From: a virus
Reading direction: 5' to 3' (one strand)
DNA length: 42,136 nt
Virus record (IMG/VR): IMGVR_UViG_3300042923_000543
Span: 1-42,136 of that record
Shown here: piece by piece, positions 1 to 42,136 of the stretch
Position numbering within the stretch: the stretch's first letter is position 1
Layout of the letters: each line of letters starts with the position of its first letter
Position numbers and translations under genes: made by a program
The notes under the pieces: generated by a model
What the model was told of the DNA's origin: nothing
Databases searched by the model: none
Seen by the model: the letters and a program-made list of their open reading frames with translations, nothing else

Positions 1-127
1 TGTTCCGCAAGTCTGGTTATTTGACCGGATTGATAATTTGATACCCTCTTACCTTCCTCTTTCGCGGTCTGAAGATCAGAAGACTTTCGATAGTATTCCG
101 AAGTCTGATCTGTAGCTAATCCCTGCT
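1..127. repeat. Terminal direct repeat, copy 1 (circular overlap)
   Basis: These 127 bases are identical to 42010-42136. The minus-strand reading frame continues without a stop from position 1 into 42009, so the two ends join into a 42,009-bp circle. An exact 127-base overlap is what a de Bruijn assembler with k=127 leaves on a circular or circularly permuted genome. It is therefore probably not a biological terminal repeat. Confidence 0.95.
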
Positions 128-1532
128 GAATATAAGCATCGGTCAATCCTAACTTATTACTTTGCCTTCCCTGGGATGAAGTACCGGCATAATTCGCACC
201 TTGACCAACTGTAGATAGGGCTCCACCGGATAATGCGCCTCCTGCTGCCGCCAGTCCAATTCTCACGGCCATGTCTTTGATTGCTGATTTTTTCGCTTTG
301 TCTTCTGTATACCCATCTTTGATATATGAATTATATTGCTGTGTAAAGTCAGATAAATTTCCTAATATAAAGCGATCCGAAACAATGTTTGCCAGTTCAG
401 TTGCCGCTTCCTCTGATGCATTCACACCTACGCTTTTCAGAGTGTTAAAGGCAATGTCCTTCACGGAGTTAATCGGAACTTCTTTGAGTGATTTTAAGTT
501 ACCTAATGATACTCTCTCAAATAATCCCTCCGCAATTGCGCTGGTCAATCCGGATAGAACCGCTTGCTTATCGCTTCCACCCTTCTGTTTTGCTTCTTTC
601 GCCGCATCAGATCCAGCTCCACCAGCCAATAATGCAGCACCTGCAGTAGGACCTCCGGTTGACGATAACACGGAGTCTAACACTGACATTCCGGTATCAT
701 ACAAGAAGCCTCCTACCTTACCCATATCATTTTCCTGTTTTACCGTGTTTCTTAATGCATTCTGAATGTTACTACCTGCAAAATAGCTACTGTTCGGATC
801 TACTTCTTCACCCTTTAGATTATGGCCAATGGTATAAAGTAATCCTTCTGGCTTTGCCACGGAGGCAACGTTTGATGCTATACTTCCCAATACCGGATGT
901 TCTTTAGCGAATTCAGCTGCATCACTGCTCTGCTTCTGTGAACTTTTCAAATTATACTGCTTAATATAATAGTCCAAGTACTCATCTGCTGCCTTTTTCC
1001 CCTTTGTATTAAATAAATAATTATAGACTCCTGCATCATTATCAGTCATTCCCTTTATTGCCGGGATGGTATCTTTATCCGCAAATGATTGCTGTATAGG
1101 ATCTAGCCTCTCCCAGTTGTTATAATCAGGCGAGTTTCTAATATAGTCTATTTTATTAATGTTATCATCTTTGAATTGACCAAGATCAAAGATAGTATCA
1201 TTGAATGTTCTATATAGATAGCTTCCCTTTTCTCCGGCCTTATCCGATTTTGTAGGGTAATCCGTATTTTTCGTAATAGACGAATAGTCTATTGATTTAT
1301 CATCCTTTACCTTCTTTAAGTCTTTCATCCGATTAGTAGCTATCTGAACATTTAAACTCTGACGAGCAGGGCTGCCAGAGGATAAATTATCTCTTAACAC
1401 CCTGCTCTTTTTTTGTTCTTCCTCTTTCTGGATTTTTTGACTTTCACGGATGGAGGCTATCTCTGTACCAGTTATCCTTTTGGATGAATTATTCTTTTTT
1501 CTGAGCTCGCTAATCATGTTTCCATTTATCAT
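1..1532 (-). CDS. Giant virion/ejection protein, N-terminal part (runs across circular junction)
   Basis: This is the first 510 codons of one gene that continues in frame from position 1 into 42009 and stops at 36909. It totals 6,633 bp, or 2,210 residues. The start ATG at 1532 follows an AGGAGG site. This part begins with a charged coiled region. It later has glycine/alanine-rich hydrophobic stretches around residues 290-320 and 420-450 that could insert in a membrane. Known: very large multi-domain proteins after the tail genes of Firmicutes podoviruses are virion internal or ejected proteins. Inferred: this one leaves the capsid with the DNA. The gene lies just downstream of the helical-repeat virion protein in the late operon. 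It must be read with the entry at 36909-42136. Confidence 0.85.
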   Translation of the reverse strand, partial: MINGNMISELRKKNNSSKRITGTEIASIRESQKIQKEEEQKKSRVLRDNLSSGSPARQSLNVQIATNRMKDLKKVKDDKSIDYSSITKNTDYPTKSDKAGEKGSYLYRTFNDTIFDLGQFKDDNINKIDYIRNSPDYNNWERLDPIQQSFADKDTIPAIKGMTDNDAGVYNYLFNTKGKKAADEYLDYYIKQYNLKSSQKQSSDAAEFAKEHPVLGSIASNVASVAKPEGLLYTIGHNLKGEEVDPNSSYFAGSNIQNALRNTVKQENDMGKVGGFLYDTGMSVLDSVLSSTGGPTAGAALLAGGAGSDAAKEAKQKGGSDKQAVLSGLTSAIAEGLFERVSLGNLKSLKEVPINSVKDIAFNTLKSVGVNASEEAATELANIVSDRFILGNLSDFTQQYNSYIKDGYTEDKAKKSAIKDMAVRIGLAAAGGALSGGALSTVGQGANYAGTSSQGRQSNKLGLTDAYIQQGLATDQTSEYYRKSSDLQTAKEEGKRVSNYQSGQITRLAE

Positions 1533-1542
1533 AGCCTACCTC

Positions 1543-2856
1543 CTAATATCTTCCGCCTCCGGAACTATTTGACCTTTTATTGCTTAAACCTTCGATATAC
1601 TTTCTGAGTTCATAATTTCCATCGACAATAATTGCGATTTCATCATCCGTTAAACTTGAACCATTGAGATAACTCCATACGTCCTCAACCTTATACTTAC
1701 TGGACTTAGTTCCAAGAGCATCCTCCGTGGTAGCGTTCAGCATCTTGTCAATATTGCTGGAATATGTATTGATTTTCTGTTCGCTTTCTTTGGCTTTCTC
1801 CTCTGATTGTTCCTGTGCTACCTTGTTCAAGTAATCAGTCTTAGCCGCTTCTCGTTCAATTCTATCCTGCTCCTGATTATATGCAAACTGTCTTTCCCAT
1901 TGAGAATTATCGGCTGCATCCTGAGACTTGTTATAACTAAATTGCTGCTGCCACTGAGAGTCAGATACCTTATCTCTTGATTTACCATAATCGAATGTAT
2001 CCTGCCACTGCTGGTCACCCACCTGATCACGACCTAACTGATAGTCATAATTTCTATCATCTTCATAAATACCCCTGTCATACTGACTCTGCCACTGGGT
2101 ATCGGCTACGCTATCACGCTCTTTTCCGTAATTGAAATCACGGTCAGTATAATAATCGCCCACGCTATCTCTGTACTTACCGTAAGCGTTATTTTCGAGA
2201 CTCTGAAGGGCTGACAATGAATTGTAATCATTATTCAATTGATTTTGGTAGTTGGCCATAGCAGCCTGGTATAACTCAGGGATCATATTATTTAACTGAG
2301 ACATATGAGCATCATAGGTCTGCTGCCCTGCCGTTGCTCCATATGAATTACCGTATCCTCCAGATAATGCTGCTGCTTCTCCCATGGTGTCACGTAGACC
2401 GAGATTGGCTTGCTGTGTATATTGCTGTTGATACTGTTGATAAGTTGGATCATTTTCCGGATTATAGGAAAAGGGGCCTCTGTTCATAACCTGATTAAGT
2501 ATCGTGTCAATCTGTTGAGTATAAGGGCTATTGTATTCTCCCGGCATGTTATTTTCATTGTTCTGCTGTACAGGCTGAACGTTTGCTAAATTCTGAGTTT
2601 GATTAACAGGATTAATGGAAGCTGCAGGCTGAACCACTTTTTCTTTCTTAACAGGGTTAACTTCTTTCGTTGTACTTTGTTTGGGTGTGCTCTCTGTCTT
2701 AAGCTTATTCAACAGCATTACATTTTGATCTCCGCTGCCTGAATAATTAGAGATCCCATATTGATCTGCTAACTTTTTTCTATTGTTGTAGTCACTATCT
2801 TTTCCTATTGACTTCAAATAATCTACTATGGAGGTATTCGTATTAAGCTTTGGCAT
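1543..2856 (-). CDS. Virion protein with 18-residue helical repeats
   Basis: A 437-residue protein starting at ATG 2856 behind AGGGGGAA, and overlapping the end of the preceding 77-residue gene. Residues 60-110 are a low-complexity Q/N/P linker. Residues 150-200 form a conserved block (around MGEAAALSGGYGNSYG) that I recall from tail-region proteins of gut Firmicutes phages. Residues 225-325 hold five copies of an 18-residue unit (type YGKxRDxVxDxQWQxxFx) plus one shortened 11-residue copy. Eighteen residues equal five alpha-helical turns, so an extended amphipathic helix is likely. The protein is rich in Q, N, D and Y and has no signal peptide. Its position between tail genes and the giant ejection protein suggests an internal or ejected virion component. 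The exact role is unknown. Confidence 0.75.
   Translation of the reverse strand: MPKLNTNTSIVDYLKSIGKDSDYNNRKKLADQYGISNYSGSGDQNVMLLNKLKTESTPKQSTTKEVNPVKKEKVVQPAASINPVNQTQNLANVQPVQQNNENNMPGEYNSPYTQQIDTILNQVMNRGPFSYNPENDPTYQQYQQQYTQQANLGLRDTMGEAAALSGGYGNSYGATAGQQTYDAHMSQLNNMIPELYQAAMANYQNQLNNDYNSLSALQSLENNAYGKYRDSVGDYYTDRDFNYGKERDSVADTQWQSQYDRGIYEDDRNYDYQLGRDQVGDQQWQDTFDYGKSRDKVSDSQWQQQFSYNKSQDAADNSQWERQFAYNQEQDRIEREAAKTDYLNKVAQEQSEEKAKESEQKINTYSSNIDKMLNATTEDALGTKSSKYKVEDVWSYLNGSSLTDDEIAIIVDGNYELRKYIEGLSNKRSNSSGGGRY
1882..2184 (-). repeat. 54-bp tandem coding repeats (18-aa units)
   Basis: Inside the 437-residue gene, units start at residues 225, 243, 272, 290 and 308, each 18 residues. An 11-residue degenerate unit sits at 261-271. 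The conserved skeleton is Y, GK, RD, V, D, QWQ, F/Y. The units have diverged at DNA level, so the expansion is old rather than recent slippage. Confidence 0.85.
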
Positions 2857-3076
2857 TGTTTTCTTCCCCCTTCTCCTTTGATCTTGCTATCATATATGAT
2901 TGTCTTTGCTCTGATACTTTACCTGAATTAATATTGCAGATATCATTATAGATGTTGCCTATGACAAATTTTATTGTGCTGGTTTCCTTGAAGCCGGATT
3001 GATTAATCACTTGCCATATCATACCTTCGAGTTCTGCCACTCTTAGTTCATGTCCTTTTACGATTTTCTTTGCCAT
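2843..3076 (-). CDS. Small late protein, 77 aa, unknown
   Basis: Starts at ATG 3076 behind AGGAGG. It is a small soluble protein with a basic N- and C-terminus and one central helix-forming segment. It is not recognised. Its place between two tail-region genes, with overlap into the next gene (2856), implies translational coupling and a role in tail or virion assembly. That role is inferred from position only. Confidence 0.7.
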   Translation of the reverse strand: MAKKIVKGHELRVAELEGMIWQVINQSGFKETSTIKFVIGNIYNDICNINSGKVSEQRQSYMIARSKEKGEENNAKA

Positions 3077-3085
3077 ATTAACCTC

Positions 3086-3844
3086 CTATGAAATATCTGT
3101 AATTACCCCATCTACTACACTAACTGTTTTTCCGTCCACACTTACGAATTCACCATATACCCCACCCATGGACTCTTGAAAATTTCTTGTTGTGAGATAT
3201 GTATATCCGTCTGTTAAATCATTATTACGCCATGTCATTCCATGCATATCCAATACGACATATCCATCATAATTAGCAAGACGAAATCCACCAGATGATA
3301 GCCACGCATAAGTGCTTAAGGATCCAAAAGACAGATCTATAAATGTTGCCTCTATCTTACCGTTATTGATTGTTGTAGTATATTCAGGGCCTATAGATTG
3401 AAAGCTTCCTTTAATTGCACACCTATTGTTGGCATACTTAAATCCAACAGAATCCCAAGTTCCATCATCCAGATTAATTTTCATACCGGCAACATCTACT
3501 TCGTAATTTGGAGACTGTATAGATCCCCCTTTCATTTTTCCGCTGTATTCTAAATCTCCTGTTATTATATTAAAAAAGAATTGGTTTTTACTCCCCTTGG
3601 CCATCTTAAAGCCTACTTCAGGATCTAATATCATGGAGTTCTCACCGTTGGTTACATCAATGTATGAGGCGGTAAGGTTCTTCACTGTCTGGTCCGTCAT
3701 GTTTTCTTCTTCAATGTGAGAAAACATATACTTAAGATTATCATCGAGTTCCAATAAGTAATTAGCAACCATCTGTGCATATTTAGTATCATTCAGATTA
3801 CCTGTGTTAATGTTGGGAATATTAAGGCCCCTAAATGCTGACAT
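3086..3844 (-). CDS. Putative tail/appendage protein, 252 aa
   Basis: The start ATG at 3844 overlaps the stop of the upstream beta-propeller gene (TAATG), so translation is coupled. Residues 1-50 look helical and could be an attachment segment. From residue 55 on the sequence is beta-rich, with short repeats of polar strands, glycines and aromatic residues (for example the GMKINLDDGTWDSVGF area), as in phage tail spike or fibre shafts. No catalytic motif is visible. The position between the tail hub and ejection protein genes supports a tail structural role. No precise family is recognised. Confidence 0.65.
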   Translation of the reverse strand: MSAFRGLNIPNINTGNLNDTKYAQMVANYLLELDDNLKYMFSHIEEENMTDQTVKNLTASYIDVTNGENSMILDPEVGFKMAKGSKNQFFFNIITGDLEYSGKMKGGSIQSPNYEVDVAGMKINLDDGTWDSVGFKYANNRCAIKGSFQSIGPEYTTTINNGKIEATFIDLSFGSLSTYAWLSSGGFRLANYDGYVVLDMHGMTWRNNDLTDGYTYLTTRNFQESMGGVYGEFVSVDGKTVSVVDGVITDIS

Positions 3845-5412
3845 TACTTATCACTCCCCTCAGAATATATCTTGGACATGGAATAAATCTTACATTGTCC
3901 TATCCCTGATAGTTTGATTTTGTAGAAGCTACATCGTCTTAACCTAATCGGAATATTATATAATGCTTTCTGCTTTCCTGTTATAGTGGTTATTCTCTCC
4001 CATATCCCGTTATTATCGTACATTATCCATGCTTCTATCATGGTTTCTTGTTCTAATTCTGCTCGGAACTGAATTTTAGAAACATATTTCTTATTCATGC
4101 TTTTTTCTTCTAAATCTGAGAATTCGCCGTACCACTTAATCACTTCATTATCAGTCCCAGTTACCGTCATAAGTTTGTTCGCCGAATTGATGTAGTATAA
4201 CTTTCCGTCCAGATAGATAAAACTAGTTGCTTTGGTATTATCCTCTCTATGCCACATACCCTTCTTATCATCGAATACAAACATGTGCCATATGTTTTTA
4301 CTATCCTTCATCGATATGTAATACTTATCATACAAAGGGCCTGCCACTGCATCAGTATAGATTTCATTACCGAATGAGGAAGATATCGTGGATGGCATAC
4401 CTCCCTGATAAGCCATGACTCCATTTCGAGACATGTAATAAAGAGTTTCATTTACAATAGCCAATGACTTCTCACTGCCCTTTGCTACACCTCTGATCTC
4501 CTTCTCAGTGACTTGAAAATTAGATGGTTGACTTCCATATACCTTATGCAGCCTGTCCTCTTTAAAAAATAGAACATATCCCATAAAGGATATTGCTCCT
4601 GTGAAGTCTCCGTCACTTCCTATTGTTGCTACGTAGCTATCGGTTGATATTCCTTCGAAACTATTCCAATTGAAAGGATCCCCCAACTTACAGCAATATA
4701 CTTCGTGTTTTGTCGAAGAACAGCCCCATACTCTATTTTGAGACTCGGTTACAAAGTCCATTGCAGGTACGCTTCTATTCACGGTTAATCCATATGGTTG
4801 TGTGGTTATAGATCCAATTCTTCCAGCAACCACAATATAATCATTACCTTTAGTATAGATTGTCTTACTTCCATTTAACGCGGCTACCGTACATCCGGCT
4901 ATTATAACCCCATCGTACTGATTAAGGTTTGCGCCTATGCCTGTTAAGGTTATCTTGGCATACTGTGAAATGGCTGCATCGGCATCGGTTCCGTTCTGAG
5001 TACATCCGGTTATTGTTCCAGACACTGCCTGAGTAAATGATGTTTCAAGATTACCGAATGTATCTGTCTCGGTATTGTAATATTTTTTATCAGGAAATAT
5101 CAGAATATAAGCTCCCATGCCTACAAACTGCTTCTTGCTGTCTTCAACGGATCCTCTATAGGTCCAATCATATACAAAGCTCGTTCCTTCCACCCATGCT
5201 AATTTGTTCTTTGCAAATAGGCCGTTAGGCTTTATAAACTCAAGTACAGTACCCCTCGGCTGTCGAGGGGCTAGTACCGGATAAAAGGAGGATGAAAGGT
5301 TCTGCATTTCGTAGAAATCCCCGTTACCAATATTGGCATTATGGTTGTAGCCTCTAAACTCAATGATCTGCTTTGACTGTTTCCCATCATTGGATAAAGC
5401 AGGTAATCTCAT
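3844..5412 (-). CDS. Beta-propeller tail hub / head-tail stabilisation protein (P22 gp10-like)
   Basis: A 522-residue protein. The start ATG at 5412 (MRLPALSND) is preferred because a GAGGGGG site precedes it; the longer open frame upstream overlaps the previous gene and lacks a ribosome site. The sequence is almost all beta, with repeated blades containing motifs such as NRVWGCS, GDPFNWN and GYVLFFKEDRLHKVYG. I know these from podovirus nozzle or stabilisation proteins of gut Firmicutes phages. In P22 the equivalent protein plugs the portal-connector channel and forms the tail hub. The neighbours (connector upstream, tail proteins downstream) fit. No enzyme motif is seen. Confidence 0.78.
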   Translation of the reverse strand: MRLPALSNDGKQSKQIIEFRGYNHNANIGNGDFYEMQNLSSSFYPVLAPRQPRGTVLEFIKPNGLFAKNKLAWVEGTSFVYDWTYRGSVEDSKKQFVGMGAYILIFPDKKYYNTETDTFGNLETSFTQAVSGTITGCTQNGTDADAAISQYAKITLTGIGANLNQYDGVIIAGCTVAALNGSKTIYTKGNDYIVVAGRIGSITTQPYGLTVNRSVPAMDFVTESQNRVWGCSSTKHEVYCCKLGDPFNWNSFEGISTDSYVATIGSDGDFTGAISFMGYVLFFKEDRLHKVYGSQPSNFQVTEKEIRGVAKGSEKSLAIVNETLYYMSRNGVMAYQGGMPSTISSSFGNEIYTDAVAGPLYDKYYISMKDSKNIWHMFVFDDKKGMWHREDNTKATSFIYLDGKLYYINSANKLMTVTGTDNEVIKWYGEFSDLEEKSMNKKYVSKIQFRAELEQETMIEAWIMYDNNGIWERITTITGKQKALYNIPIRLRRCSFYKIKLSGIGQCKIYSMSKIYSEGSDK

Positions 5413-5413
5413 A

Positions 5414-5770
5414 TCAATACCCCCTCTTAGGCATGTGATTTCTCCGATAATACGCGGCGAAGTCATCATATGCTGTGTTATATAGAGACATATTGTTGTT
5501 GTAACTGTTAATCTCACCCTCTGTGAAATCAATCTTTGCGCTCAGATAATGGAAATAAATAATATCAAATGGAGCTGGTACCAGTAAATCTTTATCCTGA
5601 TCAGTTTCATAATCGTATGAAGGTGATTCAAATGTTGTATCTTCGGCTTTCTCAAAAACTCCTTTATATACAATACCTTCTATTTCGTCAATCCAATCGA
5701 ATATGTCGGCAACATCTACTGTATTTGGTTTTAAATGCCCTACACTTTCCAATAATTTATTGATTTTCAT
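5414..5770 (-). CDS. Putative head-tail connector protein, 118 aa
   Basis: The start ATG at 5770 has AAGGAGC at good spacing. An alternative start at 5809 lacks a site. The protein is small, acidic and mostly helical, with a tyrosine-rich C-terminal half. It lies directly upstream of the beta-propeller gene with only one base between them. Podovirus gene order places a small connector (adaptor) here. That assignment rests on position and size, not on a recognised motif. Confidence 0.6.
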   Translation of the reverse strand: MKINKLLESVGHLKPNTVDVADIFDWIDEIEGIVYKGVFEKAEDTTFESPSYDYETDQDKDLLVPAPFDIIYFHYLSAKIDFTEGEINSYNNNMSLYNTAYDDFAAYYRRNHMPKRGY

Positions 5771-5860
5771 GGGTGCTCCTTTCATATGCAAATTATCATA
5801 GTGATGCAATTTACATTGTATGGTTACATTTAATAATCACTCTGATTAATCAATATATAA

Positions 5861-8851
5861 TCAGTATCTTGCATCGGCACATATATACCCACTGGTAGTT
5901 TTATATAATATCGAATAATTTGCCCCGGCTGAATATGCACCACCGCCAAAAACCATCACAGGCTTGTCTTTGTTAATTGGCCCAGTACTTAATGTGCCGG
6001 TTGCATTTGTGACGTTGGATAAGTCTCTGATCTCCCAATCCGTTCCTCGTGTTCCTGCAATACTAACTATAAAATCTTTCATCAGTGAAGTCGGTATATT
6101 TAATTTTAAAAACAAAGTATCAGACAAACTCACAACAGTTGTTGTATTTGCGTATGAATTGGCCGTTGTTCCAATATCAAAAAATACTTGTTTTTGTGAA
6201 TTAAGTAATTCTTCATAATATGTTGTTGGTCTAAAGTCAAGCGCATTACTGCCTATATCTATTTGTACCTGAGCTATATCAATTACACCTGTGTTAAAAG
6301 CCTCCGAGGTGATTTCTCCGAAACTTGCAGCGCCAATATCGGAACTCCAAGCCATAATAAAACCAATCGAAAGTCTATTGTCGGCACTAACCGTTTTCCC
6401 TGCCAAGTTTTTTGTATGAAGCACAGCAATATACTTTTTCCATTCTGATGTTAGAGTGAATTTAGTTCCGTTAAGTAACTCACTTACTACTCCAGCGGTA
6501 TCGTATATCTGCGTAGCAGTAATACCTATTTTTTTATTCGCGATATTACTTCTGGCATAGAATGAAACCGTTAAGTCCTGTCCACCACAATATAATTTAC
6601 AACCATTCGGTATGATCGTGTTGTCAACTAAATAATTTGTTGTACCTAGTGTCATATCTCCGACCACTTCAACTCTTTTACAATAATCGGATAGTGGCAA
6701 TTCTCCTGCTATGGATTTTCTTGAATGCTTAATACTAGTCGGCGGTGTAGATACTGATAAATTAGTATTCCATATATTGAATACAGGGTATGCTCCACTT
6801 CCTGGGTTAACCACCTCTACCCCTAACGGTATCCTTTGTGCAATTTGGAAATTCCCATCTATCAGTATGCTAGGTACTGGCATTGCTCCATGATTATTAT
6901 TCATTATTCCTAGTAATGGCATTGTTACATTGGCACAATAGTTTGCCGCACCAACCCCATTGCTTGGGCTGATCCATTCGATAGCACCACTAACAAGAGT
7001 AACATTATTCGCTATGCATTCTTTCATTAGTTCAGAGGCAATATTCATATCTTTATAACCTATAACATCTACAACCCACGGGATTGGAGTTGCCCAATAA
7101 CCGCCATTTTGATAAGTTCCATAAGTCGGCTCGGTATAAAATGCATATGCCTCCCATACATGAATGCCATGTTGATATTCTTGACTAATTGGCACATGCC
7201 TTATTGCACCTTTATAGAATATATCTAACCTGTTATTTTTATATGTATTTACTAATTTGTTGGCAATAGCATTAATTCTATCAAATGTAGGAATTCCAAG
7301 ATAAACTGCTAAGCAACTTCCCCATACATCTGGTTGATCTTTGCACAATCCTGTTGAGCACTTAAACAATCCTTCAATGTGCCTCTCTGTTCCATTGTCA
7401 ACTAATGTTTGAGTCCAAAATGTACTATTAATACTATATTTTAGCGTTTCGCATTTTCCCATGTAATAAACTTTGTCAGATACATCACTATTAGCGTTTG
7501 CCAATATTGCTAATTGTGCATATGCCTGATATGCTAAAACACTTATAAAGAATAAATCTCCTGTCATTCTAACAGTATCCCAAAAACCATATGTCCTGAC
7601 TGTAGCATCAACAGGTAATGAAACAAGACCATTATTAGGATTATAAGGCATTCCTAAATCCATTATATTTTTTAACATATCCTTAAATTCAGAATAAAGT
7701 GCAGTAGAACCCGTTTTCCTATAGTATTGATAGAATATATCTATAAGAAATGCTTGATTGTCAAGACTTGATCTACTACCATCTGGAGGCCACCCAATAG
7801 ATCCGTCAAGGAATATCGCATCTGGCACATTATATATAAACACTCCACTTGTCGGTATTCTATCCATAAAAAAGCGAATAATATTTTCTATTTCACTTGT
7901 TGTAAAATAATCTAGATATCCATTCAGCATATAATCGAAATCCCTTGTATATATACCTGCATATCCTCCGGGGTTCCATATTGAAATTGACGGTGTTGTC
8001 GTGGTCGTTTGTTTGGCAATATTTAATACCTTTACTGCAGCATCTAAGATACTGGCATTAAACATATCTATTTTATTTTGCTTCTTGTAATTAAGGATAT
8101 CGATTAGGTCAACAACATTAATAACATCTACCAATTGTGCTTCAATATCAACAATTTTTAGCCTTAAACTGCCTTTGCCTTTTCGTGCATCAATAACCTC
8201 GGAATCTTGCTGATGCTCTGCGGTTAATGTATTAAATCTAGTTTCTATATCTATTATCTTATTTTCTGCATCCTCCGTAGCTGAAAGCGCACCATCCTTA
8301 GCTGAATGGGCTGCTATTGCTGCCGATAGTGCTCCCTGAGCAGCAGCATTGGCATTATTAATCGCATTAGTAGTATTGGTCTGTCTTAATTCCTCTGCTG
8401 CCATTCTGGCAACTTCTCTATTCTCAATTATTACACACCTAGTAACTAATGCTTCATATACCGATAAATCTCCAGTATATTGCCCTGCTGCATCAATGCA
8501 ATCTCCTACAAAGAACGGTTCAATGAATGACTTCCATTTTACCTTTCCCGAAAGATCATTAGCCTTAAGTTGAAGGAAGATAGCACCCTCTGAGCCTAAA
8601 TCATTGGCCGCGATATACCAGGTAAGATCAATCGAATTGTCCGATACTAACATATCTATGAATGCCGTTTCGTTTGTGGTGTTATCTTCATATCGTATAT
8701 CAAGGAAAAACGCTAAAGATGATAGATCTATTTCGTTGGTAATATATCTGGGTATGCGAAATACTCTGATCGATGAATTAGTATCTGTCTCTACTCCTAG
8801 AAATCTTTCCTCCGGTGGAACGATCATCCGTCTGTTTTTTACGGTTATCAT
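5861..8851 (-). CDS. Receptor-binding tail protein with six-hairpin glycosidase-like domain
   Basis: A 996-residue protein. Start ATG 8851 (MITVKNRRM) follows GAGAGGGG; a start further upstream has no site. Residues 1-125 form a beta-rich domain like baseplate/tail attachment domains. Residues 140-270 are alanine-rich helices, a likely trimeric stalk. Residues 290-660 resemble an (alpha/alpha)6 six-hairpin glycosidase, with the blocks YTRDFDYMLNGY, QPDVWGSCLAVYLG, HGIHVWEAYAF, GGYWATPIPWVV and GAIEWISPSNG. Acidic residues in these blocks are candidate catalytic groups. Residues 700-870 look like a carbohydrate-binding jelly-roll, ending at DFRPTTYYEE. The C-terminal 120 residues are beta-rich. 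Inferred role: adsorption and cleavage of a surface polysaccharide. The glycosidase family and substrate are not identified. Confidence 0.78.
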   Translation of the reverse strand: MITVKNRRMIVPPEERFLGVETDTNSSIRVFRIPRYITNEIDLSSLAFFLDIRYEDNTTNETAFIDMLVSDNSIDLTWYIAANDLGSEGAIFLQLKANDLSGKVKWKSFIEPFFVGDCIDAAGQYTGDLSVYEALVTRCVIIENREVARMAAEELRQTNTTNAINNANAAAQGALSAAIAAHSAKDGALSATEDAENKIIDIETRFNTLTAEHQQDSEVIDARKGKGSLRLKIVDIEAQLVDVINVVDLIDILNYKKQNKIDMFNASILDAAVKVLNIAKQTTTTTPSISIWNPGGYAGIYTRDFDYMLNGYLDYFTTSEIENIIRFFMDRIPTSGVFIYNVPDAIFLDGSIGWPPDGSRSSLDNQAFLIDIFYQYYRKTGSTALYSEFKDMLKNIMDLGMPYNPNNGLVSLPVDATVRTYGFWDTVRMTGDLFFISVLAYQAYAQLAILANANSDVSDKVYYMGKCETLKYSINSTFWTQTLVDNGTERHIEGLFKCSTGLCKDQPDVWGSCLAVYLGIPTFDRINAIANKLVNTYKNNRLDIFYKGAIRHVPISQEYQHGIHVWEAYAFYTEPTYGTYQNGGYWATPIPWVVDVIGYKDMNIASELMKECIANNVTLVSGAIEWISPSNGVGAANYCANVTMPLLGIMNNNHGAMPVPSILIDGNFQIAQRIPLGVEVVNPGSGAYPVFNIWNTNLSVSTPPTSIKHSRKSIAGELPLSDYCKRVEVVGDMTLGTTNYLVDNTIIPNGCKLYCGGQDLTVSFYARSNIANKKIGITATQIYDTAGVVSELLNGTKFTLTSEWKKYIAVLHTKNLAGKTVSADNRLSIGFIMAWSSDIGAASFGEITSEAFNTGVIDIAQVQIDIGSNALDFRPTTYYEELLNSQKQVFFDIGTTANSYANTTTVVSLSDTLFLKLNIPTSLMKDFIVSIAGTRGTDWEIRDLSNVTNATGTLSTGPINKDKPVMVFGGGAYSAGANYSILYKTTSGYICADARY

Positions 8852-8928
8852 AATTATTCCCCTCTCTTTCAAAAAAGGAGAATACGACAATCCATATTCC
8901 CCTTCCATTAGTCTTATTTATTCTATTA

Positions 8929-9417
8929 TTACAGTTCCTTCAGTTTCTCCTCGAAGGCTTTTGCTAATCCTTCTGAATACTGGATTGCATATTCTTCCTG
9001 TCGATTGGCATTATCGAGAACTTCAGCTACTGCCAAAGGTACCTCAATCCATTTTCCACGCTGTAGCAGGTAAGTTACTCCATTGATGGATACCGGTAGA
9101 TCCGTATTGTTTTTAACCTTGTCATACGGAAGCTTAATTTTAACCTTAGGCTCTTCTCTGACAGTGCGTAACGGTTTGGAAGGACCTCTGCCTTCTGTAG
9201 CCATCTGAGATACCTTATCCTCTGCGCACTTAATGATCTTGGCAGCTTTCTTCTCTGCTTCAGCAATAATTTTTGCAGTGGCTTCTTCTGTCTTCTTCAT
9301 AGCATCTTCGAGCATAGTATTAATTCGCTCTTCTAATGCTTTATTATCCGGGTTATCATTATCAAGAGTTGGATTTTCCATTTTCTCGTTTTCCGGAATT
9401 TTATTCTTGTCATCCAT
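8929..9417 (-). CDS. Head-associated protein with coiled coil, 162 aa
   Basis: Start ATG 9417 behind AAGGAGG. Residues 1-25 are acidic and disordered. Residues 27-75 are an E/K/A-rich coiled coil. Residues 90-150 form a compact conserved domain (KVKIKLPYDKVKNNTDLPVSI, then a YLLQRGKWIEVP turn, then VAEVLDNANRQ). I recall this domain next to N4-gp56 capsids in Firmicutes phages. It directly follows the capsid gene, which suggests a head decoration or head completion role. The function is not established. Confidence 0.65.
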   Translation of the reverse strand: MDDKNKIPENEKMENPTLDNDNPDNKALEERINTMLEDAMKKTEEATAKIIAEAEKKAAKIIKCAEDKVSQMATEGRGPSKPLRTVREEPKVKIKLPYDKVKNNTDLPVSINGVTYLLQRGKWIEVPLAVAEVLDNANRQEEYAIQYSEGLAKAFEEKLKEL

Positions 9418-9490
9418 TTAACTTCCTCCTTATTGATACGGTTATTGTCAAGAGCAGGGGAGTTTTAGGCTCCCCTGCTGATTATAAAGC

Positions 9491-10753
9491 CTAGTTAGCT
9501 CCACTATTGAAAGTGGAGGCAGTTTCTACACGGATCATAAAGGTCTGTGTTAAGATTTCTGCGGTCTTTGTGGACTTCCATCCGCAAGTTGCCTTCTGGT
9601 TTAATGGATCAGATGTTCCACCGGAACCAAGCTGCTTAATAATATTTTCTAAGCCGCCACCTTCGATCATGGTTACACCGTAAGCATTTGAACCTAATAC
9701 CAATGTAGAGTATACATCACAACCTGCTGCTCCTGCCTCACCAGGATAGATTACAGTGTCAACAGCAACTGTCAAGGAAGTTGTTAAGGTAATTGTTGCC
9801 GATCCGGCTGCAGCTGCACTTGCGCTTTCAATCTCATATTGAGACGTACCGATTAATACCTTACGACCTACTAATGCAGTTGCATCAGCTGCGGTGATTA
9901 ATTCCTTAACTGCGATTGTATCTGCTGCAACCGTAATAGCTGTCTTTACAGATAAATTTCTAGCACCAGCGGTTAAGTCTGCTGCATGAAAGATTTTTGA
10001 CTCTGTGGTCTCAACATAACGTACCCCACCGATCTCTCCAATTTCTCCTCTAAATATCTTATCCGATGTGGTGTACTTTTGAATATCTACCCACTTATCA
10101 GATTGCATGATATCATAGGAAACATCCGGATGGATGATTGCTACATAGGATCCGTTAATCTTAGGTGCATTTTGTACCTTAAGATATCTAGCGGCTTTAT
10201 TGGAGCCAACAACCGTCATCTTATCATTTGTTTGGTCAAGGTCATATCTGTGGGATACTGTGCCATCACCATACTGTACAGAGGTACCTGCATTAATAAC
10301 CTCCCTGGTAACTGTATCGAGAGTACGACCTGACTGATCGCCTAACAGAGTAAGAGACTCAACAATATTGTTGTCGATGGATGTAAGCAACAACATATCA
10401 GAAAGCGTGATGTAATCACCATACTGAGATACCGTTGCGGTTACCGTTGTTACATTAAGAGGCTTGCCATCCGGTACTACAGCCTCAACAAGAGGAGTAG
10501 TTGCCTTGGGAAGCGGAGAATAACGTCTAAACTCTACTGTCTTACCGCCATTCTTTGGAATTGGCTTCTTCTGGCCGAACTGATCATGAACGAGATTTGG
10601 AGTTGCATTCTTGATCAGCACCTTATCATAAAATGTCTTCATCTCCGGAGAAAGATCATTTCCGGCTGTTGCTGATGTAGTTGTATTCACAACCTGATCA
10701 AATTTGGTCAGGTTCAATGAGAAATAAATCTTATTTGTTAATAATTCCTTCAT
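9491..10753 (-). CDS. Major capsid protein, N4-gp56 family
   Basis: A 420-residue protein with start ATG 10753 behind AGGGGG. Residues 37-85 carry the family signature, including FYDKVLIKNATPNLVHDQFG and a GGKTVEFRRYSPLPKA block. The remainder is the HK97-type shell fold with an inserted alanine/threonine-rich beta domain around residues 250-330. Residues 13-19 read LNLTKFD. The same seven residues stand near the N-terminus of the scaffold. They resemble the LNLQFFA-type site cut by Prp protease, and a Prp-like gene lies three genes upstream. The first 19 or so residues are therefore probably removed during assembly (inference). Scaffold upstream and head protein downstream fit a head operon. 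Confidence 0.93.
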   Translation of the reverse strand: MKELLTNKIYFSLNLTKFDQVVNTTTSATAGNDLSPEMKTFYDKVLIKNATPNLVHDQFGQKKPIPKNGGKTVEFRRYSPLPKATTPLVEAVVPDGKPLNVTTVTATVSQYGDYITLSDMLLLTSIDNNIVESLTLLGDQSGRTLDTVTREVINAGTSVQYGDGTVSHRYDLDQTNDKMTVVGSNKAARYLKVQNAPKINGSYVAIIHPDVSYDIMQSDKWVDIQKYTTSDKIFRGEIGEIGGVRYVETTESKIFHAADLTAGARNLSVKTAITVAADTIAVKELITAADATALVGRKVLIGTSQYEIESASAAAAGSATITLTTSLTVAVDTVIYPGEAGAAGCDVYSTLVLGSNAYGVTMIEGGGLENIIKQLGSGGTSDPLNQKATCGWKSTKTAEILTQTFMIRVETASTFNSGAN

Positions 10754-10789
10754 TATGGTTTCCCCCTATTCTGATTTGCCGGGGAAAGA

Positions 10790-11704
10790 TTATAGATTAA
10801 TCGTTTCCCCCATACTGACACGTCTTAATACTTCCTCTAAGTCCTTGTCAGTCCATTTACTAGGATCATTTTTTACGATAACACCAGCTGAGGAATTAGC
10901 ACCGTTCTCTGAAGGTCTTGACTTACGGGATTGAATATTGTTGACAATCTCTTCTTTCCCTTTTTGCTCTGCCTGTTGTGCTACTGTGGGAAGGATCTTA
11001 TCAAAATTAACTGCGTGATAAGCTGCTTTCACATCTCCTGTAGCTTGCAATACCTGAATAAATTGTTTACCTGACTGAGGATTTCTTATCTCGGCATCGA
11101 GATTGAAATCGGGATACTGGCTCTTCATCGAATTGGCTTGTCCAAGCCAATTGTTATAAGTCTCCTGTGCTCCCCGTCTCTGCTCTTCCGACTCTCTTTG
11201 CTTACGGAAATACTCATTCTCAGCTTCAATTCTCTTCTGGTATTTATACTGTTCGACAGTCAAACCTTCTGTCATTGCTTCCTGCTCCCAAAGGGAGTTG
11301 TCATCCTCAATTGCCTTGGCCAGTTTTGCTGCATCACCATCATTAATGCCGTACCGTTGACTGAGTACATCCATAATGGGCTTTAAGTCGTTAACCTGCT
11401 TTTCAAGAGTTTTAGTCTCTTTGAAACGGTTATTGATAATTCCATGGATTCTCTCATCGAATAAATCTTTGTAATCACCCATGATCATCTTCTCGAAATC
11501 AGCTTTTCTAGCTTCAGGATCCGGTGTTGCTGGTGGTTGTTCCTTGGCGGCCGGAACTTCTTCTTCGGCTGATACTTTACCGTATACAACCTTAGCTTCG
11601 CCCTGTCCTTCCTCGGCGGCAGGAAGAGTATTTCCATCGCCCGTGGGTGCTGCTGCCTCACCATCAAATTTAGTGAGGTTCAGCGGATATAAAAACATTC
11701 TCAT
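10790..11704 (-). CDS. Capsid scaffolding protein
   Basis: A 304-residue protein. Start ATG 11704 (MRMFLYPLNLTKFD) is chosen for its AAGGGG site; a start at 11740 has none. It is acidic and alanine/proline-rich up to residue 65. It is then a long helical, coiled-coil protein to about residue 230 (LEKQVNDLKP, KYQKRIEAENEYFRKQRE), with a short basic/serine-rich linker and a helical C-terminus that typically contacts the capsid. It lies immediately before the capsid gene. Residues 8-14 are LNLTKFD, shared with the capsid N-terminus and likely a Prp-type cleavage site. Confidence 0.88.
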   Translation of the reverse strand: MRMFLYPLNLTKFDGEAAAPTGDGNTLPAAEEGQGEAKVVYGKVSAEEEVPAAKEQPPATPDPEARKADFEKMIMGDYKDLFDERIHGIINNRFKETKTLEKQVNDLKPIMDVLSQRYGINDGDAAKLAKAIEDDNSLWEQEAMTEGLTVEQYKYQKRIEAENEYFRKQRESEEQRRGAQETYNNWLGQANSMKSQYPDFNLDAEIRNPQSGKQFIQVLQATGDVKAAYHAVNFDKILPTVAQQAEQKGKEEIVNNIQSRKSRPSENGANSSAGVIVKNDPSKWTDKDLEEVLRRVSMGETINL

Positions 11705-11808
11705 AGGTTTTACCCCTTTCCTTATCATGGTCTTTCCCAAGAGTCAGGCATATATTGCCATCTGATAATGTTATAGCACAAAGAGTAAATAAATTTCTCC
11801 CCTATGCT

Positions 11809-12321
11809 TTATTCTGCTAATACCCAATCCGTTGCAAGTACATCATTGATACTTGGAACCCACATTGCATGAGATCCATTGACCATCTTAATTTGCAAGT
11901 ATGGCTCACATCTGAACAAATCACCTTCATTCATTCCCCATGCATTGGCTGTCTGTGCATTACAAGGGATACCGTTTGGATATCCTTTCTGGTAGACTAC
12001 GAACATACCCTTACCATTCCATCCCTCACGCATAACCTTCCTGCCATTTTTCAGATGCCTTAAAGCATCTCCAAATCCAAATGTTAGAACATATTCACCA
12101 TTATAAGCAGGGCTGTTATGATAATCAGCTATTTCCCACTCATTGCTGATGATGTTCCCTAAAGTGTAAAGTACATCTTCAGTTTCCCTAATATCGATAA
12201 TTCTTCCATCCTTGCAATGCATTTTAATAGATCCATCTTCGATGCACCAATAACCACTCCATGAAGGTAATTTCACCTTTGCACCTTTTTTCATAAACTC
12301 CATAGCCTGTTCAAATTTCAT
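11809..12321 (-). CDS. Tandem Tad2-like (DUF2829) protein, candidate anti-Thoeris sponge
   Basis: A 170-residue protein with start ATG 12321 behind AAAGGAG. The C-terminal half (residues 80-170) matches the DUF2829/Tad2-like pattern: FGDALRHLKNGRKVMREGWN, then GKGMFVVY, then PYLQIKMVNGSHAMWVPS and a DVLATDWVLAE end. The N-terminal half (residues 1-65) is a second, divergent copy: FEQAMEFMKKGAKVKLPSWSG ending in NEWEIAD. Known: Tad2 proteins bind and sequester the cyclic ADP-ribose-type signal made by Thoeris ThsB. Inferred: this protein may do the same, with one or two altered ligand pockets. Its place between protease and scaffold genes is unusual, because counter-defence genes are usually early. 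It could instead be a structural protein reusing the fold. Confidence 0.72.
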   Translation of the reverse strand: MKFEQAMEFMKKGAKVKLPSWSGYWCIEDGSIKMHCKDGRIIDIRETEDVLYTLGNIISNEWEIADYHNSPAYNGEYVLTFGFGDALRHLKNGRKVMREGWNGKGMFVVYQKGYPNGIPCNAQTANAWGMNEGDLFRCEPYLQIKMVNGSHAMWVPSINDVLATDWVLAE

Positions 12322-12354
12322 ATCATTTTCTCCTTTATATTTTTGATAAATAAG

Positions 12355-12666
12355 TTACCACTCTACTGATACATTATCCGGATATTGATCTGCTAAGAGA
12401 ACATAACCCAACATAATTGTATTAATAATGATCCTTGCTTCCTCTGCTGTCTGAGCAGTCGGCACAATGCTGATATGTAATTCTCCATCCTCATATGTAT
12501 TGACGTGGCTTCTTTCCGCGTCTAAGTCAGTGAGGGCATTAATCAGCGTATAACCTAACACGGATGCAGCACTGCACACTACATCCATCCCCGGCTTATA
12601 TCCGGAATGCCCTACAATATCAATCGTATATTCTTTTCCATCACGAACACATTTTATATTAGTCAT
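12355..12666 (-). CDS. prp: Prp-like cysteine protease (head maturation)
   Basis: A 103-residue protein with start ATG 12666 behind TAGGAG. It has the Prp (YsxB) fold signature: the GHSGY block gives His20 and DVVCSAASVLGY gives Cys31. The spacing matches the His-Cys pair of the host enzyme that trims ribosomal protein L27. Known: host Prp also trims scaffold and capsid proteins of some staphylococcal phages at LNLQFFA-like sites. Here the phage carries its own copy within the head operon. Its likely targets are the LNLTKFD motifs in the scaffold and capsid two and three genes downstream. Specificity for LNLTKFD is an inference. Confidence 0.88.
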   Translation of the reverse strand: MTNIKCVRDGKEYTIDIVGHSGYKPGMDVVCSAASVLGYTLINALTDLDAERSHVNTYEDGELHISIVPTAQTAEEARIIINTIMLGYVLLADQYPDNVSVEW

Positions 12667-12674
12667 ATATACTC

Positions 12675-14579
12675 CTATCTTGGACTAGCTACGTTAGCAG
12701 CTGTCTGTTTCGCATTGGTTACTATTCCACCGCTCCCGGCTTGTACCGCTCTACCTAGAATGTTGGTCTGCATCGTACCACCTATGTCAGCTTGTGGCAT
12801 TTGTACTCCATATTGCTGAGCTAACTGAGGCATTATAGAAGATCCCGTCATTGCATCGACAATTTGCGCCAGTTGTAAGGAGGTTTGAACCAGAGTGCTA
12901 TTTTGAGATATTTTACTAACAATTCCGTTCTTTCCATCAAATGACATCATATCAAGTGCCATGAGTGCCTGATCTGCTAGCTGTGGATTGAAGAAACCTG
13001 CGGAGTATAATTCTTTGGCCATCTCATTCATTGCAATTGTGGAGAACGGAGATGCTTTTTGTGCCCGGATTTCAATATCAAATATCGGTCTACGGTAGAT
13101 TGTCTCGCCTCCCGAACCTAATTGAGGTAAATCCTGAATTCCTTGGCTGGTGTATGTTACATACTCATCATTTCCGTTCGGGCCAGTGATACGGAACTTC
13201 CTAGGCTCAGTATAAAACTGTCTTATCAGCTCCAAACAAAGAATATTGATTTCCTCAAATGCTCTGTAGGATGCCTTTATCATATCCCTGCTTCCCTTAC
13301 TCCCTGCTTCCTGTAATGCGGCAATCGCAGAAGCTGCTGTAACACCCGAGGCTGTACTTCCTTGTGAAAAATCTCGATTTCCGGAGGTCTCCTTAAGCTC
13401 TTCAATTTTGTTCGTTCTGTGGTTGATGATATAAGGATCAAGAGGCTTAGTCTCATAAATCTTATAATTTTCCTCCTTAAACCCACCTTTTGTAACGTGA
13501 ATAATCCTTTTGGATGGATCCATTAACTCATCTTCGTTAATTCCGACATCATCTCGCAACATAACCCTAGATACACCTGCTTCAAAGGCATTTATCATGA
13601 TAATCTGGTCTAACTTATCGATGTAAATCTGAGGATCCTTCATTACATCGACATGGCCAAAACCTCCCGGGGTATCTTCTTCAGGGAACAATACATCGAA
13701 TGTAAATGGATAACGTGCATGATCATACAATCCTTTATCATGCATCTCCGGATCATTCTCTGTGCTTTCCAGTACCACTCCATTACAGAATTTACAGAAG
13801 TGAAGAATGTCCTTGATTGAGCCGTCCTCTGCTTCGATTGATTGCTTGTAATACCAATCGATAACAGCTGATTTGTTGGAAGTATCGATTTCATCATTAT
13901 GCTCGAATTGTCCTATCATTGACTCAGGAGCACTGCCCAACTTATCTTTGAGTTGAGGATACTTTGCAAGTAACTTGTCATTATTCAACAATGCAACCAG
14001 AAAAACATGGCTTGACTCCTGAATATCCTCAATGCCCGGCTCCCAGAATAAGTTAAGAGGGTTAATCTTCTTGATCACGATATCCCCTAATCCATTTTCT
14101 AATGAGTTATCCCAAAAGGTGCCATATATTCCAAGACCGTTCTTTAACTTCTTCCAACCGTTTTGTGAGTAGGTTGTCTCAAATTTTGCCCTTTTGAGAA
14201 TTACTGGAAGAATAGCTGATATTGTTTCAGCTTCTTTCTTATCTGACTCTTCCCTTGGTAACACCTGAGGCTCAGGAAAGTTATCCATGATGTCAGCATG
14301 TTTGTTATTCAACGAATTAAATAACCAAGCCGATGTGGGCTCAGGCTTCTTTCCTTCCGACTCTGCCCTAATTTGGTCCCAATGGCGCATCCGGTACCAC
14401 TTATCATTTTCAATAATTCTTTTATCAAAATTCGCTTTGCCGGCCTTATAATCCTCCAATATTCTTGCAGCCTCACTAATTTTTAATTCATCTACCGGTA
14501 GTTTTACCGGTGCCGGCTTCTGACTTTCCGGTACAAATGTCTGAGTTAACTTTTCTCTTACTCTTTCTATAACACCCAT
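12675..14579 (-). CDS. Portal protein
   Basis: A 634-residue protein with start ATG 14579 behind AAGGGAGA. It follows large terminase directly and precedes the head protease. Residues 60-130 (WYRMRHWDQIRAE, TSAWLFNSLNNKHADIMDNF), the central GTFWDN and PLNLFWEPG segments, and the helical region with TASGVTAASAIAALQEAG are typical of podovirus portals in Firmicutes phages. The C-terminal 90 residues are Q/G/A-rich and may form the barrel or a disordered tail. It forms the dodecameric DNA channel at the capsid vertex. Confidence 0.9.
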   Translation of the reverse strand: MGVIERVREKLTQTFVPESQKPAPVKLPVDELKISEAARILEDYKAGKANFDKRIIENDKWYRMRHWDQIRAESEGKKPEPTSAWLFNSLNNKHADIMDNFPEPQVLPREESDKKEAETISAILPVILKRAKFETTYSQNGWKKLKNGLGIYGTFWDNSLENGLGDIVIKKINPLNLFWEPGIEDIQESSHVFLVALLNNDKLLAKYPQLKDKLGSAPESMIGQFEHNDEIDTSNKSAVIDWYYKQSIEAEDGSIKDILHFCKFCNGVVLESTENDPEMHDKGLYDHARYPFTFDVLFPEEDTPGGFGHVDVMKDPQIYIDKLDQIIMINAFEAGVSRVMLRDDVGINEDELMDPSKRIIHVTKGGFKEENYKIYETKPLDPYIINHRTNKIEELKETSGNRDFSQGSTASGVTAASAIAALQEAGSKGSRDMIKASYRAFEEINILCLELIRQFYTEPRKFRITGPNGNDEYVTYTSQGIQDLPQLGSGGETIYRRPIFDIEIRAQKASPFSTIAMNEMAKELYSAGFFNPQLADQALMALDMMSFDGKNGIVSKISQNSTLVQTSLQLAQIVDAMTGSSIMPQLAQQYGVQMPQADIGGTMQTNILGRAVQAGSGGIVTNAKQTAANVASPR

Positions 14580-14594
14580 GATTATTTCTCCCTT

Positions 14595-16025
14595 CTATTT
14601 GCTGTACCAATCGTATCTATCATATTTCTTATCATCGTTGAACATATTCAGAGGATCAAACTGCTGCGCTTCGCTCTGCTTCTTGCGTATTACCGGCCTA
14701 ATCGGTCTTGACATGCAGAAATACCTTGTTTCATCTGCCACATGATCTTCACCATCTGTATCAAGATCCTCAGGCTTGGTATCACTGTATTGCAATAGCG
14801 GTATGGTTCGAATAAATGCTTTGCAGGTGCTAAAGATGTACATCATTGGATATCCTTCATCATCAAACTCTAGGCGATAATGCATCTGCATCCATCCAGG
14901 GATTCTTTCGTTATCACCCTTACCAAAGTAGATACCGTACCTTACCGCTACATCATTCACGGACTCTCCTCTGGAAGCATCCCATATGGAGGGATCCGCA
15001 ACTCCATAGATTTGTTTCCCCTTAAGCCATCTATGTTCACTCTCTACCTTTGCTGCCTCTTTAAACATCTTGTCTGGTGTCCACTTAACTCCTTCATTCG
15101 GTTCTTTGGTGCACCCATACATCTCGAGAATCCTATATATCCTACCATCGTAATCAATGGTCCACCATGCCATACTGAAAGGCTTCGCGTAACCAAAGTC
15201 AAAGGATCTATAGATTGGCCATTCCTTCGGGATCTCAAATGGTTCTATGACATGGGTCCATCTTCGCTCCTTACGAGGATTGAGGACTTTATTCTCACCC
15301 TCACCATATGGTTCAATTCGGTCTATGAAGTCCTCCCAGAACTGTCCTTCGAATATATCCCAATTACCATATCTGTGAGCTTGTTTTAGTTTTTCCGGAA
15401 GATTATCGAGTATCTGTATGTATTCTGGATTATTCTCCATAATCGCATAGTTATCATCTACCGTAGCAGGGATATACTCATAATCATCTGGATTTTCATT
15501 GTCATTGTACTTCGGTTTCACAAATAACCGCTTGAACCAATTGTGACCTACTCCTCCAGGATTGCCGGTGAAATACATTCTAGGTTTGAAGTCAGTTCTT
15601 GTGTTACGATTACATGTCATAAGATATTGAACCTGTGCCCATGTGAAGTGCGTACATTCCTCAATTCCTATTACGTCATATTCCTGACCTTGGTATTGAT
15701 AGATGTCATTCTCATGATCACAGTATCCAAGCTTAAGCCTGCTGCCATTAGGGAAGGTAAATGCTCTTTCATCCTTGTTATACTTCGCAATCCCATATAG
15801 CAGTTGCATCAATGGTAAAAGATGATTTTCTCTTAACTCTGGCAATGTCTTTCTTAGGAGAAGCAATTTCAAATTTGTATAGCTAAAGGCTAATAATACA
15901 AGTTTTGTTCTAAGTCCCCAGCTCTTTCCTCCTCCTCTTGCTCCACCATACCCTATAAATCTCTTCCTACTAAGGAAAAAAAGTTCTTGCTTAGGATTTG
16001 GTCTTGATATCGCAATTGTCGGCAT
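14595..16025 (-). CDS. terL: Terminase large subunit
   Basis: A 476-residue protein. ATG 16025 follows GGGGTGG; an in-frame GTG at 16034 is the alternative. The ATPase has Walker A GGARGGGKS at residues 27-35 and Walker B VIGIEE at 118-123. The coupling motif region follows (TGNPGGVGHNW). The RNase H-type nuclease starts at SFDFGY with its first acidic residue; later acids lie in VADPSIWD and DGEDHVADETRY. It packages DNA into the prohead and cuts it. The start abuts the small-subunit stop. Confidence 0.95.
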   Translation of the reverse strand: MPTIAISRPNPKQELFFLSRKRFIGYGGARGGGKSWGLRTKLVLLAFSYTNLKLLLLRKTLPELRENHLLPLMQLLYGIAKYNKDERAFTFPNGSRLKLGYCDHENDIYQYQGQEYDVIGIEECTHFTWAQVQYLMTCNRNTRTDFKPRMYFTGNPGGVGHNWFKRLFVKPKYNDNENPDDYEYIPATVDDNYAIMENNPEYIQILDNLPEKLKQAHRYGNWDIFEGQFWEDFIDRIEPYGEGENKVLNPRKERRWTHVIEPFEIPKEWPIYRSFDFGYAKPFSMAWWTIDYDGRIYRILEMYGCTKEPNEGVKWTPDKMFKEAAKVESEHRWLKGKQIYGVADPSIWDASRGESVNDVAVRYGIYFGKGDNERIPGWMQMHYRLEFDDEGYPMMYIFSTCKAFIRTIPLLQYSDTKPEDLDTDGEDHVADETRYFCMSRPIRPVIRKKQSEAQQFDPLNMFNDDKKYDRYDWYSK

Positions 16026-16026
16026 C

Positions 16027-16881
16027 TCAACCACCCCATTCTTTCATATCACCCTCTAATGTGATTGTGATATCTGAAGTTACTGTTGGATCCTTCACTT
16101 TGCTCCTATATGCGTCAATTTTGGCTTTCTGCTCCTCGGTTGCTAAGTTCATATGATCCGCTAACCATTTAAGGGCTTTCATTTTATCTGACAGTTTGAT
16201 ACTTGCCCCGTCTTTTCCCTGCTTCACTTCGCTGATCAGGCTGCCATCCAGGTATAGAGAATCTTTGAACTTTACGACATTTACCTCTTTCGTTACCGGA
16301 GTTTTCTTTTTTGTTTTTTCATCCTCCACCATAATAGGACCAAACGGACCCATTACCTGAACCGTTTCCCTACCAAATTCAACATAATCAGTAATGTCAG
16401 CAAATGCGATATCCATGTATTTCTGGAAGATATCATCCTCATGCAACAACTCTCTGTTCAGCCTATTTTGCTTAAGGCGAAGGATCTCTTTTTTTACTCC
16501 ATCGTTTTCCAACAGGCGATAGGATATAGAAGCAGCTGTTTTATAATCCACTCCATATGCTTTCTCATATGCTTTTGTGGCATTGAAATTACGAACAAAT
16601 AAAAGGCAAAAATGTTTTTGTTTTTCTGTGAGTTCTGAATTTTGATCTAACAGTAAAATATCTTCATTTATGTCATTTTTTTTACCTTTTGAAGAATTAT
16701 TGCGAACGCTCGCTTTTCCGTCCGAACGTTCGCTATCCCAACCATAGGTACATTTCCACCTTCTAACAGTGCCATCCGGAACGCTTAGTTGACTTGCAAT
16801 CTCAACCAATTTCATACCGCTTTTATATAGTTTGAAGGCTTCATTGATAATTTTCTTTTTCTCATCAGGGGCTCTGGCCAT
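16027..16881 (-). CDS. terS: Terminase small subunit
   Basis: A 284-residue protein with start ATG 16881 behind GAGGTT. Residues 1-50 form a helix-turn-helix (LYKSGMKLVEIASQLSVPDG, TVRRWKCTYGW). Residues 80-145 match the terminase_2 domain (LTEKQKHFCLLFVRNFNATK, AYEKAYG, SISYRLLEN). The C-terminal region is a longer beta/helical extension. It recognises the packaging site and recruits the large subunit. It is the first gene of the late operon, separated from early genes by a terminator at 16957-16985. I found no clear sigma-A late promoter between them. Confidence 0.9.
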   Translation of the reverse strand: MARAPDEKKKIINEAFKLYKSGMKLVEIASQLSVPDGTVRRWKCTYGWDSERSDGKASVRNNSSKGKKNDINEDILLLDQNSELTEKQKHFCLLFVRNFNATKAYEKAYGVDYKTAASISYRLLENDGVKKEILRLKQNRLNRELLHEDDIFQKYMDIAFADITDYVEFGRETVQVMGPFGPIMVEDEKTKKKTPVTKEVNVVKFKDSLYLDGSLISEVKQGKDGASIKLSDKMKALKWLADHMNLATEEQKAKIDAYRSKVKDPTVTSDITITLEGDMKEWGG

Positions 16882-16956
16882 ATTATCAACCTCGCTTTAT
16901 ATGCTTTTATCTGCACCCCAACATTACCATAAACGAAAGAAGTATTTCTCCCCATA

Positions 16957-16985
16957 GAAAAAGCCCCCAGGTAACTGAGGGCTTA
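16957..16985 (-). terminator. Intrinsic terminator between early and late operons
   Basis: On the minus strand an AGCCCTCAG / CTGGGGGCT stem with a four-base loop is followed by TTTTTC. It lies just after the stop of the 116-residue gene (16997) and before the terminase genes. Late genes therefore need their own promoter or antitermination. Confidence 0.85.
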
Positions 16986-16996
16986 TAACTTATTAT

Positions 16997-17347
16997 TTAG
17001 TTTGACTCTGGTACTAAGAAAGGTACTAGTTTAATGATTGCATACTCTTCATCCTTATCACATACTATCCGGTTCTTACCCATGAACTGATATAATTCTT
17101 TCAATGGGATTTTAAGTTCATTATTGGTACCTGCAGCTCCGGCTAGATAAGAGATAAACATCTCTGCGCTCTGAAGCTTTGCATCATGCAGTTTTGCCTC
17201 CTCCTGCAAAGCATAACGCTGCTGCCGTAAAGATGATACTTGATGATCTGAAGCGTATACTTTTCGCGCTAACTGCCTAATAACCTGTTTGTCTTTTCTG
17301 ATTTGCTCTTTCGCTCCTTGGAGCTTTTGTTCAACTGTCTTTCCCAT
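16997..17347 (-). CDS. Small coiled-coil protein, 116 aa, unknown
   Basis: Start ATG 17347 (MGKTVEQKL) lies 8 bases after GGAGG; an earlier start at 17362 lacks a site. Residues 1-70 are strongly helical and charged and probably form a coiled coil. The C-terminal 35 residues are mixed. It is the last early gene before the terminator. No family is recognised. Confidence 0.7.
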   Translation of the reverse strand: MGKTVEQKLQGAKEQIRKDKQVIRQLARKVYASDHQVSSLRQQRYALQEEAKLHDAKLQSAEMFISYLAGAAGTNNELKIPLKELYQFMGKNRIVCDKDEEYAIIKLVPFLVPESN

Positions 17348-17373
17348 AACACTAACCTCCATATCTATTCGAC

Positions 17374-17643
17374 TTATCTTTCTTCCGTTTTATTAGGTAC
17401 TACACCTGTCCATCCACATAAAGCCTTTTCCTGCTCTGTGGTTATAAATGTAAATATCTTCGTTAGATTATTATTCAACATCTCATTTGTAGCATTAGCT
17501 TGAGATCTAAGAAGTTTAAATGCCTCTTCTATGTTAGGAATATTAAGATCAATAATAATAAAGTCCCCATATACTTCTCCTTCCGATTTTCTATCATCTA
17601 CTTCACTTTGCCATCTTTCCCTAAGAATTTCTTCGAGACCCAT
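17374..17643 (-). CDS. Hypothetical early protein, 89 aa
   Basis: Start ATG 17643 behind AAAGGAG. It is mostly helical with one central hydrophobic strand (GDFIIIDLNIPN). No motif or family is recognised. It lies in a run of small accessory genes of the early operon. Confidence 0.65.
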   Translation of the reverse strand: MGLEEILRERWQSEVDDRKSEGEVYGDFIIIDLNIPNIEEAFKLLRSQANATNEMLNNNLTKIFTFITTEQEKALCGWTGVVPNKTEER

Positions 17644-17656
17644 TTGTTTTCTCCTT

Positions 17657-17965
17657 TCAAAATTTAAATGATATTTGCCCTTGTGTATCTCTTTTAGTAT
17701 GTTTTGTCCAGGATGACACCTTACGTCTTATTATCTTACCGTCTTCGTTATAAAAGTTTTCTAGTAAGGCTGCATAAGGGCATTTAGTCCAATCATGTGT
17801 TTCACAATATGTATTTTCAAAATGCTTCTTACATTCTTTACTCGGAAATCTGATATGATAAAAAGCTTCAGCCTGAAACAATTTTATAACTCCTTCGCAT
17901 TTTATCACAGTCGGTTCCTCCGATATGAAGTAAGGGCATATCGCATATGTACCATAATTCGGCAT
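17657..17965 (-). CDS. Cysteine-rich small protein, 102 aa
   Basis: Start ATG 17965 (MPNYGTYAICPYF). Cysteines occur in CPYF, KCEG, KECKKHF, YCETHDWTKCPYA, suggesting a zinc-binding fold. Similar proteins with the MPNYG start and a cysteine pair near the C-terminus are, from memory, common in Clostridia phages and conjugative elements, without known function. A DNA- or RNA-binding role is possible but unproven. Confidence 0.7.
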   Translation of the reverse strand: MPNYGTYAICPYFISEEPTVIKCEGVIKLFQAEAFYHIRFPSKECKKHFENTYCETHDWTKCPYAALLENFYNEDGKIIRRKVSSWTKHTKRDTQGQISFKF

Positions 17966-18037
17966 CACTTATCACCGCCTTAACATTTTATAACTACCGG
18001 TAAGGTATCAATAAATAATCCTGCTGCTAGGAAGGCT

Positions 18038-18265
18038 TCATAATATGACTTTCTTTAGTGCTTCTATCGCTAATATGTTGATCCGGTATTCCTCTAATAG
18101 ATTTACCCTGTCCCCTAACATTCCTTCGTATCTTTCGTTTTCCTCTTCGAAGTACTCTATAGCGTTTTCTATTGTAATCTCCTCCGGTTGCTTGTCTGGA
18201 TTACAAATATCACATCTTCTGGTATGTTCATCTCGGCATCTTTCGCACTGAGGATATCTGGCCAT
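18038..18265 (-). CDS. Small zinc-ribbon-like protein, 75 aa
   Basis: ATG 18265 is chosen (GGGAG upstream); a longer frame from 18295 is possible. Residues 1-30 contain CERC and CDIC pairs, which would bind one zinc. The rest is an acidic helix (EYFEEENERYEGML). It may be a small regulator or adaptor. It is not assigned to a family. Confidence 0.6.
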   Translation of the reverse strand: MARYPQCERCRDEHTRRCDICNPDKQPEEITIENAIEYFEEENERYEGMLGDRVNLLEEYRINILAIEALKKVIL

Positions 18266-18350
18266 ATAGGCTTTACTCCCTTCTTGATAAACCAAATGCT
18301 TGTAAGATCAACTCGCTTCGCTCAGACATCTAGGGTCTTATTGACTGAAT

Positions 18351-18614
18351 TTAAAGTTTGTTTAGTAACTCATCCTCGATATCAACCAACTTGACCGCTA
18401 ATGTTTCTGTATATCCCAAATCAACCTTAAATGATTTCTTATCGAGTTTCTGAAACTGTTCACTCTGAATAGCTTTGAAGTTCTCTGCTTGCTGATTGAG
18501 TGTATCATTTAAGACATTGTTGTTATGCTCCAGAAACATTATATGATCTACCAATTCATTTTTCTTTTTACTCATAAGACTAGTTCTTTTATGAAGCTTT
18601 TCGATTATTAGCAT
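18351..18614 (-). CDS. Helical small protein, 87 aa, unknown
   Basis: Start ATG 18614 (MLIIEKLHK) lies 8 bases after GGAGG. Upstream open sequence to 18716 has no site and is GC-richer than its surroundings. The protein is almost entirely helical with heptad-like spacing. The 209 bases upstream (18615-18823) hold no gene I can support. Confidence 0.6.
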   Translation of the reverse strand: MLIIEKLHKRTSLMSKKKNELVDHIMFLEHNNNVLNDTLNQQAENFKAIQSEQFQKLDKKSFKVDLGYTETLAVKLVDIEDELLNKL

Positions 18615-18823
18615 ACACTGTTCCTCCTTATCAGTAATGCCGGTACTGCCGTATGCAGCTTCGCAATTATGCCCTTTAACGGCTCCGGCTGCCGTCCGCT
18701 TATGGTAACGGCGCACCCGTTGACTTCCGGCTGTTATCTGCTCACCATTCTTTTTTATTGCCTAACTGGTTTTTGCTCCAGTGGTTTATTTAAGTGTAAT
18801 CTCCACGACACTTCATTGTAATT

Positions 18824-19081
18824 TCACAATTCTTCGTAGCTAAATCCTTTGTCAGATTGAAACCAACCAGCATTTAATTCTTCAAAGGCAAATCTCTTTA
18901 TATCTAATACCTTACCATCTCCATATGGATCCATGTTCCTGATATCGTGTTCATCTGCTCCTAGCTCTTTGAGTGATTCTCTGTTCTCCTTTGAATTTTC
19001 AATCAGCACATATTCACAGCAACCATCGTTGCACGAGCTTTCAATAACTTCAATTTCATTTAACTTTGCCAGTTTATCCAT
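18824..19081 (-). CDS. Hypothetical acidic protein, 85 aa
   Basis: Start ATG 19081 behind a GGAA site. It is acidic, with a CNDGCC cysteine cluster near residue 17 and a mixed alpha/beta pattern. No family is recognised. It belongs to the small-gene run between the methylation genes and the late terminator. Confidence 0.6.
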   Translation of the reverse strand: MDKLAKLNEIEVIESSCNDGCCEYVLIENSKENRESLKELGADEHDIRNMDPYGDGKVLDIKRFAFEELNAGWFQSDKGFSYEEL

Positions 19082-19104
19082 ACATATTCCTTTCCGCTTA
19101 TCAG

Positions 19105-19299
19105 CTAATCAAATGATACAGTTTCAACTACTGTTTCTCCATCTAACTCCTTTGGTGTCATACATGGAGCGCATAACACGTTATTTACTTTTAATCCGTA
19201 AAATCTTCCGTTCTTATCGTTGCATGTAATATCTGTATCCTTTGTCTCTGATCCTTTGCATAAAGAGCAGAAACTTTTTATACCTATAAAATCACTCAC
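19105..19299 (-). CDS. Small four-cysteine (zinc-binding) protein, 64 aa
   Basis: Start ATG 19299 behind AAGGAGG. CSLC at residues 11-14 and CAPC at 43-46 give a likely zinc ribbon. There are few other landmarks. Function is unknown. Confidence 0.62.
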   Translation of the reverse strand: MSDFIGIKSFCSLCKGSETKDTDITCNDKNGRFYGLKVNNVLCAPCMTPKELDGETVVETVSFD

Positions 19300-19358
19300 A
19301 TTATTTTCCTCCTTATCAGCTATACCGGACTTGCCGGATGGATTGATAAAATTTCAGT

Positions 19359-19751
19359 TTAGTTAAATAGTCCATCATTAAATGGATCTGTATTTTCTAT
19401 GTAACGTATTTCATTTTTCCATCTATCCATTAACCGGCAATCAAATTCCGTAAAACTTAAGTCTGGTAGAGTAATAGTGATTTCATCCTTGGCTTTATCA
19501 TCCTTATTCAGAGCCGGCTTGAATTTATTTATGTAATAGATTTCATAAAGGAACATATCTGCTTCGCTTTTACATTCAGCAATCTCGATATGACTTACAG
19601 AGAAAATATCAATCAATTTATGCATAGGAAACTGTTTAAAGTGTCCTCTTAGCCTGCTATTTATAGGTTGCTTAGTTCTTCCTAGGTATGCAATGAATTC
19701 GCCATTAGTTCCAGAATAAAATATCTTATAGATTGTATACTTTTGCTTCAT
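19359..19751 (-). CDS. GIY-YIG nuclease-domain protein, 130 aa
   Basis: Start ATG 19751. The GIY-YIG core is visible: YTIYKIFYSG (the GIY strand, degenerate), then YLGRTKQPINSRLRGHF (the YIG block with the catalytic arginine), then EADMFLYEIYYINKFKPALN (the helix with the metal-binding glutamate). Such stand-alone domains act as homing or structure-specific nucleases. It sits in the early operon without an obvious interrupted gene, so an accessory recombination or host-DNA role is possible. Confidence 0.75.
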   Translation of the reverse strand: MKQKYTIYKIFYSGTNGEFIAYLGRTKQPINSRLRGHFKQFPMHKLIDIFSVSHIEIAECKSEADMFLYEIYYINKFKPALNKDDKAKDEITITLPDLSFTEFDCRLMDRWKNEIRYIENTDPFNDGLFN

Positions 19752-19773
19752 ATAATCACCTTTTTCAGTTTAC

Positions 19774-20211
19774 TTAACTAACTTCAAATCTCAATTTCAT
19801 CTGCTCTGGATATAACTCTACTTCCGGCCTGCGCTTGCCTGTCCACTTAAGTCCTCCAGCTTCTCCGACGCATTTCCAGCCACTTGCCTTAAGGCTTGCG
19901 CCGCTCTCGGATTGTAGTATGTAAGTAATGAGTTTTTTGTATCCCAGGTTTCTCGCTACTCTCCATGCTGCGGAATAAAGGAAACTACAAGCATTCTTAG
20001 TGCCATCAGTACATAATCTGTTGACTTCGAGTGTCCACCCATTATCAAGATATCTGGATACCGGTCTACCAACTATCGCCACTCCTACAATCTTTTCACC
20101 GTCAGAAGCTGCTATACTAAATTTATGACCAACAACCGGCTTATGGTGCCTGTGATACTGTTCTACAAAGGTATTCGCTTCTTTTAATGATATTGGTACT
20201 AATTCAAGCAT
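19774..20211 (-). CDS. XF1762-like GNAT-fold protein, 145 aa
   Basis: Start ATG 20211. The pattern LVPISLKEANTFVEQYHRHH, then VGVAIVGRPVSRYLD, EVNRLCTDG and CSFLYSAAWRVARNLGY matches a phage-borne acyltransferase-like family often named XF1762. The GNAT fold is suggested, including the cofactor-binding loop region before the ARNLGYKKL helix. Substrate is unknown. Phage members may modify host proteins or nucleotides, but that is conjecture. Confidence 0.78.
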   Translation of the reverse strand: MLELVPISLKEANTFVEQYHRHHKPVVGHKFSIAASDGEKIVGVAIVGRPVSRYLDNGWTLEVNRLCTDGTKNACSFLYSAAWRVARNLGYKKLITYILQSESGASLKASGWKCVGEAGGLKWTGKRRPEVELYPEQMKLRFEVS

Positions 20212-20251
20212 ATTATCAGCTCCTTTATGCGTTAAATCTTAATTTACATCA

Positions 20252-20548
20252 CTAGCAGCTGCTATAAGCTTTACATGCCATGTTATGATGAGCTCCCTTG
20301 CGGGCCTTAAGCTTCTCTGGTATTACCGGTCTCATGTCCGGCTTTATAGTTGACTTCATGAATTCAAAGTATGTATAACTTTCCTTCCAACACTTGCGCT
20401 GAACTAATACTGAATTTGGATTGAAGGCTATTATCTTTACCTTCACAGGATCCGGTTGTCCTCTCTCACCATCCAGGATCCAGAGAATTACCTCCTGTCC
20501 TTCATAGTACTTCTTCTGAACTTCTTCTCTTATCTCTGATATAGTCAA
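20252..20548 (-). CDS. Hypothetical protein, 98 aa
   Basis: Starts at TTG 20548, overlapping the stop of the ASCH gene, with AAGGAGG upstream; coupling is likely. Residues 17-60 look like a small beta barrel (EVILWILDG, VKVKIIAFNPNSVLVQRK). The C-terminus is basic. The pairing with an ASCH-domain gene suggests a shared pathway. It is not recognised. Confidence 0.65.
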   Translation of the reverse strand: MTISEIREEVQKKYYEGQEVILWILDGERGQPDPVKVKIIAFNPNSVLVQRKCWKESYTYFEFMKSTIKPDMRPVIPEKLKARKGAHHNMACKAYSSC

Positions 20549-21183
20549 ATTGCTTCCTCCTTACTGATCCGCTCAAACGAGATTACCCATACCCATGGAT
20601 TTGCGCTCCAACTATGATCCATCCAGTGATTTTTCATATCAATTGTGCTATCCCATAGCATCGGAAATTCTGGTGCTATACCATCGATTTTACAATCACG
20701 TGCAAGTGTTACATTTTGACCGCAATAGTCATTCCAGTGTATACACATACTACATGAATGAAATGCACCTTCTTTTTTCGCTTGCTCTACAGTGATATCC
20801 TGAAGTTTCTCAATTCTAACATCTTTCACTCTTAGAAATATCCTTGCTGCTTCCTTTGGCATATGTAGAGATGGTTTCCATTTTCCGATAAATGATGCCG
20901 GATAATTATATGCGGCCAGAGGATCAGGTACTTTATAAACGTATCCATCTGTCCACTCCTCCCATGTTTCTCTTACATAGATAATATCTCCTGGCTGGTA
21001 CCTGCATGGATCTGTAGGCTTGTAATGATCTCCCGTGGACTGCTGTATGAAGGCTATCGGTGTTCCATCGGCTTCACAATCAAATTGATTTACTATATCC
21101 TGCTTGACTACCCTTCTGGTTACTGTTTTCTTCCCGTCAAGGATTGCTTTAACCATTTCGGTGTTGAATAATATTGGTTTCAT
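20545..21183 (-). CDS. ASCH-domain protein, 212 aa
   Basis: ATG 21183 (MKPILFNTEMVKAIL) follows TTGGAGG; the upstream open frame lacks a site. The ASCH fold is shown by LFNTEMVKAILDGKKTVTRR at the N-terminus, the YQPGDIIYVRETWE block, and ARIFLRVKDVRIEKLQDIT. A CSMC...C...C insertion near residue 135 may bind zinc. ASCH domains resemble PUA domains and bind RNA or modified nucleobases; some are nucleases or deaminase partners. In a phage with several DNA-modification genes it may read or process modified bases. This last point is inference. Confidence 0.82.
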   Translation of the reverse strand: MKPILFNTEMVKAILDGKKTVTRRVVKQDIVNQFDCEADGTPIAFIQQSTGDHYKPTDPCRYQPGDIIYVRETWEEWTDGYVYKVPDPLAAYNYPASFIGKWKPSLHMPKEAARIFLRVKDVRIEKLQDITVEQAKKEGAFHSCSMCIHWNDYCGQNVTLARDCKIDGIAPEFPMLWDSTIDMKNHWMDHSWSANPWVWVISFERISKEEAI

Positions 21184-21202
21184 ACTTTCCTCCAATCTCA
21201 TA

Positions 21203-21231
21203 TTGAAAAATGCAAACAAATGTTCTATAAT
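21203..21231 (+). promoter_or_regulatory. Plus-strand promoter with LexA-box-like sequence
   Basis: TTGAAA (21203-21208), 17-bp spacer, TATAAT (21226-21231). Within the spacer and overlapping the -10, CAAACAAATGTTCT (21213-21226) matches the Firmicutes LexA/DinR box CGAACRNRYGTTYG at all but two fixed positions. This would give SOS control of the 93-residue gene at 21259. Confidence 0.7.
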
Positions 21232-21258
21232 CATATTACTATTTTATGAGGTGATACT

Positions 21259-21540
21259 ATGCCATTCCTTCAACCAGACCACCGACCATCCATCAAACAT
21301 CCGGCTGGACATCCAGTGGAAGTCATTACAACCCATAAAGCATCCAGAGAACTTAAACCACTCTATTTTCGTATCGAAGATGATCGACAGGAGAGGTTTA
21401 CCTTTATGTTGTCAAAAGCCTTTCTCCGGAAGGAAGAAAACTATATCATGACCTTTGAGTGTGCTTATGATGCGTATGGGATACGGAATAGCATAGCATT
21501 ACTCTTTGATGTTACTCGGTGTCAATGGACGGTTGGCTGA
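21259..21540 (+). CDS. Plus-strand accessory protein, 93 aa, possibly SOS-regulated
   Basis: A gene on the strand opposite to all its neighbours. ATG 21259 follows GAGGTGAT, and a near-consensus promoter lies at 21203-21231. The coding frame is real: site, promoter and a protein-like composition (PSIKHPAGHPVEVITTHKAS, LKPLYFRIEDD, TFECAYDAYG, LLFDVTRCQWTVG). I recall related unnamed proteins in Lachnospiraceae. It is a small alpha/beta protein with no catalytic motif. Its last 29 bases overlap the convergent YopX gene. Independent, possibly damage-induced expression suggests a moron-type or stress function. Confidence 0.78.
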   Translation: MPFLQPDHRPSIKHPAGHPVEVITTHKASRELKPLYFRIEDDRQERFTFMLSKAFLRKEENYIMTFECAYDAYGIRNSIALLFDVTRCQWTVG

Positions 21541-21955
21541 GTGATTTCTTGTCATCGTGAATGCTCCCTACAACCTTAATCTCATACCCATTCAGTCTTA
21601 AATCTAGCATCGTGAGTAAAGTACCGGTTTTATCTTCGCTGAACACCGGGCAACCATCTATGTACTTGATTTGTCCAGTCGCTAATACACACGGTCTTGT
21701 AACAATGCATCTGTCACCCTCATAAATCTCCTTACTGTTTTTATCATGAATTCCGGTATACCGGCTAACCGTTTCTGGAACAACTTCAAACCACATGGTT
21801 GCAAATAAAGTTGTTTCCTCTTCTCCATAGCTTGCGTCTGCCTCAACATCTAAAATGATATACCACTTATCACATTCCTCATTAGGCACTGCATAACCGA
21901 ATACCCATTCATTAGTATCAATTCTTTTTCCTTTATTCATGATTTCATTTTTCAT
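21512..21955 (-). CDS. YopX family protein, 147 aa
   Basis: Start ATG 21955 behind GGAGG, overlapping the upstream gene by 11 bases. YopX signatures: KGKRIDTNEWVFGYAV, PETVSRYTGIHDKNSKEIYEG, DRCIVTR and VVGSIHDD near the end. The family is widespread in Firmicutes phages and forms a beta-rich fold and oligomers. Its function is unknown. Confidence 0.88.
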   Translation of the reverse strand: MKNEIMNKGKRIDTNEWVFGYAVPNEECDKWYIILDVEADASYGEEETTLFATMWFEVVPETVSRYTGIHDKNSKEIYEGDRCIVTRPCVLATGQIKYIDGCPVFSEDKTGTLLTMLDLRLNGYEIKVVGSIHDDKKSLSQPSIDTE

Positions 21956-22268
21956 CTGCTACCTCCTTATCCTGCTGCCGGTTGGCATATAAAAACTTCT
22001 CTAGCTCATCATCCTTAAAATTATCTTCAGGTATACCGAATTGATTGAGTAACTCTCTGAATTTGATCTTACTTTCACCCAACCTTGCAGCCCATTTGAG
22101 TGCTTCACGATGCCAGTAGTCTTCTGACTCTTTCAGGTCTTCTACTTCTTCTGGTTCCAGATCTGTACACTCATACGTTGCCAGCTTATCAATACATTTA
22201 TCATTTGATACATCCGGCATGTTTCTCCATTCTTTGTATGTAAAATTATACTGAGTTAACCTTACCAT
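21945..22268 (-). CDS. Hypothetical phage protein, 107 aa
   Basis: Start ATG 22268 behind AAAGGAA. Residues 25-45 (CIDKLATYECTDLEPEEVED) match a short motif, LAxYExTGLxPEE, that recurs in many Firmicutes phage early proteins. The rest is helical and acidic. Function is unknown. A strong hairpin (22284-22305) lies just upstream of its ribosome site. Confidence 0.75.
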   Translation of the reverse strand: MVRLTQYNFTYKEWRNMPDVSNDKCIDKLATYECTDLEPEEVEDLKESEDYWHREALKWAARLGESKIKFRELLNQFGIPEDNFKDDELEKFLYANRQQDKEVADEK

Positions 22269-22283
22269 TTCTTTTTCCTTTCC

Positions 22284-22305
22284 CCCGGAGGTCCTAGCCT
22301 CCGGG
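22284..22305. repeat. Eight-bp perfect hairpin in leader
   Basis: CCCGGAGG and CCTCCGGG are separated by six bases. There is no T-run on either side, so it is not a standard terminator. It lies 16 bases before the start of the 107-residue gene and may affect RNA processing or ribosome access. Confidence 0.6.
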
Positions 22306-22367
22306 ATAAGCTATGACATGGCCATTCAAGTTCATTGTGATATGTATACTAAAATAACCTTAAGGAC

Positions 22368-22694
22368 TTAATATATCTTTCCTCCCATTAGCCTCCTGAT
22401 GATATCCTCTTTCTGATATAATCCTGCTGCCTGAGGAACACTTCTAAAGTGCGGTTCAAAATACCTTACTGATTTCTTTAGTTTTTGCGATATTTCCTCA
22501 ATTGTGAAGGTTTCTTTATCGAATATCTGGTATAGTTCATCCTGCAGGTCTTTCTTAAGCATTAGATCAACTAATTTATTCATGTGAGGTCCGCTTTTAC
22601 CTTCATGCTGCTCATATGATAGTTCTACCAGGTTTAAAGAAAAGTCTAAGCCTCCTTGACTACGAAATACAATGTGGTGTTTATGCATATTCAT
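22368..22694 (-). CDS. Small HNH-like endonuclease-domain protein, 108 aa
   Basis: Start ATG 22694 overlaps the stop of the PAPS-reductase-like gene (ATGA). Residues 3-31 form a minimal HNH core: HKHHIVFRSQGG, then NLVELSYEQH, with the paired histidines, the central asparagine and a final histidine. The C-terminal half is helical and may bind DNA. Usual CxxC zinc pairs are absent. Phage HNH proteins can assist packaging or act as mobile nucleases. Here the gene is far from terminase, so a modification-linked role is equally possible. Confidence 0.75.
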   Translation of the reverse strand: MNMHKHHIVFRSQGGLDFSLNLVELSYEQHEGKSGPHMNKLVDLMLKKDLQDELYQIFDKETFTIEEISQKLKKSVRYFEPHFRSVPQAAGLYQKEDIIRRLMGGKIY

Positions 22695-23854
22695 TTCACT
22701 CCTGCTGCCATTGAATAAAGATAATCATCCATGTTTATTTGTTTCGGTCTCTTATACCAATCATCTTCCCACCGTATGCCTATATGATTTAATACTCTTC
22801 CCCAACCGTAATGTTCTCCGGTATCTTCATCCTTGCACACTTCATACATCCAGAATTGCCAAGCCTTTGGATCTTCTCTCCTCAACTTATCAAATCTGTG
22901 AGGACGTTTCTCAAGATGAATTCCAAATCCGCATATATCACATCCAGTACGTTGAGCATCAGTAGTGTATAATGTTCCATTCGGCTTTCTTTCGATAGTT
23001 CCGTATACTTCAGGTACCGGAACATTTAAGTCTAGTGCCAACTGTAGAATATCCTGCCTCATAAATGTTGCAAACGGTGCGCTTCGAATAACATCTTTGC
23101 CGTAATAATTGCATCCGTTTTTCATAAGAGCAAATTCCCTTTGACCGCCTTCGGATGCCATAAGACCAAGATAAGGATAGCTTTCATGTTCTCTTGCCCA
23201 TATATCACAAGGATCTTCTTTCATGTACTTACAGCAGTCTGCTGATACATTGTAGTTAGCGCACATACAACATAGATCAGGACGATGATCATTGTAATTT
23301 CCCCCAAATAATTTAATCCATTTATCCGGTAATTTGATTTTATCAGAATGTTCATAATGTCCCTGTTCTCCCATATCGCCTGTCATGATTGCATGTATGA
23401 AAGTTTGTTTCGGATTATCTATTGTCTGCAAATACTCAATTTTGTGAGCTTTTGCCTTGCTTATAACCGGAAACCCTATATCTCTTAGTACCTTATACTT
23501 TGGAATAAGTGGTTTAATCCGCTCAACTCCATAATCATTATGTATTTTCCGGATACTTTTATGTTCCAGCGTTGTAACTCCGATGGCTGGCACCTTTAAC
23601 CCGATTTCTTTCAGAAATATCATTAATGTGATACTATCTAAGCCTCCTATTGATACATGAACGTTTTTCCCTCTGACATTTACTATTTCATCATAAAATT
23701 CTTTGGCACGTTGTTCTGCTCTTCTGATCTTCACCTCATATGGAAGTCTTTGCATTGCAACAAATTTTTTGATATAGTCCTTCTGTTCTTTCTTGGTTTT
23801 CTTATCGGGGATAATCTCTTCATCCATATCAACAAAATCAAGAAGTTCCTGCAT
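22691..23854 (-). CDS. PAPS-reductase-like PP-loop protein, 387 aa
   Basis: ATG 23854 overlaps the preceding small gene (GTGATG). The PP-loop motif VSIGGLDS lies at residues 67-74 (family form SGGxDS), so it probably binds ATP and adenylates a substrate. There is a cysteine cluster around residues 195-220 (CCMC, CC, C) and a CDIC pair near residue 305, which could bind iron-sulfur or zinc. Members of this superfamily include PAPS reductase, tRNA thiolation enzymes and DndC of DNA phosphorothioation. It sits beside two methyltransferase genes, so a nucleic-acid sulfur or modification function is plausible. No other Dnd-type gene is present, so phosphorothioation is not supported. Confidence 0.82.
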   Translation of the reverse strand: MQELLDFVDMDEEIIPDKKTKKEQKDYIKKFVAMQRLPYEVKIRRAEQRAKEFYDEIVNVRGKNVHVSIGGLDSITLMIFLKEIGLKVPAIGVTTLEHKSIRKIHNDYGVERIKPLIPKYKVLRDIGFPVISKAKAHKIEYLQTIDNPKQTFIHAIMTGDMGEQGHYEHSDKIKLPDKWIKLFGGNYNDHRPDLCCMCANYNVSADCCKYMKEDPCDIWAREHESYPYLGLMASEGGQREFALMKNGCNYYGKDVIRSAPFATFMRQDILQLALDLNVPVPEVYGTIERKPNGTLYTTDAQRTGCDICGFGIHLEKRPHRFDKLRREDPKAWQFWMYEVCKDEDTGEHYGWGRVLNHIGIRWEDDWYKRPKQINMDDYLYSMAAGVK

Positions 23855-23955
23855 CACTTACCCTTCTTTCTTTTTCCGTACATAAAAGCATTCATGTTTC
23901 CCTTCTTACTGCTCATTGTTACGGTCTGTACTCCTGCTACTTTTATGAATTTCAT
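23854..23955 (-). CDS. Basic micro-protein, 33 aa
   Basis: A short gene missed by size cut-offs. ATG 23955 follows GGAGGTAATC, and its stop overlaps the next start (GTGATG), so it is translationally coupled to the PP-loop protein. The product (MKFIKVAGVQTVTMSSKKGN to KRKKGK) is strongly basic. Function is unknown; nucleic-acid binding is possible. Confidence 0.65.
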   Translation of the reverse strand: MKFIKVAGVQTVTMSSKKGNMNAFMYGKRKKGK

Positions 23956-23964
23956 GATTACCTC

Positions 23965-25608
23965 CTATGCAAATCTAAGTTGCTGACGACTATCATCAAT
24001 CTGTATATTACCGATACGCTCACCCACCCTGAGATAATAACAATTTGCTTCAGCGAGAACCTTAGACATTGTAGGTACCACCGAATTTCCTATTCTTTTC
24101 ACCTGCTCACTCTTCGGGTATGGTTTACCATTCTTCATAGTAAAGTTGATGATATAATCTTTGGGGAATTCTTGCCCTAGTTTTAGTTCTTCAGCATCCA
24201 GCATCCTGAGATAGATATCAAGTATCGCATATTCATTTCCAAGTACGGTAATAAGGGCAAATCTGTCTTTGGTCACGACAGTGTGTAATGGATCATTAAG
24301 AGACTGCCCTATCCCACATCCGTAATATTCCATGATGAACTGCGATACCCATGTACATTTTTGAGCTGTCTCTGCATCTACTCCATTAGCTATTAGTTGT
24401 TTATAATCAACTGCAAGTATTGAGACTTGTCCGAAATGGCCTGCGCTAGTTGTAATTGTGTGTATCGGCTCGAATAATGATTGACCTATTCCCGTTTTAT
24501 AAAACTTTGTAAGAAAAGCAGCTACTAATGCATACCTTGGTGATGTATCAATAGTCATAATTGGATCCTTGACTGATTGTCCTCTAACTCCACTCTTTGA
24601 TGTTTCAGAATGATACTGAATTAGCATAGGCGATATCAGACAATGCTCATTTTTAGTGACTACCGTTGACATAGGATCTGTGACTGATCGATTTCTATCT
24701 TTAGAAAATCCCGTTTGTCCTATCTGCATGATGTAAGGAGTAACAACTCCATACCCATGTTTTTGTGTAATGGTTGTTATTGGCTCGTGAATGCTTTGAC
24801 CTCTGAAATTATCGCCACCATGATTAACTTGCACTATAAATGGTTCCTTACTGTTGAAAACAAACTTGTCCATACCTGCGCCAATACGGTTCATTGTTTT
24901 ATCTGCCAACGGCTTCTTGCGCCCAAATATGGACTTACCAAGATCATTAAAATTTATATAATCCGCTATTGGCTCCCATTTCTTCAATCCATTGGTACCA
25001 TATCTGTTATGCGTAGGCACTGGCCATACTATTTGCTTATCATCAGATCGGAATACTGCATACCAACGCTTTCTTGTAGTGTGTGCTCCATAATCAGCTG
25101 CTACAAGCTCTTTGCATTCAAACCGAAATCCAAGGTTTTTCATAAGCTTTATAAACTTTTTGTAATACTCACCTTTTCGCTCTTTGATTGGCTTATCATT
25201 CTCATCGAGAGGCCCCCAGTCTTGGATTTCTGCTACATTCTCCATCATTACAACTTCAGGTAAATAACCTGTGACCTCTAAAATCTGCTTACACAGTCGG
25301 TAGACTCCCATTGGTAATATACGCAATCCTCTTTTGATTGGTTTATCACCCTTCGCTCGTGAGTGACTTGTGCAATCCGGAGAAGCCCAAATCATTCTTA
25401 CTCTTTGACCTTTTTTCAGATACTTTCGCAAATCGACTTTAAGCATATCTTCCGTTAGATGCAACGTATCTGGATGGTTTTTCATATGCATTGCAATAGC
25501 ATCCGGATCATGATTAATTGCTATATCAATAGATCTACCAAGAGCCATTTCTATTCCAACGCTTGCCCCACCTCCGCCTGCAAAGCAATCAATGATAATA
25601 TCCTTCAT
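23965..25608 (-). CDS. DNA (cytosine-5) methyltransferase with repeat-rich target domain
   Basis: A 547-residue protein; start ATG 25608 overlaps the stop of the upstream gene by four bases. Motif I is DCFAGGGGAS (7-16). Motif IV is SPDCTSHSRAKG with catalytic Cys79 (PDC instead of PPC). Motif VI is MMENV with Glu123. A motif VIII-like stretch is TTRKRWYAVF. The C-terminal GNSVVP is motif X. Between motifs VIII and IX, about 240 residues hold five degenerate repeats of the type GQSxxDPxxTIxTxxxxxLV, which form the target-recognition region. It probably methylates cytosine in phage DNA against host restriction. It forms a unit with the helicase-methyltransferase gene upstream. Confidence 0.92.
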   Translation of the reverse strand: MKDIIIDCFAGGGGASVGIEMALGRSIDIAINHDPDAIAMHMKNHPDTLHLTEDMLKVDLRKYLKKGQRVRMIWASPDCTSHSRAKGDKPIKRGLRILPMGVYRLCKQILEVTGYLPEVVMMENVAEIQDWGPLDENDKPIKERKGEYYKKFIKLMKNLGFRFECKELVAADYGAHTTRKRWYAVFRSDDKQIVWPVPTHNRYGTNGLKKWEPIADYINFNDLGKSIFGRKKPLADKTMNRIGAGMDKFVFNSKEPFIVQVNHGGDNFRGQSIHEPITTITQKHGYGVVTPYIMQIGQTGFSKDRNRSVTDPMSTVVTKNEHCLISPMLIQYHSETSKSGVRGQSVKDPIMTIDTSPRYALVAAFLTKFYKTGIGQSLFEPIHTITTSAGHFGQVSILAVDYKQLIANGVDAETAQKCTWVSQFIMEYYGCGIGQSLNDPLHTVVTKDRFALITVLGNEYAILDIYLRMLDAEELKLGQEFPKDYIINFTMKNGKPYPKSEQVKRIGNSVVPTMSKVLAEANCYYLRVGERIGNIQIDDSRQQLRFA

Positions 25609-28157
25609 ACTACCTCCTTATCTATCTCAAGAAAGTCAAATAGTGTAGGTGTCTCAATCTGCTCCTCTGCTCCCTTGCAGTAGCCAACACCATCCCTGAA
25701 GTAATCAGAATTGAGTTCTATACCGTATCCGCGTCTTCCATTCTCAATCGCTACCTTAGGTACCGTCATTAATCCGGCGAACATATCAAGTACAGTATCA
25801 CCCTCATTCGAATACCTGTTAATGATCCGCTCCACAATATCAATTTGCAATGGACATACATGCATCTGTAATCTTCTCCGACTCTGGTCTGTATTGAGCG
25901 TTTTCATGCGGTTGATATCATCCCATACCTCATCTGACCAACTGCCAGGTGCTACTACCATGAAGGTTGCTGGAAGCTTGTCCATGGTATCTAATTCCTT
26001 AGCTAGCTGCACATGCTCGTGATAGCTATAGATACTGTTCTTTGAGTACTTACGATATACGTTCTGCAAATTATCAACTGATACACTTGATAACTCATCC
26101 TTACTTACAAGACGATTACCTGAACTTCTCCAGAATGCATGAGCGTCTATCTGCCATTGCGCTCTGGTATAGTCTTCCTTAGTCTTAGTCACCGGATCAT
26201 CTGCATAGGCGGTACTGGTGTCTGATGGAAGCTTGCGGAAGAGAAGAATATATTCCGGGCAACCCACACCCATCTTCGAACCATCCTTACACTGCTCTGT
26301 CCATCCAAGGCGGTAAGTCTGGTTATTCTCTCTTACTACATCCGTGATAACCGTAATCATGCCAAAGTAATGAAATCCATGCTTTATGTAATGATTTATG
26401 CAAATTGCATGGAATGGCTCGATTGTCGGCATTCCTGTGCCGGTTGCATTACCGAATAATACACGGTCCTTAACATGAATTGCCATCACCCTGCCGGGCT
26501 TAAGGATTCTGAAGAGCTCCGGAGTTAGGAAGTCCATCTGCTCGAAGAACATGTCCGTATCTTTGTTATGCCCGAAGTCGTTATAATTTGCAGAATACTC
26601 ATAATGATTACCGAATGGGATTGAGGTATGTATCAAGCCTATGCTGTTACTCTGCATCCTCTTTGTTGCTTCCACACAATCATCATTAACCGCTGTGAAA
26701 TGTTTCCCTTCAACCTTCACTGTCTCAACTCCCATCTTTCTCTTTAATCGTTCGGTTTTATTTGTTGCAGATAATCCATACTTCTTCACAATTGCGATCA
26801 TTTTATTAACCATATAGTTATGATCTGTCCACTTTCTCAATAAGGCTTCTTTGATCTGCCGTTCATTCTCCATGTAAATGATGTCGATAACAACATTTTT
26901 CTTCTGGAGAAAGCGGTAAATCCGGTGAACTGCCTGTATAAAATCATTAAATTCATAATCGATACCAAGGAAGATGGCTCTATGACAATGCTTCTGAAAG
27001 TTACATCCGGATCCTGATAACTCTTTCTTTGTGGCGAAATACTTAATCTTACCATTGGAGAAGTCGATTACCCTCTTTTCCCGTATGTCATAATCCTGAT
27101 TTCCGAAGATATCCACTGCTGCCGGTATGGCTTTCTTTATGGCCAGACGTTCAGCTTCAAGATCATGCCATAAAATGTAGCAGTCATTCGGGCTCTCATT
27201 GAGTAATTCAGCCATTTTTGAGACTCTGGCATCAATGCTCTCACGCTTAATTTGAGCTTCATCCTGAAGTGATACTGCTGCCTCCTGAAATAACATAACC
27301 TGACCGTTCTTATCAGTCTTATCTCCATAGCTGATTGGCAGCTCATGCCACCTTACTTCCATTGGAGGTAGATCATATCCTTCGTCTGAGTAATCCGGAT
27401 TGAGATCCGATGGCATAGTTACAAATAATGCCCAGCTACTCACCCATAACCAGAATTCATCCTCCATATTAGGATATAGAGTTAGGTTATTGGCTTTCGC
27501 GCTGTCTCTCTGGAAGAACCTTGTTAAAGATTGTCCGGTGTCCATAATCTCCAGATACCCGGCATAATGGATTAGCTCTTTATATCGGTTCGGTGATGGA
27601 GTAGCCGTGGCTACCAGTTTATATTTAACTCCCTTGAATTTATCGAGGAAGGTCTGGTATGTCTTAGATCCGAAACTCCGGAGAACAGAGGCTTCATCCA
27701 GTGAAGTTGCGGTGAAGAATGAAGGTTCGATATCTCCATCCCTGACACGTTCATAGTTGGTTATCAAGATATCTCCCGCTGCCTCGTGGACTTCTTGCAT
27801 ATTCCTGACATACTTTGGATGGTCCATGCGAAGTAGCTCAACTGCATCATGAGTGAACTCCTGCTTCACTCCCAGAGGTAAGACAATCAATGCCTTTCCA
27901 CCCTCATGCTTAATAGCCAGCCGGCAGAATTCCAACTCCTGAATGGTCTTACCAAGTCCAAAGCTTTCAAATAGAGCTCTTCGACCGCCCTTTAATGCCC
28001 ACCATACAGCATCCTTCTGGTGAGGCTTCAGGCAGTTTGATATTTCTGATCGGTCAATCTCAATACCACTGTCAGTCGCTATCTCAATTTTGGTATATAG
28101 AAATTCCTCATAGGTCATTATCCTGCCTGCCTTTCTTTTCGCCTGGGTCGTAAACAT
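25605..28157 (-). CDS. Helicase-DNA methyltransferase fusion, 850 aa
   Basis: ATG 28157 overlaps the stop of the preceding gene (TAATG); ATG 28118 is an alternative. Residues 40-430 form an SF2/SNF2-type helicase: motif I SFGLGKT (65-71), motif II LDEAS, motif III TATPSP, and a C-terminal RecA lobe ending at QAVHRIYR (motif VI). Residues 480-850 are an adenine/N4-cytosine methyltransferase in permuted order: motif IV TSIPFGNHYEYS first, then the FAG motif I in VLDMFAGLMTVP near the end. The catalytic motif reads SIPF instead of the usual (D/N/S)PP(Y/F). From memory this variant is shared by phage relatives. Inferred role: modification of phage DNA with translocation. Anti-restriction or a link to replication is possible. 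Confidence 0.88.
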   Translation of the reverse strand: MFTTQAKRKAGRIMTYEEFLYTKIEIATDSGIEIDRSEISNCLKPHQKDAVWWALKGGRRALFESFGLGKTIQELEFCRLAIKHEGGKALIVLPLGVKQEFTHDAVELLRMDHPKYVRNMQEVHEAAGDILITNYERVRDGDIEPSFFTATSLDEASVLRSFGSKTYQTFLDKFKGVKYKLVATATPSPNRYKELIHYAGYLEIMDTGQSLTRFFQRDSAKANNLTLYPNMEDEFWLWVSSWALFVTMPSDLNPDYSDEGYDLPPMEVRWHELPISYGDKTDKNGQVMLFQEAAVSLQDEAQIKRESIDARVSKMAELLNESPNDCYILWHDLEAERLAIKKAIPAAVDIFGNQDYDIREKRVIDFSNGKIKYFATKKELSGSGCNFQKHCHRAIFLGIDYEFNDFIQAVHRIYRFLQKKNVVIDIIYMENERQIKEALLRKWTDHNYMVNKMIAIVKKYGLSATNKTERLKRKMGVETVKVEGKHFTAVNDDCVEATKRMQSNSIGLIHTSIPFGNHYEYSANYNDFGHNKDTDMFFEQMDFLTPELFRILKPGRVMAIHVKDRVLFGNATGTGMPTIEPFHAICINHYIKHGFHYFGMITVITDVVRENNQTYRLGWTEQCKDGSKMGVGCPEYILLFRKLPSDTSTAYADDPVTKTKEDYTRAQWQIDAHAFWRSSGNRLVSKDELSSVSVDNLQNVYRKYSKNSIYSYHEHVQLAKELDTMDKLPATFMVVAPGSWSDEVWDDINRMKTLNTDQSRRRLQMHVCPLQIDIVERIINRYSNEGDTVLDMFAGLMTVPKVAIENGRRGYGIELNSDYFRDGVGYCKGAEEQIETPTLFDFLEIDKEVV

Positions 28158-28408
28158 TATAGGTTCTTCGCATATCGTTCCCTCCATTGTGATTTGTTCT
28201 GAGTAAATGGTATCTTATCGGCTGATACCCTTTCCCATCCTTCCGGCATCTGTATGAGCTCAGGCTTCTCTATTTCAATCAGACTCATAATTGAACCTCT
28301 ATTTCCATCTAATCGGCAGCAAGTATACAGAAAACAAAATTCGCATTGTTCCTGATTACAATTGGTAATTAGAATCTTAGCTTCTTCTTCGCTACAAATT
28401 ATTTTCAT
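28157..28408 (-). CDS. Cysteine-rich small protein, 83 aa
   Basis: ATG 28408 (MKIICSEEEAKILI) lies six bases after GGAGG. It overlaps the end of the RNase H-like gene and the start of the fusion gene. Cysteines cluster at residues 5, 19, 22, 25, 30 and 31 and suggest metal binding. The C-terminal part is amphipathic. Unknown function; the tight coupling suggests an accessory to the neighbouring DNA enzymes. Confidence 0.65.
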   Translation of the reverse strand: MKIICSEEEAKILITNCNQEQCEFCFLYTCCRLDGNRGSIMSLIEIEKPELIQMPEGWERVSADKIPFTQNKSQWRERYAKNL

Positions 28409-28820
28409 ATGCATCCTCCTTATAGATGACATTGGTTCTCTTAGCAGTCATGAACATGTAGGTTGAATATTGGTTACTGAAGGAATACTCGAAGGTGACT
28501 TTATGCTCTGACATGGCCGTTAACAACTGCTGCCATAGATCTGCATTTTTCCGCTTGTCCCAATTCTGGTTCATTGAATTTACTACAAATTGAGAATTGA
28601 TTATTACCTTAATGCTGCAGGTCTTTATCATATGGCTCAGAGCTGATACACATGCTTTTATGGCTGTTCGGTTCTTCGAAGTATTCTTGAGACCTTCATA
28701 ATATTCTCTGGTCCTCGGTTCTCCCTTCGGATTCATGTATTCGAGCATGATGTTATAGGTGCCGGTACCTTTGCTTAAGTGTCCGGAGTGATACACATCT
28801 ATGTAGATTGTTACTTCCAC
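28392..28820 (-). CDS. RNase H-like protein with lost catalytic acids, 142 aa
   Basis: Starts at GTG 28820 behind GGAGAATAG. The ribonuclease H order is recognisable: YIDVYHSG (first strand, aspartate kept), NRTAIKACVSAL (in RNase HI this is NRMELLAxxxAL, so the catalytic Glu is replaced), and INSQFVVNSMN (in RNase HI TDSQYVVNGI, so the catalytic Asp is Asn). NADLWQQLL also matches. Two of the four active-site acids are therefore gone. It probably binds RNA-DNA hybrids or related structures without cleaving. It sits immediately after the rep gene. Confidence 0.8.
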   Translation of the reverse strand: MEVTIYIDVYHSGHLSKGTGTYNIMLEYMNPKGEPRTREYYEGLKNTSKNRTAIKACVSALSHMIKTCSIKVIINSQFVVNSMNQNWDKRKNADLWQQLLTAMSEHKVTFEYSFSNQYSTYMFMTAKRTNVIYKEDAYENNL

Positions 28821-28823
28821 CTT

Positions 28824-29639
28824 CTATTCTCCTTCCCAAGCTACCCATTCCGGGCTGCTCCTACTCTTGATTTCATTTATCCGACATTCGGTATACTGAT
28901 AATATGACATGCCGGTATACTCATTGACTCCGTACCGGATTGAGTCTTGATCAATATAATATCCTGGTGTCGGCTTCGGGCTATTCTCAACTAATTTCTG
29001 CATGGTCCATCGTCTATATTCTTTTATCTCCGGCTCCGGCCGGATTAGATTACGGGAAGAAGAATATTTGACCAGCTTTTTCTTATCCTCTTCCCCGAAT
29101 AGGCTCAGTTGCTTCTCCTGTTCCGTATTCGGTTTTTTCACTATGTAGTTAGCTAATTTCTGATAACCACCGTATTCATAGAGTGATTGAAAATTTACTC
29201 TTCCTAACTTCCAGAACTCTTGTATCAGCAGGTCAACATTTGGAATGCTACTCGGTCTATTAATCAGAATGTGAATATGAATCCCTCCATGCTCACCAAT
29301 TTCAAATCGAATAATAAATTTGTAGACTTCACCATGCTTTTTATAAAATCTTCTCATTTTGTTATGAAAATTTTTGATATCCTTTTCAATCTCTTCTAGC
29401 GGCTTTCTAGTTCCTCTTAGATATTTGAATGTACACCACAGATCGTCTGGTGCAAAATTCCTTTTAATTTCTCTTCTAGTCTTCTTCTCCCGTATATACT
29501 GGTTCTGCTTCTGTATCTGCTCCGGGGTTGCTTTCCTCTTTGGTGATCGTTTCTCTCCCTTAGCTCCATAATTACCTGCATATGTATACTCGTATTCATT
29601 GGAGTTGGGGAATGTCCATGTCTTCTTCCTGTATGCCAT
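28824..29639 (-). CDS. rep: Rolling-circle replication initiator (HUH endonuclease)
   Basis: A 271-residue protein; ATG 29639 (MAYRKKTWTF) follows TTAGGTGA. Motif II is GGIHIHILINR, with the metal-binding His121 and His123 and hydrophobic spacing. Motif I lies just upstream (YKFIIRFEIGEHG). Motif III is LANYIVKKP, with one nucleophilic Tyr165 and Lys168. That is the single-tyrosine (Y1) Rep arrangement of rolling-circle plasmids and small phages. The N-terminal 60 residues are basic. It should nick the double-strand origin and stay covalently attached to the 5' end. As no phage polymerase, primase or replicative helicase is seen, this is probably the key replication gene. Leader inverted repeats and an antisense RNA lie just upstream. 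Confidence 0.87.
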   Translation of the reverse strand: MAYRKKTWTFPNSNEYEYTYAGNYGAKGEKRSPKRKATPEQIQKQNQYIREKKTRREIKRNFAPDDLWCTFKYLRGTRKPLEEIEKDIKNFHNKMRRFYKKHGEVYKFIIRFEIGEHGGIHIHILINRPSSIPNVDLLIQEFWKLGRVNFQSLYEYGGYQKLANYIVKKPNTEQEKQLSLFGEEDKKKLVKYSSSRNLIRPEPEIKEYRRWTMQKLVENSPKPTPGYYIDQDSIRYGVNEYTGMSYYQYTECRINEIKSRSSPEWVAWEGE

Positions 29640-29679
29640 ATCCGATTCACCTAACTTTAATATACTTAGAGTGTTATTC

Positions 29680-29761
29680 AAAGGAGCCGAAACCCTTTGA
29701 TTTTATTGACTTTTAGTCATGGATATGCTATTATCTAATTGAACATTTTAGTTAGCATATC
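29680..29761. other. Candidate double-strand origin / structured rep leader
   Basis: Three perfect inverted repeats are packed upstream of rep. CAAAGG/CCTTTG spans 29680-29700. TGACT/AGTCA with a three-base loop spans 29707-29719. GATATGCTA/TAGCATATC spans 29722-29730 and 29753-29761. HUH Rep proteins usually recognise such structures close to their gene. No nick-site consensus can be named, so origin function is inferred. Confidence 0.5.
29706..29734 (+). promoter_or_regulatory. Antisense RNA promoter in rep leader
   Basis: TTGACT (29706-29711), 17-bp spacer, TATTAT (29729-29734) on the plus strand, opposite to rep and ssb. It points into the terminator at 29771-29809, with no coding frame between. 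Confidence 0.7.
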
Positions 29762-29809
29762 TGCTGACTTGCCCGTCCTCTTTAATGGAGAGGACGGGCT
29801 TATTTTTTT
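29741..29809 (+). ncRNA. Predicted countertranscribed RNA (about 70 nt) against the rep leader
   Basis: The start is set about seven bases after the -10. The 3' end is set by a strong intrinsic terminator. The RNA is fully complementary to the ssb-rep intergenic leader, ending about 100 nt before the rep start. Known: rolling-circle plasmids such as pT181 and pLS1 use short antisense RNAs to limit Rep synthesis. Inferred: the phage uses the same control on its initiator. Size and position are predicted from sequence only. Confidence 0.6.
29771..29809 (+). terminator. Strong plus-strand intrinsic terminator
   Basis: GCCCGTCCTCT pairs with AGAGGACGGGC (11 bp, seven-base loop), followed by TTATTTTTTT on the plus strand only. 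No plus-strand gene ends here, so its only visible purpose is to end the antisense transcript, or to block antisense read-through toward ssb. Confidence 0.88.
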
Positions 29810-29815
29810 GCAAAA

Positions 29816-30451
29816 TTATGCGATAAGTATCGGCTCATTGTTATCTCCTCTAGAGATAATCTCCATCCATGAACCCGATACCTCATAGCAACAACGATCC
29901 TCAACTTGTCCATCTTCTAGTTTTTTCTGGTACCATCGGCTTTGAATTCTTCCCCTGATCTTTACATTGGTACCTACTGGCAATGTTGATGCAACTACCG
30001 CATTACGAGCCCACATTATTACGGGTATGTAATCAGATTTGTTAAAATGTTTATTTACTGCAAGGTTAATATCTGACACTTGACGACCAAGCGGTGTTTC
30101 TCGATATACTGCCGGTCTACATAGATGACCTTCGAGATATATCTCATTAACATCCTCCATCTGATCTGTCGGCTTCATACTCTCTACAAAGATAAATAGT
30201 ATTTTATGGCTTCTATTATTTTCATAAAGGTTATAGCTCCGGAAGGATCCTTTAATTTCAACCCTCATATTTAAGTATTCTAGGTTTGTACTAAGTAGCT
30301 TTTCTGAAATGATTACCGGAAGAACATCCGGAATATCGCTCCTTCTCATGGAGCTCACATAGAATTGATAAAACTTCTCATCCATGACCGTGTGATCATA
30401 CTGAGGTTCAGAACATATTGTTCCTAAGATAAATGCTGCATTTTTAATCAT
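29816..30451 (-). CDS. ssb: SSB-like protein with two OB folds, 211 aa
   Basis: Start ATG 30451 behind TAGGAGG. Residues 1-95 and 100-205 are two related OB-fold domains. The second shows EIYLEGHLCRPAVYRETPLG, then LAVNKHFNKSDYIPVIMWAR and GTNVKIRGRIQSRWYQK, the pattern of SSB-like proteins in Lachnospiraceae phages and mobile elements. It lacks the acidic C-terminal tip of bacterial SSB. It probably coats the single strand displaced during rolling-circle replication. It lies directly upstream of rep. Confidence 0.85.
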   Translation of the reverse strand: MIKNAAFILGTICSEPQYDHTVMDEKFYQFYVSSMRRSDIPDVLPVIISEKLLSTNLEYLNMRVEIKGSFRSYNLYENNRSHKILFIFVESMKPTDQMEDVNEIYLEGHLCRPAVYRETPLGRQVSDINLAVNKHFNKSDYIPVIMWARNAVVASTLPVGTNVKIRGRIQSRWYQKKLEDGQVEDRCCYEVSGSWMEIISRGDNNEPILIA

Positions 30452-30465
30452 TTGTAATCCTCCTA

Positions 30466-30579
30466 TTATTTTCTGTTATCTACTAATTCCGTTATATGGC
30501 CATTCTCAATGACCACTGAAATGTTTTTGAATTCGAATAGTGCGGTACAATCCAGTAAAGAAAATTCATCATAATTCAT
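30466..30579 (-). CDS. Micro-protein, 37 aa
   Basis: ATG 30579 follows AGGAGGGACAAGCCT; the stop is at 30466, just before the SSB ribosome site. The product is acidic (begins MNYDEFSLLDCTALF). It sits between two real genes with tight spacing, which favours a true gene. Function is unknown. Confidence 0.55.
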   Translation of the reverse strand: MNYDEFSLLDCTALFEFKNISVVIENGHITELVDNRK

Positions 30580-30599
30580 AGGCTTGTCCCTCCTGCCTT

Positions 30600-30791
30600 C
30601 TACTCAGAAGGCTTATCATTATGCTTAGCAGCTCTTTCAGCGTTTCTCTGCATCGTTAATTGCAATTGCATCCTTGCTGCTACTCGATTTAATACCTCTT
30701 CTGATTGTTCTCTGGTTACATTGTTCTTGGATATGTAATCATCAACAAAGATTACCTTTGCCTGTCTGATTTGCATTTCCTTTAATACCAT
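30600..30791 (-). CDS. Hypothetical early protein, 63 aa
   Basis: ATG 30791 has GGGGTGAT five bases upstream; a GTG at 30800 is less likely. The product is helical and charged (MVLKEMQIRQAKVIFVDDYI, then REQSEEVLNRVAARMQLQL). It is not recognised. It is the first gene after the long untranslated stretch of the early operon. Confidence 0.65.
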   Translation of the reverse strand: MVLKEMQIRQAKVIFVDDYISKNNVTREQSEEVLNRVAARMQLQLTMQRNAERAAKHNDKPSE

Positions 30792-30800
30792 AATGATCAC

Positions 30801-31105
30801 CCCATAACACTTTCTCTATATGCTATGACAATATGTCTGTACTTGTTTCCATATAGATACCCGATCGCCGCTCTTTATGGGAAGAGCGATAAAACCTGCA
30901 CAACCTGGATGCAATCTCCTCTTTTCTGGCCAATGCCAAAGACGATTTGTTAATACGTTGCAACCGATAGCAGCTGACTGCAATTCCTTCGGCTTTCAAG
31001 GTTTTCTCATTAAAAACCAGTAAAACTTGTTAGACATCTCTCAGATCGGGTAATCTGACACCCCTCACATTTCTTTCACTCATGGACTTGGGACCATGAC
31101 GTAGG
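30801..31105. other. Non-coding stretch with hairpins
   Basis: No supported gene. Hairpins: CGCTCTT/AAGAGCG at 30869-30888 and TCAGAT/ATCTGA at 31041-31058. A minus-strand frame of 58 codons beginning at a TTG has no ribosome site and I do not call it. The stretch lies in the path of early transcription and could be a structured leader or a decayed gene. Confidence 0.4.
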
Positions 31106-31135
31106 TTGTTTAGTGCCGCCTTACGGCGGTTATTG

Positions 31136-31165
31136 TTGGTATATTATGTAATATTATGGTATAAT
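31136..31165 (+). promoter_or_regulatory. Plus-strand promoter with extended -10
   Basis: TTGGTA (31136-31141), 18-bp spacer, TATAAT (31160-31165) preceded by TGG, an extended -10. It faces the small basic gene at about 31211. Confidence 0.65.
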
Positions 31166-31210
31166 CTCCTTATCGCTGGTAGGCGAAATATATATGAAAG
31201 GAGATGTATT

Positions 31211-31342
31211 ATTATAGCTAATAAGCAAACATCACCTAAGGCTGCATCGGCTGCTTCCAAGGTTCTTCGTGATGGACGTACCGGCGCAGCTTCAAAAACT
31301 GCCGCAGGAAGCGCATTGTCACAGACTCCTAAGAAAAAGTAA
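31211..31342 (+). CDS. Small conserved basic protein with non-canonical start
   Basis: About 43 residues (ANKQTSPKAASAASKVLRDG, then a TAAGSALSQ block and KKK at the end). This alanine/serine/lysine pattern is one I recall from many small phage and mobile-element proteins. The site AAAGGAG (31197-31203) is seven bases before ATT 31211 and ten before ATA 31214. No ATG, GTG or TTG occurs at a usable distance in frame. An in-frame ATG far upstream (31106) precedes the promoter. Initiation at ATT or ATA, or a base error, is implied. The last 14 bases overlap the convergent peptidase-like gene. Function is unknown. Confidence 0.65.
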   Translation: MIANKQTSPKAASAASKVLRDGRTGAASKTAAGSALSQTPKKK

Positions 31343-31610
31343 GACCATCTTTAAGTATCTGGTGCAAGGCAACAGCAATGCCTTGCACCACTTGCTCATT
31401 ATTTACTACATCTTCAAATTGAAGTTGCTCACATATTCCATGGATTATTTCATGTAATAAAGCTATTTGTCTTCTATCCTCTGATAGAGTCTTATCGATT
31501 TTAATTACCTGTTCAAGAAAATCAATCTCTCCAGCTCTAGGTATCCCTCTATTAACTACCTCAACCTCACGTATCTCATATGTAAGTCCTAGAATGTTAA
31601 TTTTCTTCAA
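31329..31610 (-). CDS. Small zinc-metallopeptidase-like protein, 93 aa
   Basis: Starts at TTG 31610 behind GAGAGGAG. HEIIH in ALLHEIIHGICEQL gives the HExxH zinc motif, and a later glutamate (NNEQVVQ) could be the third ligand, as in ImmA/IrrE- and SprT-like peptidases. It is much shorter than ImmA (about 170 residues). It is the second gene of the lytic operon. The repressor (31905) has no self-cleaving domain, so an ImmA-like anti-repressor role is possible. A perfect 10-bp hairpin (31361-31389) lies inside the coding region. Confidence 0.72.
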   Translation of the reverse strand: MKKINILGLTYEIREVEVVNRGIPRAGEIDFLEQVIKIDKTLSEDRRQIALLHEIIHGICEQLQFEDVVNNEQVVQGIAVALHQILKDGLTFS

Positions 31611-31624
31611 TGTATCTCCTCTCC

Positions 31625-31647
31625 CAGCCTAGCCAGTGGCTAGGCTG
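31625..31647. repeat. Perfect 10-bp hairpin between two early genes
   Basis: CAGCCTAGCC and GGCTAGGCTG with a three-base loop. It contains the stop codon of the 46-residue gene and ends five bases before the ribosome site of the next gene. No T-run follows, so an RNA processing or translation-control role is more likely than termination. Confidence 0.7.
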
Positions 31648-31780
31648 ATTTCTTTTCCTGATTTTCCTTCGATATCTGTATCCCATCCATTACTCCAAGC
31701 ACATACATCTGCTTCGGTTCCGGTAATCCTTTGTACTTCTCTGCTACTCTTTCGATAATTTCCTGTGTGGCCTTATCCAA
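31640..31780 (-). CDS. First lytic-operon gene, 46 aa (Cro position)
   Basis: Too short for usual cut-offs. TTG 31780 follows AGGAGGTGA. The product (MDKATQEIIERVAEKYKGLP, then PKQMYVLGVMDGI) is helical. I recall similar small proteins just downstream of repressor-operator regions in Clostridia phages. It lies where Cro would be, but no helix-turn-helix is evident, so I do not call it Cro. Confidence 0.7.
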   Translation of the reverse strand: MDKATQEIIERVAEKYKGLPEPKQMYVLGVMDGIQISKENQEKKSA

Positions 31781-31803
31781 GGTGCTTCACCTCCTTTTTT
31801 TGT

Positions 31804-31870
31804 TTTGTATGTAACAATTATATGTTTGTATGTAACGTTTGTCAATACTTTTTTGTTGACATTCAAACAT
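31804..31870. promoter_or_regulatory. Three repressor-operator-like repeats
   Basis: TTTGTATGTAAC occurs at 31804-31815 and again at 31825-31836, 21 bp (two helical turns) apart. ATGTTTGAATGT, an inverted near-copy of ATGTTTGTATGT, lies at 31859-31870. The first two cover the start site and spacer of the lytic promoter. The third overlaps the repressor promoter. Binding by the 117-residue repressor is inferred. Confidence 0.7.
31817..31845 (-). promoter_or_regulatory. Lytic (early) promoter, perfect consensus
   Basis: On the minus strand TTGACA (31845-31840), 17-bp spacer, TATAAT (31822-31817). It starts the early operon and lies back to back with the repressor promoter. Confidence 0.9.
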
Positions 31871-31884
31871 TTTTTTGATAGTAT
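31856..31884 (+). promoter_or_regulatory. Repressor promoter
   Basis: TTGACA (31856-31861), 17-bp spacer, TAGTAT (31879-31884). The start site falls near 31891, leaving a leader of about 14 nt with the GGGAGGTGA site. The -35 boxes of the two divergent promoters are 10 bp apart. Confidence 0.8.
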
Positions 31885-31904
31885 AGCAACTGGGAGGTGA
31901 TATT

Positions 31905-32258
31905 TTGAATGAAAGAATTAAAGAATTAAGAAAGTCAATGGATTTTAGTCAAGAAGAGTTTGGAGAAAAGCTTGGATTATCTCGATCGGCTATTAGCAAT
32001 ATGGAGTCTGGTAGATACAGTATCACTGAGTCATTAATGAAACTGATATGCCGAGAGTTTAACGTGGATTACATATGGCTGACAACAGGCCAGGGGGAAA
32101 TGTTTGCAGATGCAGATATTGATATAATGACTAAAATAGACCGGATCATGGCCGGGGAGAATGATACTGCAAAGAGGGTGTTTACTTCCTTCGCTAATTT
32201 GACCGCTGATGATTGGCTTACAATTGAAAAATTAATTGATAGTCTATCAGGGAAATAA
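31905..32258 (+). CDS. CI-type transcriptional repressor (XRE family)
   Basis: A 117-residue protein starting at TTG 31905 behind GGGAGGTGA. Residues 5-60 form an XRE helix-turn-helix (FSQEEFGEKLGLSRSAISN, MESGRYSITE). The C-terminal 50 residues are helical and probably mediate dimer formation. There is no S24/LexA-type peptidase domain, so induction cannot be by self-cleavage. It faces divergently from the early operon across the operator repeats, the classic switch layout. It should maintain lysogeny. Confidence 0.9.
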   Translation: MNERIKELRKSMDFSQEEFGEKLGLSRSAISNMESGRYSITESLMKLICREFNVDYIWLTTGQGEMFADADIDIMTKIDRIMAGENDTAKRVFTSFANLTADDWLTIEKLIDSLSGK

Positions 32259-32270
32259 TACATAATAAAG

Positions 32271-32293
32271 AAAGCCGGCTATTTGCCGGCTTT
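32271..32293. terminator. Bidirectional terminator
   Basis: AAAGCCGGC and GCCGGCTTT with a five-base loop, T-rich on both strands. It ends the repressor transcript and overlaps the end of the convergent small gene at 32279. Confidence 0.8.
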
Positions 32294-32392
32294 GTGTATG
32301 TAGATATAGGATACCAGGTTGTAAATTCTTTTTAATAGATGCTCTTCATTAATATTGTCCACCATTTTCTTGATTGCCTCTTTCCATTCCAC
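32279..32392 (-). CDS. Small helical protein, about 37 aa
   Basis: Too short for usual cut-offs. The frame reads MEWKEAIKKMVDNINEEHLL, then KRIYNLVSYIYIHKAGK. Small proteins with a LLKRIYNLVSYIYIHK-like end are, from memory, frequent in Clostridia prophages near repressor genes. Start GTG 32392 lies 12 bases after GGGGGA; an upstream in-frame GTG at 32404 is the alternative. Function is unknown. Confidence 0.62.
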   Translation of the reverse strand: MEWKEAIKKMVDNINEEHLLKRIYNLVSYIYIHKAGK

Positions 32393-32447
32393 CGTACACT
32401 TCACTCCCCCAATAATGTCAATGTAATATAATAGTAACATTTGACTT

Positions 32448-32453
32448 ATTATA
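32448..32453 (-). promoter_or_regulatory. Extended -10 promoter element
   Basis: On the minus strand TGGTATAAT occurs here, about 45 bases before the small gene at 32404/32392. No good -35 is present; extended -10 promoters can work without one. Confidence 0.5.
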
Positions 32454-32492
32454 CCATGTAATGATTTGAAAATATCGATTTATGACAAAACA

Positions 32493-32506
32493 TTCACAAT
32501 CGTGAA
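32493..32506. promoter_or_regulatory. Inverted repeat, possible operator
   Basis: TTCAC and GTGAA with a four-base spacer, directly downstream of the 65-residue regulator gene and upstream of the small helical gene's promoter. It may be a binding site for a local regulator. Confidence 0.45.
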
Positions 32507-32514
32507 CAAATATT

Positions 32515-32712
32515 TTATTTATATTCTGAGTCGAACAGATCACTTATTCTAACATCAAGCACCTTTGCAATTATTTCCAGTTGAGACAATCTCGGCTCCC
32601 TTACTTCGTTCTCATAATTCCACAAAGCACCAACGCTTATACCAGTCATTTTAGATAGTTCCTTGATTGATATGTTTTTATCTGTACGGACCCTCCATAA
32701 GAGTATCTCCAT
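32515..32712 (-). CDS. Small XRE-family regulator, 65 aa
   Basis: ATG 32712 lies six bases after GGAGG; a longer frame has no site. Nearly the whole protein is one helix-turn-helix domain (SIKELSKMTGISVGALWN, YENEVREPRLSQLEIIAKVL, DVRISDLF). It has no dimerisation tail, like small Cro or plasmid copy-control proteins. It lies between repressor and integrase and may regulate integration genes. Overlapping inverted repeats just upstream (32722-32755) are probable auto-regulatory sites. Confidence 0.85.
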   Translation of the reverse strand: MEILLWRVRTDKNISIKELSKMTGISVGALWNYENEVREPRLSQLEIIAKVLDVRISDLFDSEYK

Positions 32713-32721
32713 ACGCATCCT

Positions 32722-32755
32722 CCGATAATAGAATAATATCGGATTTTGTCGATAT
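32722..32755. promoter_or_regulatory. Overlapping inverted repeats, probable operator of small XRE regulator
   Basis: CCGATA (32722) pairs with TATCGG (32737-32742), and ATATCG (32736) pairs with CGATAT (32750-32755). They are three half-sites at 14-15 bp intervals between the regulator gene start and a minus-strand TATAAT (32767-32772). Confidence 0.55.
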
Positions 32756-32904
32756 TGTCTTGTGGTATTATATTCCAGCTTTTTTACAAAAAGAAAAAAC
32801 TTGGGTTTTAACCAAGGCTCAATTCCCCAATGTGTAATTAATTGCAAGTAATATTTTACATTATGTATTGCCATAGCAAAATCTATGCGTTATTATACTT
32901 ATAT

Positions 32905-32933
32905 AAAAACGCCCCTGCTGCAAACAGGAGCGT
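32905..32933 (-). terminator. Minus-strand intrinsic terminator before integrase region
   Basis: On the minus strand ACGCTCCTG / CAGGGGCGT with a seven-base loop is followed by TTTTTATA. It blocks transcription running leftward out of the integrase or attP region, or from host DNA once integrated. Confidence 0.72.
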
Positions 32934-32947
32934 CAACGATATCCAGC

Positions 32948-32999
32948 TGACCAGAGCTTTGATATCGTCTTTCTCGTATTATACTACAAGCTCTGGTCA
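32948..32999. other. attP: Candidate phage attachment site (attP)
   Basis: A 52-bp segment flanked by perfect 12-bp inverted repeats, TGACCAGAGCTT (32948-32959) and AAGCTCTGGTCA (32988-32999), 36 bp before the serine integrase start. Known: attP of large serine integrases is about 50 bp, has outer inverted arms, and lies next to the integrase gene. The centre is near 32973/32974. The same bases can form an attenuator fold, so attP is probable rather than proven. Confidence 0.55.
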
Positions 33000-33019
33000 T
33001 TATCAACCGGAGCTTTTTA
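32988..33019 (+). terminator. Plus-strand terminator/attenuator before integrase
   Basis: AAGCTCTGGT (32988-32997) pairs with ACCGGAGCTT (33006-33015), followed by TTTTT. The 5' arm can instead pair with 32948-32959 over 12 bp, which would prevent the terminator. It lies 17 bases before the integrase start. Confidence 0.6.
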
Positions 33020-33035
33020 TTATGGAGGTGTTATT

Positions 33036-34619
33036 ATGGCAAGGTATGCGATATATTTAAGAAAATCTAGAGCTGATGATAGCAACTCATCTGTTGAAGA
33101 AACTCTTTCACGACATGAAGCTCTTCTTCTTGAAACTGCTAAAAGAATGCAATTAAATATTGTAGATATATATCGCGAAGTTGTATCAGGAGAAAACATT
33201 ATTGACCGTCCACAAATGCGACTTCTTTTAAATGCAATTGATGAAGGTAAATATGATGGTGTATTAGTTGTAGAAATAGAGCGCTTGGCTCGTGGTAATT
33301 CTATAGATCAAGGAATTATAGCTCAAAGTTTTCAATTATCAGATACCAAAATTATAACTCCAAATAAGATTATTGATCCCAATAATGAGTTTGATTCTGA
33401 AGCTCTTGAATTTGGGTTGTTTATGTCTCGTAGAGAGTATAAGACAATTAACCGCCGTATCCAGCGTGGTCGTATTGCTTCAGCAAATGAAGGGAAGTTC
33501 CTCGGTTCCACTGCTCCATATGGTTACGAGCGTGTAAAAATATCAGGCGAAAAGGGATATACTCTTGCTTTAGTTCCTGATCAGGCAGATGTCATTAACA
33601 AGATCTTCGAGTGGTATACCATCGGTGATTTGCAACCGGATAACACTTATCTCAAATTAGGTGCTACTAGAATAGCTCGAAAGTTGAATGAACTTGATAT
33701 AAAACCTCTGGTCAATGATAAATGGACCAAGTCTTCTATTACCGACATTCTAAAGAACCCTGTTTATATAGGTATGATCCGCTGGTCCTATCGTAAAGAG
33801 AAAAAGATTGCAAAGGATAGTAAGATCTCTAAGGTTCGAAGGAAATCGGAAGAATACATCGAAGTGAAAGGTCTACATGAACCCATTGTCAGTGAAGATA
33901 CCTTTAAAGAAGCGCAATCTATCATATCCAAAAGAGGTCATGCACCTGTACCTGGTGGCAATGTACTTAAAAATCCTCTTACCGGATTAATCTATTGTTC
34001 CAAGTGTGGCTCCTTAATGACTAGGCTAGCACAAAACACTAAGACACCGTATGATACTATCAAATGCCCGAATGTGTATTGTGACAACATCTCGTCTCCA
34101 CTCTATCTCGTGGAAGAGGTTGTTATTGATGCCTTACGTAATTGGCTTATTAATTTCAAAGCGAAGTGGGAATCCGAGAGAGTTGATATGCCTTACTCTA
34201 AGGCAATTAAAGATGCGGCGGCAGTTCTGGAGCAACTGAAATTAAATCATGAGAAATTAAATGCTCAAAGAGATAAACTATATACCCTTTTAGAACAAGG
34301 AGTGTATTCGATCGATATCTTTAAAGAGCGTAATAAGAAATTGGAGGATGAAAAAGAACGCTTGTTATCACTTATTGATAAGACCGAAATTGAGATATCA
34401 GCATTAGCTCAACAGTCTAATTACAATGATATATTTATACCCATGGCTGACAATATCCTAACTCATTATTATGATCTTCCGACTGCTGCCGCTAAGAATG
34501 ATGCTTTACGAGATATCGTATCTAGCATCAGTTACCTGAAAACAGAACATAACAAGAAGGGGAACCGCGATAATACAAACTTCACAATCAGCATAAACCC
34601 TAAGGTTGTTGATATTTAA
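33036..34619 (+). CDS. int: Large serine integrase
   Basis: A 527-residue protein with start ATG 33036 behind GGAGGTG. Residues 1-145 are the resolvase catalytic domain: Ser11 in YLRKSRAD is the nucleophile, and ERLARG contains active-site arginines. The recombinase domain follows (APYGYERV, NPVYIGMIRW). A zinc ribbon starts at CSKCG and ends at KCPNVYC, around residues 325-350. A coiled coil spans about 385-465. It catalyses attP x attB recombination for integration without host factors. A directionality factor for excision is not recognised here. The gene has its own control region. Confidence 0.95.
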   Translation: MARYAIYLRKSRADDSNSSVEETLSRHEALLLETAKRMQLNIVDIYREVVSGENIIDRPQMRLLLNAIDEGKYDGVLVVEIERLARGNSIDQGIIAQSFQLSDTKIITPNKIIDPNNEFDSEALEFGLFMSRREYKTINRRIQRGRIASANEGKFLGSTAPYGYERVKISGEKGYTLALVPDQADVINKIFEWYTIGDLQPDNTYLKLGATRIARKLNELDIKPLVNDKWTKSSITDILKNPVYIGMIRWSYRKEKKIAKDSKISKVRRKSEEYIEVKGLHEPIVSEDTFKEAQSIISKRGHAPVPGGNVLKNPLTGLIYCSKCGSLMTRLAQNTKTPYDTIKCPNVYCDNISSPLYLVEEVVIDALRNWLINFKAKWESERVDMPYSKAIKDAAAVLEQLKLNHEKLNAQRDKLYTLLEQGVYSIDIFKERNKKLEDEKERLLSLIDKTEIEISALAQQSNYNDIFIPMADNILTHYYDLPTAAAKNDALRDIVSSISYLKTEHNKKGNRDNTNFTISINPKVVDI

Positions 34620-34718
34620 TATTAACATATGACTTGTATGTGAGTATGTATATGCACATACTTGTTATATGTAATATATATGATACAAAATTAACTTTAC
34701 CATACATAATGCTTTATT

Positions 34719-34747
34719 TTGACAAATATTACATATGGTAGTATAAT
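34719..34747 (+). promoter_or_regulatory. Perfect-consensus promoter of the Ig-like protein gene
   Basis: TTGACA (34719-34724), 17-bp spacer, TATAAT (34742-34747). No operator-like repeats overlap it, so constant expression from the prophage is expected. Confidence 0.9.
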
Positions 34748-34769
34748 CCAAATCACAGGAGGTAATCAA

Positions 34770-35402
34770 ATGAAAAAATTAGTAACTATTTTATTAACTG
34801 TAATGCTTGTATTTATTATGGATAAGACATGTTATGCAAGAGTGGTAGGTTTTCTAGATGCGGATCATGATACACTAGAAGTAGGGATGTCTCAGGAAAT
34901 ATTTATTACCGGTTCAAAAGAATATATATATTACCAAAGCAACAATACTGATATCGCAACTGTTTCCAAACAAGGTATAATAACAGCGGTTTCTCCTGGT
35001 CCAGCTACTATCCATGTCACAGTAAAAAAGCTCTTGGAAGATAAAACTCTAGTAATAGAAACTATATATCTATTAAATATAACTGTTGTTGAAAAGCTGG
35101 ACATGCAGATAGAAAATACCAAAATTGTCACAATGTCTGATAATACGATTGATATTTATTTTGATGATCAAGATGCGAAGAATGTAAAACTGTCTTATAT
35201 AGTTAAAGATCCTGATGTTGTCTCGCTCTCCTTCGGAGATGCTAAGGCCAATAAGATACCTCTAAATCTCACCAAGGGCAAGCCTGGAAGTACAATAATT
35301 ACAATTACAGCAACATATGAAGACGGTAAGACTGAAACAAAGGACATTGCAGTTACCATTTTGAAAGAAATTAAAAATTTTATTTATAATCCGTTTTGTT
35401 AA
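34770..35402 (+). CDS. Secreted Ig-like (Big_2) protein, likely lysogenic-conversion gene
   Basis: A 210-residue protein with ATG 34770 behind AGGAGG. Residues 1-24 are a signal peptide (basic MKK, hydrophobic core, TCYA before cleavage). Residues 28-105 form a bacterial Ig-like domain of Big_2 type: YQSNNTDIATVSKQGIITAV followed by SPGPATIHV. Residues 110-205 are a second, looser beta domain. There is no sortase or membrane anchor, so it is probably released or bound to the wall. It lies between integrase and lysis genes with its own promoter and terminator, the usual site of moron genes. It could alter host surface adhesion or phage adsorption (inference). Confidence 0.82.
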   Translation: MKKLVTILLTVMLVFIMDKTCYARVVGFLDADHDTLEVGMSQEIFITGSKEYIYYQSNNTDIATVSKQGIITAVSPGPATIHVTVKKLLEDKTLVIETIYLLNITVVEKLDMQIENTKIVTMSDNTIDIYFDDQDAKNVKLSYIVKDPDVVSLSFGDAKANKIPLNLTKGKPGSTIITITATYEDGKTETKDIAVTILKEIKNFIYNPFC

Positions 35403-35406
35403 TATT

Positions 35407-35444
35407 AAAACCCAGAGCCGATAATTCAATCAGTTCTGGGTTTT
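35407..35444. terminator. Bidirectional terminator between convergent genes
   Basis: AAAACCCAGA (35407-35416) pairs with TCTGGGTTTT (35435-35444), with T-runs on both strands. It ends the Ig-like protein transcript and the late operon after the amidase. Confidence 0.9.
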
Positions 35445-35446
35445 TA

Positions 35447-36331
35447 TTAATTATCAGTAAATCTAGCTATAGTCTTTTTACCGGCTGCCCATCCATCGTT
35501 GTTGCCATCTTTATTCCATCCCCATGCTTCCCACGCGAACAAAACAGATATTCTAGTCTTATTATCATAGATGCCATTGAGTTCAAGAAAATAAGGACCT
35601 TCTAATTCATTGAGTCTTGTCTTTAACCAGTTAATATCATTCATTGAGGACTTTGGAGTGATTGTCTTGGATGGTATGTATGTTTCCGGTATGTACTTGA
35701 CTCCGGTATACTCACAGACTCCACGACAGATCTCCTGCGCACACTCCTTCCAGAATGCTTCGTTGATCATCATGGTTGTTGCTTCATGTTCATTAGTCAT
35801 AAAAGCCAGTTCCACGAGAATTGCCACCTTGACACTCATGGCATTGCAGTTACACATAGCCAATGATTGCTTACTTATTCCACGATTGGTTTGCTTAGTT
35901 CCCTCGGCCAGATGCTTTAATACTACTGCTGCCAGTTTATCTGATTGATCTGCATGCTTGTCATGGATATAGATACCCACTCCCTTAGCCGTATTAAAGT
36001 TCTTCCCATCACCAAAAGCGTTAAAGTGAATAGATATACTCATATCACAGTTGGCTTTCACTATGGCTGCCTGTCGAGCTGACAGAGCAGTGTCCGGATC
36101 GTCAGTTGCATTATCATCATTAAATCCCGTTATCATGATATTGTAACCACAGCGTTTCAACTCCTTGACCAAAAGATTAGCAACTCCAACATTGGCATAA
36201 TGCTCCCGGTACTGCTCACCTTTTTTTATATCAGATTTTCCATCTTTATTTATGTCTAAATCAGCTGGCATTGGAGGAGTTCGCTTACCTGCTGTGAAGG
36301 AACCATGTCCTGCATCTACATTAATCAACAT
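35447..36331 (-). CDS. Endolysin, N-acetylmuramoyl-L-alanine amidase
   Basis: A 294-residue protein. The amidase_3 domain (residues 1-205) shows zinc ligands His9 (VDAGHG), Glu43 and His102 (SISIHFNAF), and the catalytic Glu174 (LVELAFMTN). The C-terminal 75 residues (INWLKTRLNELEG, NGIYDNKTR) resemble a peptidoglycan-binding helical repeat and should hold the enzyme to the wall. There is no signal peptide, so release depends on the holin, whose gene overlaps its start by 11 bases. It is the last gene of the late operon. Confidence 0.93.
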   Translation of the reverse strand: MLINVDAGHGSFTAGKRTPPMPADLDINKDGKSDIKKGEQYREHYANVGVANLLVKELKRCGYNIMITGFNDDNATDDPDTALSARQAAIVKANCDMSISIHFNAFGDGKNFNTAKGVGIYIHDKHADQSDKLAAVVLKHLAEGTKQTNRGISKQSLAMCNCNAMSVKVAILVELAFMTNEHEATTMMINEAFWKECAQEICRGVCEYTGVKYIPETYIPSKTITPKSSMNDINWLKTRLNELEGPYFLELNGIYDNKTRISVLFAWEAWGWNKDGNNDGWAAGKKTIARFTDN

Positions 36332-36824
36332 TCTTATCTACCCCTTCTACAATTGCATCCTTCGATGCTTTTGACAGTATTTTCTTTCCAGCAGCATCAA
36401 TCGCATTTCCTGCAATTTTCAATCCCTTTATCATAAAATAAGGGACCTTATATCCTAACACTACTAGATTTTCCAGTATACTCACAAGCTCATTAACTAT
36501 TAATATTGCCAATGTGTACCACCCAAGCCAGATCATAAATGATAGATTAATGGATAAAATTTCACCCATCTGAACAAATATGTAGGAACATCCGAAGGCC
36601 AAAGCAATTATCAACCAATATCCTGTCTTTTTTACTATTCCGCGAATTCCTATAGATGAACTACCCTCATTCTTCTTTCGTGCCTTTGCCCATCCAGTAA
36701 GCCAATCAACGATGTTCAGACCAAGATAAAAAGCAAATAAAAACCAGAATTGTCCGAATATTAATGTTAATATGCTTACTGCTATTCCTCCAATTGATTT
36801 AATACTGTATGATACTTTTTCCAT
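36321..36824 (-). CDS. Holin (phage_holin_4/TcdE-like)
   Basis: A 167-residue protein with start ATG 36824 behind AGAGGG. Hydrophobic segments lie around residues 10-40, 67-87 and 94-115. The signature FYLGLNIVDWLTGWAKARKK after the first segment is typical of the holin_4/TcdE family. A basic tail of 45 residues is cytoplasmic. It permeabilises the membrane and releases the amidase encoded directly downstream. Confidence 0.92.
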   Translation of the reverse strand: MEKVSYSIKSIGGIAVSILTLIFGQFWFLFAFYLGLNIVDWLTGWAKARKKNEGSSSIGIRGIVKKTGYWLIIALAFGCSYIFVQMGEILSINLSFMIWLGWYTLAILIVNELVSILENLVVLGYKVPYFMIKGLKIAGNAIDAAGKKILSKASKDAIVEGVDKNVD

Positions 36825-36873
36825 TGATATCTACCCTCTTTCCATAAATTTTATTTCATACAAAATATATCAT

Positions 36874-36904
36874 AAAAGGGCATGAGATTTCTCCCATACC
36901 CTTC
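36874..36904 (-). terminator. Minus-strand terminator-like hairpin before lysis genes
   Basis: On the minus strand AAGGGTATG pairs with CATGCCCTT with one bulge, followed by TTTTA. It lies just after the giant gene's stop. It may reduce, rather than stop, transcription into holin and amidase. Confidence 0.6.
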
Positions 36905-36908
36905 ACGG

Positions 36909-39900
36909 TTATTTGATCAATTCCAATAGATCTTTCTGACTCCATCCGGCAGCTCTTAACTTATTATATATAGGCTCCCACTTTGACCGATTTCCGGTCT
37001 TGTAAGCTTCTATAAATTCTTCTGTGTTAGGAGCATCCGCTGTCAACTTCTCTTTTCTTAGAAAGTTAATCGCCCACTGAATATCATCCACCGAATAACC
37101 TTCATCAATTAGCTTCTTTCTGCCTGACTCATATACTTTTGCATCCTTTTTACTATAAGCCTCATAGATTTCTGTAATGATTGGATTTGTGAATTCTTCA
37201 TCTTTCTTCCGTATTATCAAGCCCTCACGCTTTCGACTCTGCATTGCCTCCGCAATACTTGACGGCTTCTTTCCTGATTTTATCAGATCACTATATATCT
37301 GCTTATACAGGGTGGTATCTCCTTCAATTTTTGCTTTATAAAGCATGTCGTAATAATCACCAGTAGAGGAAGAACTGCCTGCTGTCGGATGTTTTGTCTG
37401 AAGTTTTTCATATTCCGACATACCCTCCAGAATCCCTATGCTCTCTAATGCCCCCTTGCTGTTTCGCCACACCATCTCAATATCCTTAGATATATTTTTG
37501 AGCGGTACATTGAAGAACGGTGCAATAGCTTGAGTAATCTGAAGAACCTTTTCTTGGGTTGAGTACTTATCACTGTCCAGTTTGTTCCATGCATAATACA
37601 GATTTTGGAATAGCTGCATATCCGGTCTGATCGGTTCATATCCCTTAAAGACGGATACTACAGAATTCACATATGGTATCATACCGGCCGGATCATCCAT
37701 AAGATTTTTTATAAAACTATTCAGATACTTTTCTCCATAGGTTTTATCTTCATCCTTATCTCTACCAGCTGTGATGATTGACTTAAGCAATGAATTCAGT
37801 ACCATAGCACTTATTACAGCTGCAACACTTCTGGTCACATATGGAGTTGCACTCTTACCATCTTTCTTAAATGTGTTTAGAGCATCATACAGCATATTAT
37901 AACTTACCGTAGGCTCTGCCATGAAGTTAGTAGCCAGTTTCGCTCCGAAGTTCTGAGATCTCATTAGTTCACTTCGCTGGAATACAGAGTCCATTACCTG
38001 GGACCGGTCTATTACTTCTTTAAACCGCTCCTTGCAGTGGTCATAAAAATTCTCATTGCCTTCTTGCAAATTAGTAGTATCCTTGGTCTCTGCTTTTACT
38101 GCATTCCATATATATGCCCATGTAACCTCATCCATCTTTTGAGGAAGCCAGGAGAATACTTCATTCCTTACATTTTTGTCAGTAAAGAAGGCTTTCATTT
38201 TATCCAATGGTCCGTCATATTCTTGTTCTGTTACAATGTCTGATAGACTCCTACCCATATTCACATCAAAATAACCATACTGCTTAAGCTTTGCCTGAGG
38301 GCTATACTTAATTAATTCATCATAGTTTTTCTTTGTGAATGCTGATTTGATAAAATACTTCGGGTCAATTATTACAAAAGCTCTCGCTATAGAGGAAGGC
38401 TGCTGAATTGCTACGGACAGATTACCCATTACTGCATCTACTTTCATTTTCGATAACAGTAGATTGGATAATTCACCACCCACATCTTGCTTAATGCCTC
38501 CATTAATATCAATGAGTAATTTTTCAATGTACTTATTGGCTTCCGGTCCGTATGCTTTTTTGATTGAATTTTTTACCGAGGTTTCCTCACCTGTCATTTT
38601 ATCTTTATACTTATAATTCCATACCTTCTGTAAGTCCTCCAAAGGAAGAACTAATGCATTATACATTGACATATCAACAAGGTGTTTTGACCATATTTCC
38701 ATAAAGCCGGCCGCAATGATAGGATTACTTGCATTGCGAACAGTTGGCTTTGTGAAGGACATTCTCTTAATTCGCTTATCATCTGTTACCCCGGCTCTGG
38801 TATTGAGGAACGACCGATCAGAGGTTAATGGAATATAGTTCTCTTCCATGTAAGCATCCAGACCAAATAACTTATTTGCAACCTCGTTTCCTAGTTTTGA
38901 TAGATCACTAGAAAGATAATCAACCATTTCATAAACAAATCCTTTTTGTTCTTCGGTTAATGTCTCTTCCAGTTTCTCCATATCCTTTTCAGAAAATTGA
39001 ACCGGATCTGATTGATAGGTTACTTTTTTAATCACTTTATTTCTGCCTTTACCCTCTGTCTCAATCTTAGGTTCTTCCGCTACAACACCACCCTTAAGTA
39101 TATGTTGCTGACCTTGTTTTCTTCTGAACGCAGCATAGATATATAATTTTTGCTCTGTAGTCAATGATATCTTAGTACCTTTCACGGTAGCAAACTCAGA
39201 TTGCTTATCATTCGCCCATGAGAAGTAATCATATTTCTTAATCATCTTATGTGCAAATTCATTTCCGCTCTCAAAATTCTTTACAAACTTATCCTCACCA
39301 TCTCGTAGGTTCTTATATACTTTTTCAAAATCTCCTCCAATTTTCTTAAAAAAATAATAAGGCTTAATATTACCTTTCGTCAGCATGTTAACAAAAGCAT
39401 TTACACCTTTGTTGTTTGCAGATAAATTTGATTGTGAATACTGTCCTTCCTTTGCCATATGATTGATAATTGATTCACCTGTCATAGAAAGAGTCTCTCT
39501 CAAATTCTCTGCGAACGTCTTATTTTCTTGGTTGATCAGATGTTTAATGTGCTTCAGAAGATCATAAACCGCCTTAAGCTCTTCATGATTGAGTTGGTTC
39601 ACCCTGCGACCCTCTGCTATTGCAGCCAGATCCTTTATGTCAGACTCAACATTTTCAAAATACAGACTATTCAAATTATCATCGTCAATATCCCGAAGTT
39701 CAGAATAAGCATCTTTCAGTTTTCTCCATTTTAAAGCTGCTTGCGAAGGTTCCCCACTCAGAGTACCGCTTTCAAAGTCTAGTATCTGAAGTAGTTCCTT
39801 AATGGACTGGGTAAATCCTTTTGGTAAGTGACTTTTCTCTGAAGGCTTAAGAAGCATATCACTTAAATCCTTTGCAATTTTCTTGATCTGTCCCTTCCAC

Positions 39901-42136
39901 TTATTTGCTTCCACTGTCCTATTCCTTCTTTCTCTGGCATTTTCCATTCGCTCAGAAAACCTCTGCTGCTGTGCTTCTAACTTTTGCAGGTTCTGGTCTC
40001 TAAGCTTCTGTACCTGGAGCCGATAGGCTTCTTTCTGCTCAGCTGTGGCAGTCTTTGAATTTTCTACTATCTCCGCTATCTTATCCTCGTTTTTTTTCTT
40101 AATAAGAGATAATCTCTCATTATATTTCGCTTTGTAATCTTCTCGAAGTTCTCTTACATTCTGATTATATCTTGCCTTTAATTTAGCTAATTCGGACTTT
40201 TTCTTATCTGCAAATGTAGCAGGTGCCTGCCTGATATCAAAATAAGCAGATGATATAATTTCATATGCAAGATCTCTGGACGCTTCGTCTATGCTCATTC
40301 CGTAAGGATTGTAATTGATAGGCTTGATAAAGTCTATTACCTCGGCTATCTTAATCAGTTGATCGGCAGGATGGGTGATCTCATCACCGAAGAATTCCGG
40401 ATGTTTTTCGGAAAGTCTCATATAAAATTCATCTACCGCGATACCATCACTTGCCACTAACTTGATTTTACCAAAATACTTTCTGCGGAAGTTATTAAAG
40501 CCACCTTCAGAAACCATATCAAGCCTATCCTTTGAGGATAATATGATTGGTGTCTTTTTGATTTCATCCAGCATGTCCTTTGAGTTTTTAACTAAGGTAT
40601 CATCCGTAACAGAGGACTTCTTTAATATCATCTTTGCCATGCTCTGTACTGCCTCGATAGCTTCATCCGTATACATTGACTCACTATGATTATGTACATA
40701 CTTCCAGATGGTTTCAAGGTTCTCTACCACATTGCCAACATCATAGGAACTTTGAGCTTTCTTTAGGATCTCATTAGCGGCTTTGGTTAACTGCTTTTTA
40801 TCCGGTGTTAGCTCGTTAGTGACCTTGAACTGCTGATTAAGCAGAGCATTGATCTCACGAAGTTTACGGTTCTCCTGATAAAGGCGATTATAATCTTCGC
40901 GATCAATTTCTTTGAGCTGGAGCCTTGCACCTTCTGGAATGGAGCTTATATTCTCTCCTGTTGAATTTGATAATGCTTCAACCCATAACTTCTCAGCTTC
41001 CTTTACACTGTTCAAATTCTCATTTAATGCTTTTGCTGCTTTGCTTCTTGGTTCCAAGCTTGACAAAGCTTTTTGCATTTTACCGATTAGATCTCGGATT
41101 ATATCTACTACCTTTTCAGCTAATGATTTATCAGTTTTTGCAAGTCTTTCAATACTCTCTTCATCGGTTAAAAACATTTCTGAAGCATCTGCAACGATCT
41201 CATCCATCGCCTCATCCCTGGTTATTGATTGTCCAATCTCGGTATAACGAGAGATAAGGTTATCAACCATATCATTGTAAGCCTTGGGATTGCTCTTGTT
41301 AATTTCAGAGATAACGAAGTTACGATATTTCGTATAAAGCTCCGGAGAATTATCCTGAATTGCATGGGTTAATTCGTGCTTTGCTACGGTCAAATACGGA
41401 TTGTCGGAATCTAATGCAATTGACATTATACCATTCCGGTACATTCCATTTGCTAAGCCACCGGCGATACTGTCTTCAATGCGGATTTCCGTCTTTGAGA
41501 TCTTTCCAAGTTCATTCAATGCCTGGAGTGTATCGGTATCCATCCTTAAGGCCGCCGGGCTCTCCACTACTCCATATGTTTTATTGCCTTCAATTATCGG
41601 TTGCACCTTTTCCATCTTTGCATCATTCAAGCCAGAGTTATATGCATTTAGTCTTATGCTTTCCTTCAGAAGAGATCCATAGGCACTACTAACCTTGTCT
41701 AGTGGAAGGTTAACCAATCCAGCATCGTAATAAGCAGAAAATGCCTTCTGATAACTTTCTACCTCTAGTTCCTCGTTATAATTGGATATGAAGGCTTTCG
41801 CTCCATTGGACTTATAATTTTCTGACTTGGCGATAACCTCATTTGCATTATCGAATGATTTTTCTATGTCGTTTTTAGGATCATTTACATTCATTGTGGG
41901 AGAATTGGTAACCTGAGTATCTAAAGCTTCTGAGCGAAGGCCAGGCGAGTTCTGACGAGTGTTTTTAGCATACAAAGAGGTATCCACTCGGCTTTGTAAT
42001 GGAGCACCGTGTTCCGCAAGTCTGGTTATTTGACCGGATTGATAATTTGATACCCTCTTACCTTCCTCTTTCGCGGTCTGAAGATCAGAAGACTTTCGAT
42101 AGTATTCCGAAGTCTGATCTGTAGCTAATCCCTGCT
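36909..42136 (-). CDS. Giant virion/ejection protein, C-terminal part, with zincin motif (2,210 aa in full)
   Basis: Continuation of the gene at 1-1532; joined at the circular junction it has residues 1-2210 and stops at 36909. Residues 722-726 are HELTH in a VAKHELTHAIQD context, and DEIVADASEMFL about 60 residues later may give the third ligand, so a zinc peptidase domain is likely. Coiled coils span roughly residues 1110-1230. The block LLKPSEKSHLP and the C-terminal region (AAVISAMVLNSLLKSIITAG, then DDPAGMIPYVNSVVSVFKGY) match domains of the large polyvalent protein type seen in Firmicutes phages. The latter contains a membrane-like segment. Inferred role: ejected protein that helps DNA cross the envelope. 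Confidence 0.88.
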   Translation of the reverse strand, partial: QGLATDQTSEYYRKSSDLQTAKEEGKRVSNYQSGQITRLAEHGAPLQSRVDTSLYAKNTRQNSPGLRSEALDTQVTNSPTMNVNDPKNDIEKSFDNANEVIAKSENYKSNGAKAFISNYNEELEVESYQKAFSAYYDAGLVNLPLDKVSSAYGSLLKESIRLNAYNSGLNDAKMEKVQPIIEGNKTYGVVESPAALRMDTDTLQALNELGKISKTEIRIEDSIAGGLANGMYRNGIMSIALDSDNPYLTVAKHELTHAIQDNSPELYTKYRNFVISEINKSNPKAYNDMVDNLISRYTEIGQSITRDEAMDEIVADASEMFLTDEESIERLAKTDKSLAEKVVDIIRDLIGKMQKALSSLEPRSKAAKALNENLNSVKEAEKLWVEALSNSTGENISSIPEGARLQLKEIDREDYNRLYQENRKLREINALLNQQFKVTNELTPDKKQLTKAANEILKKAQSSYDVGNVVENLETIWKYVHNHSESMYTDEAIEAVQSMAKMILKKSSVTDDTLVKNSKDMLDEIKKTPIILSSKDRLDMVSEGGFNNFRRKYFGKIKLVASDGIAVDEFYMRLSEKHPEFFGDEITHPADQLIKIAEVIDFIKPINYNPYGMSIDEASRDLAYEIISSAYFDIRQAPATFADKKKSELAKLKARYNQNVRELREDYKAKYNERLSLIKKKNEDKIAEIVENSKTATAEQKEAYRLQVQKLRDQNLQKLEAQQQRFSERMENARERRNRTVEANKWKGQIKKIAKDLSDMLLKPSEKSHLPKGFTQSIKELLQILDFESGTLSGEPSQAALKWRKLKDAYSELRDIDDDNLNSLYFENVESDIKDLAAIAEGRRVNQLNHEELKAVYDLLKHIKHLINQENKTFAENLRETLSMTGESIINHMAKEGQYSQSNLSANNKGVNAFVNMLTKGNIKPYYFFKKIGGDFEKVYKNLRDGEDKFVKNFESGNEFAHKMIKKYDYFSWANDKQSEFATVKGTKISLTTEQKLYIYAAFRRKQGQQHILKGGVVAEEPKIETEGKGRNKVIKKVTYQSDPVQFSEKDMEKLEETLTEEQKGFVYEMVDYLSSDLSKLGNEVANKLFGLDAYMEENYIPLTSDRSFLNTRAGVTDDKRIKRMSFTKPTVRNASNPIIAAGFMEIWSKHLVDMSMYNALVLPLEDLQKVWNYKYKDKMTGEETSVKNSIKKAYGPEANKYIEKLLIDINGGIKQDVGGELSNLLLSKMKVDAVMGNLSVAIQQPSSIARAFVIIDPKYFIKSAFTKKNYDELIKYSPQAKLKQYGYFDVNMGRSLSDIVTEQEYDGPLDKMKAFFTDKNVRNEVFSWLPQKMDEVTWAYIWNAVKAETKDTTNLQEGNENFYDHCKERFKEVIDRSQVMDSVFQRSELMRSQNFGAKLATNFMAEPTVSYNMLYDALNTFKKDGKSATPYVTRSVAAVISAMVLNSLLKSIITAGRDKDEDKTYGEKYLNSFIKNLMDDPAGMIPYVNSVVSVFKGYEPIRPDMQLFQNLYYAWNKLDSDKYSTQEKVLQITQAIAPFFNVPLKNISKDIEMVWRNSKGALESIGILEGMSEYEKLQTKHPTAGSSSSTGDYYDMLYKAKIEGDTTLYKQIYSDLIKSGKKPSSIAEAMQSRKREGLIIRKKDEEFTNPIITEIYEAYSKKDAKVYESGRKKLIDEGYSVDDIQWAINFLRKEKLTADAPNTEEFIEAYKTGNRSKWEPIYNKLRAAGWSQKDLLELIK
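42010..42136. repeat. Terminal direct repeat, copy 2 (circular overlap)
   Basis: Exact copy of 1-127. It lies inside the giant virion protein gene, at codons about 468-511 of the joined frame. See copy 1 for interpretation. Confidence 0.95.

Follow-up and report, generated by a model that had tools for sequence, protein, structure and literature searches.

Does the long tail protein encoded on the minus strand of an IMG/VR virus record of 42,136 bases (the window, that is, the whole stretch of DNA that was analysed) carry a helical-barrel enzyme in the place of the beta-helix that is usual in tailspike depolymerases, and what would such an enzyme do? The question was raised by a sequence-only reading of the locus, which proposed a tail receptor-binding protein with an embedded six-hairpin glycosidase-like domain. 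With a probability of about three in four, we conclude that the protein is the tailspike of a temperate phage of gut or rumen Clostridia and that the enzyme it carries is a glycoside hydrolase of the six-hairpin (alpha/alpha)6 type.

The open reading frame spans positions 5861-8908 (minus strand, 1015 aa); residue numbers used here count from this longer frame, in which the Met at 8851 is residue 20. The ATG at 8851 is a likelier start than 8908 because it is preceded by a strong Shine-Dalgarno element and because the match to the PHROG_25888 profile opens exactly at residue 20, so that the gene end given by the sequence-only reading is the better one. The gene and its domains are as follows.

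5861..8851, minus strand: tail receptor-binding protein or tailspike gene, 996 aa from the Met at 8851, in structural cassette position
8859..8866, minus strand: Shine-Dalgarno-like GAGAGGGG (gaGAGGGG, strong), about 7 nt upstream of the ATG at 8851
8270..8851, minus strand: virion-anchor-like N-terminal domain with the first part of the Ala-rich stalk, residues 20-213 (PHROG_25888, E 2.3e-24)
8090..8413, minus strand: Ala-rich helical stalk, residues ~166-273, judged by eye from the sequence
6863..8089, minus strand: glycosidase-like domain of the six-hairpin (alpha/alpha)6 type, residues 274-682
6200..6880, minus strand: beta-sandwich of carbohydrate-binding-like type, as is common in tail fibres, residues 677-903 (match to the tail fiber profile PHROG_4492, E 6.8e-16)
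5864..6199, minus strand: C-terminal tip domain, residues 904-1015, with a weak PHROG_30607 match only (E 0.0048)

The protein thus runs from an N-terminal domain over a helical stalk, an enzyme-like domain of helical blocks and a beta-sandwich to a C-terminal tip. The beta-sandwich region resembles tail fibre proteins of Stenotrophomonas phages (27% identity). The enzyme-like domain lies between stalk and sandwich, where it had been placed before, and its length of about 400 residues exceeds the roughly 370 estimated at that time. Both the position in the structural cassette and the virion-type flanking domains are those of a tail receptor-binding protein or depolymerase. In the arrangement that we propose, the PHROG_25888 domain would act as virion anchor and dock on the tail, the stalk would extend the enzyme outward, and sandwich and tip would bind a glycan on the host surface.

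The gene is flanked by two conserved structural genes within a region of head and tail genes. For the terminase, portal and capsid genes of the window there are relatives in 69 viral contigs and also in loci that resemble prophages, most of these in gut and rumen Clostridia, the group proposed as hosts. A temperate lifestyle is suggested by a large serine recombinase/integrase gene (33036-34619, plus strand; PHROG_95), the main temperate sign; a search for tRNA genes within the window found none. At the tailspike spot the gap between the flanking genes has a median of 51 bp in 89 relatives, as against 3.1 kb in the window. Where relatives have larger inserts, these hold tail-like proteins of other kinds, which have stalks or repeats resembling collagen (L002, L059), or another long ORF (L062). 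From the gap sizes and the varied inserts the spot looks like a site of tail-protein swapping. No homologue of any domain of the tailspike was found in the set of phages sharing the conserved position (L002-L150).

Elsewhere the window encodes a 1692-aa protein (36909-41987, minus strand) that matches PHROG_22978 (E 7e-297), a profile of 3513 positions to which no function is assigned. A cluster at 22691-28187 (minus strand) comprises a PAPS-reductase-like protein (PHROG_424), a DNA methyltransferase and a helicase/methyltransferase, and possibly serves DNA modification or counter-defence. Two genes are lytic-enzyme-like, one for an L-Ala-D-Glu peptidase-like protein (1543-2856, minus strand) and one for an endolysin (35447-36331, minus strand; PHROG_435).

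On its own, the domain sequence is nearly mute. Single-sequence searches of Pfam, NCBIfam, PHROGs and the PDB returned no match, with no Pfam family at E <= 10, and no relative came from peptide-pattern scans of viral and genome contigs, from tblastn against phages and plasmids, or from a sample of 398 genomes from the phylum that presumably includes the host. The first relatives emerged from 395 sampled Bacteroidota genomes (L153, E 7.6e-25; L154, 5e-10; L155, 9e-9). L153 keeps the phage motifs in series: RD, GF.D...TGD, Q.DVW...LA.YL, YKG.IRHV, TYQNG.YWATP and E.I.PS. A two-row profile found viral relatives, one of the viral relatives being matched by profile at E 3e-46, and broader profiles then found more. 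Two weak genome matches were rejected as AAA ATPases on the basis of their motifs. Seven phage rows were aligned (A7), and a wider set holds 13 phage and bacterial rows. Given the independent bacterial and viral matches, together with the model and the fold matches described below, the similarity is beyond chance. With the window domain and five viral members as tblastn queries, the 50,697 deposited phage genomes yielded no relative.

Structure prediction depended on this alignment. From the single sequence AF2 reached a pLDDT of 37, and a fold search on that model was meaningless; with A7 it gave a pTM of 0.80, a mean pLDDT of 68 and exactly twelve helices, although pLDDT fell below 50 in the loop with the TYQNGGYW motif and in part of the E644 loop. 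Twelve helices are the number expected of six hairpins. Foldseek returned 152 PDB matches at E <= 0.001 (best E 1.2e-8), and the best 50 of these 152 are all (alpha/alpha)6 glycosidases or their relatives, headed by GH100 invertases; GH100, GH116, GH78, GH37, GH63 and GH125 are represented among the matches listed. VIA-align likewise placed GH100 invertases first (Z 32, 363 of 409 residues, 3.6 A), with GH94 and GH116 at Z 28; after GH100 the order of structural matches was GH116, GH94, GH63, GH37 and GH78. The model is thus a helical barrel and not a beta-helix, as had been anticipated from the letters alone. Among the significant matches in a viral structure library there was no named phage tail protein, and two matches were nameless.

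Independently of the structure, the sequence profile matched 3cih (GH78, 6.5e-6), 1v7v (GH94, 9.3e-6) and InvA (GH100, 1e-3) in the PDB. A match to CpcN was discarded as the sum of sub-threshold repeats. Against the single sequences of TreA and YgjK the profile showed a similarity too weak for catalytic residues to be transferred from them, and this attempt was dropped. Taken together, the profiles, the twelve-helix model and the PDB fold matches bear out the proposal of a tail receptor-binding protein with an embedded six-hairpin domain, which by predicted fold and conserved acids belongs to the (alpha/alpha)6 glycosidase superfamily.

Sequence conservation converges on one end of the predicted barrel. 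Nineteen of the 21 residues invariant in the seven phage rows lie in the loops preceding inner helices 2, 4, 6, 8, 10 and 12, an enrichment at one barrel end with a hypergeometric p of 2e-4. Six acidic columns are kept in at least six of the seven phage rows, and all of them fall in these mouth loops, in accordance with the earlier expectation of acids at the barrel mouth. The positions are listed below.

7940..7942, minus strand: D323 in the WxRD motif, ahead of inner helix 2; unchanged in every phage and bacterial row
7820..7822, minus strand: D363 in the PDxI motif; an acid in six of seven phage rows
7760..7762, minus strand: D383 in the DNQAF motif, ahead of inner helix 4; unchanged in every phage row
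7577..7579, minus strand: D444 in the GFxD motif (YGFWDT), between helices 5 and 6; putative general acid
7328..7330, minus strand: D527 in QPDVW, preceding inner helix 8; nearly invariant
7094..7117, minus strand: TYQNGGYW signature, ahead of inner helix 10; its counterpart in the alignment with InvA (GH100) is YHNGGNW
6977..6979, minus strand: E644 in GAIEW, between helices 11 and 12; putative general base

Of the three blocks in which the sequence-only reading had sought functional acids, YTRDFDYM (D323) and GAIEWIS (E644) hold conserved ones; WGSCLAV has no acid, the nearest of invariant type being D527 just upstream. D383 and D444 had been missed, and D444 is the most important of all. 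Together with D323 and E644 it is invariant across all 13 phage and bacterial rows.

In the profile alignment D444 pairs with D492 of the chitobiose phosphorylase 1v7v, which we take to be the general acid of that enzyme. Its location between helices 5 and 6 is shared with the general acid of GH63, GH37 and GH94, the 'A-prime' position (PMC7263609). In InvA the catalytic residues are D188 and E414 (PMC6995568), and the HMMER alignment places D188 one column off D444 inside an ungapped stretch; on this alignment the two residues are likely equivalent. E644 lies toward the C-terminal end of the barrel, a position that fits the general base of GH37/63/100-type families. By helix topology and alignment, D444 and E644 would therefore correspond to the acid/base pair of inverting enzymes of these types, with D444 protonating the leaving sugar and E644 activating water.

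The conservation of this pair also bears on whether the domain cuts at all. It could be a former glycosidase that now serves as a lectin and recognizes a glycan without cleaving it, as phage tail proteins often retain binding without cleavage, and a separate binding-like sandwich already follows the domain. We consider this unlikely: D444 and E644 are kept in 13 of 13 rows despite identities of only 21-30%, and a pure binder would need neither. Still less probable is a different chemistry on the same fold, either that of a GH94-like phosphorylase or that of an alpha/alpha-toroid polysaccharide lyase. The phosphorylase can point to chitobiose phosphorylase 1v7v as the second profile match and to the Z of the GH94 structures, yet phosphorylases lack a catalytic base, phosphate being the nucleophile, whereas the putative base E644 is invariant here, which argues against this reading; moreover, a virion outside the cell has no need for phosphate coupling. 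No lyase appears among the best fold matches listed, an absence that excludes nothing.

We favour a glycoside hydrolase, and infer catalysis, hydrolase chemistry, an inverting mechanism, a host-surface substrate and exo trimming. Exo trimming is preferred over endo cleavage because the structural neighbours have pocket-shaped sites.

The bacterial homologues (L153/L184-L188, L154) share about 23-34% identity, keep the key motifs and fall into one joint alignment. They differ from the window protein in that most of them have a single domain and are secreted (to judge by eye from their signal peptides), and they are often encoded in SusC/SusD loci. Domain genes adjoin SusC/SusD genes in L178 (6272-18696), L179 (354-7239) and L204 (1-10067); in L178 GH28 genes and, somewhat farther away, a sulfatase gene are also near, and the gene order FecR-SusC-SusD-GH28 was seen. 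These neighbourhoods speak for glycan cleavage as the role, whichever the sugar. Maximum-likelihood analysis groups the five main bacterial rows in a separate clade (support 100/100), and the phage rows are deep and scattered in the tree, with a branching order that is uncertain owing to long branches. A family common to glycan-eating Bacteroidota and to phages probably means that the phage domain trims a sugar polymer of the host surface; during adsorption the helical barrel would cleave or trim this glycan.

Further relatives occur in at least five other phage types, in portal and capsid (L169, L170), head-tail adaptor and capsid (L171), and phi29-like upper collar and tail contexts (L175), in tail fibres of 91-139 kb contigs (L173, L174), and downstream of a sheath-like gene (L181; Pfam E 1e-6, slightly below the curated cut-off). 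Contig L174 has four adjoining large tailspike-like ORFs (L174:1422-15345). Two neighbouring tail proteins of L174 share 272-residue N-termini that are 62% identical and have different bodies, one of them with the six-hairpin domain; judged from these sequences, the pair directly documents that modules are exchanged while the anchor is conserved. The recurrence of the domain in several unrelated phage types suggests that whole enzyme folds are swapped on conserved tail anchors.

Since the bacterial relatives are secreted enzymes, one might also think of a moron, a secreted host enzyme acquired by the phage that acts after infection or in nutrition rather than in the virion. This is very improbable in view of the in-frame fusion to the PHROG_25888 N-terminus, the stalk and the tail-fibre sandwich and of the location amid head and tail genes, and the relatives in L174 and L181 are likewise long multi-domain tail-type proteins. 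The tailspike assignment is therefore retained.

How does the domain compare with named enzymes? The closest solved fold is that of the GH100 invertases (InvA and InvB of Anabaena, Arabidopsis CINV; about 360 residues aligned), and the domain has the NGG.W signature and the acid/base topology in common with InvA (PMC6995568). However, identity to InvA and InvB is only 11-15%, the domain has no GH100 Pfam match, and InvA is sucrose-specific and no tail protein, whereas the window domain is part of a virion-type fusion. With GH78, GH94, GH63, GH37, GH116 and GH125 the (alpha/alpha)6 fold is shared, and sequence similarity is local and weak. Pfam models of six-hairpin GH families match neither the domain nor its relatives; the Bac_rhamnosid6H (GH78) model matched no phage or bacterial member in a search in which the GH78-type L156 scored 1.9e-29. 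As GH100 and GH78 profile matches are missing, it seems best to regard the domain, together with its relatives, as an unnamed family, which may belong to a CAZy family more recent than the libraries that were searched.

With beta-helix tailspike depolymerases the window protein shares the order of anchor, stalk, enzyme and binding tip and modular swapping on a conserved anchor; the difference lies in the enzymatic fold, a right-handed beta-helix being common among depolymerases without being obligatory (PMC11326577). The helical barrel itself has precedents among phages. DepoScope assigned 11 of 984 phage depolymerase candidates to the alpha/alpha-toroid, the fold class of the window domain, and omitted them from training because of their low number; to its authors' knowledge some uncommon folds have never been studied in phages (PMC11326577). 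Literature searches turned up no other report on alpha/alpha-toroids in phage proteins. The DepoScope toroids came from INPHARED and appear to represent other families because the window domain and five of its relatives were unmatched, at tblastn sensitivity, in the deposited phage genomes. The idea of a new type of tailspike enzyme accordingly holds for the family and not for the fold: alpha/alpha-toroid depolymerases are known, though rare (PMC11326577), and the domain adds a new family to a kind already known. What is new is this family, its recurrence in several phage types, the lack of tblastn matches to it among deposited phage genomes, its putative catalytic pair and its PUL-linked relatives.

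A bolder proposal, for which we see even odds, is that the domain establishes a glycoside hydrolase family not yet described, with a phage-tail and a Bacteroidota PUL branch, acts on a glycan for which there is no known enzyme, and has been recruited repeatedly by phages as an exchangeable module in place of the beta-helix. Tools that look for phage depolymerases have been trained with beta-helices, propellers and triple helices and would probably miss the family, given that it matches neither library models nor deposited phage records. D444 and E644 offer a concrete putative catalytic pair for testing, and the Bacteroidota gene neighbourhoods can guide the search for the substrate. If active, the domain would be a new tool for cutting the surface glycans of gut Clostridia.

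Follow-up and report, generated by a model that had tools for sequence, protein, structure and literature searches.

The question raised by this locus is why a phage should carry, within its head operon, a protease of the Prp family. S. aureus Prp (SaPrp) cuts L27 at LNLQFF'A, between F and A (PMC5744158; PMC9405229), and also cuts similar sites in the capsid and scaffold of phage 80alpha (PMC5744158). The window, by which we mean the whole stretch of DNA analysed, is a virus record of 42,136 bases without an attached host; an L27 gene is absent from it, and its minus strand carries a head operon in the order terminase, portal, Prp, Tad2-like protein, scaffold and capsid (Table 1). The reading that we favour, with a probability of roughly 0.78, is that the phage Prp would trim its own scaffold and capsid at a shared N-terminal site, LNLTKF'D, by means of a matched, remodelled substrate loop, L2.

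Table 1. Genes of the head operon, with the substrate loop and the two predicted cleavage sites.
Feature	Coordinates	Strand	Remarks
Terminase large subunit	14595..16034	(-)	PF04466/PF03237; first in head operon
Portal protein, P22 type	12675..14579	(-)	PF16510 P22_portal, 2.2e-27
Predicted Prp protease, 103 aa (MEROPS C108 / PF04327)	12355..12666	(-)	PF04327, E=4.3e-15
L2 substrate loop, residues 21-30, SGYKPGMDVV	12577..12606	(-)	between catalytic His20 and Cys31
Two-domain Tad2-like protein	11809-12321	(-)	between Prp and scaffold genes
Putative scaffolding protein, 304 aa from ATG 11704	10790..11704	(-)	gene order and N-terminal site
Predicted cleavage site LNLTKF'D, scaffold residues 8-14	11663..11683	(-)	cut predicted between codons 11666-11668 and 11663-11665
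Major capsid protein, 420 aa	9491..10753	(-)	PHROG 1357 major head protein, 2.3e-80
Predicted cleavage site LNLTKF'D, capsid residues 13-19	10697..10717	(-)	cut predicted between F18 and D19

The protease scores 56.2 bits in a profile search against PF04327, for which the cut-off is 27, and this match bears out the original prediction of a Prp-like enzyme with His20 and Cys31 as its catalytic dyad. Residues G19, H20, D28, C31 and S35 align to the essential G21, H22, D31, C34 and S38 of SaPrp. An AF2 model (pLDDT 91.9) matched 7kld, 2idl and 2g0i in a Foldseek search at TM 0.75-0.82, with values of 0.77-0.80 to the 7kld chains and 0.82 to 2idl, as expected of a Prp fold. Judged by sequence and model together, the product is a predicted cysteine protease of the Prp family, and by head-operon gene order and the match of the phage profile to Cp-1 orf13 it fits the Cp-1-type phage C108 class. 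The sole clear departure from SaPrp lies in L2, which is one residue short (GHSGYKPGMDVVC versus GHADHGEYGHDIVC), giving a spacing of 10 between the catalytic His and Cys, outside the host type, as against 11 in SaPrp.

On the substrate side, the capsid begins with MKELLTNKIYFS followed directly by LNLTKFD, and the scaffold, read from ATG 11704, with MRMFLYP followed by the same heptapeptide; reading of the open frames thus confirms both previously proposed positions, and in the window sequence each ATG is preceded by a good ribosome-binding sequence. We infer that the upstream frame encodes the scaffold from its place between portal/Prp and capsid and from its N-terminal site; it matches PHROG 13908, a PHROG of unknown function, at 1e-70. 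The chance expectation for a 7-mer common to two 40-residue N-termini of such composition is about 3e-6, and a six-frame scan of the window for the site pattern returned the scaffold and capsid sites plus one chance match in a plus-strand frame. The two DNA copies differ at 3/21 bases, all synonymous. This agrees with the proposal that the peptide and not the DNA is conserved, but three differences are too few for the codon argument to carry it, so that conservation at the peptide level rests on the relatives described below; the codon sets offered in its support had moreover been assigned to the two proteins in reverse order.

By analogy with SaPrp, the cut is predicted as LNLTKF'D, with Asp at P1', Lys at P2 and Thr at P3; Asp as P1 is ruled out, since SaPrp cuts F'A. 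Relative to the S. aureus site, P6, P5, P4 and P1 are kept, and P3 has changed from Gln to Thr and P1' from Ala to Asp. Both proteins therefore present the canonical pattern (hydrophobic P6, N/D at P5, L at P4, F at P1, near the N-terminus) but not the Gln at P3 and small Ala at P1' that mark the canonical Q-type. In the SaPrp complex the P3 Gln hydrogen-bonds to L2 residues Gly29 and Asp31 and the P1' pocket admits a small residue only (PMC9405229), and for these reasons LNLTKF'D looks unfit for a canonical Prp. The family match and the paired sites support the original view of a Prp-type N-terminal site in a phage with its own Prp, and the sequence is predicted to be a diverged form of that site.

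The relatives place this pair in a wider setting. Capsid homologues were taken from 80 viral and 80 bacterial contigs, the bacterial set being nearly all Clostridia. Prp lies upstream of the capsid on the same strand in 103/162 loci, typically about 1-1.5 kb away, and searches of whole records found it in 40/50 related viral records, at times distant from the capsid; in Prp-bearing relatives it is almost always directly upstream of scaffold and capsid. With sites located by pattern and scaffolds by position, so that some of each were missed, nearly all capsids and scaffolds of Prp-bearing phages carry an N-terminal tag, [LIMFV][ND]LxxF'[ADGSE], or something near it. The tags fall into two classes: a Q-type, LQxF'A/G/S, with consensus [FLI][ND]LQLF'A, and a D-type, combining a non-Gln P3 with F'D/E, with consensus L[ND]L[RTKHNS]LF'D. 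Dozens of F'D relatives rule out LNLTKFD as a motif unique to the window phage, and what had been put forward as a new motif belongs to a common D-type class.

A Prp is encoded by every F'D-site phage for which the upstream region is covered, so that the combination of such a site with no phage Prp, which would have spoken against a dedicated enzyme, did not occur among them. This includes L072/L073, at first taken to have neither motif nor Prp, where a permissive search gave diverged Prp-like frames (1e-6 and 1.5e-5). The same initial assignment was revised for L020/L024, where that search gave weak Prp-like frames (0.08) with GH...C motifs at spacing 5; L024 has another paired N-terminal pattern, RL-HD. 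A second Prp in the genome of a Prp-less prophage does not belong to that phage in G094, G096 and G099, where the contigs differ in length, and such second Prps, where their scaffolds could be read, adjoin the head genes of other phages.

Evidence for a matched pair is that L2 and the tag change together. L2 length, taken as the number of residues between the catalytic His and Cys (hereafter the spacing), is 11 in SaPrp and runs from 6 to 25 across phage Prps. Among the 82 distinct phage Prps of the discovery set, P1' is acidic in 1/58 with spacing 11 versus 16/24 with any other spacing (p=2.7e-10). An independent set was drawn from further viral loci by means of Prp alignments A1-A3, queries that chose Prps and not sites, and held 100 distinct new Prps, 77 with a readable site; with the spacing of L409 and L434 set to 11 by eye, the pattern having miscounted them, P1' is acidic there in 4/57 with spacing 11 versus 20/20 with other spacings (p=7e-15). 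Gln occupies P3 at 95/101 sites paired with spacing 11 and at 3/34 of the others in this set. Foremost among the non-11 loops paired with D-type sites is the one-residue-shorter 'NPGND' loop, and the protease columns most associated with an acidic P1' (26, 27, 28 and 30 in SaPrp numbering; p from 6e-20 to 1.5e-6) all lie in L2, the best column elsewhere reaching p=1.7e-4. The two substrates follow one another as well: the scaffold P1' is acidic in 11/11 phages with an acidic capsid P1' versus 5/58 others (p=2e-9). Exceptions occur in both directions, with P3=T or an acidic P1' beside canonical spacing (L412, L449, L415, L129) and Q/A sites beside non-canonical spacing (L075, L026, L068), and L2 length is therefore not the sole determinant. 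Because tag and loop change together, each phage seems to maintain a lock and key of its own, and a dedicated, diverged protease-site pair is well supported by this co-variation, which had been proposed as a check and proved strong.

Three other explanations must be weighed, and the one that survives best, though we consider it unlikely, is that host Prp cuts the shared tag, the phage enzyme being redundant or aimed elsewhere. Phage 80alpha, whose capsid and scaffold are cut in just this way, is the precedent (PMC5744158), and some tagged relatives have no Prp in reach and carry sites equal or close to that of host L27: LNIQLF'A in L118, ISLQFF'A in L164/L165 and LNIQLF'A in L183. The case of L118 is telling in this respect, as it holds a decayed Prp relic without any catalytic residue and a capsid tag identical to the host L27 site. 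Tag identity to host L27 averages 5.1/7 in phages without their own Prp versus 3.9/7 in Prp-bearing phages (p=0.027), and phages without Prp thus tend to copy the host site. These tagged phages are, however, all Q-type, and no F'D-tagged phage without a Prp was found. In the surveyed genomes, some of them metagenome bins that can mix organisms, host Prps have spacing 11 in 52/53 and host L27 N-termini read [LIVM][NSGD][LI]Q[LF]F'A; the F'D tags are unlike every one of them, and the Thr at P3 and Asp at P1' of the window site uphold the claimed divergence from host L27 as judged against these surveyed hosts.

A short L27 that lacks the extension occurs in seven genomes (G051, G053, G054, G100, G104, G112, G123). 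Three of them, G051, G053 and G054, yielded no Prp, and their phage capsids are untagged. The phage supplies the sole Prp of G100 and of G104, adjoining tagged head genes, which argues against cleavage by host Prp; in G112 and G123 both Prps adjoin phage head genes. G091 has a canonical host pair (L27 LNLQFF'A, Prp spacing 11) and a prophage, L154, whose Prp has spacing 10 and whose capsid and scaffold both carry LNLRLF'D, two pairs predicted to be orthogonal within one genome.

A slightly weaker alternative is that loop length and site type co-vary solely through shared ancestry of the head modules, with no functional link. The acidic-site phages are indeed partly grouped in one capsid clade and Prp-only trees are poorly resolved, and the likelihood test of correlated evolution, significant in the discovery set on both the Prp tree and the capsid tree (p=1e-6, approximately) and on the combined Prp tree (p=1.5e-16), can be inflated by clade-wide inheritance. 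A sign test was run on a concatenated capsid, portal and terminase tree, the Prp-only and capsid-only trees giving too few independent pairs; its 9 independent, well-supported loop-class contrasts gave 6 concordant and 0 discordant cases (median p 0.03). The loop-site link thus survives phylogenetic correction as well as repeating in the independent set, and it recurs over quite different loop architectures, with spacing 6 (L055, L062, L072), 7 (L010, L044), 10 (the window and many others), 13 (L186) and 16 (L059, L064, L392). The associated columns are confined to L2 and not spread across Prp, and the link is seen even outside phages: G106, the only host with an odd L2 (spacing 13), is also the only one with Gly at P3 of its L27 (INIGLF'A). 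Least probable of all is that the tag, which is alike in capsid and scaffold, is a common assembly signal (serving, for example, to pair scaffold with capsid or to bind a chaperone) beside which Prp lies by coincidence: it could matter for reasons besides cutting, since in 80alpha cleavage of capsid and scaffold is dispensable and the scaffold N-terminus essential (PMC5744158), but an assembly signal would not predict co-variation with the substrate loop of a protease, and the tag is absent where phage and host both lack Prp (L113, L116 and, as far as seen, L115) and from Bacillus phage Pascal, whose head gene region holds no Prp.

We therefore return to trimming by the phage's own Prp, for which the general pathway can be outlined. 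A cysteine protease of the Prp family would be expressed from the phage's head operon and would cut LNLTKF'D in both proteins, taking 13 residues off the start of the scaffold and 18 off that of the capsid; this step would probably fall within procapsid assembly or immediately ahead of it. The window Prp would belong to a class with a remodelled L2, one residue shorter and of the '[NK]PG[NM]D' type, that may read sites whose P3 is not Gln and whose P1' is acidic; as this loop and site class differs from that of the host (Gln P3, Ala P1'), the pair would be expected to be orthogonal to the host's Prp and L27. What the sequences show is gene order, family membership, the paired sites and the joint change of loop and site across phages; the cut, its timing and L2 as the cause of specificity are inferences. 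More broadly, we lean toward a model in which the length and make-up of L2 largely set Prp specificity, with at least two exclusive codes (Q-type F'A and D-type F'D) between which phages would have switched repeatedly, allowing a phage Prp to run beside the essential host L27 protease without cross-cutting; G091 and L154 would then represent two orthogonal Prps per cell.

S. aureus cannot do without Prp, which has been put forward as a drug target for several pathogenic Firmicutes. Why the enzyme accepts so narrow and species-specific a range of sites has yet to be settled; the C. difficile enzyme, for instance, fails to cut the S. aureus peptide (PMC9405229). The variation among phages points to L2 as the main determinant, and phage Prps supply enzyme-site pairs with which this could readily be tested. 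The same variation also suggests why a gene now annotated as that of a 'ribosomal' protease is so common in phages: in all likelihood it serves to mature the phage head, would permit growth in hosts with a short L27 and no Prp, and could leave host L27 undisturbed.

In itself, a head protease of the Prp family encoded by a phage is already known, and the novelty implied by the original prediction must yield to Cp-1, whose enzyme removes 48 residues of the major head protein (Martin et al. 1998, cited in PMC12445089; also PMC9405229). The searchable literature on Prp in phages comprises 80alpha/SaPI, Cp-1 and a passing mention of one Shewanella phage. Searchable papers, which take in little of the subscription literature, appear not to describe how widely Prp is spread over clostridial head operons, nor the paired D-type sites or the link between L2 and site.

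Set against the known systems, the window Prp shares with S. aureus Prp (MEROPS C108, PF04327; PDB 7kld, 4peo) its family, fold and His/Cys dyad, the essential Gly, Asp and Ser, and a site near the N-terminus that ends in an aromatic residue, F at P1; it differs in an L2 shorter by one, in a predicted T/F'D site in place of Q/F'A, and in being encoded by a phage beside its presumed substrates in a record without L27. The Cp-1 protease orf13 (MEROPS clan CR/C108), recovered by our phage Prp profile at E=5.9e-5, is likewise a phage-encoded Prp-family enzyme of head maturation. Its loop is shorter still (GHGDDTDQSC, spacing 7), no tag was seen in the Cp-1 scaffold, and its head protein, unlike the window capsid, lacks an LNLxxF-type site and is cut far deeper. 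Lactococcus phage PLgT-1 resembles the window in having Prp in the head operon, annotated merely as 'peptidase' or 'ribosomal protein', with tags in both scaffold (LNLQLF'A) and head protein (FNLQRF'A), but its spacing is the canonical 11 and its sites are Q-type. Phage 80alpha, finally, offers both kinds of substrate, gp47 capsid and gp46 scaffold, with sites similarly near the N-terminus; it has no protease of its own and relies on host Prp and Q-type sites, whereas the window phage brings its own protease and a D-type site.

A third specificity code is possible for phage Prps that carry insertions in the substrate loop L2, which put 22-25 residues between the catalytic His and Cys; the predicted cut sites of the four related loci concerned (L126, L141, L148 and L156) have Lys, Arg or Gly at P3 and Gly at P1'. 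Two other relatives, L020 and L024, carry weakly Prp-like ORFs with a very short His-Cys spacing, and in L024 the scaffold and capsid have in common an N-terminal pattern, RLHD, which is unlike the other tags and possibly represents a further site class. The decayed Prp ORF of L118 has lost its catalytic His, Cys and Ser, and the capsid tag of this phage is identical to the L27 site of its own host.

Among the hosts of this set, only genome G106 (locus L240) lacks Gln at P3: its L27 extension reads INIGLFA, with Gly at this position, and its own Prp has an L2 of 13 residues. Seven Clostridia bins (L283, L285 and L289-L293) encode a short L27 without the extension, and in these seven we found either no Prp or only phage-borne ones.

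Within the window's head operon, the Tad2-like gene lies between Prp and scaffold. Elsewhere in the window, the large serine recombinase suggests that the phage is temperate, and the 1692-aa ORF had no Pfam match.

Coordinates of features in the window and in other phages
Locus	Position	Strand	Feature	Match
Window	11809-12321	-	Tad2-like protein, two domains (Thoeris anti-defence)	PF11195, 5e-28
Window	23965-28187	-	860-aa protein (SNF2-type helicase domain + N6/N4 DNA methylase), then directly C5 cytosine methylase	
Window	33036-34619	+	Large serine recombinase	PF07508, PF00239
Window	36909-41987	-	1692-aa ORF, GTG start	
L118	6815-7124	+	Decayed Prp ORF	
L024	3489-3945	+	Weakly Prp-like ORF, His-Cys spacing 5	
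L020	6550-6979	+	Weakly Prp-like ORF, His-Cys spacing 5	
L479	4001-4288		Prp of Lactococcus phage PLgT-1	

In Lactococcus phage PLgT-1, the Prp is labelled 'peptidase' in RefSeq and 'ribosomal protein' in the GenBank copy, and the head protein and scaffold bear matching Q-type tags.

Follow-up and report, generated by a model that had tools for sequence, protein, structure and literature searches.

A two-domain Tad2-like protein encoded among phage head genes as a candidate sponge for Thoeris-type signals

Tad2 sponges and their relatives

The Tad2 family is already known, as are its fold and its mechanism as a sponge. SPO1 Tad2, SptTad2 and HgmTad2/AcrIIA7 (8smf/8smg, 8wjd, 8kbi-8kbk) are single-domain chains that assemble as homotetramers (PMC12043709), and the titles of their structure entries give gcADPR, cADPR isomers or cGG as ligands. 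In Tad2, the gcADPR pocket is built from the β1-β2, β3-β4 and β4-α3 loops together with neighbouring elements (PMC12043709). ModTad2, from a prophage of Myroides odoratus (9eib/8v3e), is also a single domain and is bound to His-ADPR in PDB entry 9eib. Two further proteins are relevant for comparison. Acb4 (PF13876) is a family of anti-CBASS sponges with an unrelated fold (PMC11722364), and gp164 of Staphylococcus phage 812 is a stopper decoration (cement) protein of the virion (PMC12886913).

The DNA considered here (the window) is a virus record of 42,136 bases, and one of the genes in its head region encodes a protein that differs from these Tad2s in having two unequal domains per chain. The fold of SPO1 Tad2, SptTad2 and HgmTad2 is common to both halves. 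The C-terminal half most closely resembles ModTad2, with 40-49% identity on structural alignment, Z 12.3-12.7 and the motifs RxGWNGKGM and PSxxD in both proteins, but ModTad2 lacks the second, N-terminal Tad2 fold. The same two-domain architecture is found in PHROG 1048, which matches over the full length. Acb4 is absent from the window protein; elsewhere it lies next to Tad2 domains or, in some cases, is fused to them, and chains that combine two sponges thus exist. No published account was found of the two-domain form and its recurrent position among head genes, which may be covered by two works cited in PMC13232231, a preprint about the diversity of sponges and a 2026 paper on a TIR-caspase sponge.

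The gene and its neighbours

On the minus strand, the genes run in the order terS, terL, portal, Prp, two-domain Tad2-like gene, scaffold-like gene and N4-gp56 capsid (Table 1). A preliminary description of this DNA had reported the open reading frame and placed it within the head gene cluster; its coordinates proved exact, and the Pfam, PHROG and TIGR04387 matches of the neighbours bear out the location. A ribosome-binding site, AAAGGAG, can be read 8 nt 5' of the gene. Nothing promoter-like was detected for the gene itself on the minus strand from position 13600 to its start, where promoter-like sites are fewer than in shuffled sequences, though other promoter types remain possible.

Table 1. 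Features of the Tad2-like gene and its surroundings in the window, and the Acb4-Tad2 fusion genes, the latter with positions on their own loci
Feature	Position	Strand	Remarks
P22-like portal protein	12675..14579	minus	PF16510, phrog_156
Prp-type cysteine protease	12355..12666	minus	PF04327, E 4e-15; in the portal-scaffold gap of relatives too
Two-domain Tad2-like protein, 170 aa	11809..12321	minus	ATG start; PF11195 and phrog_1048
Predicted N-terminal minimal Tad2-fold domain, residues 1-66	12124..12321	minus	AlphaFold2 pLDDT 95.7; Z 9.6 to SPO1 Tad2; kept in 65 relatives
N-domain β1-β2 loop PSWSGYW, residues 19-25	12247..12267	minus	W21, G23 and W25 invariant
N-domain β4-α3 loop DIRETEDVLYT, residues 43-53	12163..12195	minus	D43, R45, Y52 and T53 nearly invariant
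Linker, residues 67-80	12082..12123	minus	Low confidence; block 71-80 pLDDT 64
Predicted C-terminal canonical Tad2 domain, residues 81-170	11812..12081	minus	Matches to solved Tad2s
C-domain β1-β2 loop GWNGKGM, residues 100-106	12004..12024	minus	Canonical pocket motif
C-domain β4-α3 segment WVPSIND, residues 154-160	11842..11862	minus	Canonical pocket motif
Probable head scaffolding protein	10790..11740	minus	phrog_13908 (unnamed); named by position
N4-gp56 family major capsid protein	9491..10753	minus	TIGR04387, E 1.5e-84; phrog_1357
Acb4-Tad2 fusion, Psychrobacter	L133:5728-6270		
Acb4-Tad2 fusion, Moraxella MAG	L153:5716-6258		
Acb4-Tad2 fusion, Ruminococcus MAG	L170:3180-3728		

The Tad2-like family of Pfam (PF11195) matches two separate stretches of the gene product (E 5.3e-28), scoring 97.8 bits where the cut-off is 25, while the unnamed PHROG 1048 covers residues 1-169 in a single stretch (E 1.1e-43), so the two-domain architecture is already present in PHROGs, without a function attached. 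Searches of NCBIfam and PADLOC with the gene gave no matches.

Several other genes of the window were noted. The Prp-type protease, which is kept in relatives of the same head, is a candidate prohead or scaffold protease. Loci related to the scaffold gene were sought by exact peptide patterns, and none was found. Outside the head region, positions 23965-25608 hold a DNA methyltransferase-like gene that matches the DrmMII/MTase_II models, adjoined at 25605-28187 by a second methyltransferase-like gene, the 860-aa product of which matches adenine methyltransferases over a short stretch close to the C-terminus.

A single chain with two predicted Tad2 folds

By sequence comparison and structure prediction, the gene product is a single chain of two Tad2-fold domains. 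A full-chain AlphaFold2 model, built from an alignment of 65 two-domain relatives, has a mean pLDDT of 92.6 and a pTM of 0.57. As the latter value from a monomer prediction indicates, the halves are predicted well and their mutual arrangement is not, with the linker weak at about residues 67-80. Structural alignment of the C-half with every solved Tad2 gives Z 11.4-12.7 over 86-90 residues, and ModTad2 is its nearest match by sequence (E 1e-17 for residues 81-170).

The N-half is more distant. Modelled by itself, it reaches a pTM of 0.81 at the pLDDT given in Table 1, and it aligns with ten Tad2 entries at Z 8.5-9.6 and rmsd 1.7-2.0 Å over 59-62 residues. In the best of these alignments, 60 of 67 residues are superposed at an rmsd of 1.7 Å, and the next unrelated chain scores only Z 3.8. 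Scored separately on PF11195, however, the N-half obtains 19.0 bits, and by this score alone it would not be filed as Tad2-like. In addition, a profile comparison between the two domains confines their homology to the first 23 columns. These results agree with the preliminary description, which had recognized two units, the second canonical and the first diverged, and had proposed structure prediction against Tad2 as a check; both halves align to solved Tad2s.

Distribution of the two-domain form

More than 300 loci were obtained by scanning IMG/VR and a genome set with one representative per species, and among them profiles built in this analysis identified 96 open reading frames with an N-type domain followed by a C-type domain. 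After removal of near-copies there were 70 two-domain proteins (an additional N-domain being present in one), 14 N-only proteins (for example L086, L087 and L089) and 177 C-only proteins. Where the hosts of two-domain carriers are named, they are Lachnospiraceae and other Clostridia. With 70 non-redundant cases and a PHROG of its own (phrog_1048), the two-domain architecture is widespread among phages and prophages of gut Clostridia.

The pocket loops of the two halves

The ligand pocket was assigned by loop in both halves, following the published review of Tad2 (PMC12043709). In the C-domain, the motifs WNGKG and (A/P)SxxD are present and nearly invariant among the 65 relatives. These canonical motifs are missing from the N-domain, where WxG(Y/F)W and DIRET...YT take their place and are themselves conserved; P19 and Y24 are also nearly invariant across the 65 relatives. 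The N-domain has no counterparts of the canonical R98, N102, K104, W154, S157 and D160, and as a result it may bind no signal.

The preliminary description had asked whether the ligand pocket is conserved in either half, and the loops that replace the canonical ones in the N-half are themselves conserved. Mean pairwise identity among the 65 relatives is 55% for the N-half and 51% for the C-half. In the closer pairs, the median dN/dS is about 0.15 for the N-half and 0.06 for the C-half, values that are rough since dS is high and that point to purifying selection on both halves. Within the N-domain, the loops carry 3.32 bits against 2.72 bits in the remainder (p 0.005), with loop limits that were chosen after the alignment had been viewed. 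Conservation in 65 non-redundant relatives, the dN/dS and the presence of its own conserved loops at the pocket position together indicate that the N-half is not degenerate, and it appears to carry a second, altered candidate pocket. Given the canonical motifs in the C-half and a different, strongly conserved set of loops in the N-half, it is plausible that the two-domain chain has an altered ligand range or a second one. Among the 65 relatives, the C-domain occurs in several types behind a fairly constant N-domain, and the type found in the window, with its PNGIPCNAQTANAWGM segment, is a minority type.

Recurrence among head genes

The preliminary description had called placement in a structural operon unusual for an anti-defence gene, and the relatives contradict this, since head genes surround roughly half of the two-domain genes. 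The tally covers the 60 two-domain loci that have three or more genes on either side, the neighbours being named by PHROGs. The gene lies between terL, portal or minor-head genes and scaffold or capsid genes in 23 of these loci, has only the upstream half of the head context in 8, stands beside holin or endolysin (lysis) genes in another 8, and is elsewhere or in unlabelled surroundings in 21. In the head-slot contexts, portals of three types occur together with scaffolds of at least four families and capsids of five. Directly ahead of the scaffold gene are a two-domain gene in Dorea phage DO134P1, an N-only gene in Ruminococcus phage RG-TP1 and a C-only gene in phage SpaA1, while in phiRg507T2_3 the gene sits between holin and endolysin. 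When the head-slot label is mapped on a tree of 67 two-domain proteins, 20 changes are required; well-supported branches force 15 of these, and the labels cluster no more than shuffled ones. By this count, gains or losses of the head slot have been numerous among these genes. The head-slot rate of two-domain genes was also compared with that of single-domain genes (p about 1e-7); this difference is not taken as proof, as the head profiles come mostly from families near two-domain genes, and the hosts of the single-domain set are much more diverse.

For the particular head of the window, 80 relatives of its capsid protein were collected, 37 of which came from loci showing both portal and scaffold genes (one split-portal locus was entered twice in one gap tally). 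In most of these 37 loci, the portal-scaffold gap is filled by Prp (labelled as such in 20) or by a single gene without a label, a number of these reading as diverged Prp (14). Elsewhere it contains different small genes or is empty, and in none of the 37 is it occupied by a Tad2 gene of the N- or C-type. Where Prp is directly followed by the scaffold gene in relatives, -17 to 154 bases separate the two, as against 614 in the window. Judged by this gene content, the Tad2-like gene is an accessory insertion and no conserved member of the head module.

Thoeris-type defences in the hosts of related prophages

Host defences were examined in 20 prophage-bearing genomes (19 with two-domain or truncated two-domain genes and one with a DUF4406-Tad2 gene). 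One genome (G002, with prophage L092) encodes a macro-domain ThsA and TIR operon that is type II Thoeris-like, another (G012, with prophages L105 and L111) encodes a STALD-type ThsA, and a ThsB-type TIR is present in 8 of the 20. Among 200 genomes of one such family, macro-domain ThsA/TIR, STALD ThsA and ThsB-type TIR were found in 10, 5 and 43, respectively. Neither the enrichment of TIR with prophages (8/20 versus 43/200, p 0.09) nor that of ThsA (2/20 versus 15/200, p 0.66) is significant. Thoeris-type defence is thus present in hosts of related prophages, without significant enrichment.

Proposed function and alternatives

In combination, these observations make it probable, if by no means assured, that the protein is an accessory counter-defence factor which combines two Tad2-fold modules, is co-transcribed with the late head genes and acts as an anti-TIR/Thoeris-type signal sponge. 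Membership of the family makes a sponge likely, and similarity to ModTad2 makes a ligand of the ADP-ribose type likely for the C-half, which would sequester the signal, either His-ADPR or a cADPR isomer, that TIR proteins of the host produce. For the N-half, the altered pocket could accommodate a second signal, or the domain could complete a tetramer-like assembly, in which two chains could stand in for the four of the Tad2 tetramer, with N and C pockets mixed or separate. The label "anti-Thoeris" may be too narrow, because some other Tad2s bind cyclic dinucleotides too (PMC12043709).

A phage major head protein activates a staphylococcal and a streptococcal Thoeris system (PMC12578639), and the late, capsid-linked placement of the gene fits this published mode of triggering. 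The sponge would be made alongside the capsid that triggers Thoeris and would be ready as the alarm is raised; its recurrence in many unrelated gut phages suggests such joint production with the alarm-triggering capsid protein. The head slot may thus confer an advantage of timing, although a tolerant insertion site would explain the placement equally. A fuller proposal, in which the N-domain binds a different signal than the C-domain and the gene has repeatedly been put upstream of scaffold and capsid genes for production in step with the trigger, is rather unlikely as a whole. The two-domain form, whose N-domain is divergent and under selection, is a natural test case for how the composition of the pocket relates to ligand range, and for whether a single chain absorbs two alarm molecules. 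Furthermore, as the capsid protein is a published trigger of Thoeris, the capsid-adjacent slot makes it testable whether counter-defence is timed to the trigger of the defence.

Two alternatives each come somewhat short of being probable. One holds that only the C-domain binds a signal, and that the N-domain is a structural partner replacing protomers of the Tad2 tetramer. This would account for the missing canonical pocket residues and Pfam-level signature of the N-domain, for its lack of the β2-β5 insertion that has been implicated in cyclic-dinucleotide binding (PMC12043709), for its rarity alone (14 non-redundant cases versus 70 fused) and for its constancy in front of varying C-domain types. 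Yet the most conserved residues of the N-domain include K17, P19, W21, Y24, W25, D43, R45, Y52 and T53, polar and aromatic residues in ligand-pocket loops that exceed the obvious needs of a mere partner, and N-only proteins do occur. The other, of comparable standing, sees in the gene a generic accessory or counter-defence gene that has settled in an insertion-tolerant portal-scaffold gap, its timing with the capsid being meaningless. Unrelated small genes indeed share the region, among them genes for DUF6275 and for a DUF4406 protein resembling nucleoside 2-deoxyribosyltransferase, and phiNM1 has a dispensable small open reading frame, gp41, in this region as well (PMC12578639). Such neutrality is harder to reconcile with recurrence across unrelated heads and with a slot common to two-domain, N-only and single-domain Tad2 genes.

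A role in the virion or its assembly, with the Tad2 fold co-opted as part of the head or neck or as an assembly chaperone, had been left open by the preliminary description and is now improbable. It would suit a gene that stands among head genes, and there is a resemblance between the C-domain and the N-terminal region of gp164 of phage 812 (8qkh_S; Z 6.2, rmsd 3.2 Å, 66 residues, 18% identity). However, a Z of 6.2 can be reached by unrelated folds and gp164 has no PF11195 match in Pfam; the gene accompanies portals, scaffolds and capsids of several unrelated kinds and is found beside lysis genes too; and the C-half conserves the canonical pocket motifs. The absence of the gene from the slot in 37 relatives of the same head argues most directly against an obligate virion role. 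Least probable is an anti-CRISPR function, as suggested by the presence of AcrIIA7 in the same family and by the match of the C-domain to 8kbi and 9kzr, which both bear that name. The 8kbi sequence has also been solved with 1',2'-cADPR and cGG (8kbj, as HgmTad2, and 8kbk), and these structural data favour the sponge over the AcrIIA7 reading. The fold resemblance of gp164 (L401:23736-24191) remains an observation in its own right, which might mean that a virion protein and a sponge share an ancestor.

Fusions and other neighbours of Tad2 genes

Further combinations of domains were found around related Tad2 genes. A PF13876 gene lies within three genes of a single-domain Tad2 gene in 10 of 177 loci, and three Acb4-Tad2 fusions (Table 1) each contain both Pfam domains above the cut-off; such associations speak for a role in counter-defence. 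These fusions are candidate double sponges against CBASS and Thoeris, and they point to one-chain sponges against two defence systems. Within three genes of the two-domain gene, a DUF4406/nucleoside 2-deoxyribosyltransferase-like gene is found in 10 of 70 loci (for example L279:8233-8556), and a DUF4406-like domain is also fused to a C-type (L092:549-1139) and to an N-type Tad2 domain (L088:3833-4393). This domain is a possible functional partner of Tad2. A gene for DUF6275 (phrog_918) is equally frequent at the same distance (10/70 loci; for example L267:5733-6011).

Tandem Tad2 genes beside two-domain genes, of which 21 cases had appeared, were rejected, because fusions had led single-linkage clustering to group proteins of the DUF4406, Acb4 and phrog_419 types together. 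Lastly, 54 of the 177 single-domain Tad2 proteins carry an extra N-terminal domain with the pattern GTK..GYLVEY.DGY.SWSPK..FE.AYR (for example L010, L183 and L207), of which the L183 copy has no Pfam match.
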